Shown here in pieces: positions 1 to 64,000 of a stretch of 64,000 nucleotides of DNA; positions within the stretch are counted from its first letter, which is position 1, and each line of letters begins with the position of its first letter. Made by a program: the position numbers and the translations under genes. Below the pieces are notes generated by a model. It was not told the DNA's origin. It did no database searches and saw only the letters and a list, made by a program, of their open reading frames with translations. Location of the stretch: NCBI RefSeq assembly GCF_007860185.1, contig NZ_SJPY01000002.1:651775-715774 (forward strand), given 5' to 3'. This DNA comes from Novipirellula aureliae (GTDB taxonomy: Bacteria > Planctomycetota > Planctomycetia > Pirellulales > Pirellulaceae).

Positions 1-523
1 AGCCGCAGTCCTGATCAGATCACTAATGCTGGAAGCCCCGGTCACGCGTTAGAATCCATCTTGAAAAGTCGCAACGAAGTCCGTTGTCGAAGCATCCTAT
101 CTCCCGCGCGATCATTCGGCCACAGCCAACCGCCCCGCAACACCAAACTCGCAACGACCGCCTCGTCGCTATCCGATTCCTTCGTCGCAGAACATCAATG
201 GGGTTGAGTTTGACAACTCCGGCGGCACGAAATGATATTCCCTTGGTGTGGGTGGTAACGATTGTATGGCGCTGGAAAGCGAACGACAGAGGACGACGCG
301 TACTTCGAACCGTCGGTCAGGGGCATGTCTGATTGTGTCGTGAAGATCAAAATGCGGTTCTGCATGCATGACTTTGATGGTTGGGACTTCGGCGCACTCG
401 GGAAGGACACGAAGTTCGCAGCGACGTATTGTCGTGATCTTGACAAGCAGGCCAAGGTTGGCGAGAACACTTTGGAAAATCGATGGTTCAGGCTTGAAGG
501 AACCCAACACAACCGAAGTGACC
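1..523. other. left-edge region without a recognised gene
   Basis: No open frame here resembles a known protein; the frames that exist are short, overlap each other on both strands and lack ribosome binding sites. The last part is the upstream region of the MarC-family gene. It may contain the decayed end of a gene outside the window, but nothing could be assigned. Confidence 0.5.
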
Positions 524-1141
524 ATGCAAAACTACATCCAAGCAACGGTAACCGTTCTATCACTCGTCAATCCAGCCATATGCGCCGCGATTTTCAGCAA
601 GATCACCAGCGGTGAATCGGGCCGGGCTCGGATGGTCTCTGCGACCAAGGCCGCCTTGGTGATCGTCGTCATTCTATCGCTCGCCGCACTGGGCGGGGCG
701 CAGTTACTCAAGGCGTTCGGCATTTCGCTTTCCGCATTCAAGGCCGCGGGGGGGATGGTGCTAGTGTGGATGGGTTTCATCATGCTGCGCGGCGACTCGT
801 CGCCGACATCGTCGTCGGACACTGCGGACGAACCGAACTCGGAACCCGAAAGCCCCTCGCTTTCACCACTCATCCTGTTTGCAGCCAGTCCCGGAACGAT
901 CACCGGCGTGATCACGCTTTCGGTCACGCATGCGAAAGACGGTATTCCGGTCACAGCGCTCGTAGCGATTATTGCAGGTTTGCTAGTGACATGGCTGGCG
1001 ATGATTCTGGCTGGACGAACTGGCGGCAATCAAAAGCCGAGCTTGTTTCACGACGTGGCCAGTCGCTTCATGGGCTTGATCGTCTTAGCCATGGGGGTGC
1101 AATTTGCACTCAGCGGGGTATCGGAATTCCTTCAACATTAG
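524..1141 (+). CDS. MarC-family integral membrane protein
   Basis: A 205-residue inner-membrane protein of the MarC family, whose members have six or so helices and no firmly established transport substrate. The sequence shows hydrophobic segments at about residues 4-25, 40-62, 68-86, 117-137, 144-165 and 180-203. The loop at about 88-115 is acidic and Ser/Glu/Pro-rich (SSDTADEPNSEPES). The early NPAICA motif fits the family, as does the length of about 200 residues. The ATG at 524 was chosen because the frame upstream, open back to 368, is basic and unlike MarC. The gene stands alone: the next gene begins about 460 bases later. Function cannot be inferred from the neighbours. Confidence 0.8.
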   Translation: MQNYIQATVTVLSLVNPAICAAIFSKITSGESGRARMVSATKAALVIVVILSLAALGGAQLLKAFGISLSAFKAAGGMVLVWMGFIMLRGDSSPTSSSDTADEPNSEPESPSLSPLILFAASPGTITGVITLSVTHAKDGIPVTALVAIIAGLLVTWLAMILAGRTGGNQKPSLFHDVASRFMGLIVLAMGVQFALSGVSEFLQH

Positions 1142-1603
1142 AAAAGAAGGCTCTTGATAAGAAGTTGTGAATGAAAACGGGTCGGCACGGGTGGGTCGGC
1201 TTGACGCATAGCACGGCCTGCTGGCTAATCGCGACGGTGGTGCTGAATGGATTAGTTGCATCGTCGCGACTAAGGCTGCCGCCCACGACGTAAATTGGGC
1301 AATCCGGTTGTTCGATACCGGAATCAGCCAGATTTCATTTCAAATTGGTGTATTCTATCCGACGTTGACCTCGATCACTCGTTTTTTCTCTTTTCGAGGG
1401 ATGCTCAGGTTTCGATGGACTATACCCTCTGGGGATCGCAACTAGAATCGAAGCCGACGCTGTCATGACAGATTTTCGACCTTCCGCCGGCATCGGCTTC
1501 ATGGCATCGACATTGCAAAAGAACTCAACAACCGATGCGGTATGACTTGTACTCATCACGGAACCACAATTTACAAAAACCTAGAAGAACGAGGAGCGAC
1601 ATC
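1142..1603. other. intergenic region before the HdeD-like gene
   Basis: About 460 bases without a convincing gene on either strand. It contains scattered short inverted repeats and a pyrimidine-rich stretch (about 1380-1395) but no clear terminator or promoter match. The ribosome binding site of the next gene (GAGGAG, about 1591-1596) lies at its end. Confidence 0.5.
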
Positions 1604-2224
1604 ATGACGACTGAATTGACGAATTCTCAAGCTGAGATTGTTGAAGTTCGCAAACACGAATTGGCTCATTTAGCAAGAGAATGGTGGTGTTTTCTTCTAA
1701 CCGGCATCTTCCTCGTTATCGGCGGCATTGCCTCGATCGCGTTTCCCTGGTTCACCTCAATCGGCGTGGTGATGTTTTTGGGCGTGATCTTGGTCATTAG
1801 TGGCATTGCTACGGTTATCACTGCGTTCTGGGTTGGAAAATGGGGGGCCTTCATGATGCAGATCTTGATCGGGCTTTTGTACATGGTGGCGGGATTCGTC
1901 ATCACGGACGCACCAATCGCATCGCTCGCACTAATGACGCTCATGCTAGCCGGATTCCTCGTCATTGGCGGTGGCTTTCGTATCGTCACGGCACTGGTGG
2001 AAAAGTATCCACAGTGGGGCTGGTCCCTGTTTAACGGCGTGGTCACCTTGATGTTGGGGCTGATCATTTTCCGAAGTTTCAGACAGCTCCCCGAAGAGCC
2101 ATCGGGCGTTCTATGGATCATCGGGTTGATGATCGGGATCGAATTGCTCTTCAACGGTTTGAACTGGATCATGTTGTCCTTGGCGATCAAGAAACTGCCA
2201 AACTTGGCCGATACCCAGGCGTGA
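1604..2224 (+). CDS. HdeD-like DUF308 membrane protein
   Basis: A 206-residue predicted inner-membrane protein of the HdeD/DUF308 type. The family is named for E. coli HdeD, linked to acid resistance; the molecular activity is unknown. After a short hydrophilic N-terminus (about 30 residues) there are six hydrophobic segments arranged as three similar pairs, with Gly-rich turns such as VIGGIASI, VISGIATV and VIGGGFRIV, which is the usual internal repetition of DUF308. The start at ATG 1604 is supported by GAGGAG seven to eight bases upstream. The open frame continues back to 1535 but that part is hydrophilic and has no ribosome binding site. The cardiolipin synthase gene follows 179 bases downstream on the same strand. 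Confidence 0.8.
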   Translation: MTTELTNSQAEIVEVRKHELAHLAREWWCFLLTGIFLVIGGIASIAFPWFTSIGVVMFLGVILVISGIATVITAFWVGKWGAFMMQILIGLLYMVAGFVITDAPIASLALMTLMLAGFLVIGGGFRIVTALVEKYPQWGWSLFNGVVTLMLGLIIFRSFRQLPEEPSGVLWIIGLMIGIELLFNGLNWIMLSLAIKKLPNLADTQA

Positions 2225-2403
2225 ACGAGCGCATCCGCTCGGTGGGCCGGCGTAACGATGGGGTAGTCCTCGCCTACTTTAGGCAAGCGTTCAATCCCTT
2301 GGGAACGGAAGCCTCCAACCGCGGTGCGCGTGCCCCCGGCGACGGAGGGTTCCCCCGGCGACGGAGAGCATGATCTTAAAAATTGCCTAGAGGATTGAAC
2401 GGA

Positions 2404-3858
2404 ATGAACAATGTCCTGATCACGACCGGTCTGCTGACGATCGCGCACTTCCTGTTGCAAGTCGCATTCGTCGTGCGTGTGATACTGCGGCCGCATCGTC
2501 AGCCCGCTTCTCGCATTGCCTGGATCGTCGTTATCATTGCCGCTCCTGTTGTGGGGATGATTGTCTACCTGTTATTGGGCGAGACGAATGTCGGACGATC
2601 TCGTGTGGATCGAATGAAAAAGTTGGTAGCCCGCTTATCAAGCATACCGCTGGGGACCGAGGATCCTGACGGCCGAGGGGGCGCCGACGTGCCCCCCCAC
2701 TACGCCCATCTTTTTCAGGCGGGGAAATCCGTCAACGGATTCAATGTTGTCGGAGGAAACCGAGCGACGTTGATGGAGGACTCCAATTCCACGATCGAAT
2801 CGTTGATCGCCGACATTGATGCAGCCGCATTGCATGTCCATCTGATGTTCTATATCTGGCTTCCGGACAATAACGGATGCAAGGTTGTCGAAGCGCTCAA
2901 GCGGGCAGCCCAGCGCGGAGTCACATGCCGCGCAATGGCCGACGACCTTGGATCACGGACCATGATTGCATCGCAGCATTGGCAAGCCATGAAGTCCGCA
3001 GGTGTCCATCTGGCAGCCACACTTCCGCTGGGCAATTTGTTGTTGCGTCCATTGCATGGTCGCATTGATCTGCGAAATCATCGCAAGATCGCGGTCATCG
3101 ACAACAAGATCACCTATTGCGGCAGCCAAAACTGTGCCGATCCCGAGTTTCTTGTAAAAGCAAAATATGCCCCCTGGGTCGACGTGATGATGCGTTTTGA
3201 AGGGCCCATCGTTCAGCAGAACCAAGTGCTGTTCGCCAGCGATTGGATGAGTGAAGTGGATGAGGACTTGAGCGATCTGCTACGTGAACCACAAGACGTG
3301 CCGACGACAGGGTTTCCTGCCCAGGTGATCGGGACGGGGCCGACAATACGAACCTCCGCGATGCCAGAAATATTTGAATTGTTGATGTACTCGGCCCGCC
3401 GCGAGCTCGTCATCACGACGCCTTACTACATTCCCGACGAGCCAATGCAAACAGCACTTTGCGCCAGCGCGCGGCGTGGCGTCGAAACGTCGATTGTCTT
3501 CCCAGCCCGCAACGATTCGTGGATCGTCGGCACGGCGAGTCGTAGCTACTATGAGGACTTGCTTGCGGCGGGGGTGAATGTGTATGAGTTTGAAGGTGGG
3601 TTGCTGCACGCCAAAACATTGACCCTTGACAGAGAGGTCACTTTGATTGGATCTGCAAATATGGATCGTCGTAGTTTCGAGCTAAATTACGAGAACAATA
3701 TCTTGTTCTACGATCCAACCCTGACGACGGAGATGCGACAGCGTCAAGACGATTACATCTCGCAGTCAAGCCTAGTGAGTCTCGAGTCGATTGCGGCGCG
3801 GAGCTGGCGTCGTCGATTGATTGACAACACCGTCGCAATGTTGGGGCCCGTGCTCTGA
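2404..3858 (+). CDS. cardiolipin synthase (phospholipase D superfamily)
   Basis: A 484-residue membrane-bound phosphatidyltransferase predicted to make cardiolipin from two phosphatidylglycerols. Two N-terminal transmembrane helices (about residues 5-27 and 37-57, PLDc_N type) precede two PLD catalytic domains. The first HKD motif is HRKIAVID (H226, K228, D233) followed by GSQN; the second is HAKTLTLD (H402, K404, D409) followed by GSANMDRRSF. Both copies are intact and the length is typical of bacterial ClsA-type enzymes. ATG 2404 has an AGAGGA-like site about ten bases upstream. A TTG at 2383 would add seven residues and is less likely. The gene converges with the ECF sigma gene that ends at 3958. 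Confidence 0.88.
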   Translation: MNNVLITTGLLTIAHFLLQVAFVVRVILRPHRQPASRIAWIVVIIAAPVVGMIVYLLLGETNVGRSRVDRMKKLVARLSSIPLGTEDPDGRGGADVPPHYAHLFQAGKSVNGFNVVGGNRATLMEDSNSTIESLIADIDAAALHVHLMFYIWLPDNNGCKVVEALKRAAQRGVTCRAMADDLGSRTMIASQHWQAMKSAGVHLAATLPLGNLLLRPLHGRIDLRNHRKIAVIDNKITYCGSQNCADPEFLVKAKYAPWVDVMMRFEGPIVQQNQVLFASDWMSEVDEDLSDLLREPQDVPTTGFPAQVIGTGPTIRTSAMPEIFELLMYSARRELVITTPYYIPDEPMQTALCASARRGVETSIVFPARNDSWIVGTASRSYYEDLLAAGVNVYEFEGGLLHAKTLTLDREVTLIGSANMDRRSFELNYENNILFYDPTLTTEMRQRQDDYISQSSLVSLESIAARSWRRRLIDNTVAMLGPVL

Positions 3859-3957
3859 TCCCGTATTCGCGGTGGCTGACGCCCAATGTCTAGATTGAAT
3901 CGCCGCTCAGCGGCTACGTCCACAACATGCTCAGCCTTCGGACTTTCACGAAATCGT

Positions 3958-4584
3958 CTACCGTGGTTTGCGACTCTTAGCGGTCAGGTTTGATTCACAA
4001 TCAATCTTCGCCAGTTCGCGTCGTAATTCATTGCGAGCACGTGACAACCGACTGCGAACCGTGCCCATTCCAACGTGTAGCGTGTCGGCAATGGCTTGGT
4101 AGTCCAATCCATCGAATTCACGCAGAGTTAGGATTGTACGGTGGTGGGCACTCAATCTAGCCAACGCCTGGTGCACCTGCTCGCGATCCTCGTGTCGCTC
4201 GGCAACCGCAGTGGGCGATTCGCGTTGACTCGTCCTCGCCGACTGGTGGGTGTTGATGAATGAATCGAGGGACCTTGTGTTATTCTTCATGCCCACTTTT
4301 CCGCGTCGACAATTGAGCGCAATACGATGAATCCATGTGTAGAATCCACTTTCACCTCGAAAGGAGCGTAGGAATCGAAAAGCCTTGAGAAACGTTTCTT
4401 GGACGATATCCTCAGCTGTGGCACGGCATCCGACGTTCCGAAGCATCGAATGAATGAGCCGACATTCGTATCGCTGCACGAGTTCACCAAATCCGCTTTC
4501 ATCGCCGCTTAACGCGATATCAATGAGTTCGCGATCCGAAACCGTCTGTTGCTCCTGAGCAGTAGGATTTAGCATACACTTCAT
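3958..4584 (-). CDS. ECF RNA polymerase sigma factor (RpoE-like)
   Basis: A 208-residue extracytoplasmic-function sigma factor. Region 2 spans about residues 20-90 (DRELIDIALSG start, then AEDIVQETFLKAF, the core-binding and -10 element part, and WIHRIALN). A Ser/Thr/Arg-rich linker of about 45 residues follows. Region 4 is at about 140-190 with a helix-turn-helix (LDYQAIADTLHVGMGTVRSRLSRAR) for -35 recognition. No anti-sigma gene is next to it, which is common in planctomycetes. A GAGG site lies about eight bases before ATG 4584; a second ATG three codons in is possible. It is divergent from the second ECF gene, with 168 bases between the starts. Confidence 0.9.
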   Translation of the reverse strand: MKCMLNPTAQEQQTVSDRELIDIALSGDESGFGELVQRYECRLIHSMLRNVGCRATAEDIVQETFLKAFRFLRSFRGESGFYTWIHRIALNCRRGKVGMKNNTRSLDSFINTHQSARTSQRESPTAVAERHEDREQVHQALARLSAHHRTILTLREFDGLDYQAIADTLHVGMGTVRSRLSRARNELRRELAKIDCESNLTAKSRKPR

Positions 4585-4752
4585 GAGAAGACCTCGGAGG
4601 AGTTAAACTGGAACTCGGTAGTAGACGATTGCCGTCGAGAGGATACGCGGCGCCATCCGGTGCTGTCCGCAGTTTTTTTCTAAAATTTCCGAAGGAAAAC
4701 GAGATTCCAGCTTCATTTCGGTTGAATTCACCAACGATTGCGACGTTTGAAC
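4585..4752. promoter_or_regulatory. divergent control region between two ECF sigma genes
   Basis: The 168 bases between the start codons of two divergent sigma factor genes must carry the promoters of both. A T-rich tract sits near 4673-4684. I could not pick out a convincing -35/-10 pair: a GGAAC at 4610-4614 is followed by GTC at 4634, but the 19-base spacer is too long for a standard ECF promoter. Confidence 0.35.
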
Positions 4753-5328
4753 ATGCATGCAGATAAGATTGACGTCACGGAAACGCTCGCCCAGGTCGCC
4801 GGGGGTGATCACGAAGCGGCGGATCGATTGTTGCCACTGGTGTACGATCAGTTGCACAGGCTCGCGGGCAGCATGCTGAACCATGAATCCGCTGGAAATT
4901 CGCTTCAGCCCACGGCATTGGTGCACGAAACCTATCTGCGCATGGCCGATCAAACCCGAGTCGATTGGCACGGAAAGACTCATTTCTTTGCGATCGGTGC
5001 CAAGATGATGCGTCGCATCCTGGTCGACCACGCGCGTGGTAAGAAACGACACAAACGTGGTGGAGACATGCCGCGTATCCCGCTCGCCGACGACCTGTGT
5101 GTCACCAATCGCAATGATGAAGACGTGTTGGCTATCGAGGAGGCTTTGGAGAAACTGGCAAAGTTGGATCCCCGGCAAGCGAAAATCGTCGAACTGCGTT
5201 TCTACGGCGGTTTAGAAGTAGCCGAGGTTGCTGAGGTGCTCGGTGTCTCCAAGCGAACCGTTGAATCCGAGTGGACGATGATCAAAGCTTGGATGCGACG
5301 AGAACTCTCTGGGGCTTCCAATTCGTGA
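4753..5328 (+). CDS. ECF-like sigma factor of the TIGR02999 type
   Basis: A 191-residue sigma factor of the planctomycete-rich group annotated as TIGR02999. Region 2 covers about residues 10-90, with LLPLVYDQLHRLA, LQPTALVHETYLR and MMRRILVDHARGKKR. Region 4 is at about 130-185 with AKIVELRFYGGLEVAEVAEV and SKRTVESEW, a helix-turn-helix. ATG 4753 begins the conserved part; a TTG 15 bases upstream is less likely. Its stop codon overlaps the GTG start of the kinase gene that follows (shared bases 5325-5328), so the two are very probably translated together. Group members of this sort are often encoded beside Ser/Thr kinases, and phosphorylation control of the sigma factor is plausible here but inferred. 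Confidence 0.88.
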   Translation: MHADKIDVTETLAQVAGGDHEAADRLLPLVYDQLHRLAGSMLNHESAGNSLQPTALVHETYLRMADQTRVDWHGKTHFFAIGAKMMRRILVDHARGKKRHKRGGDMPRIPLADDLCVTNRNDEDVLAIEEALEKLAKLDPRQAKIVELRFYGGLEVAEVAEVLGVSKRTVESEWTMIKAWMRRELSGASNS

Positions 5329-7058
5329 GTCCCGAACAATACGCCGCCGCCAAAATCGTTTTTCTCAAAGCGATGGGTCTGCCTGCGGATCAGCGTGATG
5401 CGATGTGCAAAGTCGAGGCGGGTAGCGATCCCGACGTATTAAACGAAGTCCGAACGCTGCTCAAGCATCACAACGACGCTTCGCTGCTGAAAACAATGGT
5501 ACCAACGAGCGTGCCGACACCATTGGTAGACACCGACGAATTGCCACGAACGATGGATAGTGTGGAGCCCCCTGGGTCACCAATTTCCAGGCAAAGCGGC
5601 GGTGTTTCTCGAATCGACGTCGTCGATGATCGTTCGGCATCCGACCTTGAAACGAGGATGAACGCGTCGACGCGTCAATTCCTAAGACAACGAATGATGA
5701 TTGCGGTCACCGTTCTAACACTCGTGTTGATTGCAATCCGTTTCGGAGCCCTAATCTTGGGCGACCCCGCTCGCGATAATGCCGTTCGCTTTGGCTTGGT
5801 GTTCATCTTGGTAAGTGTTTTGTTGTTCTTGAAGTTCAAGCAGAACGTATCTTTGCGGACGCTGCGTATTTTGGTAGCCATTGTCATTGCCATGCCCATG
5901 CTCGAAGTGATTGAGATTCAGATTCAGGAATGCGAAGACCTCGCATTGGCGGGACGACTTGTCGAGATTCCCGTTCTGATGCTGAGCATTCATCTGGTAA
6001 CCGCACTGCTGATCAGCCTCTATTCGACCTTTCTGCCTTCCACTTGGAAACGTACGGCAATTGTAACCACCTTGATGGCGCTGACGCCCTCGCTCGTTGC
6101 CTGGATCCAAGGCAGCGTTAGTGAGAGTCTTGTCGATGCACGCATGGTCCCCTTTGCGGGTCCGCTGTTGACAACCCTAACGGCGGCCGTCGCCACGGCG
6201 GGCGCTCACTTTGTGCATCGCATGCGGTTGGAAGCGGAGGATGCACGCAGCTACGGCCAGTACCGATTGCTCGAAGAGATCGGCCGAGGTGGAATGGGCG
6301 TTGTCTACCGGGCCGAGCATCGCATGCTCAAACGCCCGGCCGCGATCAAATTGATTCACTCTGAATCTGCCGCACAGGAGAATGAGATCAAACAGTTCGA
6401 GCAGGAGGTGCAAATCTCGGCAACGTTGACACACTGGAACACCGTACAAATCTATGATTACGGAACCACCGAGGCAGGTGACTTTTTCTACGTCATGGAA
6501 TACCTGGAAGGCGAAACGCTTGCTGAACGACTTCGCCGTGAACGAATTCGCCGTGAACGACCGTTGAATGAATCGGAAATGAAGGCGATCGCATTGCAGT
6601 TGTGCGACGGCCTGGCCGAAGCTCACGCCAAAGGGATGATCCACCGAGACCTCAAACCTGCCAATATCTTTCTGGCGAACATCGGCGGACAATCGAATGT
6701 CGTCAAGATCGTTGACTTTGGTTTGGCGGTTGTCGTTTCGGACGACATGCGAGTACGAGCAGCCGGAACACCGGGCTACATGTCACCCGAGCAAATCACG
6801 GGAGGCACACTGGACGGACGGAGCGACATCTATGCGATCGGATGTGTCATGTATGAATGCCTAACCGGCCAATCGGTCTTCCCATCGAGCCGGTTGCATG
6901 AAGTTCTGCAGAGCCATCTGTTCAAAATCCCCGACTTCAACGATCTCGATTCGATTGCCCCTGCTTTCCGACCCGTCGTACAAAAATGTCTCGCCAAACA
7001 GCCTGACGATCGCTTCGACAACGTCAGCGAATTGCGACGATGCTTAGCCGATGCCTAG
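5325..7058 (+). CDS. membrane Ser/Thr protein kinase with N-terminal six-helix region
   Basis: A 577-residue Hanks-type kinase. Residues 1-100 are a soluble part. About 125-290 contain six hydrophobic helices. The kinase domain runs from about 312 to 575 and is cytoplasmic. Key residues are all present: glycine loop GRGGMG (320-325), ATP lysine K342 in AIKL, HRDLKPAN with D442, DFG at 464-466 and SPEQ. This is reversed from the usual PknB order, where the kinase comes first. GTG 5325 is chosen because it overlaps the sigma stop (GTGA) and starts the conserved SPEQYAAAK. A 15-base tandem duplication at 6532-6560 gives RRERIRRER in the kinase domain. It ends 122 bases before the convergent permease gene. 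Partner: most likely the overlapping sigma factor. Confidence 0.88.
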   Translation: MSPEQYAAAKIVFLKAMGLPADQRDAMCKVEAGSDPDVLNEVRTLLKHHNDASLLKTMVPTSVPTPLVDTDELPRTMDSVEPPGSPISRQSGGVSRIDVVDDRSASDLETRMNASTRQFLRQRMMIAVTVLTLVLIAIRFGALILGDPARDNAVRFGLVFILVSVLLFLKFKQNVSLRTLRILVAIVIAMPMLEVIEIQIQECEDLALAGRLVEIPVLMLSIHLVTALLISLYSTFLPSTWKRTAIVTTLMALTPSLVAWIQGSVSESLVDARMVPFAGPLLTTLTAAVATAGAHFVHRMRLEAEDARSYGQYRLLEEIGRGGMGVVYRAEHRMLKRPAAIKLIHSESAAQENEIKQFEQEVQISATLTHWNTVQIYDYGTTEAGDFFYVMEYLEGETLAERLRRERIRRERPLNESEMKAIALQLCDGLAEAHAKGMIHRDLKPANIFLANIGGQSNVVKIVDFGLAVVVSDDMRVRAAGTPGYMSPEQITGGTLDGRSDIYAIGCVMYECLTGQSVFPSSRLHEVLQSHLFKIPDFNDLDSIAPAFRPVVQKCLAKQPDDRFDNVSELRRCLADA

Positions 7059-7125
7059 TGCCAGTTGCGTTTCGACGGCAGAATTCAGACATCCGAACAA
7101 CTTCGGTCCTACCAAGCATTTGTCT

Positions 7126-7143
7126 TCTCTCCGATTGGAGAGA
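7126..7143. terminator. possible bidirectional terminator hairpin
   Basis: A perfect 7-base-pair hairpin, TCTCTCC then loop GATT then GGAGAGA, lies between the convergent ends of the kinase gene (7058) and the permease gene (7180). There is no clear T-run, so the assignment rests on position and symmetry only. Confidence 0.35.
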
Positions 7144-7179
7144 TCGTTTCGCGTTGTCGATCCGCATCCAATTCGCTCC

Positions 7180-8310
7180 CTAAACCATTGCACTGGAGCT
7201 CTCGGTATCGTCATCGGATGGGAACCGTCCTGCCATCAGATCCGCAATTGGCTTGGTCGAATCAATTCGTTGCAGCAGGATTTTTAGTGCCGCCGTTACT
7301 GGCGTGGCAAGAAACATTCCAATGATTCCCCACATCATTCCCCAGAACATCAGTGCAACAAGAATGGTCACCGGGTGAAGATCAGAAGAGTCCCCCATAA
7401 TCTTGGGCTCGATGACATTGCCGCTGATCGCTTGAATTGCACAGCTAACGGAGATTGCAGCGACCATCCATCCGATACTACCGGTTGGATCGAGAATGAT
7501 CAGCGGAATGGGAAGCAGGCTAGCGATAAGCGGTCCGACGTTGGGGACGAAGTTGAGCAGGAATGCCAGAACGCCGAACGTAAATGCCATCGGAACGCCG
7601 AACATCCAAAGCGAAATACCGAAAGCGAATCCGGTGAATATCGAAATCAACGTCTTAAGCCCAAGATAGGAGCGAACTTGCTCATCGATTTCGCTGATCA
7701 TCGGAGATTTGTAGCGAACGGTTTTCCCACTCAGTAAAAAGAATACATAGATCAGGACAACCACACTTGTCGAGACCAGACTAATCAACGCTTGGGAGAG
7801 GATTGAGATTCCATCACGGACAAAGGCGTCGACGAAATCACTGGCGTCACCCTTGGACGACCTGTCGGCAGCAACCGGGACAGGTGCCTCCGGCATCGGT
7901 TGCGTGGCATCCTGCGAAGGCCGTACCGACGCCGTCCGTGTGCCTATGCGTTGACCGAACGATTGAACATGAAGCTCTGCCCAATCGACGATTTCCTCCA
8001 CTCGGTTTCGGTAATTCCGTGAATTCTTATTGAGGTCGACCATCGATAGCCAAATCGAAAAACCGAACACGAGCAGCAGAGCCACCCCCGCTAGAAATGT
8101 GATACCAGCAGCAATGATGCGGTTCACCCCCAAACGCCTTTTAAGCGCATTCAAAATGGGACTGACGCCACTCACCACGAACAACGCAACCACCAAGGGC
8201 ACCAAGACAGGACGAAGCCAATAGATCGAGAAGGTCACGGCAACCACAGCAAGGACCGCGAGGCTAACGGTTTGGATGCGGGCGGACGACGGTTCATCAG
8301 GTTGAATCAT
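7180..8310 (-). CDS. AI-2E family transporter (PerM/TqsA-like permease)
   Basis: A 376-residue inner-membrane protein of the AI-2E transporter family (formerly UPF0118). Members include the quorum-signal exporter TqsA and ion or small-molecule efflux proteins, so the substrate is not known from sequence. Visible are two N-terminal helices (about 12-48, with VLVPLVVALFVVSGVSPILN), a third helix near 66-90, a hydrophilic segment of about 100 residues, then a C-terminal block of hydrophobic helices with the conserved FLLNFVPNVGPLIAS, GNVIEPKIMG and a final GMFLATPVTAALK. Order and length match the family. It is convergent with the Ser/Thr kinase gene and divergent from the GxxExxY relic. Confidence 0.87.
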   Translation of the reverse strand: MIQPDEPSSARIQTVSLAVLAVVAVTFSIYWLRPVLVPLVVALFVVSGVSPILNALKRRLGVNRIIAAGITFLAGVALLLVFGFSIWLSMVDLNKNSRNYRNRVEEIVDWAELHVQSFGQRIGTRTASVRPSQDATQPMPEAPVPVAADRSSKGDASDFVDAFVRDGISILSQALISLVSTSVVVLIYVFFLLSGKTVRYKSPMISEIDEQVRSYLGLKTLISIFTGFAFGISLWMFGVPMAFTFGVLAFLLNFVPNVGPLIASLLPIPLIILDPTGSIGWMVAAISVSCAIQAISGNVIEPKIMGDSSDLHPVTILVALMFWGMMWGIIGMFLATPVTAALKILLQRIDSTKPIADLMAGRFPSDDDTESSSAMV

Positions 8311-8418
8311 GCCTACAGAATATCACGAATCCGCTTGATGAGTAGTATGCCTGCTATGACGTCTACCTAAAAAGACGACACCCCAACTCCATCATCCTCA
8401 TTCCCAGGAGCGTCTAAA

Positions 8419-8597
8419 ATGAACGAAAACGAAATCAGCAGAATCATCGTCACGGCAGCAATTGAAGTTCATCGTTCCTTGGGCATCGTTCCTTGGGCGG
8501 GCCGGGCTTACTTGAATCCGTCTACGAAGAATCTCTCGTCTACGAAGAATCTCTCGCCTACGAAGAATCTCTCGTCTACGAAGAATCCCTCGCCTAG
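8419..8597 (+). pseudogene. GxxExxY-family pseudogene broken by tandem duplications
   Basis: The first 20 residues (MNENEISRIIVTAAIEVHRS) match the start of GxxExxY proteins, small planctomycete-rich proteins of unknown function that usually reach about 125 residues. A 14-base tandem duplication (8470-8483 and 8484-8497) then shifts the frame. If one copy is removed, the frame reads on as HRSLGGPGLLESVYEESL, which is the family's name-giving motif. That motif is itself expanded: an 18-base unit coding for VYEESL is present four times (8520-8591). A TAG at 8595-8597 ends the restored frame. AGGAG sits at 8406-8410, so the gene was once translated. Nothing of the C-terminal half is recognisable downstream. 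Confidence 0.8.
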
Positions 8598-8787
8598 GAA
8601 GGCGAGACAGACAGATAATGGAGAAAGATTCTAGCATGAGAGCGACTTTCGATTATGCTGGCGGGTGCGACCTGCGACTCTCCACCCTTTGCCTTCGCCC
8701 ATGAATCCAATCGAATTATTCCGCCGTTCGGGGTCCAAACGATCACATCCACAGGCCCATATGACATGGGCCTCGCGAAGCATCTCC
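8598..8787. other. gap between GxxExxY relic and sensor kinase
   Basis: About 190 bases in which no gene was recognised. The kinase frame is open back to a GTG at 8665, but the extra residues are Pro/His/Arg-rich and precede the hydrophobic anchor without a ribosome binding site. Confidence 0.4.
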
Positions 8788-10956
8788 ATGACGGCTACCC
8801 GCACCGGGATGTTTCTTAGGAAGCAACTTTGGATCTGGCCGATTGTCGCAGTCGTCATGCTATCGATGATCGGGTACTTCGTCCGCGGCGCCATTGAATC
8901 GACGATCAAAGCAAACGTAAGCTCAGGATTGCAGACCCTGCTCAATCTCGAAACCGGGATGTTGGAAAAATGGTTCGAGGTTCAAGAGTCGGCGGCAGAG
9001 GCACTAGCCAACGACGCATCCGTGCGAAAAACGGTGTATGCCCTACTCGACTCAGAAAGCGTCGAAGCTTCGAATCAATCCGAGTCAGAATTGGATCTCC
9101 ATAAGATTTTGGCTCGCGAGCTCGCTCCATCGATGTCTGCGCACGACTTCGTTGGCTACATGTTGGTTGATAAGTCGATGTCAGTCGTTTCGTCCTCGCA
9201 CACAGCATTGACCGGCGAACGCCAAGTCACAGAATATGCGGAATTCCTCGAACGTGCACTCCACGGCGAATCGTTCGTTTCACCGCCGTTTCCGAGCGTG
9301 GTCATGATGAAAGGCGTTGATGGTCGCCCCTGGATTGGAGTGCCGACGATGTATGCATGCGCGCCGATCCGCGATGCATCCTTTCAAGTCGTCGCAGTCC
9401 TAGCACTGCAAATACGACCGGAGCGGGAATTCACACCAATTCTGCAATTGGGCCAAGTCGGTGCCGCTGGTGAGACCTACGCCTTTAACAAAGAAGGCAT
9501 CATGATCAGCAATAGCCGATTCGACGAAGAACTCATACTGCTCGGGCTATTGCCAGACCGCACCGACTCGCAATCCATCTTGCAGATGTCGATACGCGAT
9601 CCGGGGGTGGACATGACTCAAGGCCATCGCCCGAATCTTCGCCGCTCGGAAATGCCGTTAACGATCATGGCCGCTGACGCGATCGCCGGCAACGCAGGAA
9701 TGAACGTCGAAGGTTATCGAGATTATCGTGGCGTTTCGGTGATCGGTGCTTGGCGGTGGTTGCCAAAGTACGAAATCGGAGTCGCGATTGAGGTTGAAAC
9801 GGCACAAGCGTTCCGACCACTGATGATTCTGCAAAGAACGTTTCTGATCATCTATGGACTGTTGATTCTCAGTGCGATTGCGATCTTTGTGTTTACGCTC
9901 GTGGTCGCCCGCTTGCAACGTCAATCACGCGAAGCGGTGATCGAAGCTCAGCAACTTGGGCAATACACACTCGACGAAAAACTCGGTGAAGGAGCGATGG
10001 GCGTTGTCTATCGAGGGCATCATTCAATGCTGCGGCGTCCGACAGCGATCAAGCTCCTGCACACCAATAAAGTCAATGACGCCTCGATTGCCCGCTTTGA
10101 ACGCGAAGTCCAAATCACCTGTCAGTTGAACCACGCCAATACGATCGCAATCTACGACTACGGTCGAACCCCCGAGGGTGTGTTCTATTACGCAATGGAG
10201 TATCTCGATGGAATTGACTTGCAAAACCTCGTTGGCAAATACGGCCCACAATCCGAGGCTCGGGTGATTCAGATATTGCTGCAAATGTGCGGTTCACTTT
10301 TCGAAGCCCACTCCCAAGGCCTCGTACACCGAGACATCAAACCTGCCAATATCATGCTCAATCGCCGTGGTTGTGAGCCGGACGTGGTTAAGGTCCTCGA
10401 CTTCGGCTTGGTCAAGGCAGTCGATCAAACGGATGGTGAAAACAAGGCTCAGCAAGGCTCGATGTCGGGAACACCGTTATACATGTCGCCCGAATCGATC
10501 CAGGCGCCGATGACGGTTGATGCTCGTAGCGATATCTACGCGGTCGGCGCCGTCGGCTATTTTTTGCTGACAGGACGGTCCGTATTCGAGGCCAACGGCA
10601 TTGTCGAGTTGTGCCAGAAACATATCGATGAATCGCCCGTCGCCCCGTCGAAACGAGCCAACATCCAAGTCTCCGGACAACTCGAAGATGCAATCATGAG
10701 TTGCCTGGAAAAATCACGCGCCAAACGACCGCAAACAGCGAGAGACCTAAGCGTGTTGATTTCCAAGTGTGAGACAACTAGCCGATGGACGATTGAGGAT
10801 GCCGACCGTTGGTGGGGACGGCATGAACGTGGCTCGCAAACCTCCACACCCAACCCGTCGGCCGTTAATCCAGCCGTGGCAATGGAAGTAACCATGGATC
10901 AGACAATGGACCAGACCATGGATCCGGAAACGGCCGAGAAAAAGACGGCCGAGTAG
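8788..10956 (+). CDS. sensor Ser/Thr protein kinase with extracytoplasmic Cache-like domain
   Basis: A 722-residue membrane kinase. A helix at about 14-34 and a second at about 350-375 bracket an extracytoplasmic region of about 310 residues. That region resembles a double Cache sensor (SMSVVSSSH, GRPWIGVPTMYACAPIRD, GETYAFNKEG, WRWLPKYEIGVAIEV). The cytoplasmic kinase domain follows at about 392-665 with GEGAMG (400-405), K422, HRDIKPAN (D516), DFG (D538) and SPES. A Pro/Thr-rich tail ends in repeats of TMDQTMD. The kinase domain is clearly related to the kinase ending at 7058, although the sensor part is unrelated. The start is uncertain: ATG 8788 is the best placed before the helix, ATG 8809 also fits. 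No sigma gene is attached. Confidence 0.82.
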   Translation: MTATRTGMFLRKQLWIWPIVAVVMLSMIGYFVRGAIESTIKANVSSGLQTLLNLETGMLEKWFEVQESAAEALANDASVRKTVYALLDSESVEASNQSESELDLHKILARELAPSMSAHDFVGYMLVDKSMSVVSSSHTALTGERQVTEYAEFLERALHGESFVSPPFPSVVMMKGVDGRPWIGVPTMYACAPIRDASFQVVAVLALQIRPEREFTPILQLGQVGAAGETYAFNKEGIMISNSRFDEELILLGLLPDRTDSQSILQMSIRDPGVDMTQGHRPNLRRSEMPLTIMAADAIAGNAGMNVEGYRDYRGVSVIGAWRWLPKYEIGVAIEVETAQAFRPLMILQRTFLIIYGLLILSAIAIFVFTLVVARLQRQSREAVIEAQQLGQYTLDEKLGEGAMGVVYRGHHSMLRRPTAIKLLHTNKVNDASIARFEREVQITCQLNHANTIAIYDYGRTPEGVFYYAMEYLDGIDLQNLVGKYGPQSEARVIQILLQMCGSLFEAHSQGLVHRDIKPANIMLNRRGCEPDVVKVLDFGLVKAVDQTDGENKAQQGSMSGTPLYMSPESIQAPMTVDARSDIYAVGAVGYFLLTGRSVFEANGIVELCQKHIDESPVAPSKRANIQVSGQLEDAIMSCLEKSRAKRPQTARDLSVLISKCETTSRWTIEDADRWWGRHERGSQTSTPNPSAVNPAVAMEVTMDQTMDQTMDPETAEKKTAE

Positions 10957-11487
10957 GCTCGTGATGCAACCTTCAGCGATTGAGGTGGATTGCGTCGGTT
11001 CCAGGACAGCGCACGTCGCCTGCGAGCGAAACCCCCGTTGAAGCCGAAGGGCCTTGCGCTCGTTTCGAGCAGTGCTTGCTCGCTGGCGTTCGCAACGCCC
11101 CCCAATGCCATGCGCCCCCACCAAAACAACACGCGAGAACCATTGCACACCCCACCTACAGAGGTGCGTCCTCCATCAACCGACGGCTCGGCTCCAAAAA
11201 AACCCTCTCTTGTCATCTAAAGAGATGACAATCAAGAAATTCCCCAATGGTAGAATCATACCCACTCAGGCTCGAGATGGTGCCATCTCACGCCTGAATC
11301 CCGATGCGAGGTAGTCATCGAGACAAGGCTTGTTTCCCGTAGGCTCCTCACATCTTTTTTTTAGCGGTCCTGGATGTCATCACACGACGCCCGTCTATCG
11401 AGGGAGTCGTGAGTAGGAGGGTGGCGAGGCACGCGATCGAGAATAATTGTCCTGAACTTGTTTTCACTTTCCACAATGAGGTTTTCT
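10957..11487. other. 530-base leader region with hairpins before the DUF1559 gene
   Basis: No gene is recognised on either strand. The second half carries strong stem-loops: TTGTCATCT / AGATGACAA with a 4-base loop (11210-11231); a compound hairpin with TCAGGC / GCCTGA outside and GAGATGG / CCATCTC inside (11266-11297); and CACGAC / GTCGTG around 11380-11410. A run of eight T residues follows near 11352. This may be a structured 5' leader or a terminator for the kinase gene plus a promoter for the next. Confidence 0.45.
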
Positions 11488-12690
11488 ATGAGTTATGCAA
11501 GAGTCCGACGAGGGTTCACATTGGTAGAGCTACTCGTCGTGATCGCCATCATCGGCGTTCTGGTGGGGCTGCTACTACCCGCCGTGCAGGCGGCCCGCGA
11601 GGCAGCCCGCCGAATGAGTTGTAGCAACAATTTCAAGCAGATTGGCTTGGGGATCCACAATTACCACAGTGCGTTCAACCAGCTGCCGACCCATGGGACC
11701 GGCACCCACTTCGTTTTTTATGGCAATTATTGGAAGAGCAGTAGCGATAATGGTAGCAGTGTTCGCCTGAGTATGCTCGTGCCAATTTTACCCTTCATTG
11801 AGCAACAGGCGTTGTGGGATCAAATTAGCAACCCACTTGTCGGCCGAACGGATGGGGCGGCGACTGGTAAAGGGACTCCAGGCGACCCATGGCCGGCGAT
11901 GGGCCCGGGACCCGATAAGATCAATTACCAACCCTGGGTTACCGAACTGCCAACTTACCGCTGCCCGAGCGATCCCGGGACGGGCTTGCCCGCTCTTGGC
12001 AGGACCAACTACGCAGCCTGTCTTGGGGATTCGAGTCTGAGGATCGCAACGGGTCCTTGGCATCGATTTAGGAGGCCTAATCGAGTTATAAAATCGGACC
12101 CGAAGGCCACGGAAGCAAAAGCCGGGTGTCGCGGATTCTTTAAGCCGCGTGACGAAGGGGCCTTCCGTGGCTGTCTTGATGGGCTGTCCAACACGATAGC
12201 GATGGGCGAGATCATTAGTTACTTGGGAGACCAGGATGCACGAGGGATCCCACCGGAAACGGGTGTCAATTCAATGAACAACCCCTCCATTTGCACCGAC
12301 AGCGCCCTGCTCGATCCAGAGCGTCCGCAGTTTTGGAGTACCGCAGCGAAGCAAGTAACCGACAGTACTTTCGCCCGGGGATACATGTGGGCCGATTGTT
12401 TGGCCCTCCAATCGGGCTGCTTAACGGTTCTTCCGCCAAACCGAGAGATCTGTGGACCCCAGGACTCCTGGTCAGGCTCAGCGACCTTCACCGTCTCAAG
12501 CCAACACCAAGGTGGTGCTCATGTGCTTATGGGTGATGGTGCGGTCAAGTTCATCACGGACTCCATCGAGGCCGGAAACTCTCACGCACCGATGGTTCAA
12601 CTGGCTACCGCAGGCGATAAAAGTCCTTATGGGCTCTGGGGTGCTCTTGGGACTCGGGCTTCCAAAGAAGTGATCAACGAAGAGTTCTAA
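11488..12690 (+). CDS. DUF1559 prepilin-like protein
   Basis: A 400-residue planctomycete-type DUF1559 protein. Residues 8-16 are the class III signal GFTLVELLV, followed by a hydrophobic helix ([25 protein letters not shown]) as in type IV pilins and type II pseudopilins. The Gly before FTLVE is the expected prepilin peptidase site. The body has [19 protein letters not shown] and the C-terminal H-x9-DG signature ([12 protein letters not shown]). Function is unknown; planctomycete genomes carry many copies. ATG 11488 has GAGG eight bases upstream; ATG 11476 would add four residues. The small lipoprotein gene follows 128 bases later, a frequent pairing for this family. The protein is probably surface-exposed after cleavage. 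Confidence 0.88.
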
Positions 12691-12818
12691 AGATAGAATC
12701 AACCTAACTTTTGCGGAGCATTTCAATATGCAAGGTGAAAGTTAGACGGAATCATTTCCAGGAATCGGTGTCAATGATAAATCGAATTTGATTAACAGTT
12801 TTTTTAAGGATTTGAAGT

Positions 12819-13004
12819 ATGCAATTGCGTGTATTTGTGTTGTGCTTGGGGGCAGTTCTGTTCCTTGTTGGCTGCGGTGACGACAAGCCTCGTACTGTCG
12901 TCGACAGCTCCGATTTGGAAGGGATTCGCGAATACCAAGCCATTCAGGACGCGAATGAAGCGAAGATGGCAGCGGAGTTGGCGGCTGAAGAGGGTGGTGG
13001 CTAG
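12819..13004 (+). CDS. small lipoprotein next to DUF1559 gene
   Basis: A 61-residue predicted lipoprotein. Residues 4-18 are hydrophobic and end in a lipobox LVGC, with C19 as the lipidated residue, followed by GDD. The mature part is about 43 residues, hydrophilic, ending in an Ala/Glu-rich stretch and GGG. An AAGGA-like site lies about nine bases before ATG 12819. Very short lipoproteins are commonly encoded directly after DUF1559 genes in planctomycetes, which suggests they act together, perhaps on the same surface assembly. That role is inferred only. Confidence 0.75.
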   Translation: MQLRVFVLCLGAVLFLVGCGDDKPRTVVDSSDLEGIREYQAIQDANEAKMAAELAAEEGGG

Positions 13005-13464
13005 CATCGACGATGGCCAGACCGTTGGCAGCTGGTTTCGATGTTTCGTTGCGAAAGCAGGAATGGAGGGGACGACGAGTGCCGTCAACCGATGGCACAG
13101 TCGCTCCCTCACCGCTTTGCTTCAAAAGAGTTGACTCCCGCGGCGAACGTCGCGGCTCGCAAGATCTGCTTGATCAACAAACGATCATTCGATCTCGACC
13201 ATGCTCGTCTCTACAAGTAACCGCTTGAAGGGAAGGTATCCCCCGAAGGGGAGCCGAAGAAAAACTATCAATCATTGCCTGACGATTACGCCGAGCCGGC
13301 ATGCGGTGTTTGCTTGAGGCTCGGAAAAAAAAGTAGGCTTTGGTCGAGAAAGGGTCAGACCTTCTCTGAACAAGCCGAAAACGAAAAAAATAGAATATCC
13401 ACAAAACGGTTAGGCCCGTTCCGGGCAGCGTCTAGACCGCTGAATATTAGTAGGAAGTCATGTG
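13005..13464. other. intergenic region upstream of the glycan-degradation locus
   Basis: About 460 bases with no recognised gene. It contains an inverted repeat CCGAGCC (13291-13297) / GGCTCGG (13318-13324) followed by eight A residues, which is the wrong polarity for a terminator on this strand. The region should hold the promoter for the first + strand enzyme genes. AGGAAG at 13452-13457 is the ribosome binding site of the next gene. Confidence 0.45.
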
Positions 13465-15273
13465 ATGAAAGCGTACTTACTTGGTTTGATTGGCGTCGCG
13501 CTCTTGGCGGGAACTGCCCCGTCCGCAGAGATGGACACGATGTGGGGAGAAAGCACCGTCAAACTGCGCGCTGAAAACGCCGAGCGTGGAGAGCTTTTCG
13601 ATGAAGGCAACTACGCAATGTTTATCCATTGGGGACTCTACTCCCAACTGGCCAATCGAGTCGATGGAAAGACCTACTATGGTATTGGCGAGTGGATTAT
13701 GGATCCCAAAATGGCTAATATTCCCGCGGAGGAATACAAGGAGCTAGCAGGAACCTTCGATCCAACCGATTTTGACGCCAAATCGATCGTGCAGTTGGCG
13801 AAGGACGCGGGGATGAAATACATCGTCATCACCGCCAAGCATCACGACGGTTTCGCCATGTACCACTCCAAGGCATGTGACTTCAACATAGTCGATTCCA
13901 CGCCCTGGAAAACGGATCCGATGGAGGAGCTCTCTGCTGCCTGTCGCGAAGCCGGCCTCGGTTTTGGTTTCTACTATTCCCATAGCCAGGACTGGACTTT
14001 TCCCGGTGGGCGAAAAGGACCAACGGTGGACGAAAACGGCAAACCGGCAACCTTCGACGACTACTTCACCAAAAAGTGCCTGCCCCAGGTCGAAGAACTC
14101 ACGACCCAGTACGGCCCGATTGAACTGATTTGGTTCGATACCCCTGGAGGCATGAAGAAGGAATATGTGCAACAGCTCGTCGATATCGTGCGAAAGAACC
14201 AACCCAAGGCTCTCGTTTCAGGACGAGCAGGCCATGATTTGGGTGACTATCAAACACTCGGCGACATGGAAGTGCCGCACCATAACGTCGAGGGGATGTG
14301 GGAAAGCGTCGACACGACCAACGATTCTTGGGCTTATGCTTGGTACGACCAGCGATGGAAAACGCCCAAGAAGATCCTGCATCGCTTGATTTCCTGCGTG
14401 GGCCGCGGCGGAACCTACATGCTCAACATCGGTCCGACGGATAAAGGCGCGGTACCCGACCGAGCCGCCCGCTCACTACGCGAGGCGGGTGAATGGATCC
14501 ACCGCTATCCGCAGGTGGTCTATGGCACCGATGCGTCTCCATGGCAACATGCCATGCCGTGGGGTGATGTCACGGTACGAGGGGATCGAATGTTCCTAAC
14601 CGTTTTTGACTGGCCAGACTCGGGCCAGCTGTTTCTACCCGGTTTGAAGACGGAGATCGTATCCGCGCACCTACTTCATGACGAAGAGGCCGAACCGATC
14701 TCACACGAATCCGTTAGAGGATGGAACGTCTTTGAACTTCCGAGCGGCGCGCCAGAAAAATTGGTTTCTGTCATTGAGGTTAAGTTGGCCAGTTCGCCGG
14801 AAGTCGATCCCACTTTTGGGCTGGACCCGAACAAGGGAACGGAAATTCTTGCTGAGTTCGCAACGGTCGACGGTGCAAAGATCGTTAAGCATCGTTGGAT
14901 GGAAAAGTTCGGCGAGTGGCTATGCGTCCATCCAGCGACGAACTGGAAGACTGGGGGTAAGGCCGTTTGGGAAGTCGATGTCTTGACGCCAGGCGACTAT
15001 GACGTCCGGCTCACCTATACGGGCGAAGGACGATTGGTCTGGGGGGTCGATGTCGTTGGCGGAGAACACATCCAAAACCAGCAGAACGCCTCACACAATT
15101 ACCAAGAATTTCCAATTGGCTGGCTCCATTTTCCAGCACCCGGAAGATACAATGTGGCCGTCTCCTGTCTGGAAGGTAACATCGAAAGTTCCAGACTCAA
15201 GTCGATTCGCTTGATACCGCTGAGCGAGTATCAGAAACCGTCGAAGCGGGTCGCTTCAACCGCAGTGAAGTAA
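13465..15273 (+). CDS. secreted GH29 alpha-L-fucosidase with C-terminal beta-sandwich
   Basis: A 602-residue exported fucosidase removing alpha-L-fucose from glycans. After a signal peptide (about 1-20, cut near PSAE) the GH29 barrel covers about 30-330: MFIHWGLYS, KYIVITAKHHDGFAMYHS, GFGFYYSHSQDW and LIWFDTP. D225 of WFD is the predicted nucleophile. A GH29 C-terminal beta-domain follows to about 440, then an extra beta-sandwich of about 130 residues (DYDVRLTYTGEG, PGRYNVAVSC) that may bind carbohydrate. ATG 13465 with AGGAAG seven bases upstream is preferred over the GTG just before it. It is the first gene of the + strand enzyme block, with a palindromic repeat array just downstream. Confidence 0.88.
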   Translation: MKAYLLGLIGVALLAGTAPSAEMDTMWGESTVKLRAENAERGELFDEGNYAMFIHWGLYSQLANRVDGKTYYGIGEWIMDPKMANIPAEEYKELAGTFDPTDFDAKSIVQLAKDAGMKYIVITAKHHDGFAMYHSKACDFNIVDSTPWKTDPMEELSAACREAGLGFGFYYSHSQDWTFPGGRKGPTVDENGKPATFDDYFTKKCLPQVEELTTQYGPIELIWFDTPGGMKKEYVQQLVDIVRKNQPKALVSGRAGHDLGDYQTLGDMEVPHHNVEGMWESVDTTNDSWAYAWYDQRWKTPKKILHRLISCVGRGGTYMLNIGPTDKGAVPDRAARSLREAGEWIHRYPQVVYGTDASPWQHAMPWGDVTVRGDRMFLTVFDWPDSGQLFLPGLKTEIVSAHLLHDEEAEPISHESVRGWNVFELPSGAPEKLVSVIEVKLASSPEVDPTFGLDPNKGTEILAEFATVDGAKIVKHRWMEKFGEWLCVHPATNWKTGGKAVWEVDVLTPGDYDVRLTYTGEGRLVWGVDVVGGEHIQNQQNASHNYQEFPIGWLHFPAPGRYNVAVSCLEGNIESSRLKSIRLIPLSEYQKPSKRVASTAVK

Positions 15274-15334
15274 ACCAGCAGCCTGAGGTGGTTTCGTTTC
15301 AATGATCCGTTTCATCACGGCATTAGGCATCTTG

Positions 15335-15601
15335 CCGTAGTGGATCTTGTTAAAGATCCCCGAACGCTAGGATCTTTAACAAGATCCACTACGGACAAGC
15401 TAGGATCTTTAACAAGATCCACTACAGACAAGCAAGGATCTTTAACAAGATCCACTACGGACAAGCTAGGATCTTTAACAAGATCCACTACGGGCAAGCA
15501 AGGATCTTTAACAAGATCCACTACGGGCAAGCTAGGATCTTTAACAAGATCCACTACAGACAAGCAAGGATCTTTAACAAGATCCACTACGGGCAAGTCT
15601 C
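15335..15601. repeat. palindromic repeat array: 25-bp inverted pair plus seven 33-bp direct repeats
   Basis: A perfect 25-base inverted repeat (15335-15359 and 15370-15394, 10-base spacer) leads into seven head-to-tail 33-base units starting at 15370, 15403, 15436, 15469, 15502, 15535 and 15568. Each unit contains the self-complementary core GGATCTTTAACAAGATCC (loop TAAC), so each can fold into its own hairpin. The last base-pairs of the unit alternate (AAGCTA, AAGCAA), giving a weak 66-base periodicity. The 33-base length keeps frames open on both strands, which makes spurious repeat peptides. The same core recurs at 20253-20309 and 39034-39180. It begins 62 bases after the stop of the preceding fucosidase. 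Confidence 0.92.
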
Positions 15602-15627
15602 CACGGACAATCAACAACTGTCATCGA

Positions 15628-17793
15628 ATGAAATACCTACTAAGAACCCTTTTGATTGTGATCCTGGGAACGCTTCCGTCTCAGGCGGATGAAGCCCCAG
15701 GAAAGCCTAGCAAAAAGCCAGCTCAGGACACGAGTTTTGAGTATCGATTTCCGAAGGACTTGGAACAAACGCCGGACTCCATCGTCCGCCAGAAGGAGTG
15801 GTTTCGCGATGCCAAGTTCGGGGCGTTTATTCACTTCGGCGTGTATTCCGTTCTGGAAGGTGCCTACAAGGGGAAGGTTCAAGGGCCTCGCTACGCCGAG
15901 TGGATTTGGGCGGACGCAAAAATATCGGCGGCCGAATACCGTGAAGTGGCGATGACGTTTAACCCAGTCGAATTCGACGCGGAGGAATGGGTCCAGATCT
16001 TTAAAGATAACGGCATGAAGTATGTCGTGATTACCTCGAAACATCACGATGGTTTTGCGTTGTTCGATTCCGCTGTCAGCGATTTCAATATCGTCGATGC
16101 CACGCCGTTCAAACGAGACATCATTAAAGAACTGAGCGAAGCTTGCCACCGGAATGGCCTTAAGTTTGGAGTCTATTATTCACAAGCGCAGGACTGGGAG
16201 GATCCGGACGCGCCCGTGATGTCACCGCGGCGTACCCGCCGCGGTGTGATGCATCCAGATCTTCCACAGGGCTTTAAGCCGGATTTCGACAAATACCTCG
16301 GTGAGAAGAGTCTTCCGCAAGTGGAAGAGTTAATGAAAAACTATGAAATCGACCTGGTTTGGTTTGACACGCCAATCAACATGACCTTTGAGCGTGCCAA
16401 GCAATTTACAGACGTCGTTCGCAAGTACCGTCCGAATTGCTTGATCAACTCTCGCCTGATTCAACAGGGGAGAAATAGGATTCTAGCGGAGAACCTGGAG
16501 CTATTCGATTACATTTCGGTCGGTGACAAGGAAGTGCCGACGACGAAGTTGCCACTTTACTTTGAGTCCCCTGACAGTGTGAGCACTTCGTACGGCTACA
16601 AGACGTTCGGAAATCATCAATACCATAAAGAGGTGGAGATGATTCACCGACTCGTTCACACGGTGTGCTCCGGCGGTAACTACCTGCTAAACAACGGACC
16701 GATGGGCAATGGTAAAATTGACCCCGAAGCGGTTCGTCTCTATGGCGTGATCGGCGATTGGATGAAAGTCAACGGCGAGTCGATCTACGCTACCATTCGC
16801 AATCCATTGCCTGAGCGACCGCAGTGGGGCGACGTTTCGGCAAGCAAGGATGGCAAGACGCTTTACCTGCATATTCTAGAGTGGCCCAAATCGAGAGCGA
16901 TCACCGTCGACGACCTGCCGTCCGCAGCAGCCTCCGCTACCTACCTGGCAACCAGCGAAAATGCAAACTTTGCTCAGCAAGGTAAGTCGCTCGAAATCAC
17001 GCTCACGGCGAAACCACTCGACCCGTACGACACGGTTGTCAAAGTGACGCTGCAAGAATCCACCGATTCGGAAATTCGTTCGTCAGGCCACTCCAACCCC
17101 GCAAGGGATGCCTGGGCTAAATTGGCGGGGAAGTCTGTAGGGCGTCCCGAATTTGCTTTCGTTGAAAACGATCCAGCCCTGCCCAATGTGCTGATCTACG
17201 GCGATTCGATCTCGATCATGTACACACAGCGTGTTCGCGAGAAACTCAAGGACAAAGCAAACGTCTACCGACTGTATTGCAACGGCGGTGATTCCAGTTC
17301 ATTCATTGCAAAGATGACAAAGATGCACGAGGCAATGAGGGACGAGAAACTTGATCAACCGTGGACGTTCGATTGGGACGTGATCCAATTCAATATTGGT
17401 TTACACGATCTCAAATACATCTCAGCAAATAAACTCGATAAGCAAAACGGGAAGCAGGTTACGACGCTCCAAGAGTACCAAAAGAATCTCGACGAAATCG
17501 TGGGTTACTTGAAGAAGCTCGCTCCCGAGGCAAAACTCATCTTCGCAACCACGACTCCCGTTCCCGAAGGTGAACCAGGCCGATTTGCCGGCGATGCCGT
17601 CAAGTACAACAAGGTGGCCGAAGAGGTCATGAGTAAATATCCGGAAATCACCATCAACGATCTCTACTCCTTCACCAAGCCGAATCAACAAGTTTGGTGG
17701 AACAAACCAGGCGACGTCCACTACAAGCCAGAAGGCCGTAGCGCCCAAGGTGACGAAGTCGCGCGAATCATCCTTGAGTCGCTCGCCCACTGA
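15628..17793 (+). CDS. GH29 alpha-L-fucosidase fused to SGNH-hydrolase esterase
   Basis: A 721-residue exported two-domain enzyme. The signal peptide is at about 1-22. The GH29 barrel is at about 45-370 with FGAFIHFGVYS, KYVVITSKHHDGFALF, GVYYSQAQDW and LVWFDTP (predicted nucleophile D247), followed by the GH29 beta-domain to about 480. The C-terminal 210 residues form an SGNH/GDSL hydrolase: IYGDSIS with Ser527, FNIGLHD, and the catalytic pair D696/H698 in GDVHYKPEG. The likely job is coupled removal of fucose and of acetyl or other acyl groups; that is inferred. ATG 15628 starts the signal peptide. The frame stays open upstream only because it runs through the 33-base repeats. Confidence 0.88.
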   Translation: MKYLLRTLLIVILGTLPSQADEAPGKPSKKPAQDTSFEYRFPKDLEQTPDSIVRQKEWFRDAKFGAFIHFGVYSVLEGAYKGKVQGPRYAEWIWADAKISAAEYREVAMTFNPVEFDAEEWVQIFKDNGMKYVVITSKHHDGFALFDSAVSDFNIVDATPFKRDIIKELSEACHRNGLKFGVYYSQAQDWEDPDAPVMSPRRTRRGVMHPDLPQGFKPDFDKYLGEKSLPQVEELMKNYEIDLVWFDTPINMTFERAKQFTDVVRKYRPNCLINSRLIQQGRNRILAENLELFDYISVGDKEVPTTKLPLYFESPDSVSTSYGYKTFGNHQYHKEVEMIHRLVHTVCSGGNYLLNNGPMGNGKIDPEAVRLYGVIGDWMKVNGESIYATIRNPLPERPQWGDVSASKDGKTLYLHILEWPKSRAITVDDLPSAAASATYLATSENANFAQQGKSLEITLTAKPLDPYDTVVKVTLQESTDSEIRSSGHSNPARDAWAKLAGKSVGRPEFAFVENDPALPNVLIYGDSISIMYTQRVREKLKDKANVYRLYCNGGDSSSFIAKMTKMHEAMRDEKLDQPWTFDWDVIQFNIGLHDLKYISANKLDKQNGKQVTTLQEYQKNLDEIVGYLKKLAPEAKLIFATTTPVPEGEPGRFAGDAVKYNKVAEEVMSKYPEITINDLYSFTKPNQQVWWNKPGDVHYKPEGRSAQGDEVARIILESLAH

Positions 17794-18055
17794 AAACGTT
17801 CTGTTGGTGACATCCATCCAAACATCCATCCATCCATCCAAACCCTATCCAATGGTTGGTCGTTCACACGCCGATCGTGGCAATCGCTTCGGTCCGCGTG
17901 ACCAAGGGTACGAAAGTCTTGACGACTTCCGCTACCGCCCAACCTTGAAAACAAGTAACTCAAGCAACGAAGTCTCTTCCATCCGATGACACTTCGAGCG
18001 GTGGTCTTTGTGCCCTCACCTCACACGGTTAAAGAATTAGACAGGACCTAAAAAG
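17794..18055. other. intergenic region with ATCC microsatellite
   Basis: 262 bases without a recognised gene. Positions about 17811-17842 hold a short interrupted tetranucleotide repeat (CATC/ATCC units). The end contains an AGGA-type site before the beta-helix gene. Confidence 0.5.
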
Positions 18056-20200
18056 ATGAAACAACTCATGGTATTGATGTTGGCAATGCTGGCCAGCAAC
18101 GTTTGTAGCGCCCAGGCGCCGCAGGCTGATTTCTATGTTTCGGTCGATGGCTCCGACAGTTGGTCAGGTACCCTCGCTCAACCCAATGCGCAGGGAAGCG
18201 ACGGACCTTTCGCAACCTTGTCGCGCGCTCGCGATGCTGTTCGCATCTTGAAGGAGAACAAGTCGGACGACATCGCCGTGCTGATTCGCGGCGGAACGTA
18301 TCCACTCGACCAAACCGTCGTGTTTGGCTTGGAAGACTCCGCAGAGGGCGATGCAACGATTACCTATGCCGCCTATCCGGGAGAGACCCCGGTGTTCAGT
18401 TCCGGGCGAGAAATCACAGGCTGGAAAAAAGTAACCGGCGAGCTTCCTGGTCTACCCGAAGATGCGGTCGGAAAACTACAAGTGGCCGATGTCTCGGGCA
18501 AGTTCTTGACGCTCTATGATAACGAGGGAATGCTACCACGCGCACAGTCGGAACGCTTTGTGCCGTCGGGGAACGCTACCGAACTTCGTTTTCCCAAAGG
18601 GCGTTTAAAAAACTGGCCAAATGTGACCGATGTGGAAATTGTGGTCCGCCCTACTCGGCTTTGGACGATGAACGTGCTACCCCTCGTATCGGTTGACGAA
18701 AATGCCGGGGTTGCCCGCACCGCGATACCCGCGACGTATGGGATGAACAAAATCGGCTGCTGGGTCGAGAATGTATTGGAGGAACTCGACAAGCCAGGCG
18801 AATGGGTACTCAATACGAAGGAGGGAAAGGTTTACCTTTGGCCTCGGGGCGATTCGCCTGTCATGGCTCCTCAGTTGATCGAGTTTATCCGAGTCGAAGG
18901 GGAAGTCGATCAGCAAGGCCCCGAAGATACGCCCGTTCGCAACCTTGTCTTCCGCGGCCTCACGTTCAAGCATGGCGAACGGTATACACTGGCGAAGGAC
19001 GATGCAGGGACACAGCACGACTGGGATATGTTCGACAAGGACAACGCGCTCTTTCGTCTGCGTGGAGCCGAGAACTGCGCCGTTGAGCAGTGTCATTTTC
19101 TTTACAGCGGAAGCGGTGCCATCCGCGTGGACCTGCATGGCCAGAAAAACAAAATTACCGACAACCACATCGAACATCTTGGCGGGGGCGGCATTCTCCT
19201 CTGCGGCTATGGTCCTGGCACCAAGGACGTGAACAAAAACAATCTCGTCTACAACAACGACATTCATCATATCGGCGAAATCTACTGGCATTCACCCGGA
19301 ATTTTCCTTTGCCAAAGCGGAGACAACCGTATAGCGAATAATCTAATTCATCATACAAATTACTCAGGAATGATTGTTTCCGGAATCGTAACGCGATTTT
19401 TCGTGAAGCAAAACAAACGCGAATCAAGCCGTGCCATCCGCTGGCATGAAGTTGGAAACGTGCCGAACAATCCCGACCTGGAAGACGTTCGCCCCTATTT
19501 GCATACACGCAACAACCTCATTGAATACAATGAGATTCATCACGTCATGCAAATCCTAGGTGACGGCAATGGAATTTACGTTCGCGGCGCTGGTGCAGGC
19601 AACGTGATTCGCAGCAACTACATCCATCATCTGGTCTCCGACATCAACGGGCAGAGTGGGATGCGGACCGACGGAGGGCAAATGGATACCCTGTTCACCG
19701 GAAACCTGCTCTACAAATGCAAGTCGCAAGGGATGACGTTAAAGCTGAACAACCGCTTTGAAAACAACATTGTCGCCGACGTCATTGCGCCACGCGGTGT
19801 CTATCTGAAAATCGTCGAAGGCCCCATGAAGGGCGCGAGCAATAAACGGAACATCTACTATTCAACATTGGCAGACTGCGACTTTATCTCTGAGCCCGGT
19901 GCCGGAAAGGGATTGGTAGGCGAAGACCGTAGAGGTCGTGTGGCTGCGCGGATGACAGACATCGATTCGGACTATAATTTTTACTACTGCAAAGCAGACA
20001 ATCGCATCGGGGAAGCGACGTTAAAAAAACTGCAAAGCGATGGTGGCGATACCAACAGCCAGGCAGTTGATCCGATGTTCGTCGACCCGGAAAACGGTGA
20101 CTTCCGATTTAGACCGGATTCACCTGCGTTGAAGATGGGCATTGTGCCAATAGATCTATCCAAAATCGGCCTTCGTGACCAAGCGCCAACGAACCAGTAG
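18056..20200 (+). CDS. secreted right-handed beta-helix glycosidase-like protein (GH141-like)
   Basis: A 714-residue exported protein. The signal peptide is at about 1-20. The N-terminal signature YVSVDGSDSWSGT, then GPFATLSRARDAVR and a first beta-helix turn, is typical of the pectate-lyase-like group that includes GH141 (an alpha-L-fucosidase/xylanase family). From about 290 to 600 repeated coils are seen: NLVFRGLTF, NCAVEQCHF, NKITDNHIEHL, NLVYNNDIHHI and NRIANNLIHH, with many HH and NN pairs on the helix face. It ends with DPMFVDPENGDFRF, a common finishing element. Family assignment is from pattern, not a search. It is encoded between the GH29-SGNH gene and a palindromic element with a GH29-like gene beyond. 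Confidence 0.75.
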   Translation: MKQLMVLMLAMLASNVCSAQAPQADFYVSVDGSDSWSGTLAQPNAQGSDGPFATLSRARDAVRILKENKSDDIAVLIRGGTYPLDQTVVFGLEDSAEGDATITYAAYPGETPVFSSGREITGWKKVTGELPGLPEDAVGKLQVADVSGKFLTLYDNEGMLPRAQSERFVPSGNATELRFPKGRLKNWPNVTDVEIVVRPTRLWTMNVLPLVSVDENAGVARTAIPATYGMNKIGCWVENVLEELDKPGEWVLNTKEGKVYLWPRGDSPVMAPQLIEFIRVEGEVDQQGPEDTPVRNLVFRGLTFKHGERYTLAKDDAGTQHDWDMFDKDNALFRLRGAENCAVEQCHFLYSGSGAIRVDLHGQKNKITDNHIEHLGGGGILLCGYGPGTKDVNKNNLVYNNDIHHIGEIYWHSPGIFLCQSGDNRIANNLIHHTNYSGMIVSGIVTRFFVKQNKRESSRAIRWHEVGNVPNNPDLEDVRPYLHTRNNLIEYNEIHHVMQILGDGNGIYVRGAGAGNVIRSNYIHHLVSDINGQSGMRTDGGQMDTLFTGNLLYKCKSQGMTLKLNNRFENNIVADVIAPRGVYLKIVEGPMKGASNKRNIYYSTLADCDFISEPGAGKGLVGEDRRGRVAARMTDIDSDYNFYYCKADNRIGEATLKKLQSDGGDTNSQAVDPMFVDPENGDFRFRPDSPALKMGIVPIDLSKIGLRDQAPTNQ

Positions 20201-20218
20201 CAACACACAAACTAACCG

Positions 20219-20336
20219 AGTGCTTTGGCAGGGATGAGAATTACGGTTGGCAGTAGTGGATCTTGTTAAAGATCCCTCATGCGGAAGGATCTTTAACAAG
20301 ATCCACTACCCTAGGGGGAATCGTTGACAAAGCACT
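20219..20336. repeat. 118-bp nested palindromic element
   Basis: A perfect 23-base inverted pair (20253-20275 and 20287-20309, 11-base spacer) has the same sequence as the units at 15335-15601. Outside it lie imperfect outer arms, AGTGCTTTGGCA (20219-20230) and TGACAAAGCACT (20325-20336). The outer left arm and flank are also related, in reverse orientation, to 39175-39215. It starts 19 bases after the stop of the beta-helix gene. Confidence 0.85.
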
Positions 20337-20454
20337 AATGCGTCAAACGCAACTCAAGAATAGAAATCATTGATCCAACGCAAACGCACAATCAATCTGG
20401 ACACTTACGATTCGTTATAAACGTTTAAACACCATGGAATATCAGAGCAAAACA

Positions 20455-21993
20455 ATGAAGAACCACAGAATGAAGACTTGGAGCTACTTGCTGCTAGCGG
20501 CGTTGATACCGAGTGCGACGAGCGTTACTTTTGCGCAGGAGGCGAACCAGTCATCCACCAAGGTATACCAACTGCGTCCCGATGGCGTGACCGCCATCAT
20601 CGCCTCCAATGGGGCACTGTCCGGCAACGCCAAGCGACATTCGAGGAGCAGCAATGTGGTACACGGTTTTGATTCGCCACAGGACACGGTGACCTGGACG
20701 GTCAACGTACCGCAGGACGATGAATACGTCGTCGACGTGCTCTACAGCAAGCAAGAACAGGCGGAACTGGAGGTTAGCTCGGGTGACTCTGTCCTGACGG
20801 CTCCATCCATCATCAGGACCTGGGACTACCGCCCCTTCTTCTGGCGTCAGGAGTTGCCCGGTACCATGCATCTTAAGGCTGGCGAGAACCAGATCACTTT
20901 TCGCGTGCCTGATGCCAAACCGGTGGCAACTTCAGGTAGATCTCCACGGTTCGGCCAGGGTGTGACGGAAGATTTCCACCTGTTTTCCATCGAATTGGGC
21001 ACGGCCGCAGCGCGTAAGGCAGAAGTGGAGCGGGCCAAGGCGATTCGTGGCGATGCCTCGTGGATGATCGAGGGGAAATATGGCATCTTCGTCCATTGGT
21101 CGTCACAGAGTCGCGGTTTCAATATTGGTGAAAAGAGAGCGGACTGGTTTCAAAAATCGGTGGAGATGTTTGATGTCAACGTGTTTGCCGATGCCGTCGA
21201 ACGCACGGGCGCCTCTTGGATTACCTTCACCGCGACACACCAGGGATTCTATTGGCCCGGCCCTAACGCCGCCATCGACAAGGTTGCTCCAGGACGCACG
21301 GCCGAACGCGATTTGCTGGGCGAAATCATCGACGAACTGGACAAGCGCGGCATTGCCACCCTGTTCTATCTACACACCGGCTATAACGGCTACGACCCCA
21401 AGGTATGGCGTGAGGCTCTGGGTGCCAACGATCCGGACACCAAGCGTTTCAGCGACAATATCGAAGCGATCCTACGCGATTGTAGTCTGCGTTATGGAGA
21501 GAAGCTGAAGGGCTTTGGCTATATGGACGGCGCACTGGCCTGGGATTATCCCCTCAATCCATCGTGGGAAGGCTGGGCCCGTGCGATCAAGGCGGGCAAT
21601 CCCAACGCGGTGGTCGGCCTCAGTACCAACCGAGGACCGGCGGTCAGTCCCTTTAGCGAACTGGGCGTCACCGATGGCGGCAGCGAACTACGACAACCTG
21701 ATCCCCAACTCTTCGGCCCAGGCAAACAACTCGGCGACGTCACTCCTGCATGGTGGTGTCTCATGGACCGGGACGGTTGGTTTATCAATCGACCGATGAA
21801 TGCTAAGTGGGGACCAGGTCCGGTACATTCCACCGAGGAATACGTTGACTTCTTCAAACGTATGGCAGAGGCCAAGATTCCGGTGACCATCAACCTGGTT
21901 CTAACCGCGGATGTCACGGATGATCACCCCGTCTTCAATCCCGAGTGCATTGCCGTGATGGAAGAGGTACGCAAGGCCGTTCATGGCAAGTAA
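20455..21993 (+). CDS. secreted GH29-like protein with N-terminal carbohydrate-binding-like domain
   Basis: A 512-residue exported protein. The signal peptide (about 1-27, ending VTFAQ) is followed by a beta-sandwich of about 140 residues that resembles a carbohydrate-binding module (VTWTVNVPQDDEYVVDVLYS, LKAGENQITFRV). A divergent GH29 barrel then starts at about residue 195: KYGIFVHWSSQSRG, GASWITFTATHQGFYWPG and KGFGYMDGALAW. D358 in YMDG sits where the GH29 nucleophile lies, although the usual W-F-D is not kept. The C-terminus (TDDHPVFNPECIAVMEEVRK) recurs almost unchanged in the deleted relic at 46442. The start is uncertain among 20434, 20455 and 20470. It is related to the proteins at 22098 and 42708. 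Confidence 0.65.
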   Translation: MKNHRMKTWSYLLLAALIPSATSVTFAQEANQSSTKVYQLRPDGVTAIIASNGALSGNAKRHSRSSNVVHGFDSPQDTVTWTVNVPQDDEYVVDVLYSKQEQAELEVSSGDSVLTAPSIIRTWDYRPFFWRQELPGTMHLKAGENQITFRVPDAKPVATSGRSPRFGQGVTEDFHLFSIELGTAAARKAEVERAKAIRGDASWMIEGKYGIFVHWSSQSRGFNIGEKRADWFQKSVEMFDVNVFADAVERTGASWITFTATHQGFYWPGPNAAIDKVAPGRTAERDLLGEIIDELDKRGIATLFYLHTGYNGYDPKVWREALGANDPDTKRFSDNIEAILRDCSLRYGEKLKGFGYMDGALAWDYPLNPSWEGWARAIKAGNPNAVVGLSTNRGPAVSPFSELGVTDGGSELRQPDPQLFGPGKQLGDVTPAWWCLMDRDGWFINRPMNAKWGPGPVHSTEEYVDFFKRMAEAKIPVTINLVLTADVTDDHPVFNPECIAVMEEVRKAVHGK

Positions 21994-22097
21994 GCAATGA
22001 TTTATTACGGACTCGAAACTTAATACCATTGCCGTTATCGCGGGAGCCGTCGTTGTCGGTTTTCGTACAGACGGCCATTTCAGAGAAGGAAAAATCA

Positions 22098-23690
22098 ATG
22101 AAGCGACATCTTGTGACAATACTGATCTTATTGACCGCAAACGCCTGGTGTGCTCGATCAACGCAGGCTCAGGGAGAGAGTGTTCCGTCGGATACGGCTG
22201 AAACTCTCCCAGATCCCTTGCTAGGCAAACGCGCTGACTGGCTCAGAGGCTCGTGGGGACTCAATTGGAAACCGGTGAACTTGTACAATGGGCGAAGTGA
22301 AAGCCTCACCATTGACGATTTCCTTGACCAGATCAGTGGGCTGAAGACTATCGATTATCTTCAGCTACATTTAGGGGATTCACACAAGAATTCATGCGTG
22401 CATCTGGGCACGCATGATTTGCTGGAAAGCCTGTGGCAAGGCGACACGAATGCTCGTGGAAACCCCATCAATCTCGTGGTTCCTCGCAAGTCAGCCGGAG
22501 AGGATCCCTTCTTGAAAATGCTCAAGGCGACCAAGGCGGCCGGGTTGAAAACACAACTCTATGTCAATTCCGCGAACATGTTGGCGTTCACGGGTCAAAA
22601 CCCGAGCGCTTTCCCAAATATCACGGAGCGGTGGAAAGCTTGGTGCGACACCAACCCTGAGGCTCAGGCTTTCATCGCCAGCCAGCCGTACCATACCCAT
22701 GCCCGGTATCCGAATCGGAAATACATGTTCTGTTATGCGGAGTTTGTGTTAAAGGATTACTCGATCCGCTATGGTGATTTGGTTGATGGTTGGTTGTTCG
22801 ATGCCGGTCACCAATTCATAGGAAGAAACGGCGACAATCCTACGAGTGGCAAAGCGGAGGATCAGAGGCTCTACCGAGCCTTTGCTCTCGCTTGTCGTGC
22901 TGGGAATCCCAATACGGCGGTTTGTTTTAATAACGGTCCCGAGAGAGATACCGAAGAGTTGAATCCGTTCTCGGAAGCGACGCGGTACGATGATTATATG
23001 TTCGGCCATCCTTACGCTCCCCGGGTAAGCCTGGGGGATCATGCTTCGAGGACCTATGAAAGAAACTACGCGCACATCCAAAAGATCACCGAGACCGGTG
23101 GCAACGTCCATGCCGGCGGGGCCTGGACCTGGGACGACAAGGTTGTGGGGCATTTTGATCCGCCCATGAGTAGCACCCGTTGGAATACCGGCTCGACGCC
23201 AGGGTTAACCGATGAAGAATTTCTGCTCTGGAATCTGGAATCCGCCAGAGGCGGCGGCGCCATCTCTTGGGGGGCGCCCCTCGTAAGACCCGAGGGTGCG
23301 GGGGATGAATTGCTGATCCAAGATTGGGGCATGGCTCAGCTAGCCTTGATGGATGAGCATTTGAGTATCCACCAAGCTCCCGGTGCGCCGAATTGGTCGC
23401 GGGCAGAAACCTACCTGCCCGATGCCACGATGAGCCAGGCCTATTCACGTACGCTGGTGGAAGGTGTCGATTTCTGGGATCCTGAAGGGGAGAATGTGAC
23501 CCTGAGCTTAGTGGACGCGCCGACTTGGTTGAGCCTCAAGCAAGACACCGCACAGCCTGGACATTGGTTGTTGCAGGGCATGCCCACGGAAACATCGGAA
23601 ACGGAACACAAATTCCGTTTGCGTGCCGAAGATGCGACGGGCGCGACCGACCGTTGGGTGGAACTCAAGGTGGGGGCGCTGGCGATGTAG
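22098..23690 (+). CDS. secreted GH29-like TIM-barrel protein with C-terminal Ig-like domain
   Basis: A 530-residue exported protein with a signal peptide at about 1-25. No N-terminal binding module is present. The barrel shows LKTQLYVNSANML, FVLKDYSIRYGDLVDGWLFDAG, with D235 of WLFD at the position of the GH29 nucleophile, and LLWNLESARGGGAISWGAP late in the domain. The last 80 residues resemble a cadherin/Ig-type beta domain of the sort that starts VDFWDPEGENVTLSLVDAPTWLSL. Family membership is a judgement from motif order. It is encoded 104 bases after the related GH29-like gene, with AGAAGGAAAAA upstream of the ATG, and is followed by the GH116 gene. Confidence 0.6.
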   Translation: MKRHLVTILILLTANAWCARSTQAQGESVPSDTAETLPDPLLGKRADWLRGSWGLNWKPVNLYNGRSESLTIDDFLDQISGLKTIDYLQLHLGDSHKNSCVHLGTHDLLESLWQGDTNARGNPINLVVPRKSAGEDPFLKMLKATKAAGLKTQLYVNSANMLAFTGQNPSAFPNITERWKAWCDTNPEAQAFIASQPYHTHARYPNRKYMFCYAEFVLKDYSIRYGDLVDGWLFDAGHQFIGRNGDNPTSGKAEDQRLYRAFALACRAGNPNTAVCFNNGPERDTEELNPFSEATRYDDYMFGHPYAPRVSLGDHASRTYERNYAHIQKITETGGNVHAGGAWTWDDKVVGHFDPPMSSTRWNTGSTPGLTDEEFLLWNLESARGGGAISWGAPLVRPEGAGDELLIQDWGMAQLALMDEHLSIHQAPGAPNWSRAETYLPDATMSQAYSRTLVEGVDFWDPEGENVTLSLVDAPTWLSLKQDTAQPGHWLLQGMPTETSETEHKFRLRAEDATGATDRWVELKVGALAM

Positions 23691-23849
23691 AGCACCGTCG
23701 CATCGCGATCCACAACGTAAGGATTGTAGTCCATCGCTAGGAAAAACATCCTGCGATAGAGAATTTACCGAGTGCTTGAAGTAGAAAAACCGCTCGGGAA
23801 CAGGAAGAGAGAGAATCGGTTTTTGACTGTGAAAGGACGGTTTATTTTA

Positions 23850-26495
23850 ATGTATCCACAAGCGCGGCTTCAAGTTGTATTGGCCGTCTGCCTGCTCGCT
23901 CCTGCAGCGTTTGCAGTAGATCCTGGCACCTTGTATCGCAACACGATTCCCAAGGACAAGCAACTGGATCCGGCCTGGGTTCAATCGCTGACCGAGCGGG
24001 GGCATGCTCTCGATACCGGAATTGCTGGTTCGAAGCGGGATGATTCGCTGAAATTCATCGGTATGCCAGTCGGAGGCATCGGCTGTGGCACGGTCTATTT
24101 GAGCGGCGACGGACGCCTCTATGTCTGGGATATTTGGAGTCAGGGATACGCTGGCGTCCTGCCCAATACGACCGAGTCGCCGATGGGGTTTCCCGGAGGC
24201 ACCAGGACCGGACACGTAAATGCAGCGAGTGGATCAAGCTATTTAAACCCGCCGACCTTTGAAAGGTTTACTCCAGACTTTTCACAAGGGTTCGGTATCA
24301 GGTTTCAGGATGGAAGCCTGAAGGAATTCAATGCAGGGGGATGGGAGTCAGTCGAGTTTACCGGTAAATGGCCGATTGGAACGGTTTCGTATAAGGATTC
24401 CACGAGTCCGATCGATGCCGAATTGAAGGCCTACTCGCCATTTATCCCGCTGAGCCTAGACGACTCAACGATGCCGGTCACCGTATTGAGCTATCGCTTG
24501 ACCAATGTGTCGGATCAGCCCGTCTCGGCGGAGCTTGTTGGCTGGCTTGAGAACATCAGCACGGTTGCGGTTGCAGATCAACAAGGGGCGTTTCAGAGCG
24601 ATCCACGGTTTACCTCTGTCAGCCATCACTGTGAGATGCAACTTCCGGCTGGGCGAGGTAAAAATGCGGGGCTACCCCCATCGGTTCATAAGGGCACGAT
24701 GGCCATGTCCTATCTGGGGGCTGGGAAACAGACAGTCGTCGAGCAGATCCCGGGGATTGCGGCGAATGTGGTCTTGGAATCGGGACAGAGTCAGGAATTC
24801 ACGTTCCTTGTGAGCTGGCATTTTCCAGTGGTCCGAGTCCGAGAACAGCTTAAGGATCCATTGGTCGCCTATAAGAATGAGTATGCCTCTCGGTTTAAGG
24901 ATGCGCTGGCGGTCGCACATCATGTGGCCAAGAATTTTGAGCGGCTCTCATCCCAGACCTTGCAGTGGGTGGATACCTGGAATGATTCCACCTTGCCGCA
25001 GTGGCTGCTGGATCGGACGATGGCGACGGCCGATACTCTGCAGACAGCGAACTGCTTCCTGCTGGCCGATGGCAACGGCGGGCGTTTTTGGGCCTGGGAA
25101 GGCATTGGGGTTTGCCATGGCACCTGCACTCACGTTTGGCACTACGCCCAAGGAATGGCCCGGCTGTTCCCATCGCTGGAACGCAACCTACGCGAGAAGA
25201 CGGACTTTGGCTTCGCACAGTTGCCCAACGGCGCGGTGCCGTTTCGCGGGACAATCGACGGCGCCGAGGGCGGGGGTATCGCCATCGACGGCCAATGCGG
25301 CACCGTACTGCGTTCCTATCGCGAACACTTGCTCAGTGCGGACGACTCATTCCTGAAAACCAACTGGCCCAAGATCAAGCTGGCTCTAGAGTACCTTATC
25401 GACTTCGACCGTAACGACGGCGATTTTGACGGCTTACTCGATGGCAAGCAACATAACACGTTGGATGCATCGTGGTACGGTAAGGTCCATGCCATCAGTT
25501 CGCTCTACCTTGCCTCCCTACGGTCCGGTGAGGAAATGGCCAAACGAGTTGGCGATACTGAATTCGAGACGCTGTGCCGCGGTCTATACGAGAAGGGCAG
25601 TAAGGGAATCGAGACGCTGTATAACGGAGAGTATTACGTCCAGGAAGAAGATCCGAACCATCCCGAGGCCATCGGCGTGGGACCGGGCGTTTATATTGAT
25701 CAGGTCATTGGACAGTTCTGGGCCAATCAGCTGGGGCTTGGTCGCTTGTATAACGCCGAGCATATGCAGTCTGCCTTGAACTCGCTGTGGAAACACAACT
25801 TTGTGCCGGACGTCGGAACTTTCCGCGAAACCTTTCGTGAAGGACGATTCTATGCCTGGACCGGTGACGCCGGATTAATCATGTGTACCTGGCCCAACGG
25901 TGGGCTGCGTGAAAATTTCAGGAACCACCGGCCGTATCGATATTTCAATGAATGCATGAGCGGCTTCGAATATCAAGCTGCGGCCCACATGGTTGCCGAA
26001 GGAACGCCACAGCTGGTGAGGCAGGGCTTGGCCGTTACCCGCGCCATCCATGATCGCTATCGCCCCGAAGCACGCAATCCTTACAACGAAATCGAATGCT
26101 CCGATCACTATGCCCGCGCCATGGCGTCCTACGCGGTGTTCCTGGCCTCTTGTGGTTTTGTTTACGACGGCCCAGCAGCGATGATCGGCTTCGATCCCGT
26201 CATCGGTCCCGAGAACTTCCGGGCTCCATTCACTGCTGCCCAAGGCTGGGGTTCCTTCAGCCAAACAATCGATGGCGGCAAGATGACGGCTGAACTCGAT
26301 GTGCACTGGGGCTCGCTTTCGCTCAAGACACTTCGCTTGAATCCTCGTGATTCGAAAATCAAAGAGGCCACCGTGACGCTTGGTGGCAAGAAATTGAATG
26401 TCAAGCTGGTGAGGAATGAGATCGGTGTCTCCGTCGAACTCGCCGAGATGGTATCAATTTCCCCCGGACAAGTATTGGCCGTGGAACTACGTTAG
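23850..26495 (+). CDS. secreted GH116 beta-glycosidase
   Basis: An 881-residue exported enzyme of the GH116 family (glucosylceramidase GBA2 type; members act on beta-glucosides and beta-xylosides). The signal peptide is at about 1-23. The N-terminal beta-sandwich domain is at about 50-360 (KFIGMPVGGIGCGTVYLSGDG is diagnostic), and an (alpha/alpha)6 barrel runs from about 390 to 800. Candidate catalytic residues are E417 in FWAWEG (nucleophile) and D539 in HNTLDASWYG (acid/base). The ECSDHYARAMASYA segment near the C-terminus is also typical. ATG 23850 starts the signal peptide; the frame upstream is open to 23772 but charged. Its sugar specificity within a fucose-type locus is unknown. Confidence 0.87.
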   Translation: MYPQARLQVVLAVCLLAPAAFAVDPGTLYRNTIPKDKQLDPAWVQSLTERGHALDTGIAGSKRDDSLKFIGMPVGGIGCGTVYLSGDGRLYVWDIWSQGYAGVLPNTTESPMGFPGGTRTGHVNAASGSSYLNPPTFERFTPDFSQGFGIRFQDGSLKEFNAGGWESVEFTGKWPIGTVSYKDSTSPIDAELKAYSPFIPLSLDDSTMPVTVLSYRLTNVSDQPVSAELVGWLENISTVAVADQQGAFQSDPRFTSVSHHCEMQLPAGRGKNAGLPPSVHKGTMAMSYLGAGKQTVVEQIPGIAANVVLESGQSQEFTFLVSWHFPVVRVREQLKDPLVAYKNEYASRFKDALAVAHHVAKNFERLSSQTLQWVDTWNDSTLPQWLLDRTMATADTLQTANCFLLADGNGGRFWAWEGIGVCHGTCTHVWHYAQGMARLFPSLERNLREKTDFGFAQLPNGAVPFRGTIDGAEGGGIAIDGQCGTVLRSYREHLLSADDSFLKTNWPKIKLALEYLIDFDRNDGDFDGLLDGKQHNTLDASWYGKVHAISSLYLASLRSGEEMAKRVGDTEFETLCRGLYEKGSKGIETLYNGEYYVQEEDPNHPEAIGVGPGVYIDQVIGQFWANQLGLGRLYNAEHMQSALNSLWKHNFVPDVGTFRETFREGRFYAWTGDAGLIMCTWPNGGLRENFRNHRPYRYFNECMSGFEYQAAAHMVAEGTPQLVRQGLAVTRAIHDRYRPEARNPYNEIECSDHYARAMASYAVFLASCGFVYDGPAAMIGFDPVIGPENFRAPFTAAQGWGSFSQTIDGGKMTAELDVHWGSLSLKTLRLNPRDSKIKEATVTLGGKKLNVKLVRNEIGVSVELAEMVSISPGQVLAVELR

Positions 26496-26525
26496 TACAA
26501 AAAGTGAATACAAAAAGAGAAAGAT

Positions 26526-29492
26526 ATGCATAGGCAATTTTGTTGTTCAACCGTGGTTTGTCCGTTTTTGATCACCGTGGTGATCTCAGCGGTAATCACC
26601 ATGGGAAATGGTGCTGGGTCAGCCCAAGCGGACGAGATCACAGCTCAGGTGACCTACTATGTGTCGCCGAGTGGCAATGATCAAAATTCCGGGACGGAAG
26701 CCGCGCCCTTCAAGACGATCGAAAAGGCACGTGACGCGGTTCGGAAAATCAATCAGTCCATGACCGGCGATATCCTGGTGCTTGTCGAGGGTGGTGAATA
26801 CCCCATCCATTCCACCATTGATTTTAGCGAGATCGATTCGGGCAAGAACGGCCACACGGTGATCTATCGTGCCAAGGCCGGGGAAACACCTCGATTGACC
26901 GGCGGTGTGAAGGTCACGGGCTGGACACCAGTCGCCGGAACGAACCTTTTTCAGACCAAGGTCACTGCCGTAGAAAACTTCCGCCAAATGTATGTCAATG
27001 ACAGTAGGGCACAGCGCGCGGTCAGCGCAAGATCCCATCGAGGAAAAGATTTTTTCCATGATGATTCAGGTGCTCAGGTCGGTTTAATTCTGGATTCGTC
27101 CTCGATTCCCAACTTTGAGAATCCTGGAGATATGGAATTGGTCCAGGTGTCCAATTGGTCTTTCCATCGTGTGCCCGTCAATCGTTTTGCTGCGTCTGGG
27201 CCGGGCGAAATAGCGATTGTGATGGATCAACCCTACTTCGCTTGGTCACTGAAAAGCACAGGCCACAATCGGTTTTCGTTTAAGAAGCCTTTTTATATTG
27301 AAAATGCCTACGAGCTCTTGGATACACCGGGCGAATGGTACTTCAACCGAAGCACCGACACCCTCACCTACTGGCCTCTACCAGGAGAGGACATGTCCAC
27401 CACGGAGGTATTTATCCCCAAGACCGAGACTCTGATTCGAATCAGAGGTGCATCGCTCACCGAAAAAGTAGAGAACCTCCGTTTCGAGGGATTCACCTTC
27501 GCCCACACCACCGAGCTGCGGGCCTCGACCGCAGGCGCCTTTGCGCAGCAAGCCTCGAAATGGAGCGATGGAGACGGTGGCTATGCCATGACCGAATCTT
27601 CGGACTATCGCCCCAAGGCGGCCGTGTGTCTCGAAGCGACGGATGGTATTTGTTTTAAGAACAACGTGTTTAAGCACCTAGGTGGAGCCGGTCTCGATGC
27701 ACTCAATGGCGTGAGCCATACGCTGATCGAAGGCAATCGATTTAGAGATATTTCGGACTCGGCCATTGCGATCGGCGATTGGGAGCATGTCTATTTGAAC
27801 ACAGGCAACACATGCCGCCGGTTCCCCCAAGCCTCTTCCAACGGCACCATCGAGGTTCAGCTCAAACGCGTTGACGAACACGAGGGCGAAACCGAGATGG
27901 GACTGGCCAATGTTACGAATTCTGGCAATCTCATCAAGTTCATCCACCATGACAACCACTGGAAGATCGCCAAGGTGACTGCCGGCGAGACCACCGTGGT
28001 GGCAACGGGGCCGGCTTACCCGATCGCCAACCATACGGACTACACAGTGAAATTTGTTGTGAAGGGTTCCAAGCTGGAAGGCTTTGTCAATGGCGTGTCC
28101 CAATGCAGCGTTGACGATCCCACTGGATCGAGAGGCACATTTGCGTTGGTCGCAGATAACGCCAAAGTGCGTTTTGATAACGTCCAATTGTTGAACGTGG
28201 ACAATAAGAGCGTCGCTCAATATGACTTCGACGTCGATCCATTTCCCGATTGGTTCAATATAGGCCAATGGAATTGGGTCACCGAGGGAACGACCTGCAT
28301 GGAATTCGATGACCTTGGCGTGCTCGATGAAGAGGTCTGTGCCCAGAACTGGATAAGGAACAACACGATCGAAGATACGGCGCGAGAGTACTGGGGTGCC
28401 TGTGCCATCTCGGGTTACATCACCGATCGTCTGGTGATTGAGCACAATCGCATCCATGACACCAAGTACAGTGGTATTACTCTGGGATGGGGCCATGGCA
28501 ACCACCCCGATTCGACCACCTGTAAAAATAATGTCGTACGCTTCAACGATATCTCGGACTTTAACCAGCAGTGTTATGATGGCGGTGCGATCTACACGAC
28601 GGGGCAAATGCCCAAATCCCTCATCGAGTACAACTACCTGCATGACTCGGTCTATAATCATCCTCTCCGAGGCATTCAAAACGACAACGGCTCGGGCGAG
28701 ATTGAGATTCGCCATAATGTGGTGGAGAATGTCAAGTATCCCGACGGTAGAGATCAGCGTTGGCTACAGTATACCCAACGCCTCTGTTACGATTTGTGGG
28801 CGCACGACAACTATACCAATTCCACGGACCAACGCCAAAACGGCGGCCCCGATTGTCGCATCACCGAGACAACGGTGTACACGGACGAAAATCGACCCTC
28901 CGTCGCCTACGCAATTGCCAATAAAACCGGGCCGATTGTGCCTGCGGAATTTGCAGAGGATTTTGAAACGGGAACCGATGCTTGGTCGAACAACGGGGGC
29001 GACTGGTCGGTCATCTCCAACGGAGATCACGCGTTTCAGGTCGACAACAGCTCAGGGACACGCTATGCCTTTACGGAGGGTCGGTACGTAAATGTCTCCG
29101 TTGAGACGAAATTAAAACTGGATCAATCCTACGCTCCAGATACCGGCATAGGCGTTATTGCTCGCTATACAGACAACGACAATGTCTATCGCTTTTTCCA
29201 CAACAAGGAATCATGGAAGCTACTCAAGAGAGTCGGTGGAACAACCTCAATCTTGGCCGAAGGACCGAAGGCAATACTCACGCCGGGCACAGAGGTCGAT
29301 GTGAAGTTTGTTGTCAACAACTCTTTGCTAGAGGGCTATGTCAACGGTGTACGACAATGCCGTGTCACCGATACCGATCTAGTATCGGGTCAATGCGGAC
29401 TCTACAGTTTCAAATGCAAAGGTTCTTTTGACGATGTGGTTATCCGATTCATCGACTTGGATCTGCCGAGCGGAACTTTGACCGCTCGGTAA
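26526..29492 (+). CDS. large secreted beta-helix protein with two inserted LamG-like modules (GH141-like)
   Basis: A 988-residue exported protein. The signal peptide is at about 1-36. YYVSPSGNDQNSGT and APFKTIEKARDAVR mark the N-terminal GH141-like element. The beta-helix region spans about 300-800, with ENLRFEGFTF, ICFKNNVFKHL, LVIEHNRIHDTKYSGI, NNVVRFNDISDF and SLIEYNYLHDS. A jelly-roll module of about 130 residues interrupts it at about 430-560 (TVKFVVKGSKLEGFVNGVSQC). A second, clearly homologous module ends the protein at about 815-980 (DVKFVVNNSLLEGYVNGVRQC). The duplicated module is probably carbohydrate-binding. It is the last gene of the + strand enzyme block, 30 bases after the GH116 gene, and is convergent with dps. 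Confidence 0.75.
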   Translation: MHRQFCCSTVVCPFLITVVISAVITMGNGAGSAQADEITAQVTYYVSPSGNDQNSGTEAAPFKTIEKARDAVRKINQSMTGDILVLVEGGEYPIHSTIDFSEIDSGKNGHTVIYRAKAGETPRLTGGVKVTGWTPVAGTNLFQTKVTAVENFRQMYVNDSRAQRAVSARSHRGKDFFHDDSGAQVGLILDSSSIPNFENPGDMELVQVSNWSFHRVPVNRFAASGPGEIAIVMDQPYFAWSLKSTGHNRFSFKKPFYIENAYELLDTPGEWYFNRSTDTLTYWPLPGEDMSTTEVFIPKTETLIRIRGASLTEKVENLRFEGFTFAHTTELRASTAGAFAQQASKWSDGDGGYAMTESSDYRPKAAVCLEATDGICFKNNVFKHLGGAGLDALNGVSHTLIEGNRFRDISDSAIAIGDWEHVYLNTGNTCRRFPQASSNGTIEVQLKRVDEHEGETEMGLANVTNSGNLIKFIHHDNHWKIAKVTAGETTVVATGPAYPIANHTDYTVKFVVKGSKLEGFVNGVSQCSVDDPTGSRGTFALVADNAKVRFDNVQLLNVDNKSVAQYDFDVDPFPDWFNIGQWNWVTEGTTCMEFDDLGVLDEEVCAQNWIRNNTIEDTAREYWGACAISGYITDRLVIEHNRIHDTKYSGITLGWGHGNHPDSTTCKNNVVRFNDISDFNQQCYDGGAIYTTGQMPKSLIEYNYLHDSVYNHPLRGIQNDNGSGEIEIRHNVVENVKYPDGRDQRWLQYTQRLCYDLWAHDNYTNSTDQRQNGGPDCRITETTVYTDENRPSVAYAIANKTGPIVPAEFAEDFETGTDAWSNNGGDWSVISNGDHAFQVDNSSGTRYAFTEGRYVNVSVETKLKLDQSYAPDTGIGVIARYTDNDNVYRFFHNKESWKLLKRVGGTTSILAEGPKAILTPGTEVDVKFVVNNSLLEGYVNGVRQCRVTDTDLVSGQCGLYSFKCKGSFDDVVIRFIDLDLPSGTLTAR

Positions 29493-29561
29493 AACTCAGA
29501 TCAAAACCGCTTGCCGGATCTACTTACCCATCGCCGACGAGAAAGAATATCGGTTTATCGA

Positions 29562-30050
29562 CTACTCTTCCTGCGCCTGTAGCATCCACAAGTGTTTTTC
29601 GAGTGGTCCTGCAATGCCGATGCACATGTCTTCACTGACCGGGTCAAGATCGCCAAGTTTCTCGATAGCAGACCGCAGTTCATCGATCGTGGTTTTCATC
29701 GCATCGGCAACATGAGCAATCGTCGGTCCAGCCTTAAGAAAACCTTCAGGATACTGCTGCAAGTCGCTTGCCGACGCAACCGATCCAGAGCGACCATCGG
29801 GAGCGATGCCGAGCGTCGAAATGCGTTCAGCCACCTCGTCACTGGCCGCTCGTACGGTCGCGATGATTTCATCGAGTTGCAAATGAATACTGCGGAAGTT
29901 GGGTCCCACGACGCACCAGTGAGCCTGCTTCATCAACAGCGCTAAGTCGATCAGGTTGGTCAAATTGCGTTGCAGCAAAGAGGTGCATTCTTCGTTCTTT
30001 TCGTCATTGAGAACGTCGCGTTTGAATTGAGTTTGAATAGTCGTTGGCAT
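29562..30050 (-). CDS. dps: Dps-family ferritin-like protein
   Basis: A 162-residue DNA-protection protein during starvation, a miniferritin that forms 12-mers and oxidises iron with peroxide. The ferroxidase motif is intact: KQAHWCVVG, then HLQLDEI and SDEVAERI supply the His, Asp and Glu ligands shared between subunits. The rest (LGIAPDGRSGSVA) fits a Dps group common in Gram-negative bacteria. AGGAG lies about nine bases before ATG 30050. It separates the + strand enzyme block from the hybrid kinase gene and has no visible link to either. Confidence 0.9.
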   Translation of the reverse strand: MPTTIQTQFKRDVLNDEKNEECTSLLQRNLTNLIDLALLMKQAHWCVVGPNFRSIHLQLDEIIATVRAASDEVAERISTLGIAPDGRSGSVASASDLQQYPEGFLKAGPTIAHVADAMKTTIDELRSAIEKLGDLDPVSEDMCIGIAGPLEKHLWMLQAQEE

Positions 30051-30343
30051 CTTAGAGACTCCTATTGGGTGGATCGGATGAATGTTTCGGAAGCAGCTAA
30101 ATGCATATTCCGTGCCAACTCCTAGCCCGAAGGCTGCCTACATGCTCGTTTTCGGCATGGAGCCTACGCACAAGCAACATGTGGCATGTAGAGGTGATCG
30201 ATTCGCAGGCATTCTGTCAGATCCTCGAGCAATGCCATGCCAGTTCAGGATCGAAGCCAGCAAACCGAGTCTTCCTAAGGCGTCCTGGGAAACAATAAGC
30301 TTGCAAACGAAATGCCCTCTGCAAACGTTATTGTTTTGACGTC
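30051..30343. other. dps upstream region
   Basis: About 290 bases between dps and the hybrid kinase stop codon, both on the - strand. One + strand frame (30082-30339) is open but has no family resemblance or ribosome binding site and is taken as chance. It should hold the dps promoter. Confidence 0.45.
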
Positions 30344-33300
30344 CTACGAAATCATCTCGGCAATTTTTTGTAACATCGCGGCGTTGTCGATAGGCTTGCT
30401 AAGGTAATCGTTACATCCGGCTTCGAGACATTCGTTCATATCGCCCTGCATTGCGTCGGCAGTCAGGGCGATAATTGGGCCAGCGTAGCCAAGCTGTCGT
30501 AATTTTCGAGCGGTTTCGTAACCGTCCAGGTTGGGCATCTGCATATCCAAGAGAATGAGATCAGGCAACTTGTTCCTTTCAATGGCCCCCACGATGTGCT
30601 CCACGGCGAGTTGCCCGTCCTCACATTCCTCGACCGTTGCCCCTGCTTTGGTCAGAATATGATTGCTGAGAAAGCGGATGTCGCGTCGGTCGTCCACGAT
30701 CAAAACGTGGCAATTCAAAGCTTCAATAGCAGCAGCGTTTCCATTTTCGCTCGGTGACAATTCGCTTTTCCCCTCGCCGCTCGAATGATCCACCAGCGGT
30801 TGATCGGCGATGTCTCCCGTTGTGATTGAGACGGTGAACGTGCTGCCGACTTCCGGAGTACTGCTGGCCGTAATCTCACCGCCCAACATCTCTGCGAGTC
30901 TTTTGCTGATCGCCAACCCCAACCCTGTGCCGCCGAAATGTCGCGAAACGCTCGAGTCGCCTTGGGAAAATGGCTTGAACAGACGATCGAGCTGTTGCTG
31001 GTTCATACCGATGCCGGTGTCGACGACATCGAAGTGCAAAAAGCCTTTTGCAGGGGGGCAGAAGCCTTCCGATGTCTCGGAATTCGACAGGAGAGGCTGC
31101 GGCGTACCACTATCGAATCGGACCCGAATTTGGATGCGGCCTTCGCGAGTAAACTTGATTGCATTGCCGACCAAGTTGATCAAAACCTGCTTAAGCCGCT
31201 TAGCATCGGATTCAATCACTTGAGGCAATTTCCCATCGTACTCAACGGTTAGCGTCAATCCGCTTTCCTGGGCACGGACGTCCATGATGCTTCGGACGTC
31301 TTCGATCACTCTGGTCGGATCGAATCGCTCACGTTCGACTTCAAACTTGCCGGCTTCAATTTTGGACAGGTCCAAAATGTCGTTGATAATTTCCAGCAGG
31401 TAGTTACCGTTATGACGGATCGTTTGCAGGTATTGTTTCGCTTCCTCGGCGTGAACAAACTCTTTTAGCAAATCGGCGTAACCGAGAATTGCGGTCATGG
31501 GTGTGCGAATTTCGTGCGACATATTAGCGAGAAACTCGCTCTTGGCGGCGTTGGCGGCTTGGGCACGTTGTTCGCTCTCGCGTAGAGCGGCGGATTGATC
31601 ATGTTCTTTGGTCGAATCCCAATTGACGCCATACATTTTGACCACGTTTCCAGCTCGGTTGCGGACCACTTCGCCCATGCCATTCATCCAACGCACTTCG
31701 CCGTCTGGCCGGATGATACGGAATTCGGCATCGTAGGAATCGCTTCCGTCCACGGCGGCCTGCCAATGCGACTTCAATTCATCGAGATCATCGGGGTGAA
31801 CGATTGAAAACAACATTTCAGTGCTCGCTTCTTGCTCGGGATCAATACCAAGCAAATCATAGAGTTGCTCCGTCCAAATGCTCTTTTCGGGCGTCCATTC
31901 CCAGGCGGCCATTCCCCCAGCACGCATCGCCATTTCCATTCGGCGGGATGTTTCCTTCAACGAGCGTTCATAGGCAGCACGTTCACGGATGTCGACGCCT
32001 GATGGGATCAGATATTCCACCTCTCCGGCCTCGTTCTTCACAGGCGCAATCATGAAGTCGATCAAGACGCCTTCTTCACCATGAGCAAACAATGAAACGT
32101 CGAACCGCACAAATTCACCCGCCATCGCGCGATCCATCGCGTCACGCATCCTTTCGGCGACCTTCGGATCGTAGCTCCACCATGGTGTGTCGGTGAACCG
32201 CTTTCCGACGACTTCCTCGCGGCGAGTGCGTGCGATCTCGAGCGATCGGTCGTCGATTTCCAACAGAATACCGTTGCGATCAATCACACCGACTAACCCG
32301 AGTTGGTTATTGATCACGCGGCGTAGATGCGCTTCACGCTCGGCAAGCTGCCGAGTAAATCGCTTTGGTTCGGAAATGTCTTCAATCACCGAAATGAAAT
32401 GAGCGGGCTGGCCTTTCAAATTACGGACCAGCGAGACGGTCAGCCGCGTCCACACATATTCACCGTCGCGACGGAGGTAGCGTTTCTCCATCGCATAATA
32501 ATCGATTTCCCCCGCCAGCAATTTCTCTTTTTGGAAAGCATCTTCGTCGAATTCATCGGGATGCGTGATCTCTTGAAAATGTTTCTGCTGGAGTGTCTCG
32601 AGGTCGTAGCCGACAATCTCACAGAACCGTGCATTCGCGTTGATCCATCGGCCATCGAGCCCCACGTGCGCGATTCCGACAGCCGCGTTATCAAATGTGG
32701 CACGGAATCTTTCTTCGCTTTCTTGCAGTTCGGTAACATCGGTAAACGTCACTACCATGCCCCTTAAATCACCCGCATAAGATTGATAGGGCAAGACACG
32801 ACGGATGAAAGATCGGCCCGATGAGGTGACCACCGTTGCTTTATCAACACTCCCTTCGTGTAGCGATTCCGGACTTGGTAGGGGTGGCATCAAAACGACG
32901 TTGGGAACAATCTGAGTGAGTGGGCGTCCAACGTCGGTGGGAATCAGACCATAGATTTCAGTCGCAGCGGGAGTGAAACTGCGAATGTTGAGATTTTCGT
33001 CGAGGAAAATGGTGGCAATGCGAGTGCTGCGAAGCAGGTTCTCCAGATCGTCGTGAGCGCGGGCCACGGCGTCACCACTCGTGCGAATTTCTTCCTTGGA
33101 CGTTTCCAGCTCTTCGTTGGCCGATTGCAACTCCTCGTTCATCGACAAGAGCTCTTCGTTGGACGATTTTAACTCTTCGTTTGCAACCTCCATATCCTGC
33201 ATCGTGCGTTCCAAATCGCTGCGCGTCGTTTCAAGCTCCCGTTCCATTTGAGCAATGATGGCATCGGCATCCTGGTTACCGGTCGCCGGCGAGTCGGTCA

Positions 33301-35197
33301 TTTTATCGTCCTGCTCACGCCGGATCGGTTCTCCCACATCATGAAAGATGACCATCATCAATTCATCTTGCTCGCCCAACTGCGGCATCGGTTGCACGGT
33401 CAACATCACCGGCTGAATGCAATCGTTGTCGCGAATCGACAAGTTTTCATGCGTCACTTTCCTCCTCGCGTTGATTGCTTCATTGATCGCCGCGCGAAGG
33501 CCGATTCGCAAACCAGGCAATGCCATTTTGACGATATTGTTGTGAAAATCGCCGCCCGATACCGCCAAGTATTTCGAAATGCCGTCGGAAGCATTGAGCA
33601 CCTGACCCGCTTCGTCGATCACCACCGCTTTTGGGGTGAACTCGTCAAGAAGAATGCGTTGCCGAATACTGTTCAGATCGACGGCTTCATCTGGCTGCTT
33701 GGCGCCGGAATGGATCGGCTTGACCTCACCGCCGCGGACGGCAAGCGTGCTGAGCGATCCCGTCGCCGTTCCTTTTCGCTGCGAGATTCGAAACTTGGAA
33801 TCAAGGGCTCGGAACAGTTCACCATGCGATGAAATCGTTTCGCTCGGACCGAGAAACAGGAACCCAGAAGGTCGCAGCGCATAGTGAAAAAGTGGAATCA
33901 ATTTTTCTTGCAGATGAGCTCCCAGGTAGATCAGTAGGTTGCGACACGAGATCAAATCTTGCCGTGAAAAAGGTGGATCACTGATCAGGTTGTGCTTGGA
34001 AAAGAGAACGCGTTCACGAACCTTCTTAATGACTTGATAGCGTTTGCCGCGTTTGACGAAGTAGGATTTGAGACGCTCGTGACTGACGCTTTCTTCAATT
34101 CCCGATGGATAAGTGGCCGCACGCGCGGTGTGCAATGCCCGTTCATCGATGTCGGTCGCAAAGATTTGAAACTCGGGTGGGTTGTCAAGCTTCGAACAAT
34201 ACTCGTGACACAGGATCGCAATGGAGTACGCTTCCTCGCCCGTGCTGCACCCAGCAACCCAAAGGCGAACAATGTCGTCGGGCCCTTTGTTTTCGAAAAT
34301 ACCCGGTAATACGCTCGACTGAAGGGCATCGAAAGCCTCCGGATCACGGAAGAACGCGGTCACACCGATCAACAACTCTCGAAACAACGCCTGAGCTTCG
34401 TCTTCATCACCTTGCAAATGCACCAGATACTCGCTGGCTGTCGCGATCTTCAAAACCTGCATCCGCCGCTGAATACGCCGCGTTAATGTGGCGATCTTGT
34501 AATGCTGAAAATTGTGACCGGTCACCGACAGCAAATGCTCGGTGATTCGTGGAATGGCCTCGCCGACCTGTTTGTGAACCTTTTCGACCATGGCGTCGCC
34601 ACCAAACTCGTTCACATGTTCGGCGTAACGTAGCAATTCAGCCGCGATTTCACTGGGGCGGCAAACATAATCGGCTACGCCGGTTGTGGCCGCGCTACGA
34701 GGCATGCTGTCGAACTTGGCGGACGTGGCATCCTGGGCAAACGTCAAACCGCCCGCGTCGCTGATCGCCTTTAAACCCACGGTCCCGTCGCTACCAGCAC
34801 CCGATAACACGACGCCAACCGCCCGATCACCTTGGTCGCGGGCCAACGCATGAAAGAAATAGTCGATCGCCGCAAGCGGACTTTGCCCTGTTTCAAGCAT
34901 CGTCGGCCGCACGGCTCCGTTCTTGACATCCAAGTACTGCTTAGCCGGTGCGAGATAGATGTGACCCGGCCTGAGTTTCTTTCGTCCGGAAAGTTCCACA
35001 ACGGGCATCTGCGTCGTCGAGGCGAGCAGATCACTCAGCAACGATTCACTCTGCGGGTCGATGTGTTGGACAAAGATGATAGCAAATTGCTCACTGGTTC
35101 CCACATGCTCCAGTAGCTCTTGAAACGCCTCGAAACCACCAGCCGATGCGCCCACGCCAACGATGAGTGTCTGTGCTTTTTTCTTGTGATCTATCAT
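30344..35197 (-). CDS. CheB/CheR-PAS hybrid histidine kinase with receiver domain
   Basis: A 1617-residue soluble sensor. Domains in order: CheB methylesterase (about 8-190; GASAGG, HIDPQSES, LSGAGSDGT); CheR methyltransferase (about 210-480; RLWVAGCSTGEEAYSI, DLISCRNLLIYL); a PAS-like part; a coiled coil (about 645-715, repeats of NEELxSxNEEL); about four PAS/PAC domains (720-1230); HisKA with phospho-His in MSHEIRTPM (about 1255); HATPase_c with VGNAIKF, DTGIGM and GTGLGLAI (about 1365-1490); and a C-terminal receiver (about 1500-1615, phospho-Asp in LILLDMQMP). This architecture is known in sensors that do not serve chemotaxis. No che, flagellar or response regulator genes are nearby, so input and output are unknown. 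Confidence 0.9.
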   Translation of the reverse strand: MIDHKKKAQTLIVGVGASAGGFEAFQELLEHVGTSEQFAIIFVQHIDPQSESLLSDLLASTTQMPVVELSGRKKLRPGHIYLAPAKQYLDVKNGAVRPTMLETGQSPLAAIDYFFHALARDQGDRAVGVVLSGAGSDGTVGLKAISDAGGLTFAQDATSAKFDSMPRSAATTGVADYVCRPSEIAAELLRYAEHVNEFGGDAMVEKVHKQVGEAIPRITEHLLSVTGHNFQHYKIATLTRRIQRRMQVLKIATASEYLVHLQGDEDEAQALFRELLIGVTAFFRDPEAFDALQSSVLPGIFENKGPDDIVRLWVAGCSTGEEAYSIAILCHEYCSKLDNPPEFQIFATDIDERALHTARAATYPSGIEESVSHERLKSYFVKRGKRYQVIKKVRERVLFSKHNLISDPPFSRQDLISCRNLLIYLGAHLQEKLIPLFHYALRPSGFLFLGPSETISSHGELFRALDSKFRISQRKGTATGSLSTLAVRGGEVKPIHSGAKQPDEAVDLNSIRQRILLDEFTPKAVVIDEAGQVLNASDGISKYLAVSGGDFHNNIVKMALPGLRIGLRAAINEAINARRKVTHENLSIRDNDCIQPVMLTVQPMPQLGEQDELMMVIFHDVGEPIRREQDDKMTDSPATGNQDADAIIAQMERELETTRSDLERTMQDMEVANEELKSSNEELLSMNEELQSANEELETSKEEIRTSGDAVARAHDDLENLLRSTRIATIFLDENLNIRSFTPAATEIYGLIPTDVGRPLTQIVPNVVLMPPLPSPESLHEGSVDKATVVTSSGRSFIRRVLPYQSYAGDLRGMVVTFTDVTELQESEERFRATFDNAAVGIAHVGLDGRWINANARFCEIVGYDLETLQQKHFQEITHPDEFDEDAFQKEKLLAGEIDYYAMEKRYLRRDGEYVWTRLTVSLVRNLKGQPAHFISVIEDISEPKRFTRQLAEREAHLRRVINNQLGLVGVIDRNGILLEIDDRSLEIARTRREEVVGKRFTDTPWWSYDPKVAERMRDAMDRAMAGEFVRFDVSLFAHGEEGVLIDFMIAPVKNEAGEVEYLIPSGVDIRERAAYERSLKETSRRMEMAMRAGGMAAWEWTPEKSIWTEQLYDLLGIDPEQEASTEMLFSIVHPDDLDELKSHWQAAVDGSDSYDAEFRIIRPDGEVRWMNGMGEVVRNRAGNVVKMYGVNWDSTKEHDQSAALRESEQRAQAANAAKSEFLANMSHEIRTPMTAILGYADLLKEFVHAEEAKQYLQTIRHNGNYLLEIINDILDLSKIEAGKFEVERERFDPTRVIEDVRSIMDVRAQESGLTLTVEYDGKLPQVIESDAKRLKQVLINLVGNAIKFTREGRIQIRVRFDSGTPQPLLSNSETSEGFCPPAKGFLHFDVVDTGIGMNQQQLDRLFKPFSQGDSSVSRHFGGTGLGLAISKRLAEMLGGEITASSTPEVGSTFTVSITTGDIADQPLVDHSSGEGKSELSPSENGNAAAIEALNCHVLIVDDRRDIRFLSNHILTKAGATVEECEDGQLAVEHIVGAIERNKLPDLILLDMQMPNLDGYETARKLRQLGYAGPIIALTADAMQGDMNECLEAGCNDYLSKPIDNAAMLQKIAEMIS

Positions 35198-35263
35198 GCT
35201 TGCTCGTTTACCGACTTAACCCGAAGAGGCTGCGATTTATTGGTAGCGAAACTCGGCAAGAGT

Positions 35264-35632
35264 TTAGTCAACGGTCAAAAGAACGTCCAATCGCCTAAAG
35301 TCTTGGCGACTTTCACGACTCGATAGGACGCGATTCAACCCGGTTTCTGAAAACTCACTGCCTTGACGGGATGGAAGAATTTCTAGCCTATCGATGCCAG
35401 TTTGGATACCGACTTCGGTCGGCTGTTCTGTTCGCGTCTCTCGAGACAGTTGACGCATGACATTCCGGGCAGCCTCCAGATTCCTAAACCGCCCGTCGGC
35501 TCCATGGATGTCTGCCGCTAACGAAACGGTGGTCGCGTTTAGCTGTGCTGAATACAGAATAAATAGCACAATTGTGGTCCGATGCAACGCAGACATTTCA
35601 AGTGCACGATAGGTTCTGATCTGTTCTTGCAT
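35264..35632 (-). pseudogene. probable N-terminal relic of a GH141-like beta-helix gene
   Basis: A 122-codon frame. From M13 (MSALHRTTIVLFILYSAQL) it looks like a signal peptide, followed by HGADGRFRNLEAARNVMRQLSRE and IQTGIDRLEIL. That pattern matches the region just after the signal peptide of the intact beta-helix proteins, for example HGADGPFRSLEAVRSAIRDL in the gene at 51159. The diagnostic YVSxxGNDxWSG stretch is missing and the frame ends after about 60 further residues that fit nothing. It is read as a truncated, internally deleted paralogue. The alternative is a small exported protein of unknown function. Confidence 0.55.
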
Positions 35633-35913
35633 GAACCAACTCCGTTTTGAGACTGAAATCCACGAATGCTGACGACACGAGGGCCTAATCCGAACAAACC
35701 TACCATTTTTAGGGCGTCAAAAGAATGGCTTGTGCACCCATTCATTGCCCCCATTCATGATTATTGACTCCAGGTGCTGAGTGCCAAATCAACGAGGTCG
35801 CCTTGCGGCTGATAGTGAACAAAAACCCAGAACCTCTTATTAATGACTGGCAAGCTATCGAACATAAACGTGTCCGCTGTCATGGAAACGAAGGAATCCG
35901 TCGGAGAGACGTT
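35633..35913. other. gap with a possible C-terminal gene fragment on the - strand
   Basis: About 280 bases. On the - strand a frame of about 50 codons ends at TAA 35761-35763 (NKRFWVFVHYQPQGDLVDLAL near the end). It has no start codon context and runs into the palindromic element, so it may be the last part of a lost gene. I could not assign it to a family. Confidence 0.3.
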
Positions 35914-36024
35914 TAGCCCGGATTATTCATGGGCTTGCAGACTGTTTTTCGAGCAATGAACGTAAACGCTTTAAGGCGTAGACGTTAGAAAAACAATTTG
36001 CAAGCCCATGAATCATCCGGGCTA
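35914..36024. repeat. 111-bp palindromic element overlapping a stop codon
   Basis: Two long arms, 35914-35947 and 35990-36024, are complementary with a few mismatches (TAGCCCGGAT...CATGGGCTTGCA against its reverse complement). The middle (CGTAAACGCTTTAAGGCGTAGACG) is also partly self-complementary. The right end includes CTA 36022-36024, which is the stop codon of the - strand gene that ends there. It could act as a transcription terminator for that gene or be a mobile palindrome. Confidence 0.85.
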
Positions 36025-37176
36025 GTGCCAATCGATACGAGCTTCTCTTGATTCCAGATCAATCCAGACATGGGCGTGTTCAAAGTCACGCTCCAACACC
36101 CAGCCGTCTTGCTTGGCATCGGCCAGAGGGGGGCCTAGTTTCTTGTCCAACTCCGGATACCACTCCATGCAGCCAAGCCTCATGCGATAGCCCCAGTTGT
36201 AGACGAAATAGGAATGTTCTTGGGCGCCCACGAGAAAGGCCGCTAGTGCAAAGGTGATGTTCTCAGCAGCCAGCCTTTTCTGCTCCTCCAGAGGCTTGCT
36301 CATCGCGGCCCTGTCGATAAAAGTAAAACCGGGCCAGCCCTTGAAGGCAACGATTTTTCCCTGCTTTCCAGCTCGGCTCATCTCTTGGATATCTTTCAGC
36401 ATGCTTTCCTTGGACCCGCTATCGAAGTGGCCGAAATGCTCAATCATGACCGCGTCGATGTGCTCTAGGTAGTCAACGCCGATTTGCAGATTAGGTGTGC
36501 TGCGAATACCGTTGTAGAAGATGAGTTTGTCCTCACCGATCTTGCTGCGGGCCTCTTGGATCAATTCGGCAAGGCCCTGCTGAATCGCATCGAACTTCTC
36601 TTGCCCCCAGATCGCTTTGTTCGCCTCGGCTTTGATTTGTGGTAATGCGTCTAAAAAGATGCCATCACAACTGCCCTCAACCACCGCGTTCTGAGCCACG
36701 TCCGTCCACCAGGCCCTGACCTCGGGGTTGGATAGATCATATCGTTTCAACCTACTATTCTTAAAGTCTAAGGTCCCATCCGCTCGCTTAAGCCACCATT
36801 CTGGATGTTGTTCATACTCCTGGTGAGCCCGAAACATGCCGTAATCGAGAAAGGTATTCCAGTAGAAGATGACTTTCATCTCAGGGTTGAACGCCTTCAA
36901 TTGCCGAGCTTCTTGCTCAATCCCATCTTCGGTGTATCGGAACTGCTTATTGGCATGTCCCTTTTCGAGACAAATAAAGCTACCGTGGGAGGCCACGAAC
37001 TTGGCCTCCTCTGGCGTCATCAGCGGACCGTCTTTGGCAAAGTGGAATCCAACCGGAACGGTGTCCCAACGAAAGGTCGGATAATGCTCGGTCGTTCTCG
37101 ATTGCGCAAGCGTCGAGCCTGGAGCCAGCAGGAACGAGACAAGGATTACCAGAATGCATCTGTGGTTCCGATTCAT
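36022..37176 (-). CDS. secreted putative glycoside hydrolase (GHL15-like)
   Basis: A 384-residue exported TIM-barrel protein. The signal peptide is at about 1-25. The domain starts with YPTFRWDTVPVGFHFAK and continues with FICLEKGHAN, KVIFYWNTFLDY, CDGIFLDALPQ (a candidate catalytic Asp in FLDA), KLIFYNGIRS and DAVMIEHFGHF. It resembles the hypothetical glycosyl hydrolase family GHL15 (PF14885); no activity is established to my knowledge. Paralogues in the window are the longer protein at 40454 and the relic at 57785. It is the last gene of the - strand block, 209 bases after a sulfatase gene, and its stop codon lies in a palindromic element. Confidence 0.65.
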   Translation of the reverse strand: MNRNHRCILVILVSFLLAPGSTLAQSRTTEHYPTFRWDTVPVGFHFAKDGPLMTPEEAKFVASHGSFICLEKGHANKQFRYTEDGIEQEARQLKAFNPEMKVIFYWNTFLDYGMFRAHQEYEQHPEWWLKRADGTLDFKNSRLKRYDLSNPEVRAWWTDVAQNAVVEGSCDGIFLDALPQIKAEANKAIWGQEKFDAIQQGLAELIQEARSKIGEDKLIFYNGIRSTPNLQIGVDYLEHIDAVMIEHFGHFDSGSKESMLKDIQEMSRAGKQGKIVAFKGWPGFTFIDRAAMSKPLEEQKRLAAENITFALAAFLVGAQEHSYFVYNWGYRMRLGCMEWYPELDKKLGPPLADAKQDGWVLERDFEHAHVWIDLESREARIDWH

Positions 37177-37385
37177 TTTCTATTTCTCTTTAGGTGTTCC
37201 CAGCTCATGCCAATCCAACGATCAGCATACACACACACAGACGCCAAACCACACTTGGTTCTGCATGCTAGAAATACTTTCCACTATCGCTCTTGGTCGA
37301 ACACCTCCCCGACCGCCTCGGGAAGTTGCATTACACATCCAATGATGGGGCAAACCTAAAGTTTATCTTCCCCCCGTTATCGCTA

Positions 37386-38894
37386 TCACTTCGGACCACT
37401 TTTCCAAAGCTTGATTCGATCAACATCGTTCTGGTCCGCCACTCCATCGGTACTTCGTCCGCGCGCAACATCCGCTTCCAATTGTTCGAGCAGGCGTGCC
37501 ACCACTTCCGGCTGTGATGCATAGAGATTGGTGGTCTCGCTAGGATCATTTTCCATGTCGTATAACTGGGCCATCGGGGCGTCCTGATTGGCCGCCTCAG
37601 CTTCCTTCGGGGACGTCCAGCCACCCGATCCCCTTGCCAGTAGAAGTTTCCATTTGCCTTGGCGATAGGCAAAATGACCACTAATGGAATGATGCACGAC
37701 CCCATTGCGAGTAGACACAATAGGCTTGCCCTGCAAGGCCGGCAGAAAGCTGACGCTGTCGACTCCAGCCGTGGGAGGAGTCGATGTTCCAAGGATATCC
37801 GAACAGGTCGCCATTAGATCGGTGAGGCAGATCGTTTGGTCGCACTCCGACCCTGCTTCTACCCTATTCGGCCAACGAACGATGAACGGAATGCGGTGCC
37901 CGCCATCCCAAAGATCGGATTTAGAGCCTCGATACTGGGCACTGGAATAGTGCCCTTGAGCCTCTAAAGCGGGAGCATCGGAAGGATTTGCCGAGCAACC
38001 GTTATCGCTGGTGACCACAAAGAGGGTATTCTCTCCAAACCCAGCCGCATCAACAGCGTCGGCAATCCTACCGATCACGTGATCGGTCTGCATGACGAAG
38101 TCAGCATACGGCCCCAACTCGCTTTTCCCCTGCCACTCCGGAGCGACCGAAATCGGCGAGTGCGGCGAGGTCAGAGCCACATAGAGAAAGAACGGTTCGC
38201 CAGCTTTTTGTTGCTTGATGTAGTCGGTTGCTTTACGCCCTATCTCAGGCAACACGTCCACGGCCTCAAAGTCAGCGTGGGCAGGTCCCTCTCGGTTTTG
38301 CCAAAAGTTTTTCCGAACCGTACACTCGCCGACAAATCGATCATTCTCAATGTAGATATAAGGGTGCATGTCGAGCGAAGCCGAGATGCCATAGAAATAG
38401 TCGAAGCCATGGTGGACGGGACTGTCGGTGATAACGCCTGTCCAATCAACATTGCTACCCTGACGATTGGCTGGCTTGCCGTCGGTCGTGGGCAGGCCCA
38501 ATCCCAAATGCCACTTCCCAACCGCAGCCGTGTGGTAATCCTGCCCTTTTAGAAAATCGGCAACCGTGACACGGTCTTTATCGATCAAGGGTTGACCGTA
38601 GCCCATCAATACAAAGGTCTGCAGGTGGGTACGCCAATTATAGCGTCCGGTCAGGATACCATATCGAGTCGGCGTACAAACCGCTGAACTGGAGTGGGCG
38701 TCAGTAAAGACCATTCCCTGCGCTGCCAATTGATCCATTCGGGGCGTGTCAATTTTTCCACGCTCCGGATTCAGACAATGGACATCGCCATAACCGAGAT
38801 CATCCGCAAGGATGTAAACAATATTTGGCGTATCCGCCCAGCCGGTCGTCCAGCCGAACAATACCATCGTGATTGCAAAGATACAAGTTTTCAT
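37386..38894 (-). CDS. secreted S1 sulfatase (CTPTR type)
   Basis: A 502-residue exported arylsulfatase-family enzyme removing sulfate esters from a glycan. The signal peptide is at about 1-20. Metal and active-site motifs are ILADDLGYGD (Asp pair), VCTPTR with C73 as the residue converted to formylglycine, GKWHLG (Lys and His) and SDNGCS. It closely resembles the sulfatase at 59955 and the partial one at the right edge, sharing NPERGKIDTP, TRYGILTGRYNWRT and the C-terminal TNLYASQPEV. Length is normal. The maturation enzyme is not in the window. An AAGGA-type site lies upstream of ATG 38894. Confidence 0.9.
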   Translation of the reverse strand: MKTCIFAITMVLFGWTTGWADTPNIVYILADDLGYGDVHCLNPERGKIDTPRMDQLAAQGMVFTDAHSSSAVCTPTRYGILTGRYNWRTHLQTFVLMGYGQPLIDKDRVTVADFLKGQDYHTAAVGKWHLGLGLPTTDGKPANRQGSNVDWTGVITDSPVHHGFDYFYGISASLDMHPYIYIENDRFVGECTVRKNFWQNREGPAHADFEAVDVLPEIGRKATDYIKQQKAGEPFFLYVALTSPHSPISVAPEWQGKSELGPYADFVMQTDHVIGRIADAVDAAGFGENTLFVVTSDNGCSANPSDAPALEAQGHYSSAQYRGSKSDLWDGGHRIPFIVRWPNRVEAGSECDQTICLTDLMATCSDILGTSTPPTAGVDSVSFLPALQGKPIVSTRNGVVHHSISGHFAYRQGKWKLLLARGSGGWTSPKEAEAANQDAPMAQLYDMENDPSETTNLYASQPEVVARLLEQLEADVARGRSTDGVADQNDVDRIKLWKSGPK

Positions 38895-39239
38895 TTCTGC
38901 TTTATTCCTTCATAACAATATAAATTTGGTTCCAACGCTCTAAAGCCTTCATCGATCCATTCAACAACGCGATCGCCTGCAACAACCCTCAACAGAAACA
39001 ACCTGTCGGAGCGGTTGGTTCCCTTTGAGGGTCGTGGATCTTTAACGGGCTGTCGATTTAATCGTTTAACGCTTAGCCGAAGGCGTCAGCTTTTCCACAA
39101 GCGGTCGCCTATGGCTTGGCGTTAAACAATCAGTCGAGTCAAACCGATTAAATCGACAGCCCGTTAACAAGATCCACTACTGCCAAACTGATTCCCATCG
39201 CTGACAAAGCGCGGGGCTCATTATACCTTCCCTAACACA
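38895..39239. repeat. palindromic repeat interrupted by a second 118-bp palindromic element
   Basis: One half of the core seen at 15335 and 20253 (GTGGATCTTTAA, about 39034-39045) is separated from its other half (TTAACAAGATCCACTAC, 39164-39180) by a 118-base insert (39046-39163). The insert has perfect 19-base terminal inverted repeats (39046-39064 and 39145-39163) and an imperfect internal hairpin (GTTTAACGC.../...GCGTTAAAC). TTAA flanks it on both sides (39042-39045 and 39164-39167), as expected for a target duplication. The flank at 39175-39215 resembles the outer arm of the element at 20219. Positions 38895-39030 hold nothing recognisable apart from the sulfatase promoter region. Confidence 0.85.
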
Positions 39240-40400
39240 CTATTGTGCCCGCAAACGTTTTCCGACTTCTTTTAGAGTAACAATGTCTTCAGGATGAATC
39301 GATCCATCAGGCAACGGTCCGGTATTTAGCAAGAGATTGCAATTCTGGTCACCGGCTGCTTGCAGCATTTCCATAACCTGATCCGGCGTCTTGTGCTTCC
39401 CTTCGTCAGTTTGCTTGTAGGCCCATCCGCCCGGTTGAAGCGTGTCGCAGATCTCATTGTGCTTGACTTTGTTCTGATCCCAGGCGTGTGCAGCGAGATC
39501 GCCGACCTTGTCGCCATACCGGTTGCGAAGTCGGTCGGCCATCGAGCGCCCTTTGCGTTCGGGTGCGGCGAAGTCCTCGGTTCCCGTGCACCCCTGTTTG
39601 AAGCTGATCAAACAGTTCGGCTGAATGCTGCGCACCATCGCGTAAATCTCATTCAGCGGGAAAAGGTCAGACTGCATGAAGTAGCTCGTACAGGTATCAA
39701 ACCATACCCCGGCAACAGGACCATAATCGCTCAGCAGCGTGCGGAGATGTCCCTTGGCATCGTCCAGATACTTCTGCAGGTCTTCAACCTTTTCGAACTT
39801 GTACTGTTCGGGTTTGACCTCGTAAGCCGGACGATAGTATTGGCCGTATTCGCGTGAGAGGGAGTAAGGATGGTGCCAGTCCATCGGTAGGGAGTAATAG
39901 AAGAAACAGCCCAGGCCTTTTTTCTGGCATTGAGCGGCCAGTTCTCCGCACAAGTCACGTTTGGCCACCGCCATGGAATTCCAATTGTCGTTTTTTGAAT
40001 CGAAAAGGCAGAATCCATCATGATGCTTGCTGGTCAGGTTGACGTACTTCATGCCCGCTTCGAGTGCGAGATCGGTGATGAAGTCGGCGTCAAACTTTTC
40101 CGGATTGAACCGCGCCGTCAGTTTCTCGTATTCCGGGACCGGTATTTTCGTCCTGAATTGAACCCATTCGCCTTGTCCGAGCATGGAGTACAAGCCGTAA
40201 TGCATGAAGAGTCCAAAGCGGGCATCTTTGAACCACGCTAGCGCAGCTTGGTGTGGATCCTGAGCATAAAGATCCTCATACCCCTTTAAATAGGAAGGGA
40301 TATTCGTAGCCTCATCCTGTGCATAAAGAGGGATTCCGCCAGATGCGATGACACCTCCAAACGCCAGTCCCGATTTCATAAAATCACGTCGGGTTTTCAT
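39240..40400 (-). CDS. GH29 alpha-L-fucosidase with Tat-like signal
   Basis: A 386-residue fucosidase consisting of the GH29 barrel alone, without C-terminal domains. The N-terminus MKTRRDFMKSGLAFGGVIAS has a twin-arginine pair, so folding before export by Tat is likely, unlike the Sec-type signals of the other GH29 proteins here. The barrel shows RFGLFMHYGLYS, KYVNLTSKHHDGFCLFDS, GCFFYYSLPMDW and GVWFDT, with D235 as the predicted nucleophile, and ends in NLLLNTGPLPDGSI. ATG 40400 is chosen for AAGGAAG seven bases upstream. It follows the GHL15-like gene by 53 bases; its stop lies next to the nested palindromic element. Confidence 0.88.
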   Translation of the reverse strand: MKTRRDFMKSGLAFGGVIASGGIPLYAQDEATNIPSYLKGYEDLYAQDPHQAALAWFKDARFGLFMHYGLYSMLGQGEWVQFRTKIPVPEYEKLTARFNPEKFDADFITDLALEAGMKYVNLTSKHHDGFCLFDSKNDNWNSMAVAKRDLCGELAAQCQKKGLGCFFYYSLPMDWHHPYSLSREYGQYYRPAYEVKPEQYKFEKVEDLQKYLDDAKGHLRTLLSDYGPVAGVWFDTCTSYFMQSDLFPLNEIYAMVRSIQPNCLISFKQGCTGTEDFAAPERKGRSMADRLRNRYGDKVGDLAAHAWDQNKVKHNEICDTLQPGGWAYKQTDEGKHKTPDQVMEMLQAAGDQNCNLLLNTGPLPDGSIHPEDIVTLKEVGKRLRAQ

Positions 40401-40453
40401 ATTCGCACTTCCTTTTCTTAGCATTGAGATTTTGTAAACGTCTTCATTATTAA

Positions 40454-42643
40454 TTACCGCTCGAGGGCCCTACGCACGGGTGGGCGTTTTGGGAATGCGG
40501 CATCAGGCGTGGACTCTTCACGTGAAAACGCTCGGAAGGTCGCTTCAGCCAAGGAGTTGTCATCACCGGAACAAACAACCATGCCCGCCTCCACCTTTTC
40601 AGCCAACGAGAGGTCGACTTGCGCGATCTTCGTCCAGGTCTCTCCATCCGCGGAGGCGTACCCAGTGAAAGTATCACCGATTCGAGTCAGCGTTGCATAA
40701 GGCCCCTGGGCAGGAGGTAATGTACCCGCGGAGCGCAGCTCACCAGCCGTGGTTGAACGGTAAACCATATGCATCTGCCCCGACGGATCTCGAAGCACCG
40801 CAACCGTCCGGGCATCAGGCAAAAGAACGGTGCCATCGCGATAAGCAGCCGTGTAATCCTCTGCGAAATCAAGTTCCGTTGTCATCGGTTCATTCCGCTC
40901 GCGGAACATGATCCCCGACCTGGCACCGGCATGGGAATCGTCCAGAGCCTCGAGCTTCGCAGCGAGTTTGCCATCCCCGTAGTGAAGGTCAGAGAGATAA
41001 AAGAACTTGTCCGAGACGCCTGAAAGATGCCCGCTTCCTTGCAGCGTATAGGTATCGTCTGTTTTCGAAAAACCACTGCCGTCTAAAGCTGGGCTACCAA
41101 TGTCATTCTTCCAATAGACCCTGCTTACTGTACTTCCGGAATCAGGTTTCAGATTGAAGAAAACATCGCAATGTTCAAAGCCACGGCAGTAGATCCAGTT
41201 GTCTTTAATAGCATCACCGAACGGTTTTCCCAAGGGCCGGTTGAACTGGTCGACGTAGTCGGTGATCCACATCCAATCCGGTTGCGAAGCGTCGACCGTT
41301 GGCGCCCAATAGAAATAAGCATACTTCTCCGCATAGGTTAAATAGATGGCTAAATTTTCATCGACGCGATCCTCCACGTTGCGTTTGTCTGTCGCGTTAT
41401 GGACGGGATTCCTCAGCATCGTCAGCTTCTGGTTTCTTCCGCTTTCCTGAGCCAACGCAATGGCGTTGGCAATTGCGGTTGCTCCCCCTGCCCAGCCTTC
41501 CCGGTAGGTACCATCCAGGTAAGGGATGCGGTCGCGATTGTCGCCATTATTGTTCATGCCAAACTTATCGTCCGTCGAACCATCATAGAGAGGCTTGAGC
41601 ATGCTGATCGGAACGCCTTTCTTATCGATAAAATAGCCGTCAATCGGAGAACCGTGCTCCCAGTTTTCGAAATCTTGAAACGGTGTGACCCCGTCCGCAG
41701 CAACCCCTTCGACCAGTCCCATCATTTTGTGACACACGCCAGCCCACCAAGCGACTAGCTCAGGATTTTCCCGCTGGAAAGTGGGCAGCCTACCTCGAAT
41801 GACAAAGTCCGGATCAATGTACTCATCCCTCTTGTCCTCAATCGAATCATCCACCCCATTGTGACCGAAATAGATGCGTGAGTTCCAATAGTAGAGAACT
41901 TTGATGTCAGGGTTTACCTTCTTCAGTGATGTCGCTTTTTCCCAATAGCCTGGCATCCCACCATTCGCCTTTTCCAGCACCACGATATCGTAACGGTTGG
42001 CAACTCGTTTGTACTGTTCGGCTGTGAAAGGAGTAGGCTTTCGGATCAGCATCGTCCTGGGGACGCGATCCCACGAAAACTTGGGAAAGGCACGTTCAAG
42101 CTTAGCCTGCGTTGTTGGTTGATAAGGGGTCGGCCCGTAAGTATGGCCATCCGGCAGATCGGCAAAAGCATGATCCGGATCTTCGACCGTTAAGGCGGGG
42201 TTCCTCACGACGAAATTCAAACGCAGGTTTCCGTCGGCAACACGCGAATCAAGTTCCTGCAACACCAGTCCATGAGCGGAAAGATCCACACCGTCTACCG
42301 TTACGTTTTCCAGCGTAGAGACGGCCCCATTAAAATCAACCACCGCATTGAACTGTAGCGTTTCCGCCCCGCCGTCTCCGAGAAAACTGTTTCCCGTCCA
42401 GCTAATCTGATACACCCGGTTCGAGCCATTATCGACGCGTTCACAGGAAAGATCCGACGAGCCAAGATCCACGCGACGGTATCCGTTGGCCAGCACCAAA
42501 TCCGTATCGTTGCCGGACGTCGTTCCGGCCTGTGGCCGTAACGTGATCCAGAAATGACTGTTCCGTCCGGAATCGTCCGCAGCCTGAGCCAATCCGATGA
42601 TCAGCATCGAGATACAGACTCCAAACAAACCTTGATTCTTCAT
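40454..42643 (-). CDS. secreted GHL15-like putative glycoside hydrolase flanked by beta-sandwich domains
   Basis: A 729-residue exported protein. After a signal peptide (about 1-21) a beta-sandwich of about 160 residues (VYQISWTGNSFLGDGG, LRLNFVVRNP) precedes a GHL15-like barrel at about 185-510. The barrel opens with FPKFSWDRVPRTMLIRK, like the gene at 36022, then IVVLEKANGG, KVLYYWNSRIYF and PIDGYFIDK (candidate acidic residue). The last 190 residues form a DUF1349/LamG-like jelly roll (LAAKLEALDDSHAGARSGIMFRE, GYASADGETWTKIAQVDLSL), probably carbohydrate-binding. The barrel is longer than the 36022 paralogue because of an insert around FENWEHGSPIDGYF. It lies within a run of closely spaced genes. 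Confidence 0.68.
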   Translation of the reverse strand: MKNQGLFGVCISMLIIGLAQAADDSGRNSHFWITLRPQAGTTSGNDTDLVLANGYRRVDLGSSDLSCERVDNGSNRVYQISWTGNSFLGDGGAETLQFNAVVDFNGAVSTLENVTVDGVDLSAHGLVLQELDSRVADGNLRLNFVVRNPALTVEDPDHAFADLPDGHTYGPTPYQPTTQAKLERAFPKFSWDRVPRTMLIRKPTPFTAEQYKRVANRYDIVVLEKANGGMPGYWEKATSLKKVNPDIKVLYYWNSRIYFGHNGVDDSIEDKRDEYIDPDFVIRGRLPTFQRENPELVAWWAGVCHKMMGLVEGVAADGVTPFQDFENWEHGSPIDGYFIDKKGVPISMLKPLYDGSTDDKFGMNNNGDNRDRIPYLDGTYREGWAGGATAIANAIALAQESGRNQKLTMLRNPVHNATDKRNVEDRVDENLAIYLTYAEKYAYFYWAPTVDASQPDWMWITDYVDQFNRPLGKPFGDAIKDNWIYCRGFEHCDVFFNLKPDSGSTVSRVYWKNDIGSPALDGSGFSKTDDTYTLQGSGHLSGVSDKFFYLSDLHYGDGKLAAKLEALDDSHAGARSGIMFRERNEPMTTELDFAEDYTAAYRDGTVLLPDARTVAVLRDPSGQMHMVYRSTTAGELRSAGTLPPAQGPYATLTRIGDTFTGYASADGETWTKIAQVDLSLAEKVEAGMVVCSGDDNSLAEATFRAFSREESTPDAAFPKRPPVRRALER

Positions 42644-42707
42644 CTACTTGGACATTCTGTAAATTGAATTTTCTGATAATTTCCCAAGCCGCTCAGGTAG
42701 CACCGTC

Positions 42708-44198
42708 CTACCGAATGCTTTCCTTCACTTCTCGCATGACCTGCAAAGCCTTTTCGCCGACGGTTCCATCTTGAAAAATCGCCATGTTAATGGTGACCGC
42801 ACCGCCATTTTCCATGCAGTCCTTGATATAGGAGCTCAATTGTTCCGAGGTGAATTTTGGATCGGGTATTCCCGATTTCCGTGCCATCCAAGAATGCTTC
42901 TCCATGGTCAGCAAAACCTGAAAGGGAAGATTGGGGGATGGTCCATTTTTCATGAACCCATTCACAGGAACTGCGATCGGTTCCTGCACCTCGCCCGGCC
43001 AATAATCCTGCCAAGGAGAGACATCGGGCCAGATCCAAGCGTTCAGACAAATCAGCCGATCCTTGTTTCCCGTTTTTGCGGCATTAAACAAATCTTCGAA
43101 CGGAGTTTGCGGATACTCTTTAAAAATTGCGATCATCGTATCGAACCAATAGCCGGCAATTTTATCCCCATACCGGTTGCCCATTTCCGTAAGAATATCG
43201 TGAACGTTCGCAACGAACGCCTCTTTTTGCTCAGGCGTTGCCTGCCCATACCGTGGAAATTTAAAACCGAGCGGCCCATTGATATAGCAAAGAAACCGAA
43301 TGCCTTTCTCATTCAGCGCATTGGCCATCTCCTCTATCAAGTCGCGCTGCGTGGTTTGGCCGGGATGAATTCGCTCCCAGCTTTCCAGCGGCGCCGGACA
43401 ATACGATTCCGCATGACCGATCGTGACGTAGACATATCCCGCGCCGGTTTCTTCGACCATGTCAGCCCATTTTTGCACATCAAAATCATTCACCGCCTCT
43501 TCGAATGTTTTCCGAGGGCCTTCTTGCTGTACACATTGCGAGGTCCAGTGAAACATCAATCCATAACCGGCTTTGTTCATCCAGTCGAAACTTGCCCTGG
43601 CACTTTTTGCGCGAGCCTCATCGCTTAAGATCGTCGCTTTCTTCGAAACCGGCAGCAACTCCAGCGTACGGAAATCAATGACCACCCCTTCTTTTTCGAC
43701 TTCCGAGGTGGAGAGCGTGATCTTTTGCTTGCCAGCTTCTAAGGCGATGACACCGTCTAGTTTGACCCGTTCGAAGTTGAGCGGTTGCTGAACGGCAAAA
43801 TTCTCACCGCCCGGGAACGGGCCCGATGTCTGGTTTACAGAAAATGGATAGGTGTCCGTAGCCGTTTTGACAAACAGGGTTGTTCCATCGCCAATTTCGC
43901 TAACACTGGCAATCAGATAGAGCTCGTACTCATCCGTTTCCGGAATCTCAACGTCCCATGTCAACGCGGCATTGCCTGTCCACTTCGTAATCCCACGCTC
44001 GATCACCAGTTCAACGTCGCTCTCCGTCTCGGCGACTTTATTGTTATGCAAATAGACACTGAGCGGCGAACTGAATTGAACCTCAGCCGACTGCACACGA
44101 CTTAGCCCCACATACGGAACAGAACAAAAAACGCCCGCCCCAAGCAGGATGCAAACACATGTTGACTGCCACCTTTTAAACAAACTCTCACACACCAT
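42708..44198 (-). CDS. secreted GH29-like protein with N-terminal carbohydrate-binding-like domain
   Basis: A 496-residue exported protein. The hydrophobic signal is at about 12-38. Residues 40-185 form a beta-sandwich (LTWDVEIPETDEYELYLIAS, LEAGKQKITLS) like that of the + strand protein at 20455. The divergent GH29 barrel follows: GYGLMFHWTSQCVQ, GAGYVYVTIGHAESYCPAP, RFLCYINGPLG and IAGYWFDTM. Here W-F-D is kept, so the Asp in YWFDT is the likely nucleophile, which makes this the most GH29-like of the divergent trio. The end is GGAVTINMAIFQDGTVGEKALQVMREV. It is encoded 71 bases after the GH67-N-like gene at 44270. Confidence 0.7.
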   Translation of the reverse strand: MVCESLFKRWQSTCVCILLGAGVFCSVPYVGLSRVQSAEVQFSSPLSVYLHNNKVAETESDVELVIERGITKWTGNAALTWDVEIPETDEYELYLIASVSEIGDGTTLFVKTATDTYPFSVNQTSGPFPGGENFAVQQPLNFERVKLDGVIALEAGKQKITLSTSEVEKEGVVIDFRTLELLPVSKKATILSDEARAKSARASFDWMNKAGYGLMFHWTSQCVQQEGPRKTFEEAVNDFDVQKWADMVEETGAGYVYVTIGHAESYCPAPLESWERIHPGQTTQRDLIEEMANALNEKGIRFLCYINGPLGFKFPRYGQATPEQKEAFVANVHDILTEMGNRYGDKIAGYWFDTMIAIFKEYPQTPFEDLFNAAKTGNKDRLICLNAWIWPDVSPWQDYWPGEVQEPIAVPVNGFMKNGPSPNLPFQVLLTMEKHSWMARKSGIPDPKFTSEQLSSYIKDCMENGGAVTINMAIFQDGTVGEKALQVMREVKESIR

Positions 44199-44269
44199 GA
44201 CTACACTTTCTTCTTAAAATTTATATTTTCATTATTTATGCGATATTCCAGCATCGCTCCGGCAAAGAC

Positions 44270-46441
44270 TTATCGGGCTTTTCTTTGTTTCGTCCGATCA
44301 TAGGTTTCCGCCACCGCGATATCGCGTGCGACCTCTTCGGACAAACCCTGCCAGGAGAAAATCCGGTTTCTCATCTGAATCGTCGTCACCGGCTGGTGAT
44401 GAGGCTTGGTCACCGCGACAAGATTCTGCCAATGCTTTTGCGCACGTTTCAAGGTAGCGACAGCCTCCGCTTGTTTCTCTTTATCTCCGTCTGCGCGGTA
44501 CTGTTCCAACGCCACGGCAGCTCGTAGTTTTTCAGCAAAATACAGACACTGATGGCTCCAGGCCTGCACATCCATGATTTCGCATTCCAGCGTCGGATGA
44601 TCTCCGGTAACCGTTTGAACGATGCCAAGCGCCTTTTCGCCGATCCCCTGTAGCTCATCAGCCAGCTCCAGCGGCGTAATCAGCTCTTCGTCGTGCGTCC
44701 CATTACGCTCCGCCTGCACATAGTCAAGCACACTAATATATGCGGGATCGAGAACGTCATAATCCATCAGTTCTTCCAAAGATAGAAACGGTGATTTTTT
44801 ATCATCGTATCCACACTTTTGGTACCGAGCGGTCACCAGCATGCCCTCGGCATACATCGTGAAATCCCAGGAGTTATCGACATAGGATGCGAAACGCAGC
44901 GGCATTTTACTGGCCAGTTTAAACGCCTCCACCATCTTCTCACCGACACCCTTGCCATAACGTTGATCAAACTCAAGCGCAAACACTTGATCGGTCGTCT
45001 TCGGATCGTACAGCAAACGCCCCCACTGCTTGTAGAACAGCCACTGACGTTCCCAGGCATAATCCCAGGTCACGTGCTCATGATCCGGTACATGCGTGTA
45101 TTCCTTTCCAGGGAAGTAACACTCCGAACCAACATAATACCCGCCCACATACGGTTGTCCGTTCAGCTCAATGTGCTTGCGGATAAAGTCCGGCTCGCCC
45201 CAGCGCAGAATATAAAAAGATTCATTCCGCATCATCCATGTCACGGCATAGTTCTCTGGCAGCGGATTCCGATAAGCATCGGATATCGATCCGCCATGTA
45301 CCTGAATCAGCTTCGGCGTCGAATGCGCATGCGACCAGTTAAACTTGATCTCCACCCAGACCGGGCCGTCGACATCTAGCGAATCGATCGCATTGCGTGT
45401 CATCTCCTCGGTCGCACGATCCGTTGAGCCGCCGCTGTTCGCCTGCGCGGTGAACGGAACACGATGAATAAACTTAATCTTGCGGTCGGCCGCTTTCATG
45501 CCTTCAACGAACGTGCGGAAAATCCACTTTTCGCGATCCTCCGCCTCCATGCCATTCATAGCCTCGCCCAGACTGATCCCCAACCCCGCAAGGTTCGGAT
45601 ACTCATTGATCACCTGCGTCACACACTCCTTGGTATAACGCTCCATTTCGGGACTGTTCTTGGCCTGAGTGTAGTGAGCCCCGGTATCCTTATTCATTTC
45701 GGGATCATAATTATCCACATATCCTTCGGAACCAAAAATATTCCAATTGACCAGGTAAACGTCGATTCCGCGCAGTTTTGCCTCTTTAAACAATGTACGC
45801 CAAAAGGTCTGCCACTCCGCCAGCTCCGCATCATCAAACGGGCAGGCCTTAGGAAAATTCGTGGGCCGAATCATATACGGGAAAGGATGCAGCGACCAAA
45901 GAGTCAATGCGTTAAAGCGATTTTCCGCCATCATGTCGAGAAAGCTTCGCCAAAATTCCATGTCTCGCAACGTCTCATGATGCAAAGCCTGTAGCTCCTC
46001 ACTTTGACGATACGATGACCATGGCAGGTTGAACTTGATGGCGCGAAACGGAAACCGCGGATTGACCGTTTTCTCCGGTACTGACTCTAACCCGTGAATC
46101 CCAATCATATCGGCCAGTTCAAGAAGCCCATACATCGCGCCGATCTCATCGATCGCGCGAACCTCAACTCCATCAGCTGTTTTCGCTAACGAAAATCCCG
46201 CTTCGACCAGCGTCTTGTCCGCCCCGTTCGGCAGCAACGTTACGCGAATCGCCTCATCGCCTTCCGCCGCCGTAGGGTCTACAAAACCACCGGTGTCTCC
46301 CTTTTCCTTGAGCGCGCTGAGCACCCGCTCACCGCCAAACGATTGAGCGTAAGATTCCGTATTCAATACAACATCAACTGACTCACCATAACCGCAGGCA
46401 CAAACCGCCAAGGCGACCACAAATCCAAACAGTCTCATCAT
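44270..46441 (-). CDS. secreted GH67-N/GH20-fold putative glycosidase, paralogue A
   Basis: A 723-residue exported protein. The signal is at about 1-19. Residues 20-125 form an alpha/beta domain like the N-terminal domain of GH67 alpha-glucuronidases and of hexosaminidases (IDEIGAMYGLLELADMI). The barrel starts with FPFRAIKFNLPW and includes FLDMMAENRFNALTLWSLHPFPYM, KLRGIDVYLVNWNIF, LAGLGISLGEAMNGM (E293 is a candidate catalytic residue shared by all three paralogues), KFIHRVPFTA and VWVEIKFNWSHAHST. A helical C-terminal region of about 200 residues ends the protein. I know no characterised relative. The start (ATGATG) directly follows the stop of the relic at 46442. Confidence 0.6.
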   Translation of the reverse strand: MMRLFGFVVALAVCACGYGESVDVVLNTESYAQSFGGERVLSALKEKGDTGGFVDPTAAEGDEAIRVTLLPNGADKTLVEAGFSLAKTADGVEVRAIDEIGAMYGLLELADMIGIHGLESVPEKTVNPRFPFRAIKFNLPWSSYRQSEELQALHHETLRDMEFWRSFLDMMAENRFNALTLWSLHPFPYMIRPTNFPKACPFDDAELAEWQTFWRTLFKEAKLRGIDVYLVNWNIFGSEGYVDNYDPEMNKDTGAHYTQAKNSPEMERYTKECVTQVINEYPNLAGLGISLGEAMNGMEAEDREKWIFRTFVEGMKAADRKIKFIHRVPFTAQANSGGSTDRATEEMTRNAIDSLDVDGPVWVEIKFNWSHAHSTPKLIQVHGGSISDAYRNPLPENYAVTWMMRNESFYILRWGEPDFIRKHIELNGQPYVGGYYVGSECYFPGKEYTHVPDHEHVTWDYAWERQWLFYKQWGRLLYDPKTTDQVFALEFDQRYGKGVGEKMVEAFKLASKMPLRFASYVDNSWDFTMYAEGMLVTARYQKCGYDDKKSPFLSLEELMDYDVLDPAYISVLDYVQAERNGTHDEELITPLELADELQGIGEKALGIVQTVTGDHPTLECEIMDVQAWSHQCLYFAEKLRAAVALEQYRADGDKEKQAEAVATLKRAQKHWQNLVAVTKPHHQPVTTIQMRNRIFSWQGLSEEVARDIAVAETYDRTKQRKAR

Positions 46442-46606
46442 TTATTTCCCTCGGATCTCTTTACGAATCTCTTCCATCACCGCCATGCATTTCGGATTAA
46501 AAATAGGATGCTCATCCGTGACCTCCGCCCTCTTCTCCGCAGCGTTGACGGATGAAGCCATCGTCAAGAGACACGCCGCCGACAACAGCCAGCACAAGGT
46601 ATTCAT
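46442..46606 (-). pseudogene. internally deleted GH29-like gene: signal peptide joined to C-terminal tail
   Basis: A 54-codon frame. A normal signal peptide (MNTLCWLLSAACLLTMASS, cut near NAA) is joined after three residues to VTDEHPIFNPKCMAVMEEIRK. That tail is nearly identical to the last 25 residues of the 512-residue GH29-like protein ending at 21993 (VTDDHPVFNPECIAVMEEVRK). Everything between, about 450 residues, is missing in frame. It keeps its stop codon and abuts the next gene (TAA then ATG), so it could still be translated as a small exported peptide. The relic reading is favoured. Confidence 0.75.
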
Positions 46607-46665
46607 CTTATCTCGGTAACTCATATACTCCCCAGAGGAACTGGCTTGATTATCGATTTGACCGT

Positions 46666-47910
46666 CTATCTTCTTTTTTCAGGCGAGGTCTGCCCATAGG
46701 CCTGCCAAGCCTTTGCAAACGTGCTATCCGGCAACCAATTCGCCGTTGACTTGTCACCCTCATACTGATCGTATGAGGCCACATTCAGCGATTGCCGGCC
46801 GCCTTTTTCAAAATTGTAGACGTCGCCAAGCCATCCTTTTTCAATGTCAACCGGTTTGAGCGAGCCGTCGTCATTGAGGCGAACCCGCATGGATGCTTTC
46901 AGGAAATCGATGACGAAAGCCCAGGTCGATTCGGCATCCGCAGGGCCATGCCCCACACCCCCTTCCATCATCATGCACATCGCCGCATTCCGTTCGCTAC
47001 GCAGCGTCGCAACCGTCTGGTCCTGGCGAGCATTGAGAAGGTATTTGTCTGCGGTTCCGCACATTACCAAAGCTGGAACCTGCTCCGTGTTCGGAAACTG
47101 CAAGTAGCTCGAAAAGCCAGGGTGAAAAGCGACCCATGCAATGGTTCTTTCCGGCCAGTCACGCGGAAAACTGGCGGAGAATGCGGTGCCGTTCGAGTGC
47201 CCGAACGTCATGATCGGTGCGGTCGCTAGCTCGGGGTGACCACACATCTCCGCCAACTTCTTAATGTGCTCCTCCAGCACCGTCACCGATGCAACCCCGC
47301 GTTTTACCGGATCGCCGTCCATGGCAACCAGAGCTAGCTGCTCCTCTTCAGCGAATTTCTGAAGAATTGGCGTCGTAATATTTCCAATGCCGTGCATCGA
47401 GATATAAAAAGCCGCCTTCACCGTTTTGACGGACTCCGGAATGTACACATAAAAATGGGCATCCGTTCCGGTTCGTTTCCCAACAATCGAATTCTTAGGG
47501 TCCATCTGAACGACAAAGCCGGTCAGAGAGCTGACCATCAACTGCGGCTTCAACTTCACCACAATCGGCATGGGCTGTGAAAAATAGTCCATGGAGTCAA
47601 TTTTTATCTGACGGGTACTATGCCCATTGCGTTCCACTTTTAAGGTAGCAATCCCACCACCGCCGCGTTCTTCGAGCGGTTCCTCAAGAGTGAATTCCAG
47701 GGCAAACTCGCCGTTGCCATCCGTGCGAGCTACCGCATTGACCGGCAACAGCGTTACCGTGGCGTCATTCAGCCAGTTGTCATCGGTATCCATCACCTTG
47801 CCTTTAAGAAATACCGTTTCGCCTTGAGCAAAGGAAATGCCGCCGAGCAGCGTTCCAAGTATCAGCAAACGGGTTAACCAAATATTCTTCACAACGTTCA
47901 TCTTACTCAT
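46666..47910 (-). CDS. secreted alpha/beta-hydrolase esterase with carboxypeptidase-regulatory-like domain
   Basis: A 414-residue exported protein. The signal is at about 8-29. Residues 30-120 form a beta-sandwich of the carboxypeptidase regulatory type (VFLKGKVMDTDDNWLNDATVTLL, RTDGNGEFALEF). The alpha/beta-hydrolase domain is at about 140-390: nucleophile Ser in FGHSNGTAF, Asp in MCGTADKYLL, His in GGVGHGPA. It probably removes acyl groups (acetyl or hydroxycinnamoyl) from the polysaccharide; the substrate is inferred from context. Starts at ATG 47910 and 47901 are both possible; the frame further upstream is Lys/Glu-rich. It precedes the relic at 46442 by 59 bases. Confidence 0.75.
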   Translation of the reverse strand: MSKMNVVKNIWLTRLLILGTLLGGISFAQGETVFLKGKVMDTDDNWLNDATVTLLPVNAVARTDGNGEFALEFTLEEPLEERGGGGIATLKVERNGHSTRQIKIDSMDYFSQPMPIVVKLKPQLMVSSLTGFVVQMDPKNSIVGKRTGTDAHFYVYIPESVKTVKAAFYISMHGIGNITTPILQKFAEEEQLALVAMDGDPVKRGVASVTVLEEHIKKLAEMCGHPELATAPIMTFGHSNGTAFSASFPRDWPERTIAWVAFHPGFSSYLQFPNTEQVPALVMCGTADKYLLNARQDQTVATLRSERNAAMCMMMEGGVGHGPADAESTWAFVIDFLKASMRVRLNDDGSLKPVDIEKGWLGDVYNFEKGGRQSLNVASYDQYEGDKSTANWLPDSTFAKAWQAYGQTSPEKRR

Positions 47911-48127
47911 CTCGTTCTTCTTTTTTTTCCCACCCTCGTCCCCTGTCCAGCCGTACTTATTGCACGGCTCTTCGGTGGTACGGGATGTCGTTTCCATAAC
48001 GGCGGTAGCGGTGAGCCGATGGCTGTAAGGCCACGGGCAGTAACGCGAACGCCCGAATGCTTAGGGACGTTCGATTGATAACTTTATCACTTGCAAATGT
48101 TTGCGTTTCCCAAGTTTCGTAGTGGCG

Positions 48128-49525
48128 TTAGTAGTTCAACGTTCCTCTTTTCGGTGCCCCCTTTTGCCCCTCCCACCATTCGTTGGGACCTTCCGTTTCA
48201 ATCTGCTTCCAAAGCTTGAAGAGGATCTGTTTCATCTCTTCTGTTTTTTCCGGCATCTTGGCGGCGAGATCATTTTCTTCTTTCCAGTCTTTTTGGATTT
48301 CATAGAGCTGGAATTCGGTCATCGTATCATTGCCGACAATCTTCCAATCACCGATGCGCATGGCAACCCGGTCGTTCGGATGTGAAACGTGAGTACGCCA
48401 AAACAATGGAATCCTGCGTTCAACCGGTTTGCCTTCAAACACTGGCAACAGACTCACGCTGTCGATCGTGCGATCCGTCGGCAGCGGTACGCCGGCCATA
48501 TCGAGTGCCGTTGCAAAAATATCGGTTCCAATGATGGGAATATCACTCGTACTTCCAGCCGCAATGTGTCCTGGCCAACGAGCCAGTCCCGGCACTCGGA
48601 TACCACCCTCATGGTCGCTGCGTTTGCCGCCACGAAGTCCGCCAGAGGTGCCGCCATATTGCGACACGGGCCCGTTGTCGGACGAAAAGTAAACAAGCGT
48701 ATTGTTCGTCGCGCCGATTTCATCCAAGGCATCGAGCACGATGCCCAGCCCATGATCCATTTGGCTGATGTTCCCCATGTATTTGCTGTTTTCATGCCCA
48801 TTGTAGAGCTGCATGAAACGAGAGTCGGTGGCAATCGGCATATGCGGTTCATGGAACCAAACGGAAAGCACAAACGGTTTTTCGGGATTGCGTTTCTCCT
48901 TCATCCAACTTGCAGCCTCCGCTGCAACAAGCGGTGCGGAGTATCCCTTCAGCTCGCCAACCGGTTCGCCGTTGCGAAAAAAATTATCCGGATTCTCATG
49001 GCTGGGGCTTGCGTTGTTCTGAGTATACATCCAGTAGTCATAGCCATGATCGCCAGGCTGAGGGTACTCGGGATTATTAAACTGTGGCTTCGCCAGCAAA
49101 TGCCATTTCCCCACATGACAGGTCTCATACCCAACACCCTTTAACAGTTTTGGATAGGTGATTTCGCTCGCCCGCAGATGCGCCTCATGATTGCCTGACA
49201 AATGTCGCCACACACCATTGCGATAGGGCGTTCGCCCGGTAAGAATCGCCGAGCGTGAAGGAGAACAAACGCCGCAGGCAGAATAACACTGCGTGAACTT
49301 CATGCCCTCCTCCGCCAGCCGATCCATGTTTGGGGTCTGAATCAACTCATGGCCGTAGGTTCCTGAATCCCCCCACCCCATGTCATCGGCGAGCAAGACC
49401 ACAATATTGGGCTTGTTTGCCGAACTGCCGCCAGCAGGCGAAGCCTGGTCCGTTTGCGCAGATGCGGCAACACTAAGCAGCCATATCGATACGATGGTCG
49501 CCATTCTCATCATTGTCTGTTTCAT
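48128..49525 (-). CDS. secreted S1 sulfatase (CSPSR type)
   Basis: A 465-residue exported sulfatase. The signal peptide is at about 1-23, followed by a Ser/Gly/Ala-rich linker. Motifs: LLADDMGWGDSG, VCSPSR with C87 as the predicted formylglycine, GKWHL and SSDNGPVSQYGG. The insertion HLSGNHEAHLRASE after the FGly motif and WMYTQNNASPSHENP differ from the CTPTR sulfatases here, so it should belong to another S1 subfamily and attack a different sulfate position. It follows the GH29 gene at 49545 by 19 bases, so they are likely co-transcribed. A start five codons upstream (49540) is also possible. Confidence 0.9.
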   Translation of the reverse strand: MKQTMMRMATIVSIWLLSVAASAQTDQASPAGGSSANKPNIVVLLADDMGWGDSGTYGHELIQTPNMDRLAEEGMKFTQCYSACGVCSPSRSAILTGRTPYRNGVWRHLSGNHEAHLRASEITYPKLLKGVGYETCHVGKWHLLAKPQFNNPEYPQPGDHGYDYWMYTQNNASPSHENPDNFFRNGEPVGELKGYSAPLVAAEAASWMKEKRNPEKPFVLSVWFHEPHMPIATDSRFMQLYNGHENSKYMGNISQMDHGLGIVLDALDEIGATNNTLVYFSSDNGPVSQYGGTSGGLRGGKRSDHEGGIRVPGLARWPGHIAAGSTSDIPIIGTDIFATALDMAGVPLPTDRTIDSVSLLPVFEGKPVERRIPLFWRTHVSHPNDRVAMRIGDWKIVGNDTMTEFQLYEIQKDWKEENDLAAKMPEKTEEMKQILFKLWKQIETEGPNEWWEGQKGAPKRGTLNY

Positions 49526-49544
49526 AAAACCGTTTCTCATTCGA

Positions 49545-51041
49545 CTAATTCTTCAATGTAATACGAAATCCATTCACATACTGACCCGGCAACGTTTTCG
49601 GCAACGGGATGTTTAGACCATCGCTCGAGCGTTTCCATTCAATGTTCTCATCACTGCCCATCAGCTCGATGGCGGCAATATCTTGATCGAGTAATCCACC
49701 GGTCGCCAACGTTTTGATGAGAATATCATTTGTCGGCGGAGCTAACAGGAAGGCATAAAGAACTCCGTCTTTCTGAGTAAAACGAATGTCCTGTGGGGAG
49801 AAGTTCTTATGGTTTTCCCCCTGACGGCCATCCTTAATTTCCAATGGCCCCTCGCCATAGGTTTTCCATGGACGGGAGCCATAAATACCCTCTCCGTTCA
49901 TCTTTACAAAATCGCCGAAAGCGGTCAGGTAAGCGGCCTGATTTTCGGGCAGCGTGCCGTCTCCCCGCAAAGCGACGTTGAGCATCACGACACCGTTCTT
50001 ACTGATCGCATCCACGGCGTTTCCGACCATCACTGGAATAGCCATTCGATTCACAGCCCCTTTCCGATAGAACCAACTACCGGAAAGATCCGTTGCCCAC
50101 ATCCAGGGCTGTGGCTTGATTTCTCCTGCGCCGCCGCGCTCTACATTCGGGGTATAGGCGCGTTTGTCCTTTCCGCCTTTGGCAGAGAAAACGACCGTCT
50201 GTTTACCATCATTCTCTTTCCGATCGCGGTTCAAATAAGACGAAAACAGTTTAAGGCCTAAAGACTTTCCGGTCTTTTCGTTGGGATAGGGACAGTCATT
50301 GTTAAACCAATCGGGGTCATACTTGTCCATAATTTCCCAACAACGGTCATACCAGTGTTGATTCCAACTATCGGAGTGCTTATAGCCGGAGGGATCATAT
50401 TCCAGATTAAATAGCTTCGCTTCGAGCGTACCGGGGGTCTGATATTGACGAGCCGACGCAAAGAAGCTCGGCGACCAATACAGATGGGTAGAGATACCAA
50501 ACTTGAGCCCATGTTTCTCCGCCGCCGCCTTCCATTCCTTGAGCGTATCGCGTTTGGGTCCCCTATCCACCGAGTTCCAAGGGTGGAACGAATCGTACAT
50601 ATCGAAGTTGTCGTGATGACAAGCTACCGGCATAACAAATCGAGCACCGCAGTCTTTAAAGAATTGAACAAGCCCATCCGGATCGAAGTTTTCCGCCTTG
50701 AACAAAGGAACCAGATCTTCATAGCCGAACTCCTCGACAGGTCCATATCGCTTTTCATGGAATGCTCTCAGATTTTCATTCATGTTTCGCTGTAAACCTG
50801 ATTGTCCATTTGATGGGCCGTACATTCGCCGGCCGTAGTGCGAGCCATCGCCGGGTCGATTTTCGTCGCTTGCCGAGGGAATCCCCCAATGCATCCAAAC
50901 ACCAAACTTGCCATCCAAAAACCATTCCGGCACATCATAATTTGCCGCCATCGATTCCCAGGTGGGTTCAATCTCGGCAGCGTGGACAGAGAGAGGAAGG
51001 CAACTGAGACATAACGCCATCCAACGAATTGTTAATTTCAT
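49545..51041 (-). CDS. secreted GH29 alpha-L-fucosidase
   Basis: A 498-residue exported fucosidase. The signal peptide is at about 1-22. The barrel has the long N-terminal loop KFGVWMHWGIPSASDENRPGDG, then ARFVMPVACHHDNFDMYDS, KFGISTHLYWSPSFF and DPDWFNND. The usual W-F-D is replaced by FNND, but D249 lines up with the nucleophile of enzymes having W-N-D, so activity is likely retained. The C-terminal beta-domain ends in an ELMGSDENIEWKRSSDG element typical of GH29. ATG 51041 has GGAGAAGA upstream; the open frame before it is basic. It is clearly different from the other GH29 copies, so not a recent duplicate. Confidence 0.85.
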   Translation of the reverse strand: MKLTIRWMALCLSCLPLSVHAAEIEPTWESMAANYDVPEWFLDGKFGVWMHWGIPSASDENRPGDGSHYGRRMYGPSNGQSGLQRNMNENLRAFHEKRYGPVEEFGYEDLVPLFKAENFDPDGLVQFFKDCGARFVMPVACHHDNFDMYDSFHPWNSVDRGPKRDTLKEWKAAAEKHGLKFGISTHLYWSPSFFASARQYQTPGTLEAKLFNLEYDPSGYKHSDSWNQHWYDRCWEIMDKYDPDWFNNDCPYPNEKTGKSLGLKLFSSYLNRDRKENDGKQTVVFSAKGGKDKRAYTPNVERGGAGEIKPQPWMWATDLSGSWFYRKGAVNRMAIPVMVGNAVDAISKNGVVMLNVALRGDGTLPENQAAYLTAFGDFVKMNGEGIYGSRPWKTYGEGPLEIKDGRQGENHKNFSPQDIRFTQKDGVLYAFLLAPPTNDILIKTLATGGLLDQDIAAIELMGSDENIEWKRSSDGLNIPLPKTLPGQYVNGFRITLKN

Positions 51042-51158
51042 TGGTCTTCTCCGCCGGTGGTCTGTTTGAAAAAATTTCAGTGAAAAAGCTATTGCGGTGG
51101 CTAGTCTCACGGTGACTCTACTTAAGGTGTGAACTCGTATAGTAAACTTCCGATAAGA

Positions 51159-53348
51159 TTACCGAGGTCCTGCTTCATTGAGAGGGAAAGGTTTGAATCC
51201 AGTTTTCAATGCCGGGCTATCATCTTGCAGACGAAAGTCTCCGTTCGCCGGATCTGTAAAACCGGGATCGGCAATGACCGAATTACGATCGTTGCCCAGA
51301 GCTCGCCACTTCTTCCAACTCGTCACCGGCTCGTTGGGCTCGTAAAGGCGACTGAGACAACGGTCTTGTGCCCCCAGAACCTCTCCGGCTATCGACCAGA
51401 CAAGATTGCTGTCGGCCTTGAAGCCCCCAGGGGTATTGACACGATAAGCGTATCCCCCGGCGTAGATTGGCGTCCCGTCACTGAGCAAGATATTGTTGGT
51501 CAGGATGAAGCCGGTGTGCGGCTGAGCTTTGCCCATCATGACCACGCTGGTATCGGCAAAGGCGAAGATATTGTTACGGACGATGTTGTTCTTGCCGTAG
51601 TGCTGGTTGAAGCAGGCATGGCGACAGCGATAGGCCAGATTGTTCTCGATGAGAATATTGCGGGAGCCCTCATCACAATAGATTGCCCAACCGCCATATT
51701 TCCCGGCCCAGATATCGTGAAAGCGGTTATGACGGATCACCGTTCCTGTCTGGTCGCCAAGGGTGTAGATGCCCCCCAGGTCACTAAGCACGGCCCCGTC
51801 CCCGTTGGTCCAGCGCCCGATGTGGTGGATGTGGTTGTGCTCGAAGCGGTTGCCCGTAGCCAACCCGCGACCGTAGCCCCAGGTCCAACCGCTGGAAATG
51901 CCCGAGTAATAGAAGTTGTAGATCTCGTTGTGATGCACGTTGTTGTCCGGACTCTGTCCAATCCAGATCCCCACGGCACAGTGATAGTAGCGGCCACCGT
52001 CATAGATGCGGCAGTCGGCGATTTCATTGTGACTGCAGGCGTCCAATGGGTTTTCAAGTACCGGTGGAAAATCGGTCCGGTCGGGATTCTCTTTGTCCGA
52101 AGGCGGACGGATCTTAGGACCGATCAAGAAACCGCCGGCACCCAAGTCATGAATGTCACAATGCAGGACTCGGTTCTGTTCACAACCCGGCCCGATCTCG
52201 AGAGCGTAGTTACCGATGGCCGTGATCTCACAATCTTCAAAGCTACAGTTGCGCGTATCCAAAAGACGCACAGCACCATCCATTTGGATATCAGCTTGGC
52301 TATAGCCAGAAGGCCCCTTATCGCGAGGCAGCACCCACGTCGTATGGCTAAAGGTCAGACCGCGAAAGGCAAGATGCTCGACCCATTTCTCCTGATCCGC
52401 ATCGCCTTCAAGTTGGAGCACCGTCACCAGGTTGGGGATCATGGCCACGATTTCGGACTCGTCGGGTAAGGGATAGTAGTAGAGCTTGTCGGCTTGGCGG
52501 TCGAGATACCACTCGCCCGGCTGATCCAGCATGGCTCGCCCGCCCTCAAGGTAGTAATGGTCCTCGACTTCCAGAGCTCGACCACTCTGCTTCGCACATA
52601 CGATCTTTTGGTTCTCGCGATCCACACGGTCCAGCGGCATGTGGTACTCCAGCCACTTGTTGAAGATCACCGCAACCCCGTCCTCAACCCCATCAAAATA
52701 GTGGGCGTCTGTCGAGGCAAAACGAAAGTCATAGGTCTTAGCCCGCTGCTCGGCCGCCGAATTCTTTTCGACCAAGGGAACATCCGGAATCTGAAGATAG
52801 CCTTGATTGGGCGTGCGCGACTGGGTGGCCCGGTGACCATTGACCCACATCTGCTCAAAAGGTTGGTAACCGCCAGGCAACTGCGTTAGATCCGCAACCA
52901 CCACCGCGTATCCGTTGAGCTCCGCCGTTTGCCAATGCTCGACCTTACGCCCGCCGCTGATAACCACCGCCTGATCGTCCTGGTCCTGATCACCCCAGGA
53001 ACGATAAATCACCGGCGCCGTTTGCGTGCCGCTATCGCGAGCATCCAGCACGAAGGGCTTTTCAAGGAGATATTCGCCGGGAAGAACGCAAATCTCGATA
53101 GCTTGCTGGCGACGTTGTCCTTGGGGCAGATCACGGATTGCGCTGCGAACAGCCTCCAGACTTCGGAAGGGGCCGTCCGCCCCGTGGGATGATGGATGCT
53201 CCAATGTTCCTGACCAAGCGTCGTTCCCCTCGAGCGACACAAAGAACCGCAGAGGTTGAGACGATTCCGCAGCGCATGGAACCATACCAACAAGAAAAGT
53301 AGCAATCGCAAAACAAACAACCTGTTTGAATGAGCCTTCGTCTTTCAT
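51159..53348 (-). CDS. secreted right-handed beta-helix glycosidase-like protein (GH141-like)
   Basis: A 729-residue exported protein. The signal is at about 1-28. FFVSLEGNDAWSGT and HGADGPFRSLEAVRSAIRDL form the N-terminal element. Beta-helix coils run from about 320 to 620: EHLAFRGLTFSHT, NCSFEDCEITAIG, NRVLHCDIHDLG, NEIADCRIYDGG, NNVHHNEIYNFYYSGI, NHIHHIGR and NILIENNLAYRC. It closes with DPGFTDPANGDFRL. It shares the same plan as the proteins at 18056 and 26526, so GH141-type fucosidase or related activity is plausible. AAGG lies about eight bases before ATG 53348. Flanked by a GH29 gene and two GH67-N-like genes. Confidence 0.75.
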   Translation of the reverse strand: MKDEGSFKQVVCFAIATFLVGMVPCAAESSQPLRFFVSLEGNDAWSGTLEHPSSHGADGPFRSLEAVRSAIRDLPQGQRRQQAIEICVLPGEYLLEKPFVLDARDSGTQTAPVIYRSWGDQDQDDQAVVISGGRKVEHWQTAELNGYAVVVADLTQLPGGYQPFEQMWVNGHRATQSRTPNQGYLQIPDVPLVEKNSAAEQRAKTYDFRFASTDAHYFDGVEDGVAVIFNKWLEYHMPLDRVDRENQKIVCAKQSGRALEVEDHYYLEGGRAMLDQPGEWYLDRQADKLYYYPLPDESEIVAMIPNLVTVLQLEGDADQEKWVEHLAFRGLTFSHTTWVLPRDKGPSGYSQADIQMDGAVRLLDTRNCSFEDCEITAIGNYALEIGPGCEQNRVLHCDIHDLGAGGFLIGPKIRPPSDKENPDRTDFPPVLENPLDACSHNEIADCRIYDGGRYYHCAVGIWIGQSPDNNVHHNEIYNFYYSGISSGWTWGYGRGLATGNRFEHNHIHHIGRWTNGDGAVLSDLGGIYTLGDQTGTVIRHNRFHDIWAGKYGGWAIYCDEGSRNILIENNLAYRCRHACFNQHYGKNNIVRNNIFAFADTSVVMMGKAQPHTGFILTNNILLSDGTPIYAGGYAYRVNTPGGFKADSNLVWSIAGEVLGAQDRCLSRLYEPNEPVTSWKKWRALGNDRNSVIADPGFTDPANGDFRLQDDSPALKTGFKPFPLNEAGPR

Positions 53349-53416
53349 AATTCAACCCTTATGCTTTATTTGATGTTTTCGTTCAATCCGCCGCCAATCT
53401 CTTTCAACTTTCACGG

Positions 53417-55585
53417 CTAGCCCTCATCCCCAGCCAAGACGGAGTACTCCCTTGAAACAGCGGCGTCGTGTACATGCCAGTCTTCAAAATTTCGAGTTCT
53501 CAGCATGTCCGCGCCAATGAACATCCCGTCCATGATCCGCGTGTAGTTCTTCCAATGCCCCTCGGCTTTGCCCAGGGCGGTTCTCGCGTCCTCGTTTCGG
53601 TCCGCCGCCTTGGCCGTGGCGGCTCTAATTTTCTCAGCGTAATAGAGACTCAGATAAGCCTGGGCATGGATGCTCTTGATGTTGACCTCCAGATCGGGAT
53701 TCCCAGCGGACGAGATGGTCGCCAGCTTCTTGATCGCGGATTCGGCCGCCAACTGGACCTTGTCCGCGACATCGTCGGAACTGAGGCCGTCTGGGCAATC
53801 TCCAGCGGCGCTCTCCTCGATACTGCAAAGCTCTGAACCGATAGACGGTTTGGCTTTGATAAAATCCTCAATCTTGAGAAAGCCCTTATTGCTCTGGCAC
53901 AACTCGGGCCACCAATTGAAGTCAAAACAAAGGGTTCCCTGGATGACCTCTGCGGCCAAAGGCAAGCCGCGCGACGCATCGCTCCAGGCATCAAAAAGAG
54001 TCGCTGCAGAAACGTCCGGATATCGGTAAGCCAATTCGTTGAGGAAGACTTGATCGGATGTTTCGGGATTGTAAGACAAACGCCCCCAGAGCATCTGCGT
54101 GTACCACAACCTCTTGATGTCCAGGATATTCTTGTGGACATCGGCCTTGCTGTAGAAATCTCGCGTGGCCGTCCAGCCATCCGACCCGTAGAAGAACCCC
54201 TGGATGTATTTGTCCTTGTCCGGAAAGGCATTTATGTAATCACGCGCGAACTGGGGATCGCCCCAATGCAAATAGTAAAAATCGTCTTGCCGAACTTCCA
54301 GCCACGTCTTCTTTTGGGTTCTGGCCAAATCCGCTGGAACATCGCCGTCCTTGGTATAGATCAATCGCGGCGCCGGCGCGGAATACATATGGGCCGCCGA
54401 ATACTTGTACGACATGTCCAAACGCACATTGGGCAGAGCCAGCATCGGTTCGAAGTGGCTCATTATTTGCGAGATTTCGGCGTAGTGCCACCTGTGAATG
54501 AACGTGATGTCTCGGTCAGGGTGGTCCTTGGCGTAGTCCATGATCCCCTGGCCGTACGTGTCCCACATCCACTTTCCCTCGGCCTCCGCCGACAGGCGAT
54601 TCATGTTTTCTCCAGCAGTGACGCCCACCCCGTCCAAGTCGGGATAGGTCTCCAGCATCATGCGGACAGCCTTGCGAAAGTACTCCTTGGTGGCTTGGTT
54701 TTTCGGATCATTGTTGATCCCGTTTTTACCCTCGGCCCCATAGGTGTAGATGTTCCACGTAATGAAATAGATTTTGAAGCCCCGACTCTTTCCATAAGCC
54801 ATGACCTTTTTCCAGAAGGCGACTTTCTCGGTGGGACTCATCTTTTTGGCGTATCCGTCAAAACCCTGGACGTCCTCGACAGCCTCTTCCATATCCAATA
54901 GTGCTGGGAAGGGATGGCTATTCCAGATCGACAGCACATTGAAGCGAGCACGGGCCATTTCATCGAACCATTCCTCCCAGTAGGCCATGTCCCAAACGGC
55001 GGGGATCGCTTCCTTCGCGGCGTCGCCTCCAAAGGCCTGCGATAGGGACTTTTCGCCGTAACCGACATAGGTCGGGACACGCGCATCAAGAGGCAGGTTG
55101 TATTTCACCCCGCGATTCTTGATATACGGGGCTTCCTGGCTGTTGTAGGTCTTCGACATATCGTGGAAGCGGATATTCTCGGCTAACTGCAAACCACCGT
55201 ACATCAGACCGTCCGCGTCGCCGCCGAGCACCCAGTAACTCTTCGGCCCCTTCGTAGCGGTTCTCAACGCATAGGCCTGTTCGCCAAGCCCGGATATCGT
55301 CGAACTGCCCTGAAGGCTTAGCACCTCACACGCGATGCCATCCGACGCCAGGCATAATACAATCTTTTTCTCGGCATAATCAACGCTCAACTCCGACAGC
55401 GGGTTTAGTTCCGCCGTATGCCCCTTTCCTTGCAAGGCCGTCTGGATCTCACTGGCGGCGAACTCGGATTGAGGGACCTCGCTGTCAAAAAAAATCCCTA
55501 CCACGTCGCCGGCGACCGGCGATGTGAGCAGCAACACGAACATGATGGGATACAGTACTTGATATCCCAGGGTTATTTTTTTCAT
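53417..55585 (-). CDS. secreted GH67-N/GH20-fold putative glycosidase, paralogue B
   Basis: A 722-residue exported protein, the most divergent of the three paralogues. The signal is at about 1-26. The N-terminal alpha/beta domain ends with DADGLMYGGLQLAENI. The barrel shows KNRGVKYNLPLDARVP in place of the FPFRAIKFNLPW of the others, then WEEWFDEMARARFNVLSIWNSHPF, KSRGFKIYFITWNIY, DGVGVTAGENMNRL (conserved Glu) and ITFIHRWHYAEI. The helical C-terminal region is kept. AGGAGATG precedes ATG 55585. It is encoded 21 bases after paralogue C, so the two are co-transcribed and may act on different linkages of one substrate. Confidence 0.6.
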   Translation of the reverse strand: MKKITLGYQVLYPIMFVLLLTSPVAGDVVGIFFDSEVPQSEFAASEIQTALQGKGHTAELNPLSELSVDYAEKKIVLCLASDGIACEVLSLQGSSTISGLGEQAYALRTATKGPKSYWVLGGDADGLMYGGLQLAENIRFHDMSKTYNSQEAPYIKNRGVKYNLPLDARVPTYVGYGEKSLSQAFGGDAAKEAIPAVWDMAYWEEWFDEMARARFNVLSIWNSHPFPALLDMEEAVEDVQGFDGYAKKMSPTEKVAFWKKVMAYGKSRGFKIYFITWNIYTYGAEGKNGINNDPKNQATKEYFRKAVRMMLETYPDLDGVGVTAGENMNRLSAEAEGKWMWDTYGQGIMDYAKDHPDRDITFIHRWHYAEISQIMSHFEPMLALPNVRLDMSYKYSAAHMYSAPAPRLIYTKDGDVPADLARTQKKTWLEVRQDDFYYLHWGDPQFARDYINAFPDKDKYIQGFFYGSDGWTATRDFYSKADVHKNILDIKRLWYTQMLWGRLSYNPETSDQVFLNELAYRYPDVSAATLFDAWSDASRGLPLAAEVIQGTLCFDFNWWPELCQSNKGFLKIEDFIKAKPSIGSELCSIEESAAGDCPDGLSSDDVADKVQLAAESAIKKLATISSAGNPDLEVNIKSIHAQAYLSLYYAEKIRAATAKAADRNEDARTALGKAEGHWKNYTRIMDGMFIGADMLRTRNFEDWHVHDAAVSREYSVLAGDEG

Positions 55586-55606
55586 TGGTGCATCTCCTAA
55601 AGAATT

Positions 55607-57709
55607 CTAGTTTCGTTCCGCGATTCGGATGTCCTGCTCGACCTGTGGTAATTGCTTGCGCCATGAGTACTCCTGATCGAACTGATAGGGCATCACGGGG
55701 ACATTGTACTTCTCGACGTGCTCAACCAATTCAAGCCAACACGCTTTGGCCTTGGTTAAATGCGCAATGGCGGCCTGTTGATCGGCTACGTTCTTGTCTT
55801 TGCGGTAGCGGGCTAACGCCACAGCGCCTCGGAGTTTTTCGGCGAAGTACCGACCATGCCAAGTCCAACAGATGATGTCATTCAATTCGATCTGCAAGGT
55901 CGGTGATTCGGATTGACCCGCGTTCTTGGCCGCCAAACGTAGGGCTTCCTGACAGTCGGCGTCGAGTTGATTGGCCAAGGTCAAGGGATCGATTCGTGTG
56001 GGATCCCGTATCCCCTGATTCACGGTTTCGTCGATGCTGAGGTAGAGGCTCTCGTCTAGGACGGGTTGTTTGATCAAGTCGTTGACCGTGATGAGCTTGC
56101 CGCCGTTCTTAGCGAAGCCCTCGCTGTAGAGCGTTGCATCCCAGGTGGCTCGGTAGAAGGAGCCCAAACGGTTGGCGCCGTTCGACGCCAGGATCCAAGC
56201 CCGCAGTAGTTCGGCACCGTCGACGCCAGGGAATTTATCTTGCAAGGCGGTGGCGAAGGCGTCGTCGGGAGTTTGCGGATTGAAGAGTAAATTTCCCCAC
56301 ACCTTATAGAAGAGCCATTGCCGCTCGAACGCATAGTCCCAGTGTCGGTGTTCGTCGCGCGTGATGTAATCCTTGGCCGGGATATAGCATTCCGACCCGA
56401 TGAAGCAGCCGTCCGTATAGGCTTGGCTATTCAAGCGAATGAACTCTCGGATGAAATCGGGCTGGGCCCAACGCAGGACGAAAAAATCCTCGTTACGCAT
56501 GGTCCAGATCGCCTTGTACTTGTCCGAGGGCGGCGTCCAATAGGTATCGGTCAACATCCCGCCGTGAACAATCGATAGTCGGGGTGAGGTATGCCCGTGG
56601 GACCAGTTAAACTTGAATTCAATCGAGACAGGATCGTCCATGCCCATCGTCTCAATGGCTTCACGCGTGATCTGTTCGGTGGTCACGCTGACCGATCCGC
56701 CCGACTTCTTGTTCGCCGAGAGCGGCGCTCGGTATATCAGACGAGCCTTGCGGTCGGCGTTCTTAAGTCCCGCGATGAGGGTGCGATCTACCCAGTCACG
56801 TCGCTCCTCGGAAACCATACCTCCCATCCGTTCGCCAAGAGTCAGACCGATCCCGGTGAGATTAGGGTATTCGTTTAGCGTTTGGGTAACGATCTCTCGC
56901 GTGTATTGCTCAATCGCTGGCGAGGTAACGCCGTCTCCAAGGAACCGAGTGCCTTCGAACGACCCGCCCTCGCCATAATGTTGAGAAAACTCCTCTGGCA
57001 AAAAGATATTCCAATTGACCACATACGTGTCAATGCCACGCTGCTTGGCCATCTTGAACAAGCCATGCCAAAAGGCCTGCCACTCGGCCATTTCCTTCTC
57101 GGTAAACGGAGAGGACTTGGGGAAGTTGGTAGGACGAACCATGTACATATAGGGATGCATGTTCCAGAGCGATAGCACATTGAACTTGTTGTCGACCATC
57201 ATGTCTAGGAAGGCTTCCCAGAAGGCAAGATCACGACAGGTCTCCATATGCAGGGACAAGTGCTCACCGTCACGATAGGAGTACCACGGCAGATTGAACT
57301 TGATGGCTCGGAACGGATAGTGCGCCTCGATGGCTCTCTCTTGAAGCGTCTCGAGCGTCCGCCCTTGCCTTAACTGGGAGTCGATATCCAGGATGCCATA
57401 CATGACGCCCCGTTGGTTCCGGGCGGCAATGGAGTAGCCCTTGCCCTGCCTGCAAAGGGTGTAACCATCGTCAGCCTCCTCGCCGGGATCTTGCTCAATG
57501 CGCAGGTCAAGGTCCGCTTCCGATTCGCTTGAGACGCTAAGACTTACGCCTTGAGCCGCCAGGGTTTTTTCGAGTCGCCCGAGTGCAAACTCGATCTCGG
57601 GGGAGGTCTTGGGGGCCGATACGGTCAGCGTGCTTGCCTCGCAAAAGCCGGCACACATCAGAACCGCCAAAACAACAAAACTAGTTACATCTCGTGGTCG
57701 CAATTTCAT
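55607..57709 (-). CDS. secreted GH67-N/GH20-fold putative glycosidase, paralogue C
   Basis: A 700-residue exported protein. The signal is at about 1-25. The N-terminal alpha/beta domain (NQRGVMYGILDIDSQLR) precedes a barrel with YPFRAIKFNLPWYSYRDGE, FLDMMVDNKFNVLSLWNMHPY, KQRGIDTYVVNWNIF, LTGIGLTLGERMGGM (conserved Glu) and ARLIYRAPLSAN. It is close to paralogue A over the whole length (SIEFKFNWSHGHTSP, YTDGCFIGSECYIPAKDY, YAFERQWLFYKVWG). GGAG lies seven bases before ATG 57709. It is the first of the GH67-N-like pair, with the truncated GHL15-like relic 75 bases upstream. Confidence 0.62.
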   Translation of the reverse strand: MKLRPRDVTSFVVLAVLMCAGFCEASTLTVSAPKTSPEIEFALGRLEKTLAAQGVSLSVSSESEADLDLRIEQDPGEEADDGYTLCRQGKGYSIAARNQRGVMYGILDIDSQLRQGRTLETLQERAIEAHYPFRAIKFNLPWYSYRDGEHLSLHMETCRDLAFWEAFLDMMVDNKFNVLSLWNMHPYMYMVRPTNFPKSSPFTEKEMAEWQAFWHGLFKMAKQRGIDTYVVNWNIFLPEEFSQHYGEGGSFEGTRFLGDGVTSPAIEQYTREIVTQTLNEYPNLTGIGLTLGERMGGMVSEERRDWVDRTLIAGLKNADRKARLIYRAPLSANKKSGGSVSVTTEQITREAIETMGMDDPVSIEFKFNWSHGHTSPRLSIVHGGMLTDTYWTPPSDKYKAIWTMRNEDFFVLRWAQPDFIREFIRLNSQAYTDGCFIGSECYIPAKDYITRDEHRHWDYAFERQWLFYKVWGNLLFNPQTPDDAFATALQDKFPGVDGAELLRAWILASNGANRLGSFYRATWDATLYSEGFAKNGGKLITVNDLIKQPVLDESLYLSIDETVNQGIRDPTRIDPLTLANQLDADCQEALRLAAKNAGQSESPTLQIELNDIICWTWHGRYFAEKLRGAVALARYRKDKNVADQQAAIAHLTKAKACWLELVEHVEKYNVPVMPYQFDQEYSWRKQLPQVEQDIRIAERN

Positions 57710-57784
57710 GGGTAAGCTCCAGGCTTGGGCGCATAGTAGTCATACATTCGTCCGAGGTTTAGGGGCAAAGCCTCAGCAGTTTAC

Positions 57785-58195
57785 TTAGCCCAGTCTAATT
57801 GTTCGGATGAACTTGGCATAGCTTCCGCCGGGTTTTCCCCGGCCGAAGCAACAACCGTAGTGCACAATCACGTTGCGGTAATACAAAATCTTCGTGTCTG
57901 GATTGACCGCCTTAACGGCTCGGGCTGCCTTCAGCGTTCCGGCATCCACCGCGCCGAAGTCCGCATATCCCGTGGCCTTTTCAAAGGTAACGAGTGGGAA
58001 GGTCGCAAGATGTTCAATCTCTTCATCGGTGAACGCGGTATCCTTGCGGATATGCACGTATAGGGGAACGGTATCCCAGGAGAATGCCGGCATCCGATCC
58101 GGATTCGTGTTAGGTGAAGACGTTTCAGCTGCGTGAATCGCGCTGAGCGATCCAAACAGTATGGCAACAAGGGTCACTGCGCATCCATATTTCAT
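57785..58195 (-). pseudogene. 3'-truncated GHL15-like glycoside hydrolase gene
   Basis: A 136-codon frame. The signal peptide (about 1-22) and the opening MPAFSWDTVPLYVHIRKDTAFTDEE followed by TKILYYRNVIVHYG match the first part of the intact GHL15-like proteins at 36022 and 40454 (FSWDRVPRTMLIRK; KVLYYWNSRIYFG). After about residue 113 the sequence changes to CCFGRGKPGGSYAKFIRTIRL and stops, losing some 250 residues of barrel. A small GC-rich hairpin (CCGGGGAAAACCCGG) marks the junction. The new end may come from another deleted gene. The start and ribosome binding region remain intact. Confidence 0.7.
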
Positions 58196-58314
58196 TCCGT
58201 TTTCCAGCTTGCGTATTGTTTTTCTTCATGTTGTGTTTGACGTCGCTACCTAAACACTCCACCTAGACCATTTTTTTGCCAACATTTTAGGCCACGCCCA
58301 TGTACGTGACTTTT

Positions 58315-58554
58315 GAATATGTGGCACAGGCTTCTGAATATGTGGCACAGGCTTCTGAATATGTGGCACAGGCTTCTAGCCTGTGGTCATTGGAAGCCCG
58401 CGGTTGCTGAAACACAGACGAGAAGCCCGCGGTTGCTGAAACACAGGCTAGAAGCCTGTGGTCGCTGGAACACAGGCTAGAAGCCTGTCGTTGCTGCAAC
58501 ACAGACTAGAAGCCCGCGGTTGTTGAAACACAGGCTAGAAGCCTGTGCCACTTA
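58315..58554. repeat. tandem arrays: three 21-bp units and five 29-bp palindromic units
   Basis: Three exact 21-base units (58315-58335, 58336-58356, 58357-58377) contain GTGGCACAGGCTTCT. After a transition, five 29-base units begin at 58411, 58440, 58469, 58498 and 58527. Most carry the hairpin ACAGGCTAGAAGCCTGT (7-base stem, loop AGA), with variants such as CAGACGAGAAGCCCG. The last unit runs to the stop codon of the sulfatase gene (TAA at 58552-58554, - strand). Positions 58196-58314 hold no gene; they include the upstream region of the relic at 57785. Confidence 0.88.
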
Positions 58555-59928
58555 GCGTTTTCCCGGACTTAAACAGGTTGGATCCGCCTCGGTGGGTAGA
58601 GTGGCCTTCCAGTCGAGCACCATTTTGGTCAGCCGCGACACGACTTCTGGGTACTCTTTCGACTGATCTTTAGCGATGTCTTCGGCGCGATCGGTTTTCA
58701 TATTGTGCAACTCGACACGTTTGCCGTCGAAGGTCGTCACCAGTTTCCAATCCCCCTCGCGGACGGCCAAACGCGGCCACCCATCAGGCTCGCCGCCAGC
58801 GCCCGTATGCAGCCAGAAGATCGGCCGGGTGCGGGTAATGGTCTCGCCTTTGAAGGCCGCAATCAGGTTTTCCCCGTCGCACGGTGCGTCGGCAGGGAGC
58901 GTCACGCCGGCGGCAGCGCAAAAGGTGGGCAACAAATCCACGGCGCTGAATACGGTTGTGTCATTCTTTAGTCCTACTGCCGTGTGGCCCGGCCAGCGCA
59001 CGATGAACGGTGTGCGTATGCCGCCTTCAAATAGGTTGCGTTTGCGTCCGCGCAAACCGCCGGTCTCGCCGACACTGTAGTAGCTGCCATATTTGCCGGG
59101 TGTTCCTTTGGCCGTGCTGGTGCGTTCCGGGCCGTTGTCGCTGGCGAAAACCACGATGGTATTATCCGCCACGCCCGCTTTGTCGAGAGCGGCGAGCACC
59201 TTGCCCACATTGTTGTCACCATCAGTGATGACGGCGGCATAAATCCGTTTCTGCTCATCCTCGACGTCCTTCCATTTCTCCAATGCTTCGGGTGTCGGGG
59301 TGTGAGCGGTATGGCTTTCATGAATCCACACGTCTACGAAAAACGGGCGATCCTTGTTGGCCTCGATGAACTGCGCCGCCCGGTCGGCGATGTCATGGTA
59401 TTGGATTCCCGGACCCGGCCCGTGAAAAACCGCCGATTCGTCAATGCCGTAGTCCGCCATTTCCGGTTGGCCAGGCACATTATCCTTGGCCATGTGCCAT
59501 TTACCAAAGTGGGCCGTTCGATAGCCAGCAGCCTTGAGGTAGCGGGGCGTCGTGGGCGCTCGAGGGTCCAGCCAATCCGGCTGCTCCGGTCCCGGACGGC
59601 GGGCTCCGAACACACTGTTAACACCGTAGCGGGAGGGATAGCACCCGGTCATGGCCGCGACGCGACTCGGTGAGCAGACAGGATTGAGCACGTTGAACTG
59701 CTGGAAGTCGACCCCTTCGCTGGCAAGCCGGTCAATATTAGGTGTGTGTACCCAAGTACTGCCGTGGCAGGATAGATCGCCCCACCCCCAGTCGTCGGCG
59801 TAGATAAAGACGATGTTGGGTTTGGCGGTCGGTGGTGGGGTATCCGCGGCTTGCAGCGTGGCCAGTGGCGCATGCAACAGGCCAGCAAGCAGGAGTGCCG
59901 ATTTCAGGGCGTTGATGACCGTTTTCAT
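58552..59928 (-). CDS. secreted S1 sulfatase (CSPSR type)
   Basis: A 458-residue exported sulfatase. The signal peptide is at about 1-28. Motifs: IYADDWGWGDLSCHG, VCSPSR with C85 as the formylglycine precursor, FGKWHM and SDNGPERT. VWIHESHTAHTPTPEALEKW and GGLRGRKRNLFEGGIRTPF are typical of planctomycete arylsulfatases. It is distinct in its substrate loop (FGARRPGPEQPDWLDPRAPT) from the other sulfatases here, pointing to another sulfate position. The gene follows the next sulfatase (59955) by 26 bases in transcription order, so the two are co-transcribed. The palindromic array begins right at its stop codon. Confidence 0.9.
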   Translation of the reverse strand: MKTVINALKSALLLAGLLHAPLATLQAADTPPPTAKPNIVFIYADDWGWGDLSCHGSTWVHTPNIDRLASEGVDFQQFNVLNPVCSPSRVAAMTGCYPSRYGVNSVFGARRPGPEQPDWLDPRAPTTPRYLKAAGYRTAHFGKWHMAKDNVPGQPEMADYGIDESAVFHGPGPGIQYHDIADRAAQFIEANKDRPFFVDVWIHESHTAHTPTPEALEKWKDVEDEQKRIYAAVITDGDNNVGKVLAALDKAGVADNTIVVFASDNGPERTSTAKGTPGKYGSYYSVGETGGLRGRKRNLFEGGIRTPFIVRWPGHTAVGLKNDTTVFSAVDLLPTFCAAAGVTLPADAPCDGENLIAAFKGETITRTRPIFWLHTGAGGEPDGWPRLAVREGDWKLVTTFDGKRVELHNMKTDRAEDIAKDQSKEYPEVVSRLTKMVLDWKATLPTEADPTCLSPGKR

Positions 59929-59954
59929 AGAGACTAACTTTCTTCCGGTTTGGG

Positions 59955-61421
59955 TTATTTTCGAATCTTGATTTGAGTATCGTTGGCCTGTTTCGCACCC
60001 GGGGTGCTGCGACCGTTGGCGATGATTTGCTCTAGCTCCTTGGTCAGGCGGGCAACGGTTTCAGGATGTTCGGCCTGCAGATTGTTGGATTCGGTAACAT
60101 CCTCGTTGAAGTTGTAGAGCTGGGTATCGGGCAAGCGTTTCGCCTCGGCACTGTTAGGCTTCGGGTCGCCAAAGCCACCAGAATGAGAACAGAATTCGAG
60201 TTTCCAATTCCCCGACCGAATGGCGAAGAAGCCCATGAAGGAATGATGCACCACGGACTCGCGAAGCGGGCCTTGGTCCGTACCCAACATCGCAGGCAGG
60301 ATGCTGACGCTGTCTTCCCCGGCGTTATCGGGAAGCTTGGCTCCCACGATGTCGGCACAGGTGGCGATGAAATCGGTCAGACAGATGATTTGATCGCTCC
60401 GACTGCCGGGTGCTACCTGTCCGGGCCAGCGTACGATAAACGGCACGCGATGGCCGCCGTCAAAAACATCCCCCTTCATCCCCCGAAAATCGCCGCTCGG
60501 AAAATGTCCCTTCGCCTCCAAGTCAGGATAGCGGGCGGCCGGCGAGCAACCATTATCGCTAGTCATGATGACGAGGGTGTTGTCTGCCACGCCCGCCTCG
60601 TCAATGGCCGCAAGGACCTGACCGACGGACCAGTCGGTTTGCATCACGAAGTCACCATAGTTGCCAAGACCGCTTTTGCCTTCCCATTCCTTGCTGGGAA
60701 CGATCGGCGTGTGCGGTGAGTTCAGCGGCAGATAGAGAAAAAACGGCTGATCGCTCTCCGCCTTCTCAGCAATGAACTCCACTGACTTGCGCGTCAGCAT
60801 CGGCAACACATCCACCGCTTCAAAACTCTCCACCGCCGGGCCCTTGCGTTTATAAAACGCTTTGGTCGTGTTCAGTGGTTCAGTGAAATGGTCGTTTTCA
60901 ATGAACGCATAGGGTGGCATATCTAGCGACGCGGCGATGCCAAAAAAACGATCAAACCCGCAGGAGATCGGGCCGGAGGGAATCGTGGGCGATGGCTCTC
61001 CTTTGGGGATACCTAACCCGAGATGCCATTTGCCGATGCAACCCGTGGTGTACCCGTGCTGTTTCAGCAACTCCGCCACCGTCAGCCGGTCCGCTGCAAT
61101 GAGCGGAGCGTCGAACCCGTGCAACACCCCTTTTTGCAGACGCGTGCGCCAGTTGTAGCGTCCCGTCAGGACGCCGTAGCGGGTCGGCGTGCATACGGAT
61201 GAACTGGTGTGGGCATCGGTGAAGGTCATTCCCTGAGCCGCCAGCTTGTCGAGATGAGGGGTGGCGATTTTACCACGCTCGGGATTGAGGCATTGCACAT
61301 CGCCATAACCGAGGTCATCGGCAAGGATATAGACAATGTTGGGTTTATCCGATGCGGCATGTGCCACCACGCCGACAAGGCAGAAAAGTGCCAGCAACAT
61401 TGTTTTCATTAAGGATTTCAT
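59955..61421 (-). CDS. secreted S1 sulfatase (CTPTR type)
   Basis: A 488-residue exported sulfatase, paralogue of the one at 37386 over its full length. The signal peptide is at about 1-22. Motifs: ILADDLGYGDVQC, VCTPTR with C77, GKWHLG and SDNGCSPAAR. Shared with the paralogue are NPERGKIATP, GVLTGRYNWRTRL, FFGIAASLDMPPYAFIEND, SFEAVDVLP and GNYGDFVMQTDWSVGQ. The two probably attack similar sulfate groups. It starts 10 bases after the beta-helix/PDZ gene stops, so translation is likely coupled. Its C-terminus (NANGRSTPGAKQ region) diverges from that of the paralogue. Confidence 0.9.
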   Translation of the reverse strand: MKSLMKTMLLALFCLVGVVAHAASDKPNIVYILADDLGYGDVQCLNPERGKIATPHLDKLAAQGMTFTDAHTSSSVCTPTRYGVLTGRYNWRTRLQKGVLHGFDAPLIAADRLTVAELLKQHGYTTGCIGKWHLGLGIPKGEPSPTIPSGPISCGFDRFFGIAASLDMPPYAFIENDHFTEPLNTTKAFYKRKGPAVESFEAVDVLPMLTRKSVEFIAEKAESDQPFFLYLPLNSPHTPIVPSKEWEGKSGLGNYGDFVMQTDWSVGQVLAAIDEAGVADNTLVIMTSDNGCSPAARYPDLEAKGHFPSGDFRGMKGDVFDGGHRVPFIVRWPGQVAPGSRSDQIICLTDFIATCADIVGAKLPDNAGEDSVSILPAMLGTDQGPLRESVVHHSFMGFFAIRSGNWKLEFCSHSGGFGDPKPNSAEAKRLPDTQLYNFNEDVTESNNLQAEHPETVARLTKELEQIIANGRSTPGAKQANDTQIKIRK

Positions 61422-61431
61422 GATTCGTCTC

Positions 61432-63801
61432 TTAAAGAGCCACCTTCACTTCGATCTCCTGCTGATTGCGAACCACCTTGAGCACCACCGTGCCTGAGGC
61501 CGCATTAACGAGGCGGTTGAATTGCCTTAGATTGGTAATCTTTCGATCGTTGACCCCTTGAATCAGATCGCCATCCAAAAGTCCCGCTTTGGCCGCGGCA
61601 GAGCGAGGCCTAACCTCTGAAAGAGCGACCCCTCCTTCCTCCTTGCTCACGCCATAAGCCGAGAATTCTTCTCCCGACAGATCGCGTAGGGAGGCTCCGA
61701 GCCAAGTCGTTTCATTGGCGGCAGCTTCGCTTGCTCCGCTAGGATACCCCTTCAGCGTGGGGATCACGGGCGTCCGGGCGATGGCCTTGAGCGAAGGCTT
61801 TTTCACTCCGAACTGATCCATCGGGAAGTTTTTAAACCCGAGCTTCAGTGCCGGTGATCCGTCCTTCACACGAAAGTCACCTTTGGCCGGATTTACAAAA
61901 AGCGGATCAGCCACGATCGAACCTTCATCCCACCCGAACTTATTCGTCAGGCTGCCACCGAAAATCAAATTACCACCTACTCGTTTTCCAAAGGCCGTCT
62001 TTGTAGGTGTGCGAACGCCTTTGTAGCTGCCCATGAAAATATTGGCATACACTTCATCTCCACTGTTTGCATACCAAACGTGCGGATGGAAGCTGTTATT
62101 GACCGCAATATTGTTCCACGCATGGCGTCGGAAGCCTTCACGCAGTTTCAGCCCACCGCTGAGCATCAGATTGTTATAGAGGTCGTAGTTGCTCGACCCG
62201 TCATCGAGGTCAATGTCCCAACCGTGATCGCAGCGCCAGCGGCTGTCGCGAATGGTCGTTGTCTTCATGGCATCGAGAAACGGCATCGTCGGATCCTTAT
62301 CGATCTCTCTCTGCGAAAGACTTCGATCCGAGTGCCAGAAGCGATCTCGGCCCCAAGAGTTGAACGATCCATGGTCGTGCGTTTCGAGCACCGTATCAAA
62401 CACGTCGCAACGTTCGATCAAATGGCCGCCCCATGCACCGTCGCCGATATTAATCCCCGAGCGGGCACAGTCATATACCGAACAGTCGCGCACCGTGATT
62501 TCGGAAGCCATATCCATCATCACCCCGGCCGGCTGACGCTCAACGCGGCCAATACCGTGAATCAAACAATCCTCGACGGTTCCAAGGCTTGGATAATTAT
62601 CCGTTTTCGGACCAGGCGTTCGGTCAATTTTTGTCAGGTCATTCTTTTGACGGTATTCAAACAGCGGGTCACGCACCGCATCCGGATCGCCGACGAAACA
62701 AACACCGCTGGCACCCGCATCATGAATGTGGCAGCCCTTCACCAACGTATTGCGATTGTAGTTGTTGACGAAAATCCCGTTGCCACCCACCTGGTCAAAC
62801 TCGGTGTCGAGAATCTGGATGTGTTCGGTGCCCGTCAGGAAGAACGCGCCGCCGCGATAGATCGCCCAATCCGAACGCAACATCGGCTCCTTGGTGTCCA
62901 TGAAAGTACGCGCGGCATGGCGTACAACAAATCCCTGCAGCGTGATGTATTTGACTGGGTTTCTTGCTGAACCTTGAAACTCAATGAGATGACGCAGACG
63001 CACCACTTCCACGGTGGCTTTCGAGAGATCGGTACCAGACTCCGGCTTATAGTAAAGCGTCGATGTTTTCGCGTTATGAAACCACTCGCCCGAAGCATCG
63101 AGTTCCTCGAAGACATTTTCCACCATGCGGAAATCCTTATGCATTCCCATCTGACGGTTATTCTGCCATCCACCCTCATAGGTCACCTCGCCCTTGGCGT
63201 CCTTACCGGTAATCAGATAGTGATATCCCCCCCAGCGTTTGGAGTGCATGGCATGGATATAACCGCCGGTCGGGTCCGCCCAGTTGGCAGCACGCTCTTT
63301 GGCAAAAGCGTCGGCCGCATAACCTTGATAGGCCTCGGTTTTTTTAGCGGCATCATAATTCGGGTAGCGCGCCATACGCTGGTTTTTACCGTTGATAAAC
63401 AGCTGGTCGATATCAAGCCCGTCTGGAGTTTTCGCCTGAAAGATTCCGTTCTCGTAAGGTTTCCAGTCGAGGTCCAGCTTGGAACCGCCGCTCAGCACCG
63501 CAGCCCCCTCGTTGACCGCCTTGTAAACAACGGGATTCTTTTCACTGCCCGAGTCTTGTGGTGTAAAGATCAAGGTTTCCGGCAGGTAATAGACTCCGTC
63601 CGCAACATGCACGGTAACCGCTTCACTGCCCGCTGACGCACGTGCCAATTTCTGGGCCGCGGCCAGCGAGGCAACGGGCTGATCGGAAGTGCCTCGATTC
63701 GTATCCGAGCCAGTCACTGCGACATAGATATCCGCCGCATCGGTTGCGGACCCTATCGGTCCGGCCAGGGCAAATAACAATGCCAAGGTCTGCATCTTCA
63801 T
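61432..63801 (-). CDS. secreted beta-helix protein with C-terminal PDZ domain
   Basis: A 789-residue exported protein. The signal is at about 1-20. The beginning is IYVAVTGSDTNRGT, a variant of the GH141-like opening. Beta-helix coils run at about 280-620: KYITLQGFVVRHA, IQILDTEFDQVG, NTLVKGCHIHDAG, VEDCLIHGIG, EITVRDCSVYDCARSGI and HLIERCDVFDT, closing with DPLFVNPAKGDFRV. The last 95 residues form a PDZ domain (GVALSEVRPRSAAAKAGLLDGD, ITNLRQFNRLVNAASGTVVLKVVRN), which is unusual on this fold. ATG 63801 has AAGGA seven bases upstream; the ATG at 63816 does not. It lies between two CTPTR sulfatase genes. Confidence 0.78.
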   Translation of the reverse strand: MKMQTLALLFALAGPIGSATDAADIYVAVTGSDTNRGTSDQPVASLAAAQKLARASAGSEAVTVHVADGVYYLPETLIFTPQDSGSEKNPVVYKAVNEGAAVLSGGSKLDLDWKPYENGIFQAKTPDGLDIDQLFINGKNQRMARYPNYDAAKKTEAYQGYAADAFAKERAANWADPTGGYIHAMHSKRWGGYHYLITGKDAKGEVTYEGGWQNNRQMGMHKDFRMVENVFEELDASGEWFHNAKTSTLYYKPESGTDLSKATVEVVRLRHLIEFQGSARNPVKYITLQGFVVRHAARTFMDTKEPMLRSDWAIYRGGAFFLTGTEHIQILDTEFDQVGGNGIFVNNYNRNTLVKGCHIHDAGASGVCFVGDPDAVRDPLFEYRQKNDLTKIDRTPGPKTDNYPSLGTVEDCLIHGIGRVERQPAGVMMDMASEITVRDCSVYDCARSGINIGDGAWGGHLIERCDVFDTVLETHDHGSFNSWGRDRFWHSDRSLSQREIDKDPTMPFLDAMKTTTIRDSRWRCDHGWDIDLDDGSSNYDLYNNLMLSGGLKLREGFRRHAWNNIAVNNSFHPHVWYANSGDEVYANIFMGSYKGVRTPTKTAFGKRVGGNLIFGGSLTNKFGWDEGSIVADPLFVNPAKGDFRVKDGSPALKLGFKNFPMDQFGVKKPSLKAIARTPVIPTLKGYPSGASEAAANETTWLGASLRDLSGEEFSAYGVSKEEGGVALSEVRPRSAAAKAGLLDGDLIQGVNDRKITNLRQFNRLVNAASGTVVLKVVRNQQEIEVKVAL

Positions 63802-63853
63802 CGTTGTATCCTTCATCGTATTTAAATTAGATATTTTCGTCGGGGTTTTGCTC

Positions 63854-64000
63854 TTACTTCTCGCCACTTTTCCAAAGCTTGATTTGATCAACATCATTTG
63901 CGGCCGCCGCACCCTCCGTACTACGTCCACGCGCGATGTCTGCCTCTAATAGAGCGAGCAAGCGTGCTGCCACTTCCGGTTGCGACGCATAGAGATTGGT
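63854..64000 (-). CDS. S1 sulfatase, C-terminal fragment cut by the window edge
   Basis: The last 48 codons and TAA stop of a gene continuing beyond the window. The sequence TNLYASQPEVAARLL through DVDQIKLWKSGEK matches the C-terminus of the sulfatase at 37386 (TNLYASQPEVVARLL; DVDRIKLWKSGPK) with few changes, and the DNA is also visibly similar. It is therefore the most 5' visible gene of the - strand block and probably another CTPTR-type sulfatase. It ends 52 bases before the start of the beta-helix/PDZ gene. Confidence 0.82.
   Translation of the reverse strand, partial: TNLYASQPEVAARLLALLEADIARGRSTEGAAAANDVDQIKLWKSGEK

Follow-up and report, generated by a model that had tools for sequence, protein, structure and literature searches.

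Three paralogous genes in the window

The stretch of Novipirellula aureliae DNA analysed here (64,000 nucleotides, the window) carries three intact open reading frames on its minus strand, which encode P0001 (44270-46441, 723 aa, a putative secreted glycosidase), P0002 (53417-55585, 722 aa) and P0003 (55607-57709, 700 aa). They lie where the first-pass annotation had placed them, and every motif it quoted is present: the barrel opens with IKFNLPW in P0001 and P0003 and with VKYNLPL in P0002, the strand motif reads VNWNIF twice and ITWNIY once, and the GE(A/N/R)M motif appears as GEAM, GENM and GERM. The homology among the three, which had also been claimed, is far above chance (phmmer, P0001 against P0003: 596 bits, 41% identity; P0001 against P0002: 165 bits, 25%; P0003 against P0002: 150 bits, 23%), and judged by sequence they are true paralogues. 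They fall in two clades, A (P0001 and P0003) and B (P0002). P0003 is directly upstream of P0002 with a gap of 21 bp, and the two form the A-B gene pair of the window. The AlphaFold models of P0001 (pLDDT 91.8, pTM 0.93) and P0002 (pLDDT 85.5) reproduce the domain plan previously read from the sequence, namely an N-terminal alpha/beta domain, a barrel and a helical C-terminal region.

A profile search located six copies of the family in the host genome, at 696-811 kb of contig C2, a span of some 115 kb; three of them are beyond the window. One of these three is part of an open reading frame (L019:6024-10898; C2:806-811 kb) that encodes 1625 residues and has a clade A module at its rear, preceded by two redoxin/thioredoxin-like domains, DUF5060 and an apiosidase-like catalytic domain.

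Relationship to GH138 and other families

All three proteins match NCBIfam NF049878, the alpha-D-galacturonidase model for GH138 (P0001: E = 7e-40, 136.9 bits; P0002: E = 1.6e-17, 62.9 bits; P0003: E = 7.7e-32, 110.3 bits). None reaches the curated cut-off of 1300, the scores being about a tenth of it or less, and true Bacteroidota GH138 enzymes score 1425-1561 bits. The same model is matched by 67 of 67 relatives. With phmmer, BPa0997 (PDB 6hze, 6hzf and 6hzg) is the sole strong match among structures, and the 67-sequence profile finds it with E = 4e-63. Profile comparison with hhalign against GH138 gives 100% and E = 5e-58 over 606 columns; the alignment stops at 707 of 891, and the fourth C-terminal domain of GH138 is missing from the window proteins (700-723 aa). 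In Foldseek searches GH138 structures occupy the top five places for both models, with TM scores of 0.71-0.75 (best: 0.75 for P0001, 0.74 for P0002), followed by GH84, GH67 and GH20 at about 0.4-0.55. The earlier view that no characterised family is close is not supported, as NF049878, hhalign and Foldseek all show a clear kinship with GH138 along the entire sequence.

The first-pass annotation did hold, correctly, that likeness to GH67 is confined to the N-terminal domain: hhalign gives a weak 92.6% over residues 23-133 only, and the GH67 N-terminal model PF03648 is matched weakly by 6 of the 67 members. We rejected GH67 as the nearest family, since the profile alignment ends after that domain. 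The GH67 core motif KNGxIDFQPRE and the Glu of TQEY are missing from the family, whose barrel has no match to the GH67 profile (both motifs are present in L115 and in L134-L144). With Pfam, the window proteins match only the GH20b N-domain (PF02838; P0003 at 28.0 bits, above the cut-off), and no Pfam model matched the barrel in the window proteins or the 67 members.

Active-site residues

Conservation was analysed in an alignment of 126 sequences, comprising 104 relatives and 22 true GH138. GH138 reportedly cleaves GalA-alpha-1,2-Rha in chain A of RG-II with a retaining mechanism; E294 is its acid/base, E361 its nucleophile, and R332 and R521 hold the galacturonate. These roles agree with the E361S in the molecule name of 6hzg and with the residue numbering of the chain. 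All codons given below are on the minus strand.

The Glu of the GE motif is placed like a catalytic acid, as had been proposed, for it aligns with E294: Glu293 of P0001 (45563-45565) is at the end of strand 4, and Glu326 of P0002 (54608-54610) and Glu293 of P0003 (56831-56833) occupy the equivalent position. It had been called invariant, which is nearly but not strictly so: 101 of the 104 relatives have Glu here and 3 have Asp. Three clade A members (L038, L070 and L073) have LADWM in place of LGExM, which puts Asp at the putative acid. The equivalent of the carboxylate-binding R332, Arg327 in P0001 (45461-45463, end of strand 5), is present in all 104 relatives.

The nucleophile position is different. 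In GH138, E361 is found four residues past an invariant Lys in strand 6 (KYNGES); in the window proteins this stretch reads KFNWSH or KYSAAH, with Ser370 of P0001 (45332-45334), Ala398 of P0002 (54392-54394) and Ser370 of P0003 (56600-56602) at this point. Glu is missing from the column in 102 of the 104 relatives, its place being taken by Ser, Ala or Gly. These 102 all have acids in two other columns, 407 and 440 in P0001 numbering, where clade A has Glu/Glu and clade B has Asp/Asp; these are the candidate base or nucleophile residues (P0001: Glu407, 45221-45223, and Glu440, 45122-45124; P0002: Asp434, 54284-54286, and Asp469, 54179-54181; P0003: Glu407, 56489-56491, and Glu440, 56390-56392). 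The true GH138 sequences have the reverse pattern, with E361 present and both acids missing in 22 of 22. In the P0001 model strand 7 spans residues 398-406 and strand 8 residues 432-438, placing 407 and 440 at the strand ends. This pair is the sole fully conserved acidic set at the barrel mouth that might stand in for E361. The carboxylates sought in the barrel are there, on strands 4, 7 and 8 as against strands 4 and 6 in GH138.

The second galacturonate-binding residue, R521, is lost; its column is mostly Phe in the relatives, and the position adjoins Asp526 of P0001 (44864-44866), which like E532 is invariant in the 102. K136, H185, N234, E293, R327, K366, R405, 407 and 440, all of them invariant or nearly so, are found in the model where the eight strands have their C-terminal ends, on the catalytic face of the barrel.

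Phylogeny and distribution

In a tree built without the trait columns, GH138 (support 100/100), clades A and B together with L122 (100/100), clade A (100/100) and clade B (88/65) are each recovered. Since each of the two clades is a single group, the difference between Glu/Glu and Asp/Asp amounts to one event. L122 (L122:1384-4266, G128:C16), from another Planctomycetota genome, is a 1493-residue open reading frame with more sequence behind the family domain, and it possesses both sets of acids, the GH138-type Glu in strand 6 (KYNGEH) as well as RNDD and GSE. It sits on a long branch, and support for its intermediate placement is weak (83/33).

L122 is one of two exceptions to the loss of Glu at the E361 position; the other, L128/L186, represents a third type, C, in which the motif reads KYNGEH or KYWAEH. 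We considered L128/L186 as a second intermediate and rejected it, the alignment of strands 7 and 8 being unsure, and claim this status for L122 alone. Type C (L186 and L192 in G275; in Spirosoma, for example, L044:7119-9947) is more distant, has IGES or HGES, KYNGEH or KYWAEH, and MEP, and adjoins clade A genes in Spirosoma. Pfam gave no match for the single member searched, and type C is probably another unnamed family. Because the strand-6 Glu is common to GH138, L122 and type C, it is probably ancestral, with a loss in clades A and B.

When GTDB species genomes were scanned, 369 matches were confirmed; the ones retained belong to Bacteroidota, Verrucomicrobiota, Planctomycetota, Acidobacteriota, Gemmatimonadota and Pseudomonadota; a scan of a viral collection with P0001 returned zero relatives. 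The host genome and that of its congener have multiple copies.

The pairing seen in the window recurs. Of 54 loci seeded with a clade A gene, 20 have a clade B gene no more than 5 kb away, in every case on the same strand, and in 13 of these 20 pairs the gap is at most 212 bp; the count takes B genes with a verified Asp/Asp motif and leaves out six type C neighbours in Spirosoma. None of the 24 loci seeded with a clade B gene has an A gene, so clade B also occurs alone. The paired genes do not group together on the B tree (10 state changes, 7 of them forced by well-supported branches), and pairing has therefore been gained or lost many times.

Locus context

The neighbours in the window comprise six GH29-type fucosidase genes, GH141-type proteins, four sulfatases, two GHL15 proteins and one GH116; the host genome as a whole has 38 GH29 matches. 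Most fucoidan loci contain GH141, a family that includes endo-fucanases (PMC12786026). Taken together with the GH29, GH141 and sulfatase surroundings, this makes a sulfated, fucose-rich glycan the likely substrate of the locus, and the host is likely a degrader of algal polysaccharides. Relatives are also found in soil and freshwater bacteria and have mixed neighbours (GH43, RGL11, Sde182, apiosidase-like), those of clade B including GH43 and RGL11. A fucan substrate can consequently be proposed for this locus at most, and the family as a whole is tied to no fucose-rich sulfated substrate.

Just upstream of the A-B gene pair there is a remnant of 136 residues (57785-58195, minus strand), whose beginning resembles that of the GHL15 proteins at 36022 and 40454 before it breaks off. 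Upstream of this remnant, 58310-58560 contains tandem copies of a unit of 21-29 bp with palindromic GGCACAGGCTTCTAGCCTGTG-like segments. The sulfatases at 37389-38894 and 59958-61421 are closely related, and a flanking stretch is common to 37364-37532 and 63832-64000 (77 and 76% over 217 and 169 nt); together these point to segmental duplication inside the locus. Elsewhere in this genome (L036:3995-6658), GH29-like and GHL15-like parts are joined in a single open reading frame of 887 residues; in the window these two families are separate genes.

Discussion

We lean towards the view that clades A and B form a sister family of GH138 in which the catalytic carboxylates have been relocated. The barrel of this family is without a Pfam model, and the family may already bear a CAZy number. 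The proposal of a new glycosidase family thus stands in part: the family is distinct from GH138 and its barrel has no Pfam model, but GH138 is close kin. Searches of the literature for GH138 in connection with a sister family, fucoidan or Planctomycetes yielded no account of the A/B family, and we know of no activity for any of its members.

Clade A and B proteins share the build of GH138 (a GH20b-like N-domain, a TIM barrel and a helical C-domain) and would act as exo-glycosidases. Glu293 (P0001 numbering) would serve as the general acid, and the pair at 407 and 440 would take over the role of the lost strand-6 nucleophile, in our view as the base or bases that activate water, resulting in inversion. 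We read the pair in this way because exchanges of Glu for Asp inside one family are uncommon for a strict nucleophile. From the sequences we think that inversion is to be preferred, retention with 407 as nucleophile being nearly as likely. The fuller account, in which the nucleophile or base of the family moved from strand 6 to strands 7 and 8 by way of an intermediate with both sets, giving rise to paired Glu/Glu and Asp/Asp subfamilies and possibly to a switch from retention to inversion, is put forward tentatively, as a scenario somewhat short of even odds. Arg327 may bind a negative group, uronate or sulfate, in subsite -1. The A and B enzymes may cut successive, different bonds of one glycan, which here could be a sulfated polysaccharide rich in fucose, for instance a fucan that bears uronic acid. 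That the paralogues have different linkage specificities, as first suggested, is a guess, which the split between Glu/Glu and Asp/Asp and the recurrent A-B pairs fit.

The best of the alternatives, though we regard it as rather unlikely, is that the proteins are retaining glycosidases derived from GH138, in which E293 is the acid/base, 407 is the nucleophile as in clan GH-A or GH89, and 440 only orients the substrate. In clan GH-A the nucleophile sits right after strand 7, and 407 directly follows strand 7 (398-406) in our model; moreover, the sister family GH138 is itself said to retain configuration. However, alternation of Glu and Asp among nucleophiles is rare inside one family, and here 407 and 440 switch jointly from one clade to the other.

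It is improbable that the proteins are simply divergent GH138 alpha-galacturonidases, using the retaining mechanism of that family on galacturonic acid. Homology and fold extend over the whole length and the equivalents of E294 and R332 are kept; nevertheless E361 is missing from 102 of 104 relatives, R521 is replaced, the last GH138 domain is absent, and scores of 63-137 bits fall far below both the cut-off of 1300 and the 1425-1561 of true Bacteroidota GH138. What was found is homology to a characterised family and not membership of it: we deny ordinary GH138 membership because a residue that defines the family, the nucleophile, was tested and is missing, and the cut-off, R521 and the domain count rule it out as well.

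We consider it equally improbable that the strand-7/8 acids bind a metal ion (for example, calcium) that holds the substrate or activates water, with E293 as the acid. The pairing of the acids by type, Glu/Glu or Asp/Asp, and the neighbouring, near-invariant D408 would suit such a site, but P0001 has Ser at 408, the invariant Arg405 two residues from 407 does not favour a cation, and no metal-dependent homologue is among the top fold matches from Foldseek. Least probable of all are catalytically dead paralogues kept as sugar-binding proteins: the GH138 nucleophile has gone, yet there are 369 GTDB matches from several phyla, and the aligned members have an invariant pocket with new invariant acids, where dead copies would drift.

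With no Pfam model for the barrel and an NCBIfam match far below the cut-off, mis-annotation is to be expected; pipelines will either miss the family or call its members galacturonidases, which the active site contradicts. The A/B family probably cleaves a different sugar bond from GH138 and by a different route. If the carboxylates moved as the columns suggest, GH138, L122-like proteins, type C and the A/B family would be a natural series in the rebuilding of an active site. The A-B gene pairs offer a concrete hypothesis for missing steps in the breakdown of fucose-rich sulfated glycans.

Among known systems, the GH84 and GH20 beta-hexosaminidases resemble the window proteins in their GH20b-type N-domain and TIM barrel, but the window proteins have no match to the catalytic domains of these families, and we recognised no Asp-Glu or Asp-Asp pair of the N-acetyl-assisted kind. 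The GH67 alpha-glucuronidases show weak similarity in the N-terminal domain and likewise have a barrel in which a Glu is the acid (TM about 0.5 in Foldseek); their bases, however, are at other positions than the acids of the window proteins. GH138 (BT0997; BPa0997), the alpha-D-galacturonidase of RG-II, is the closest, with homology over the whole length, the same fold, and E294, R332 and K357 in common. The window proteins differ from it in lacking the nucleophile E361, R521 and the fourth C-terminal domain, whereas their acids on strands 7 and 8 and the strand-1 motif KFNLP are new.
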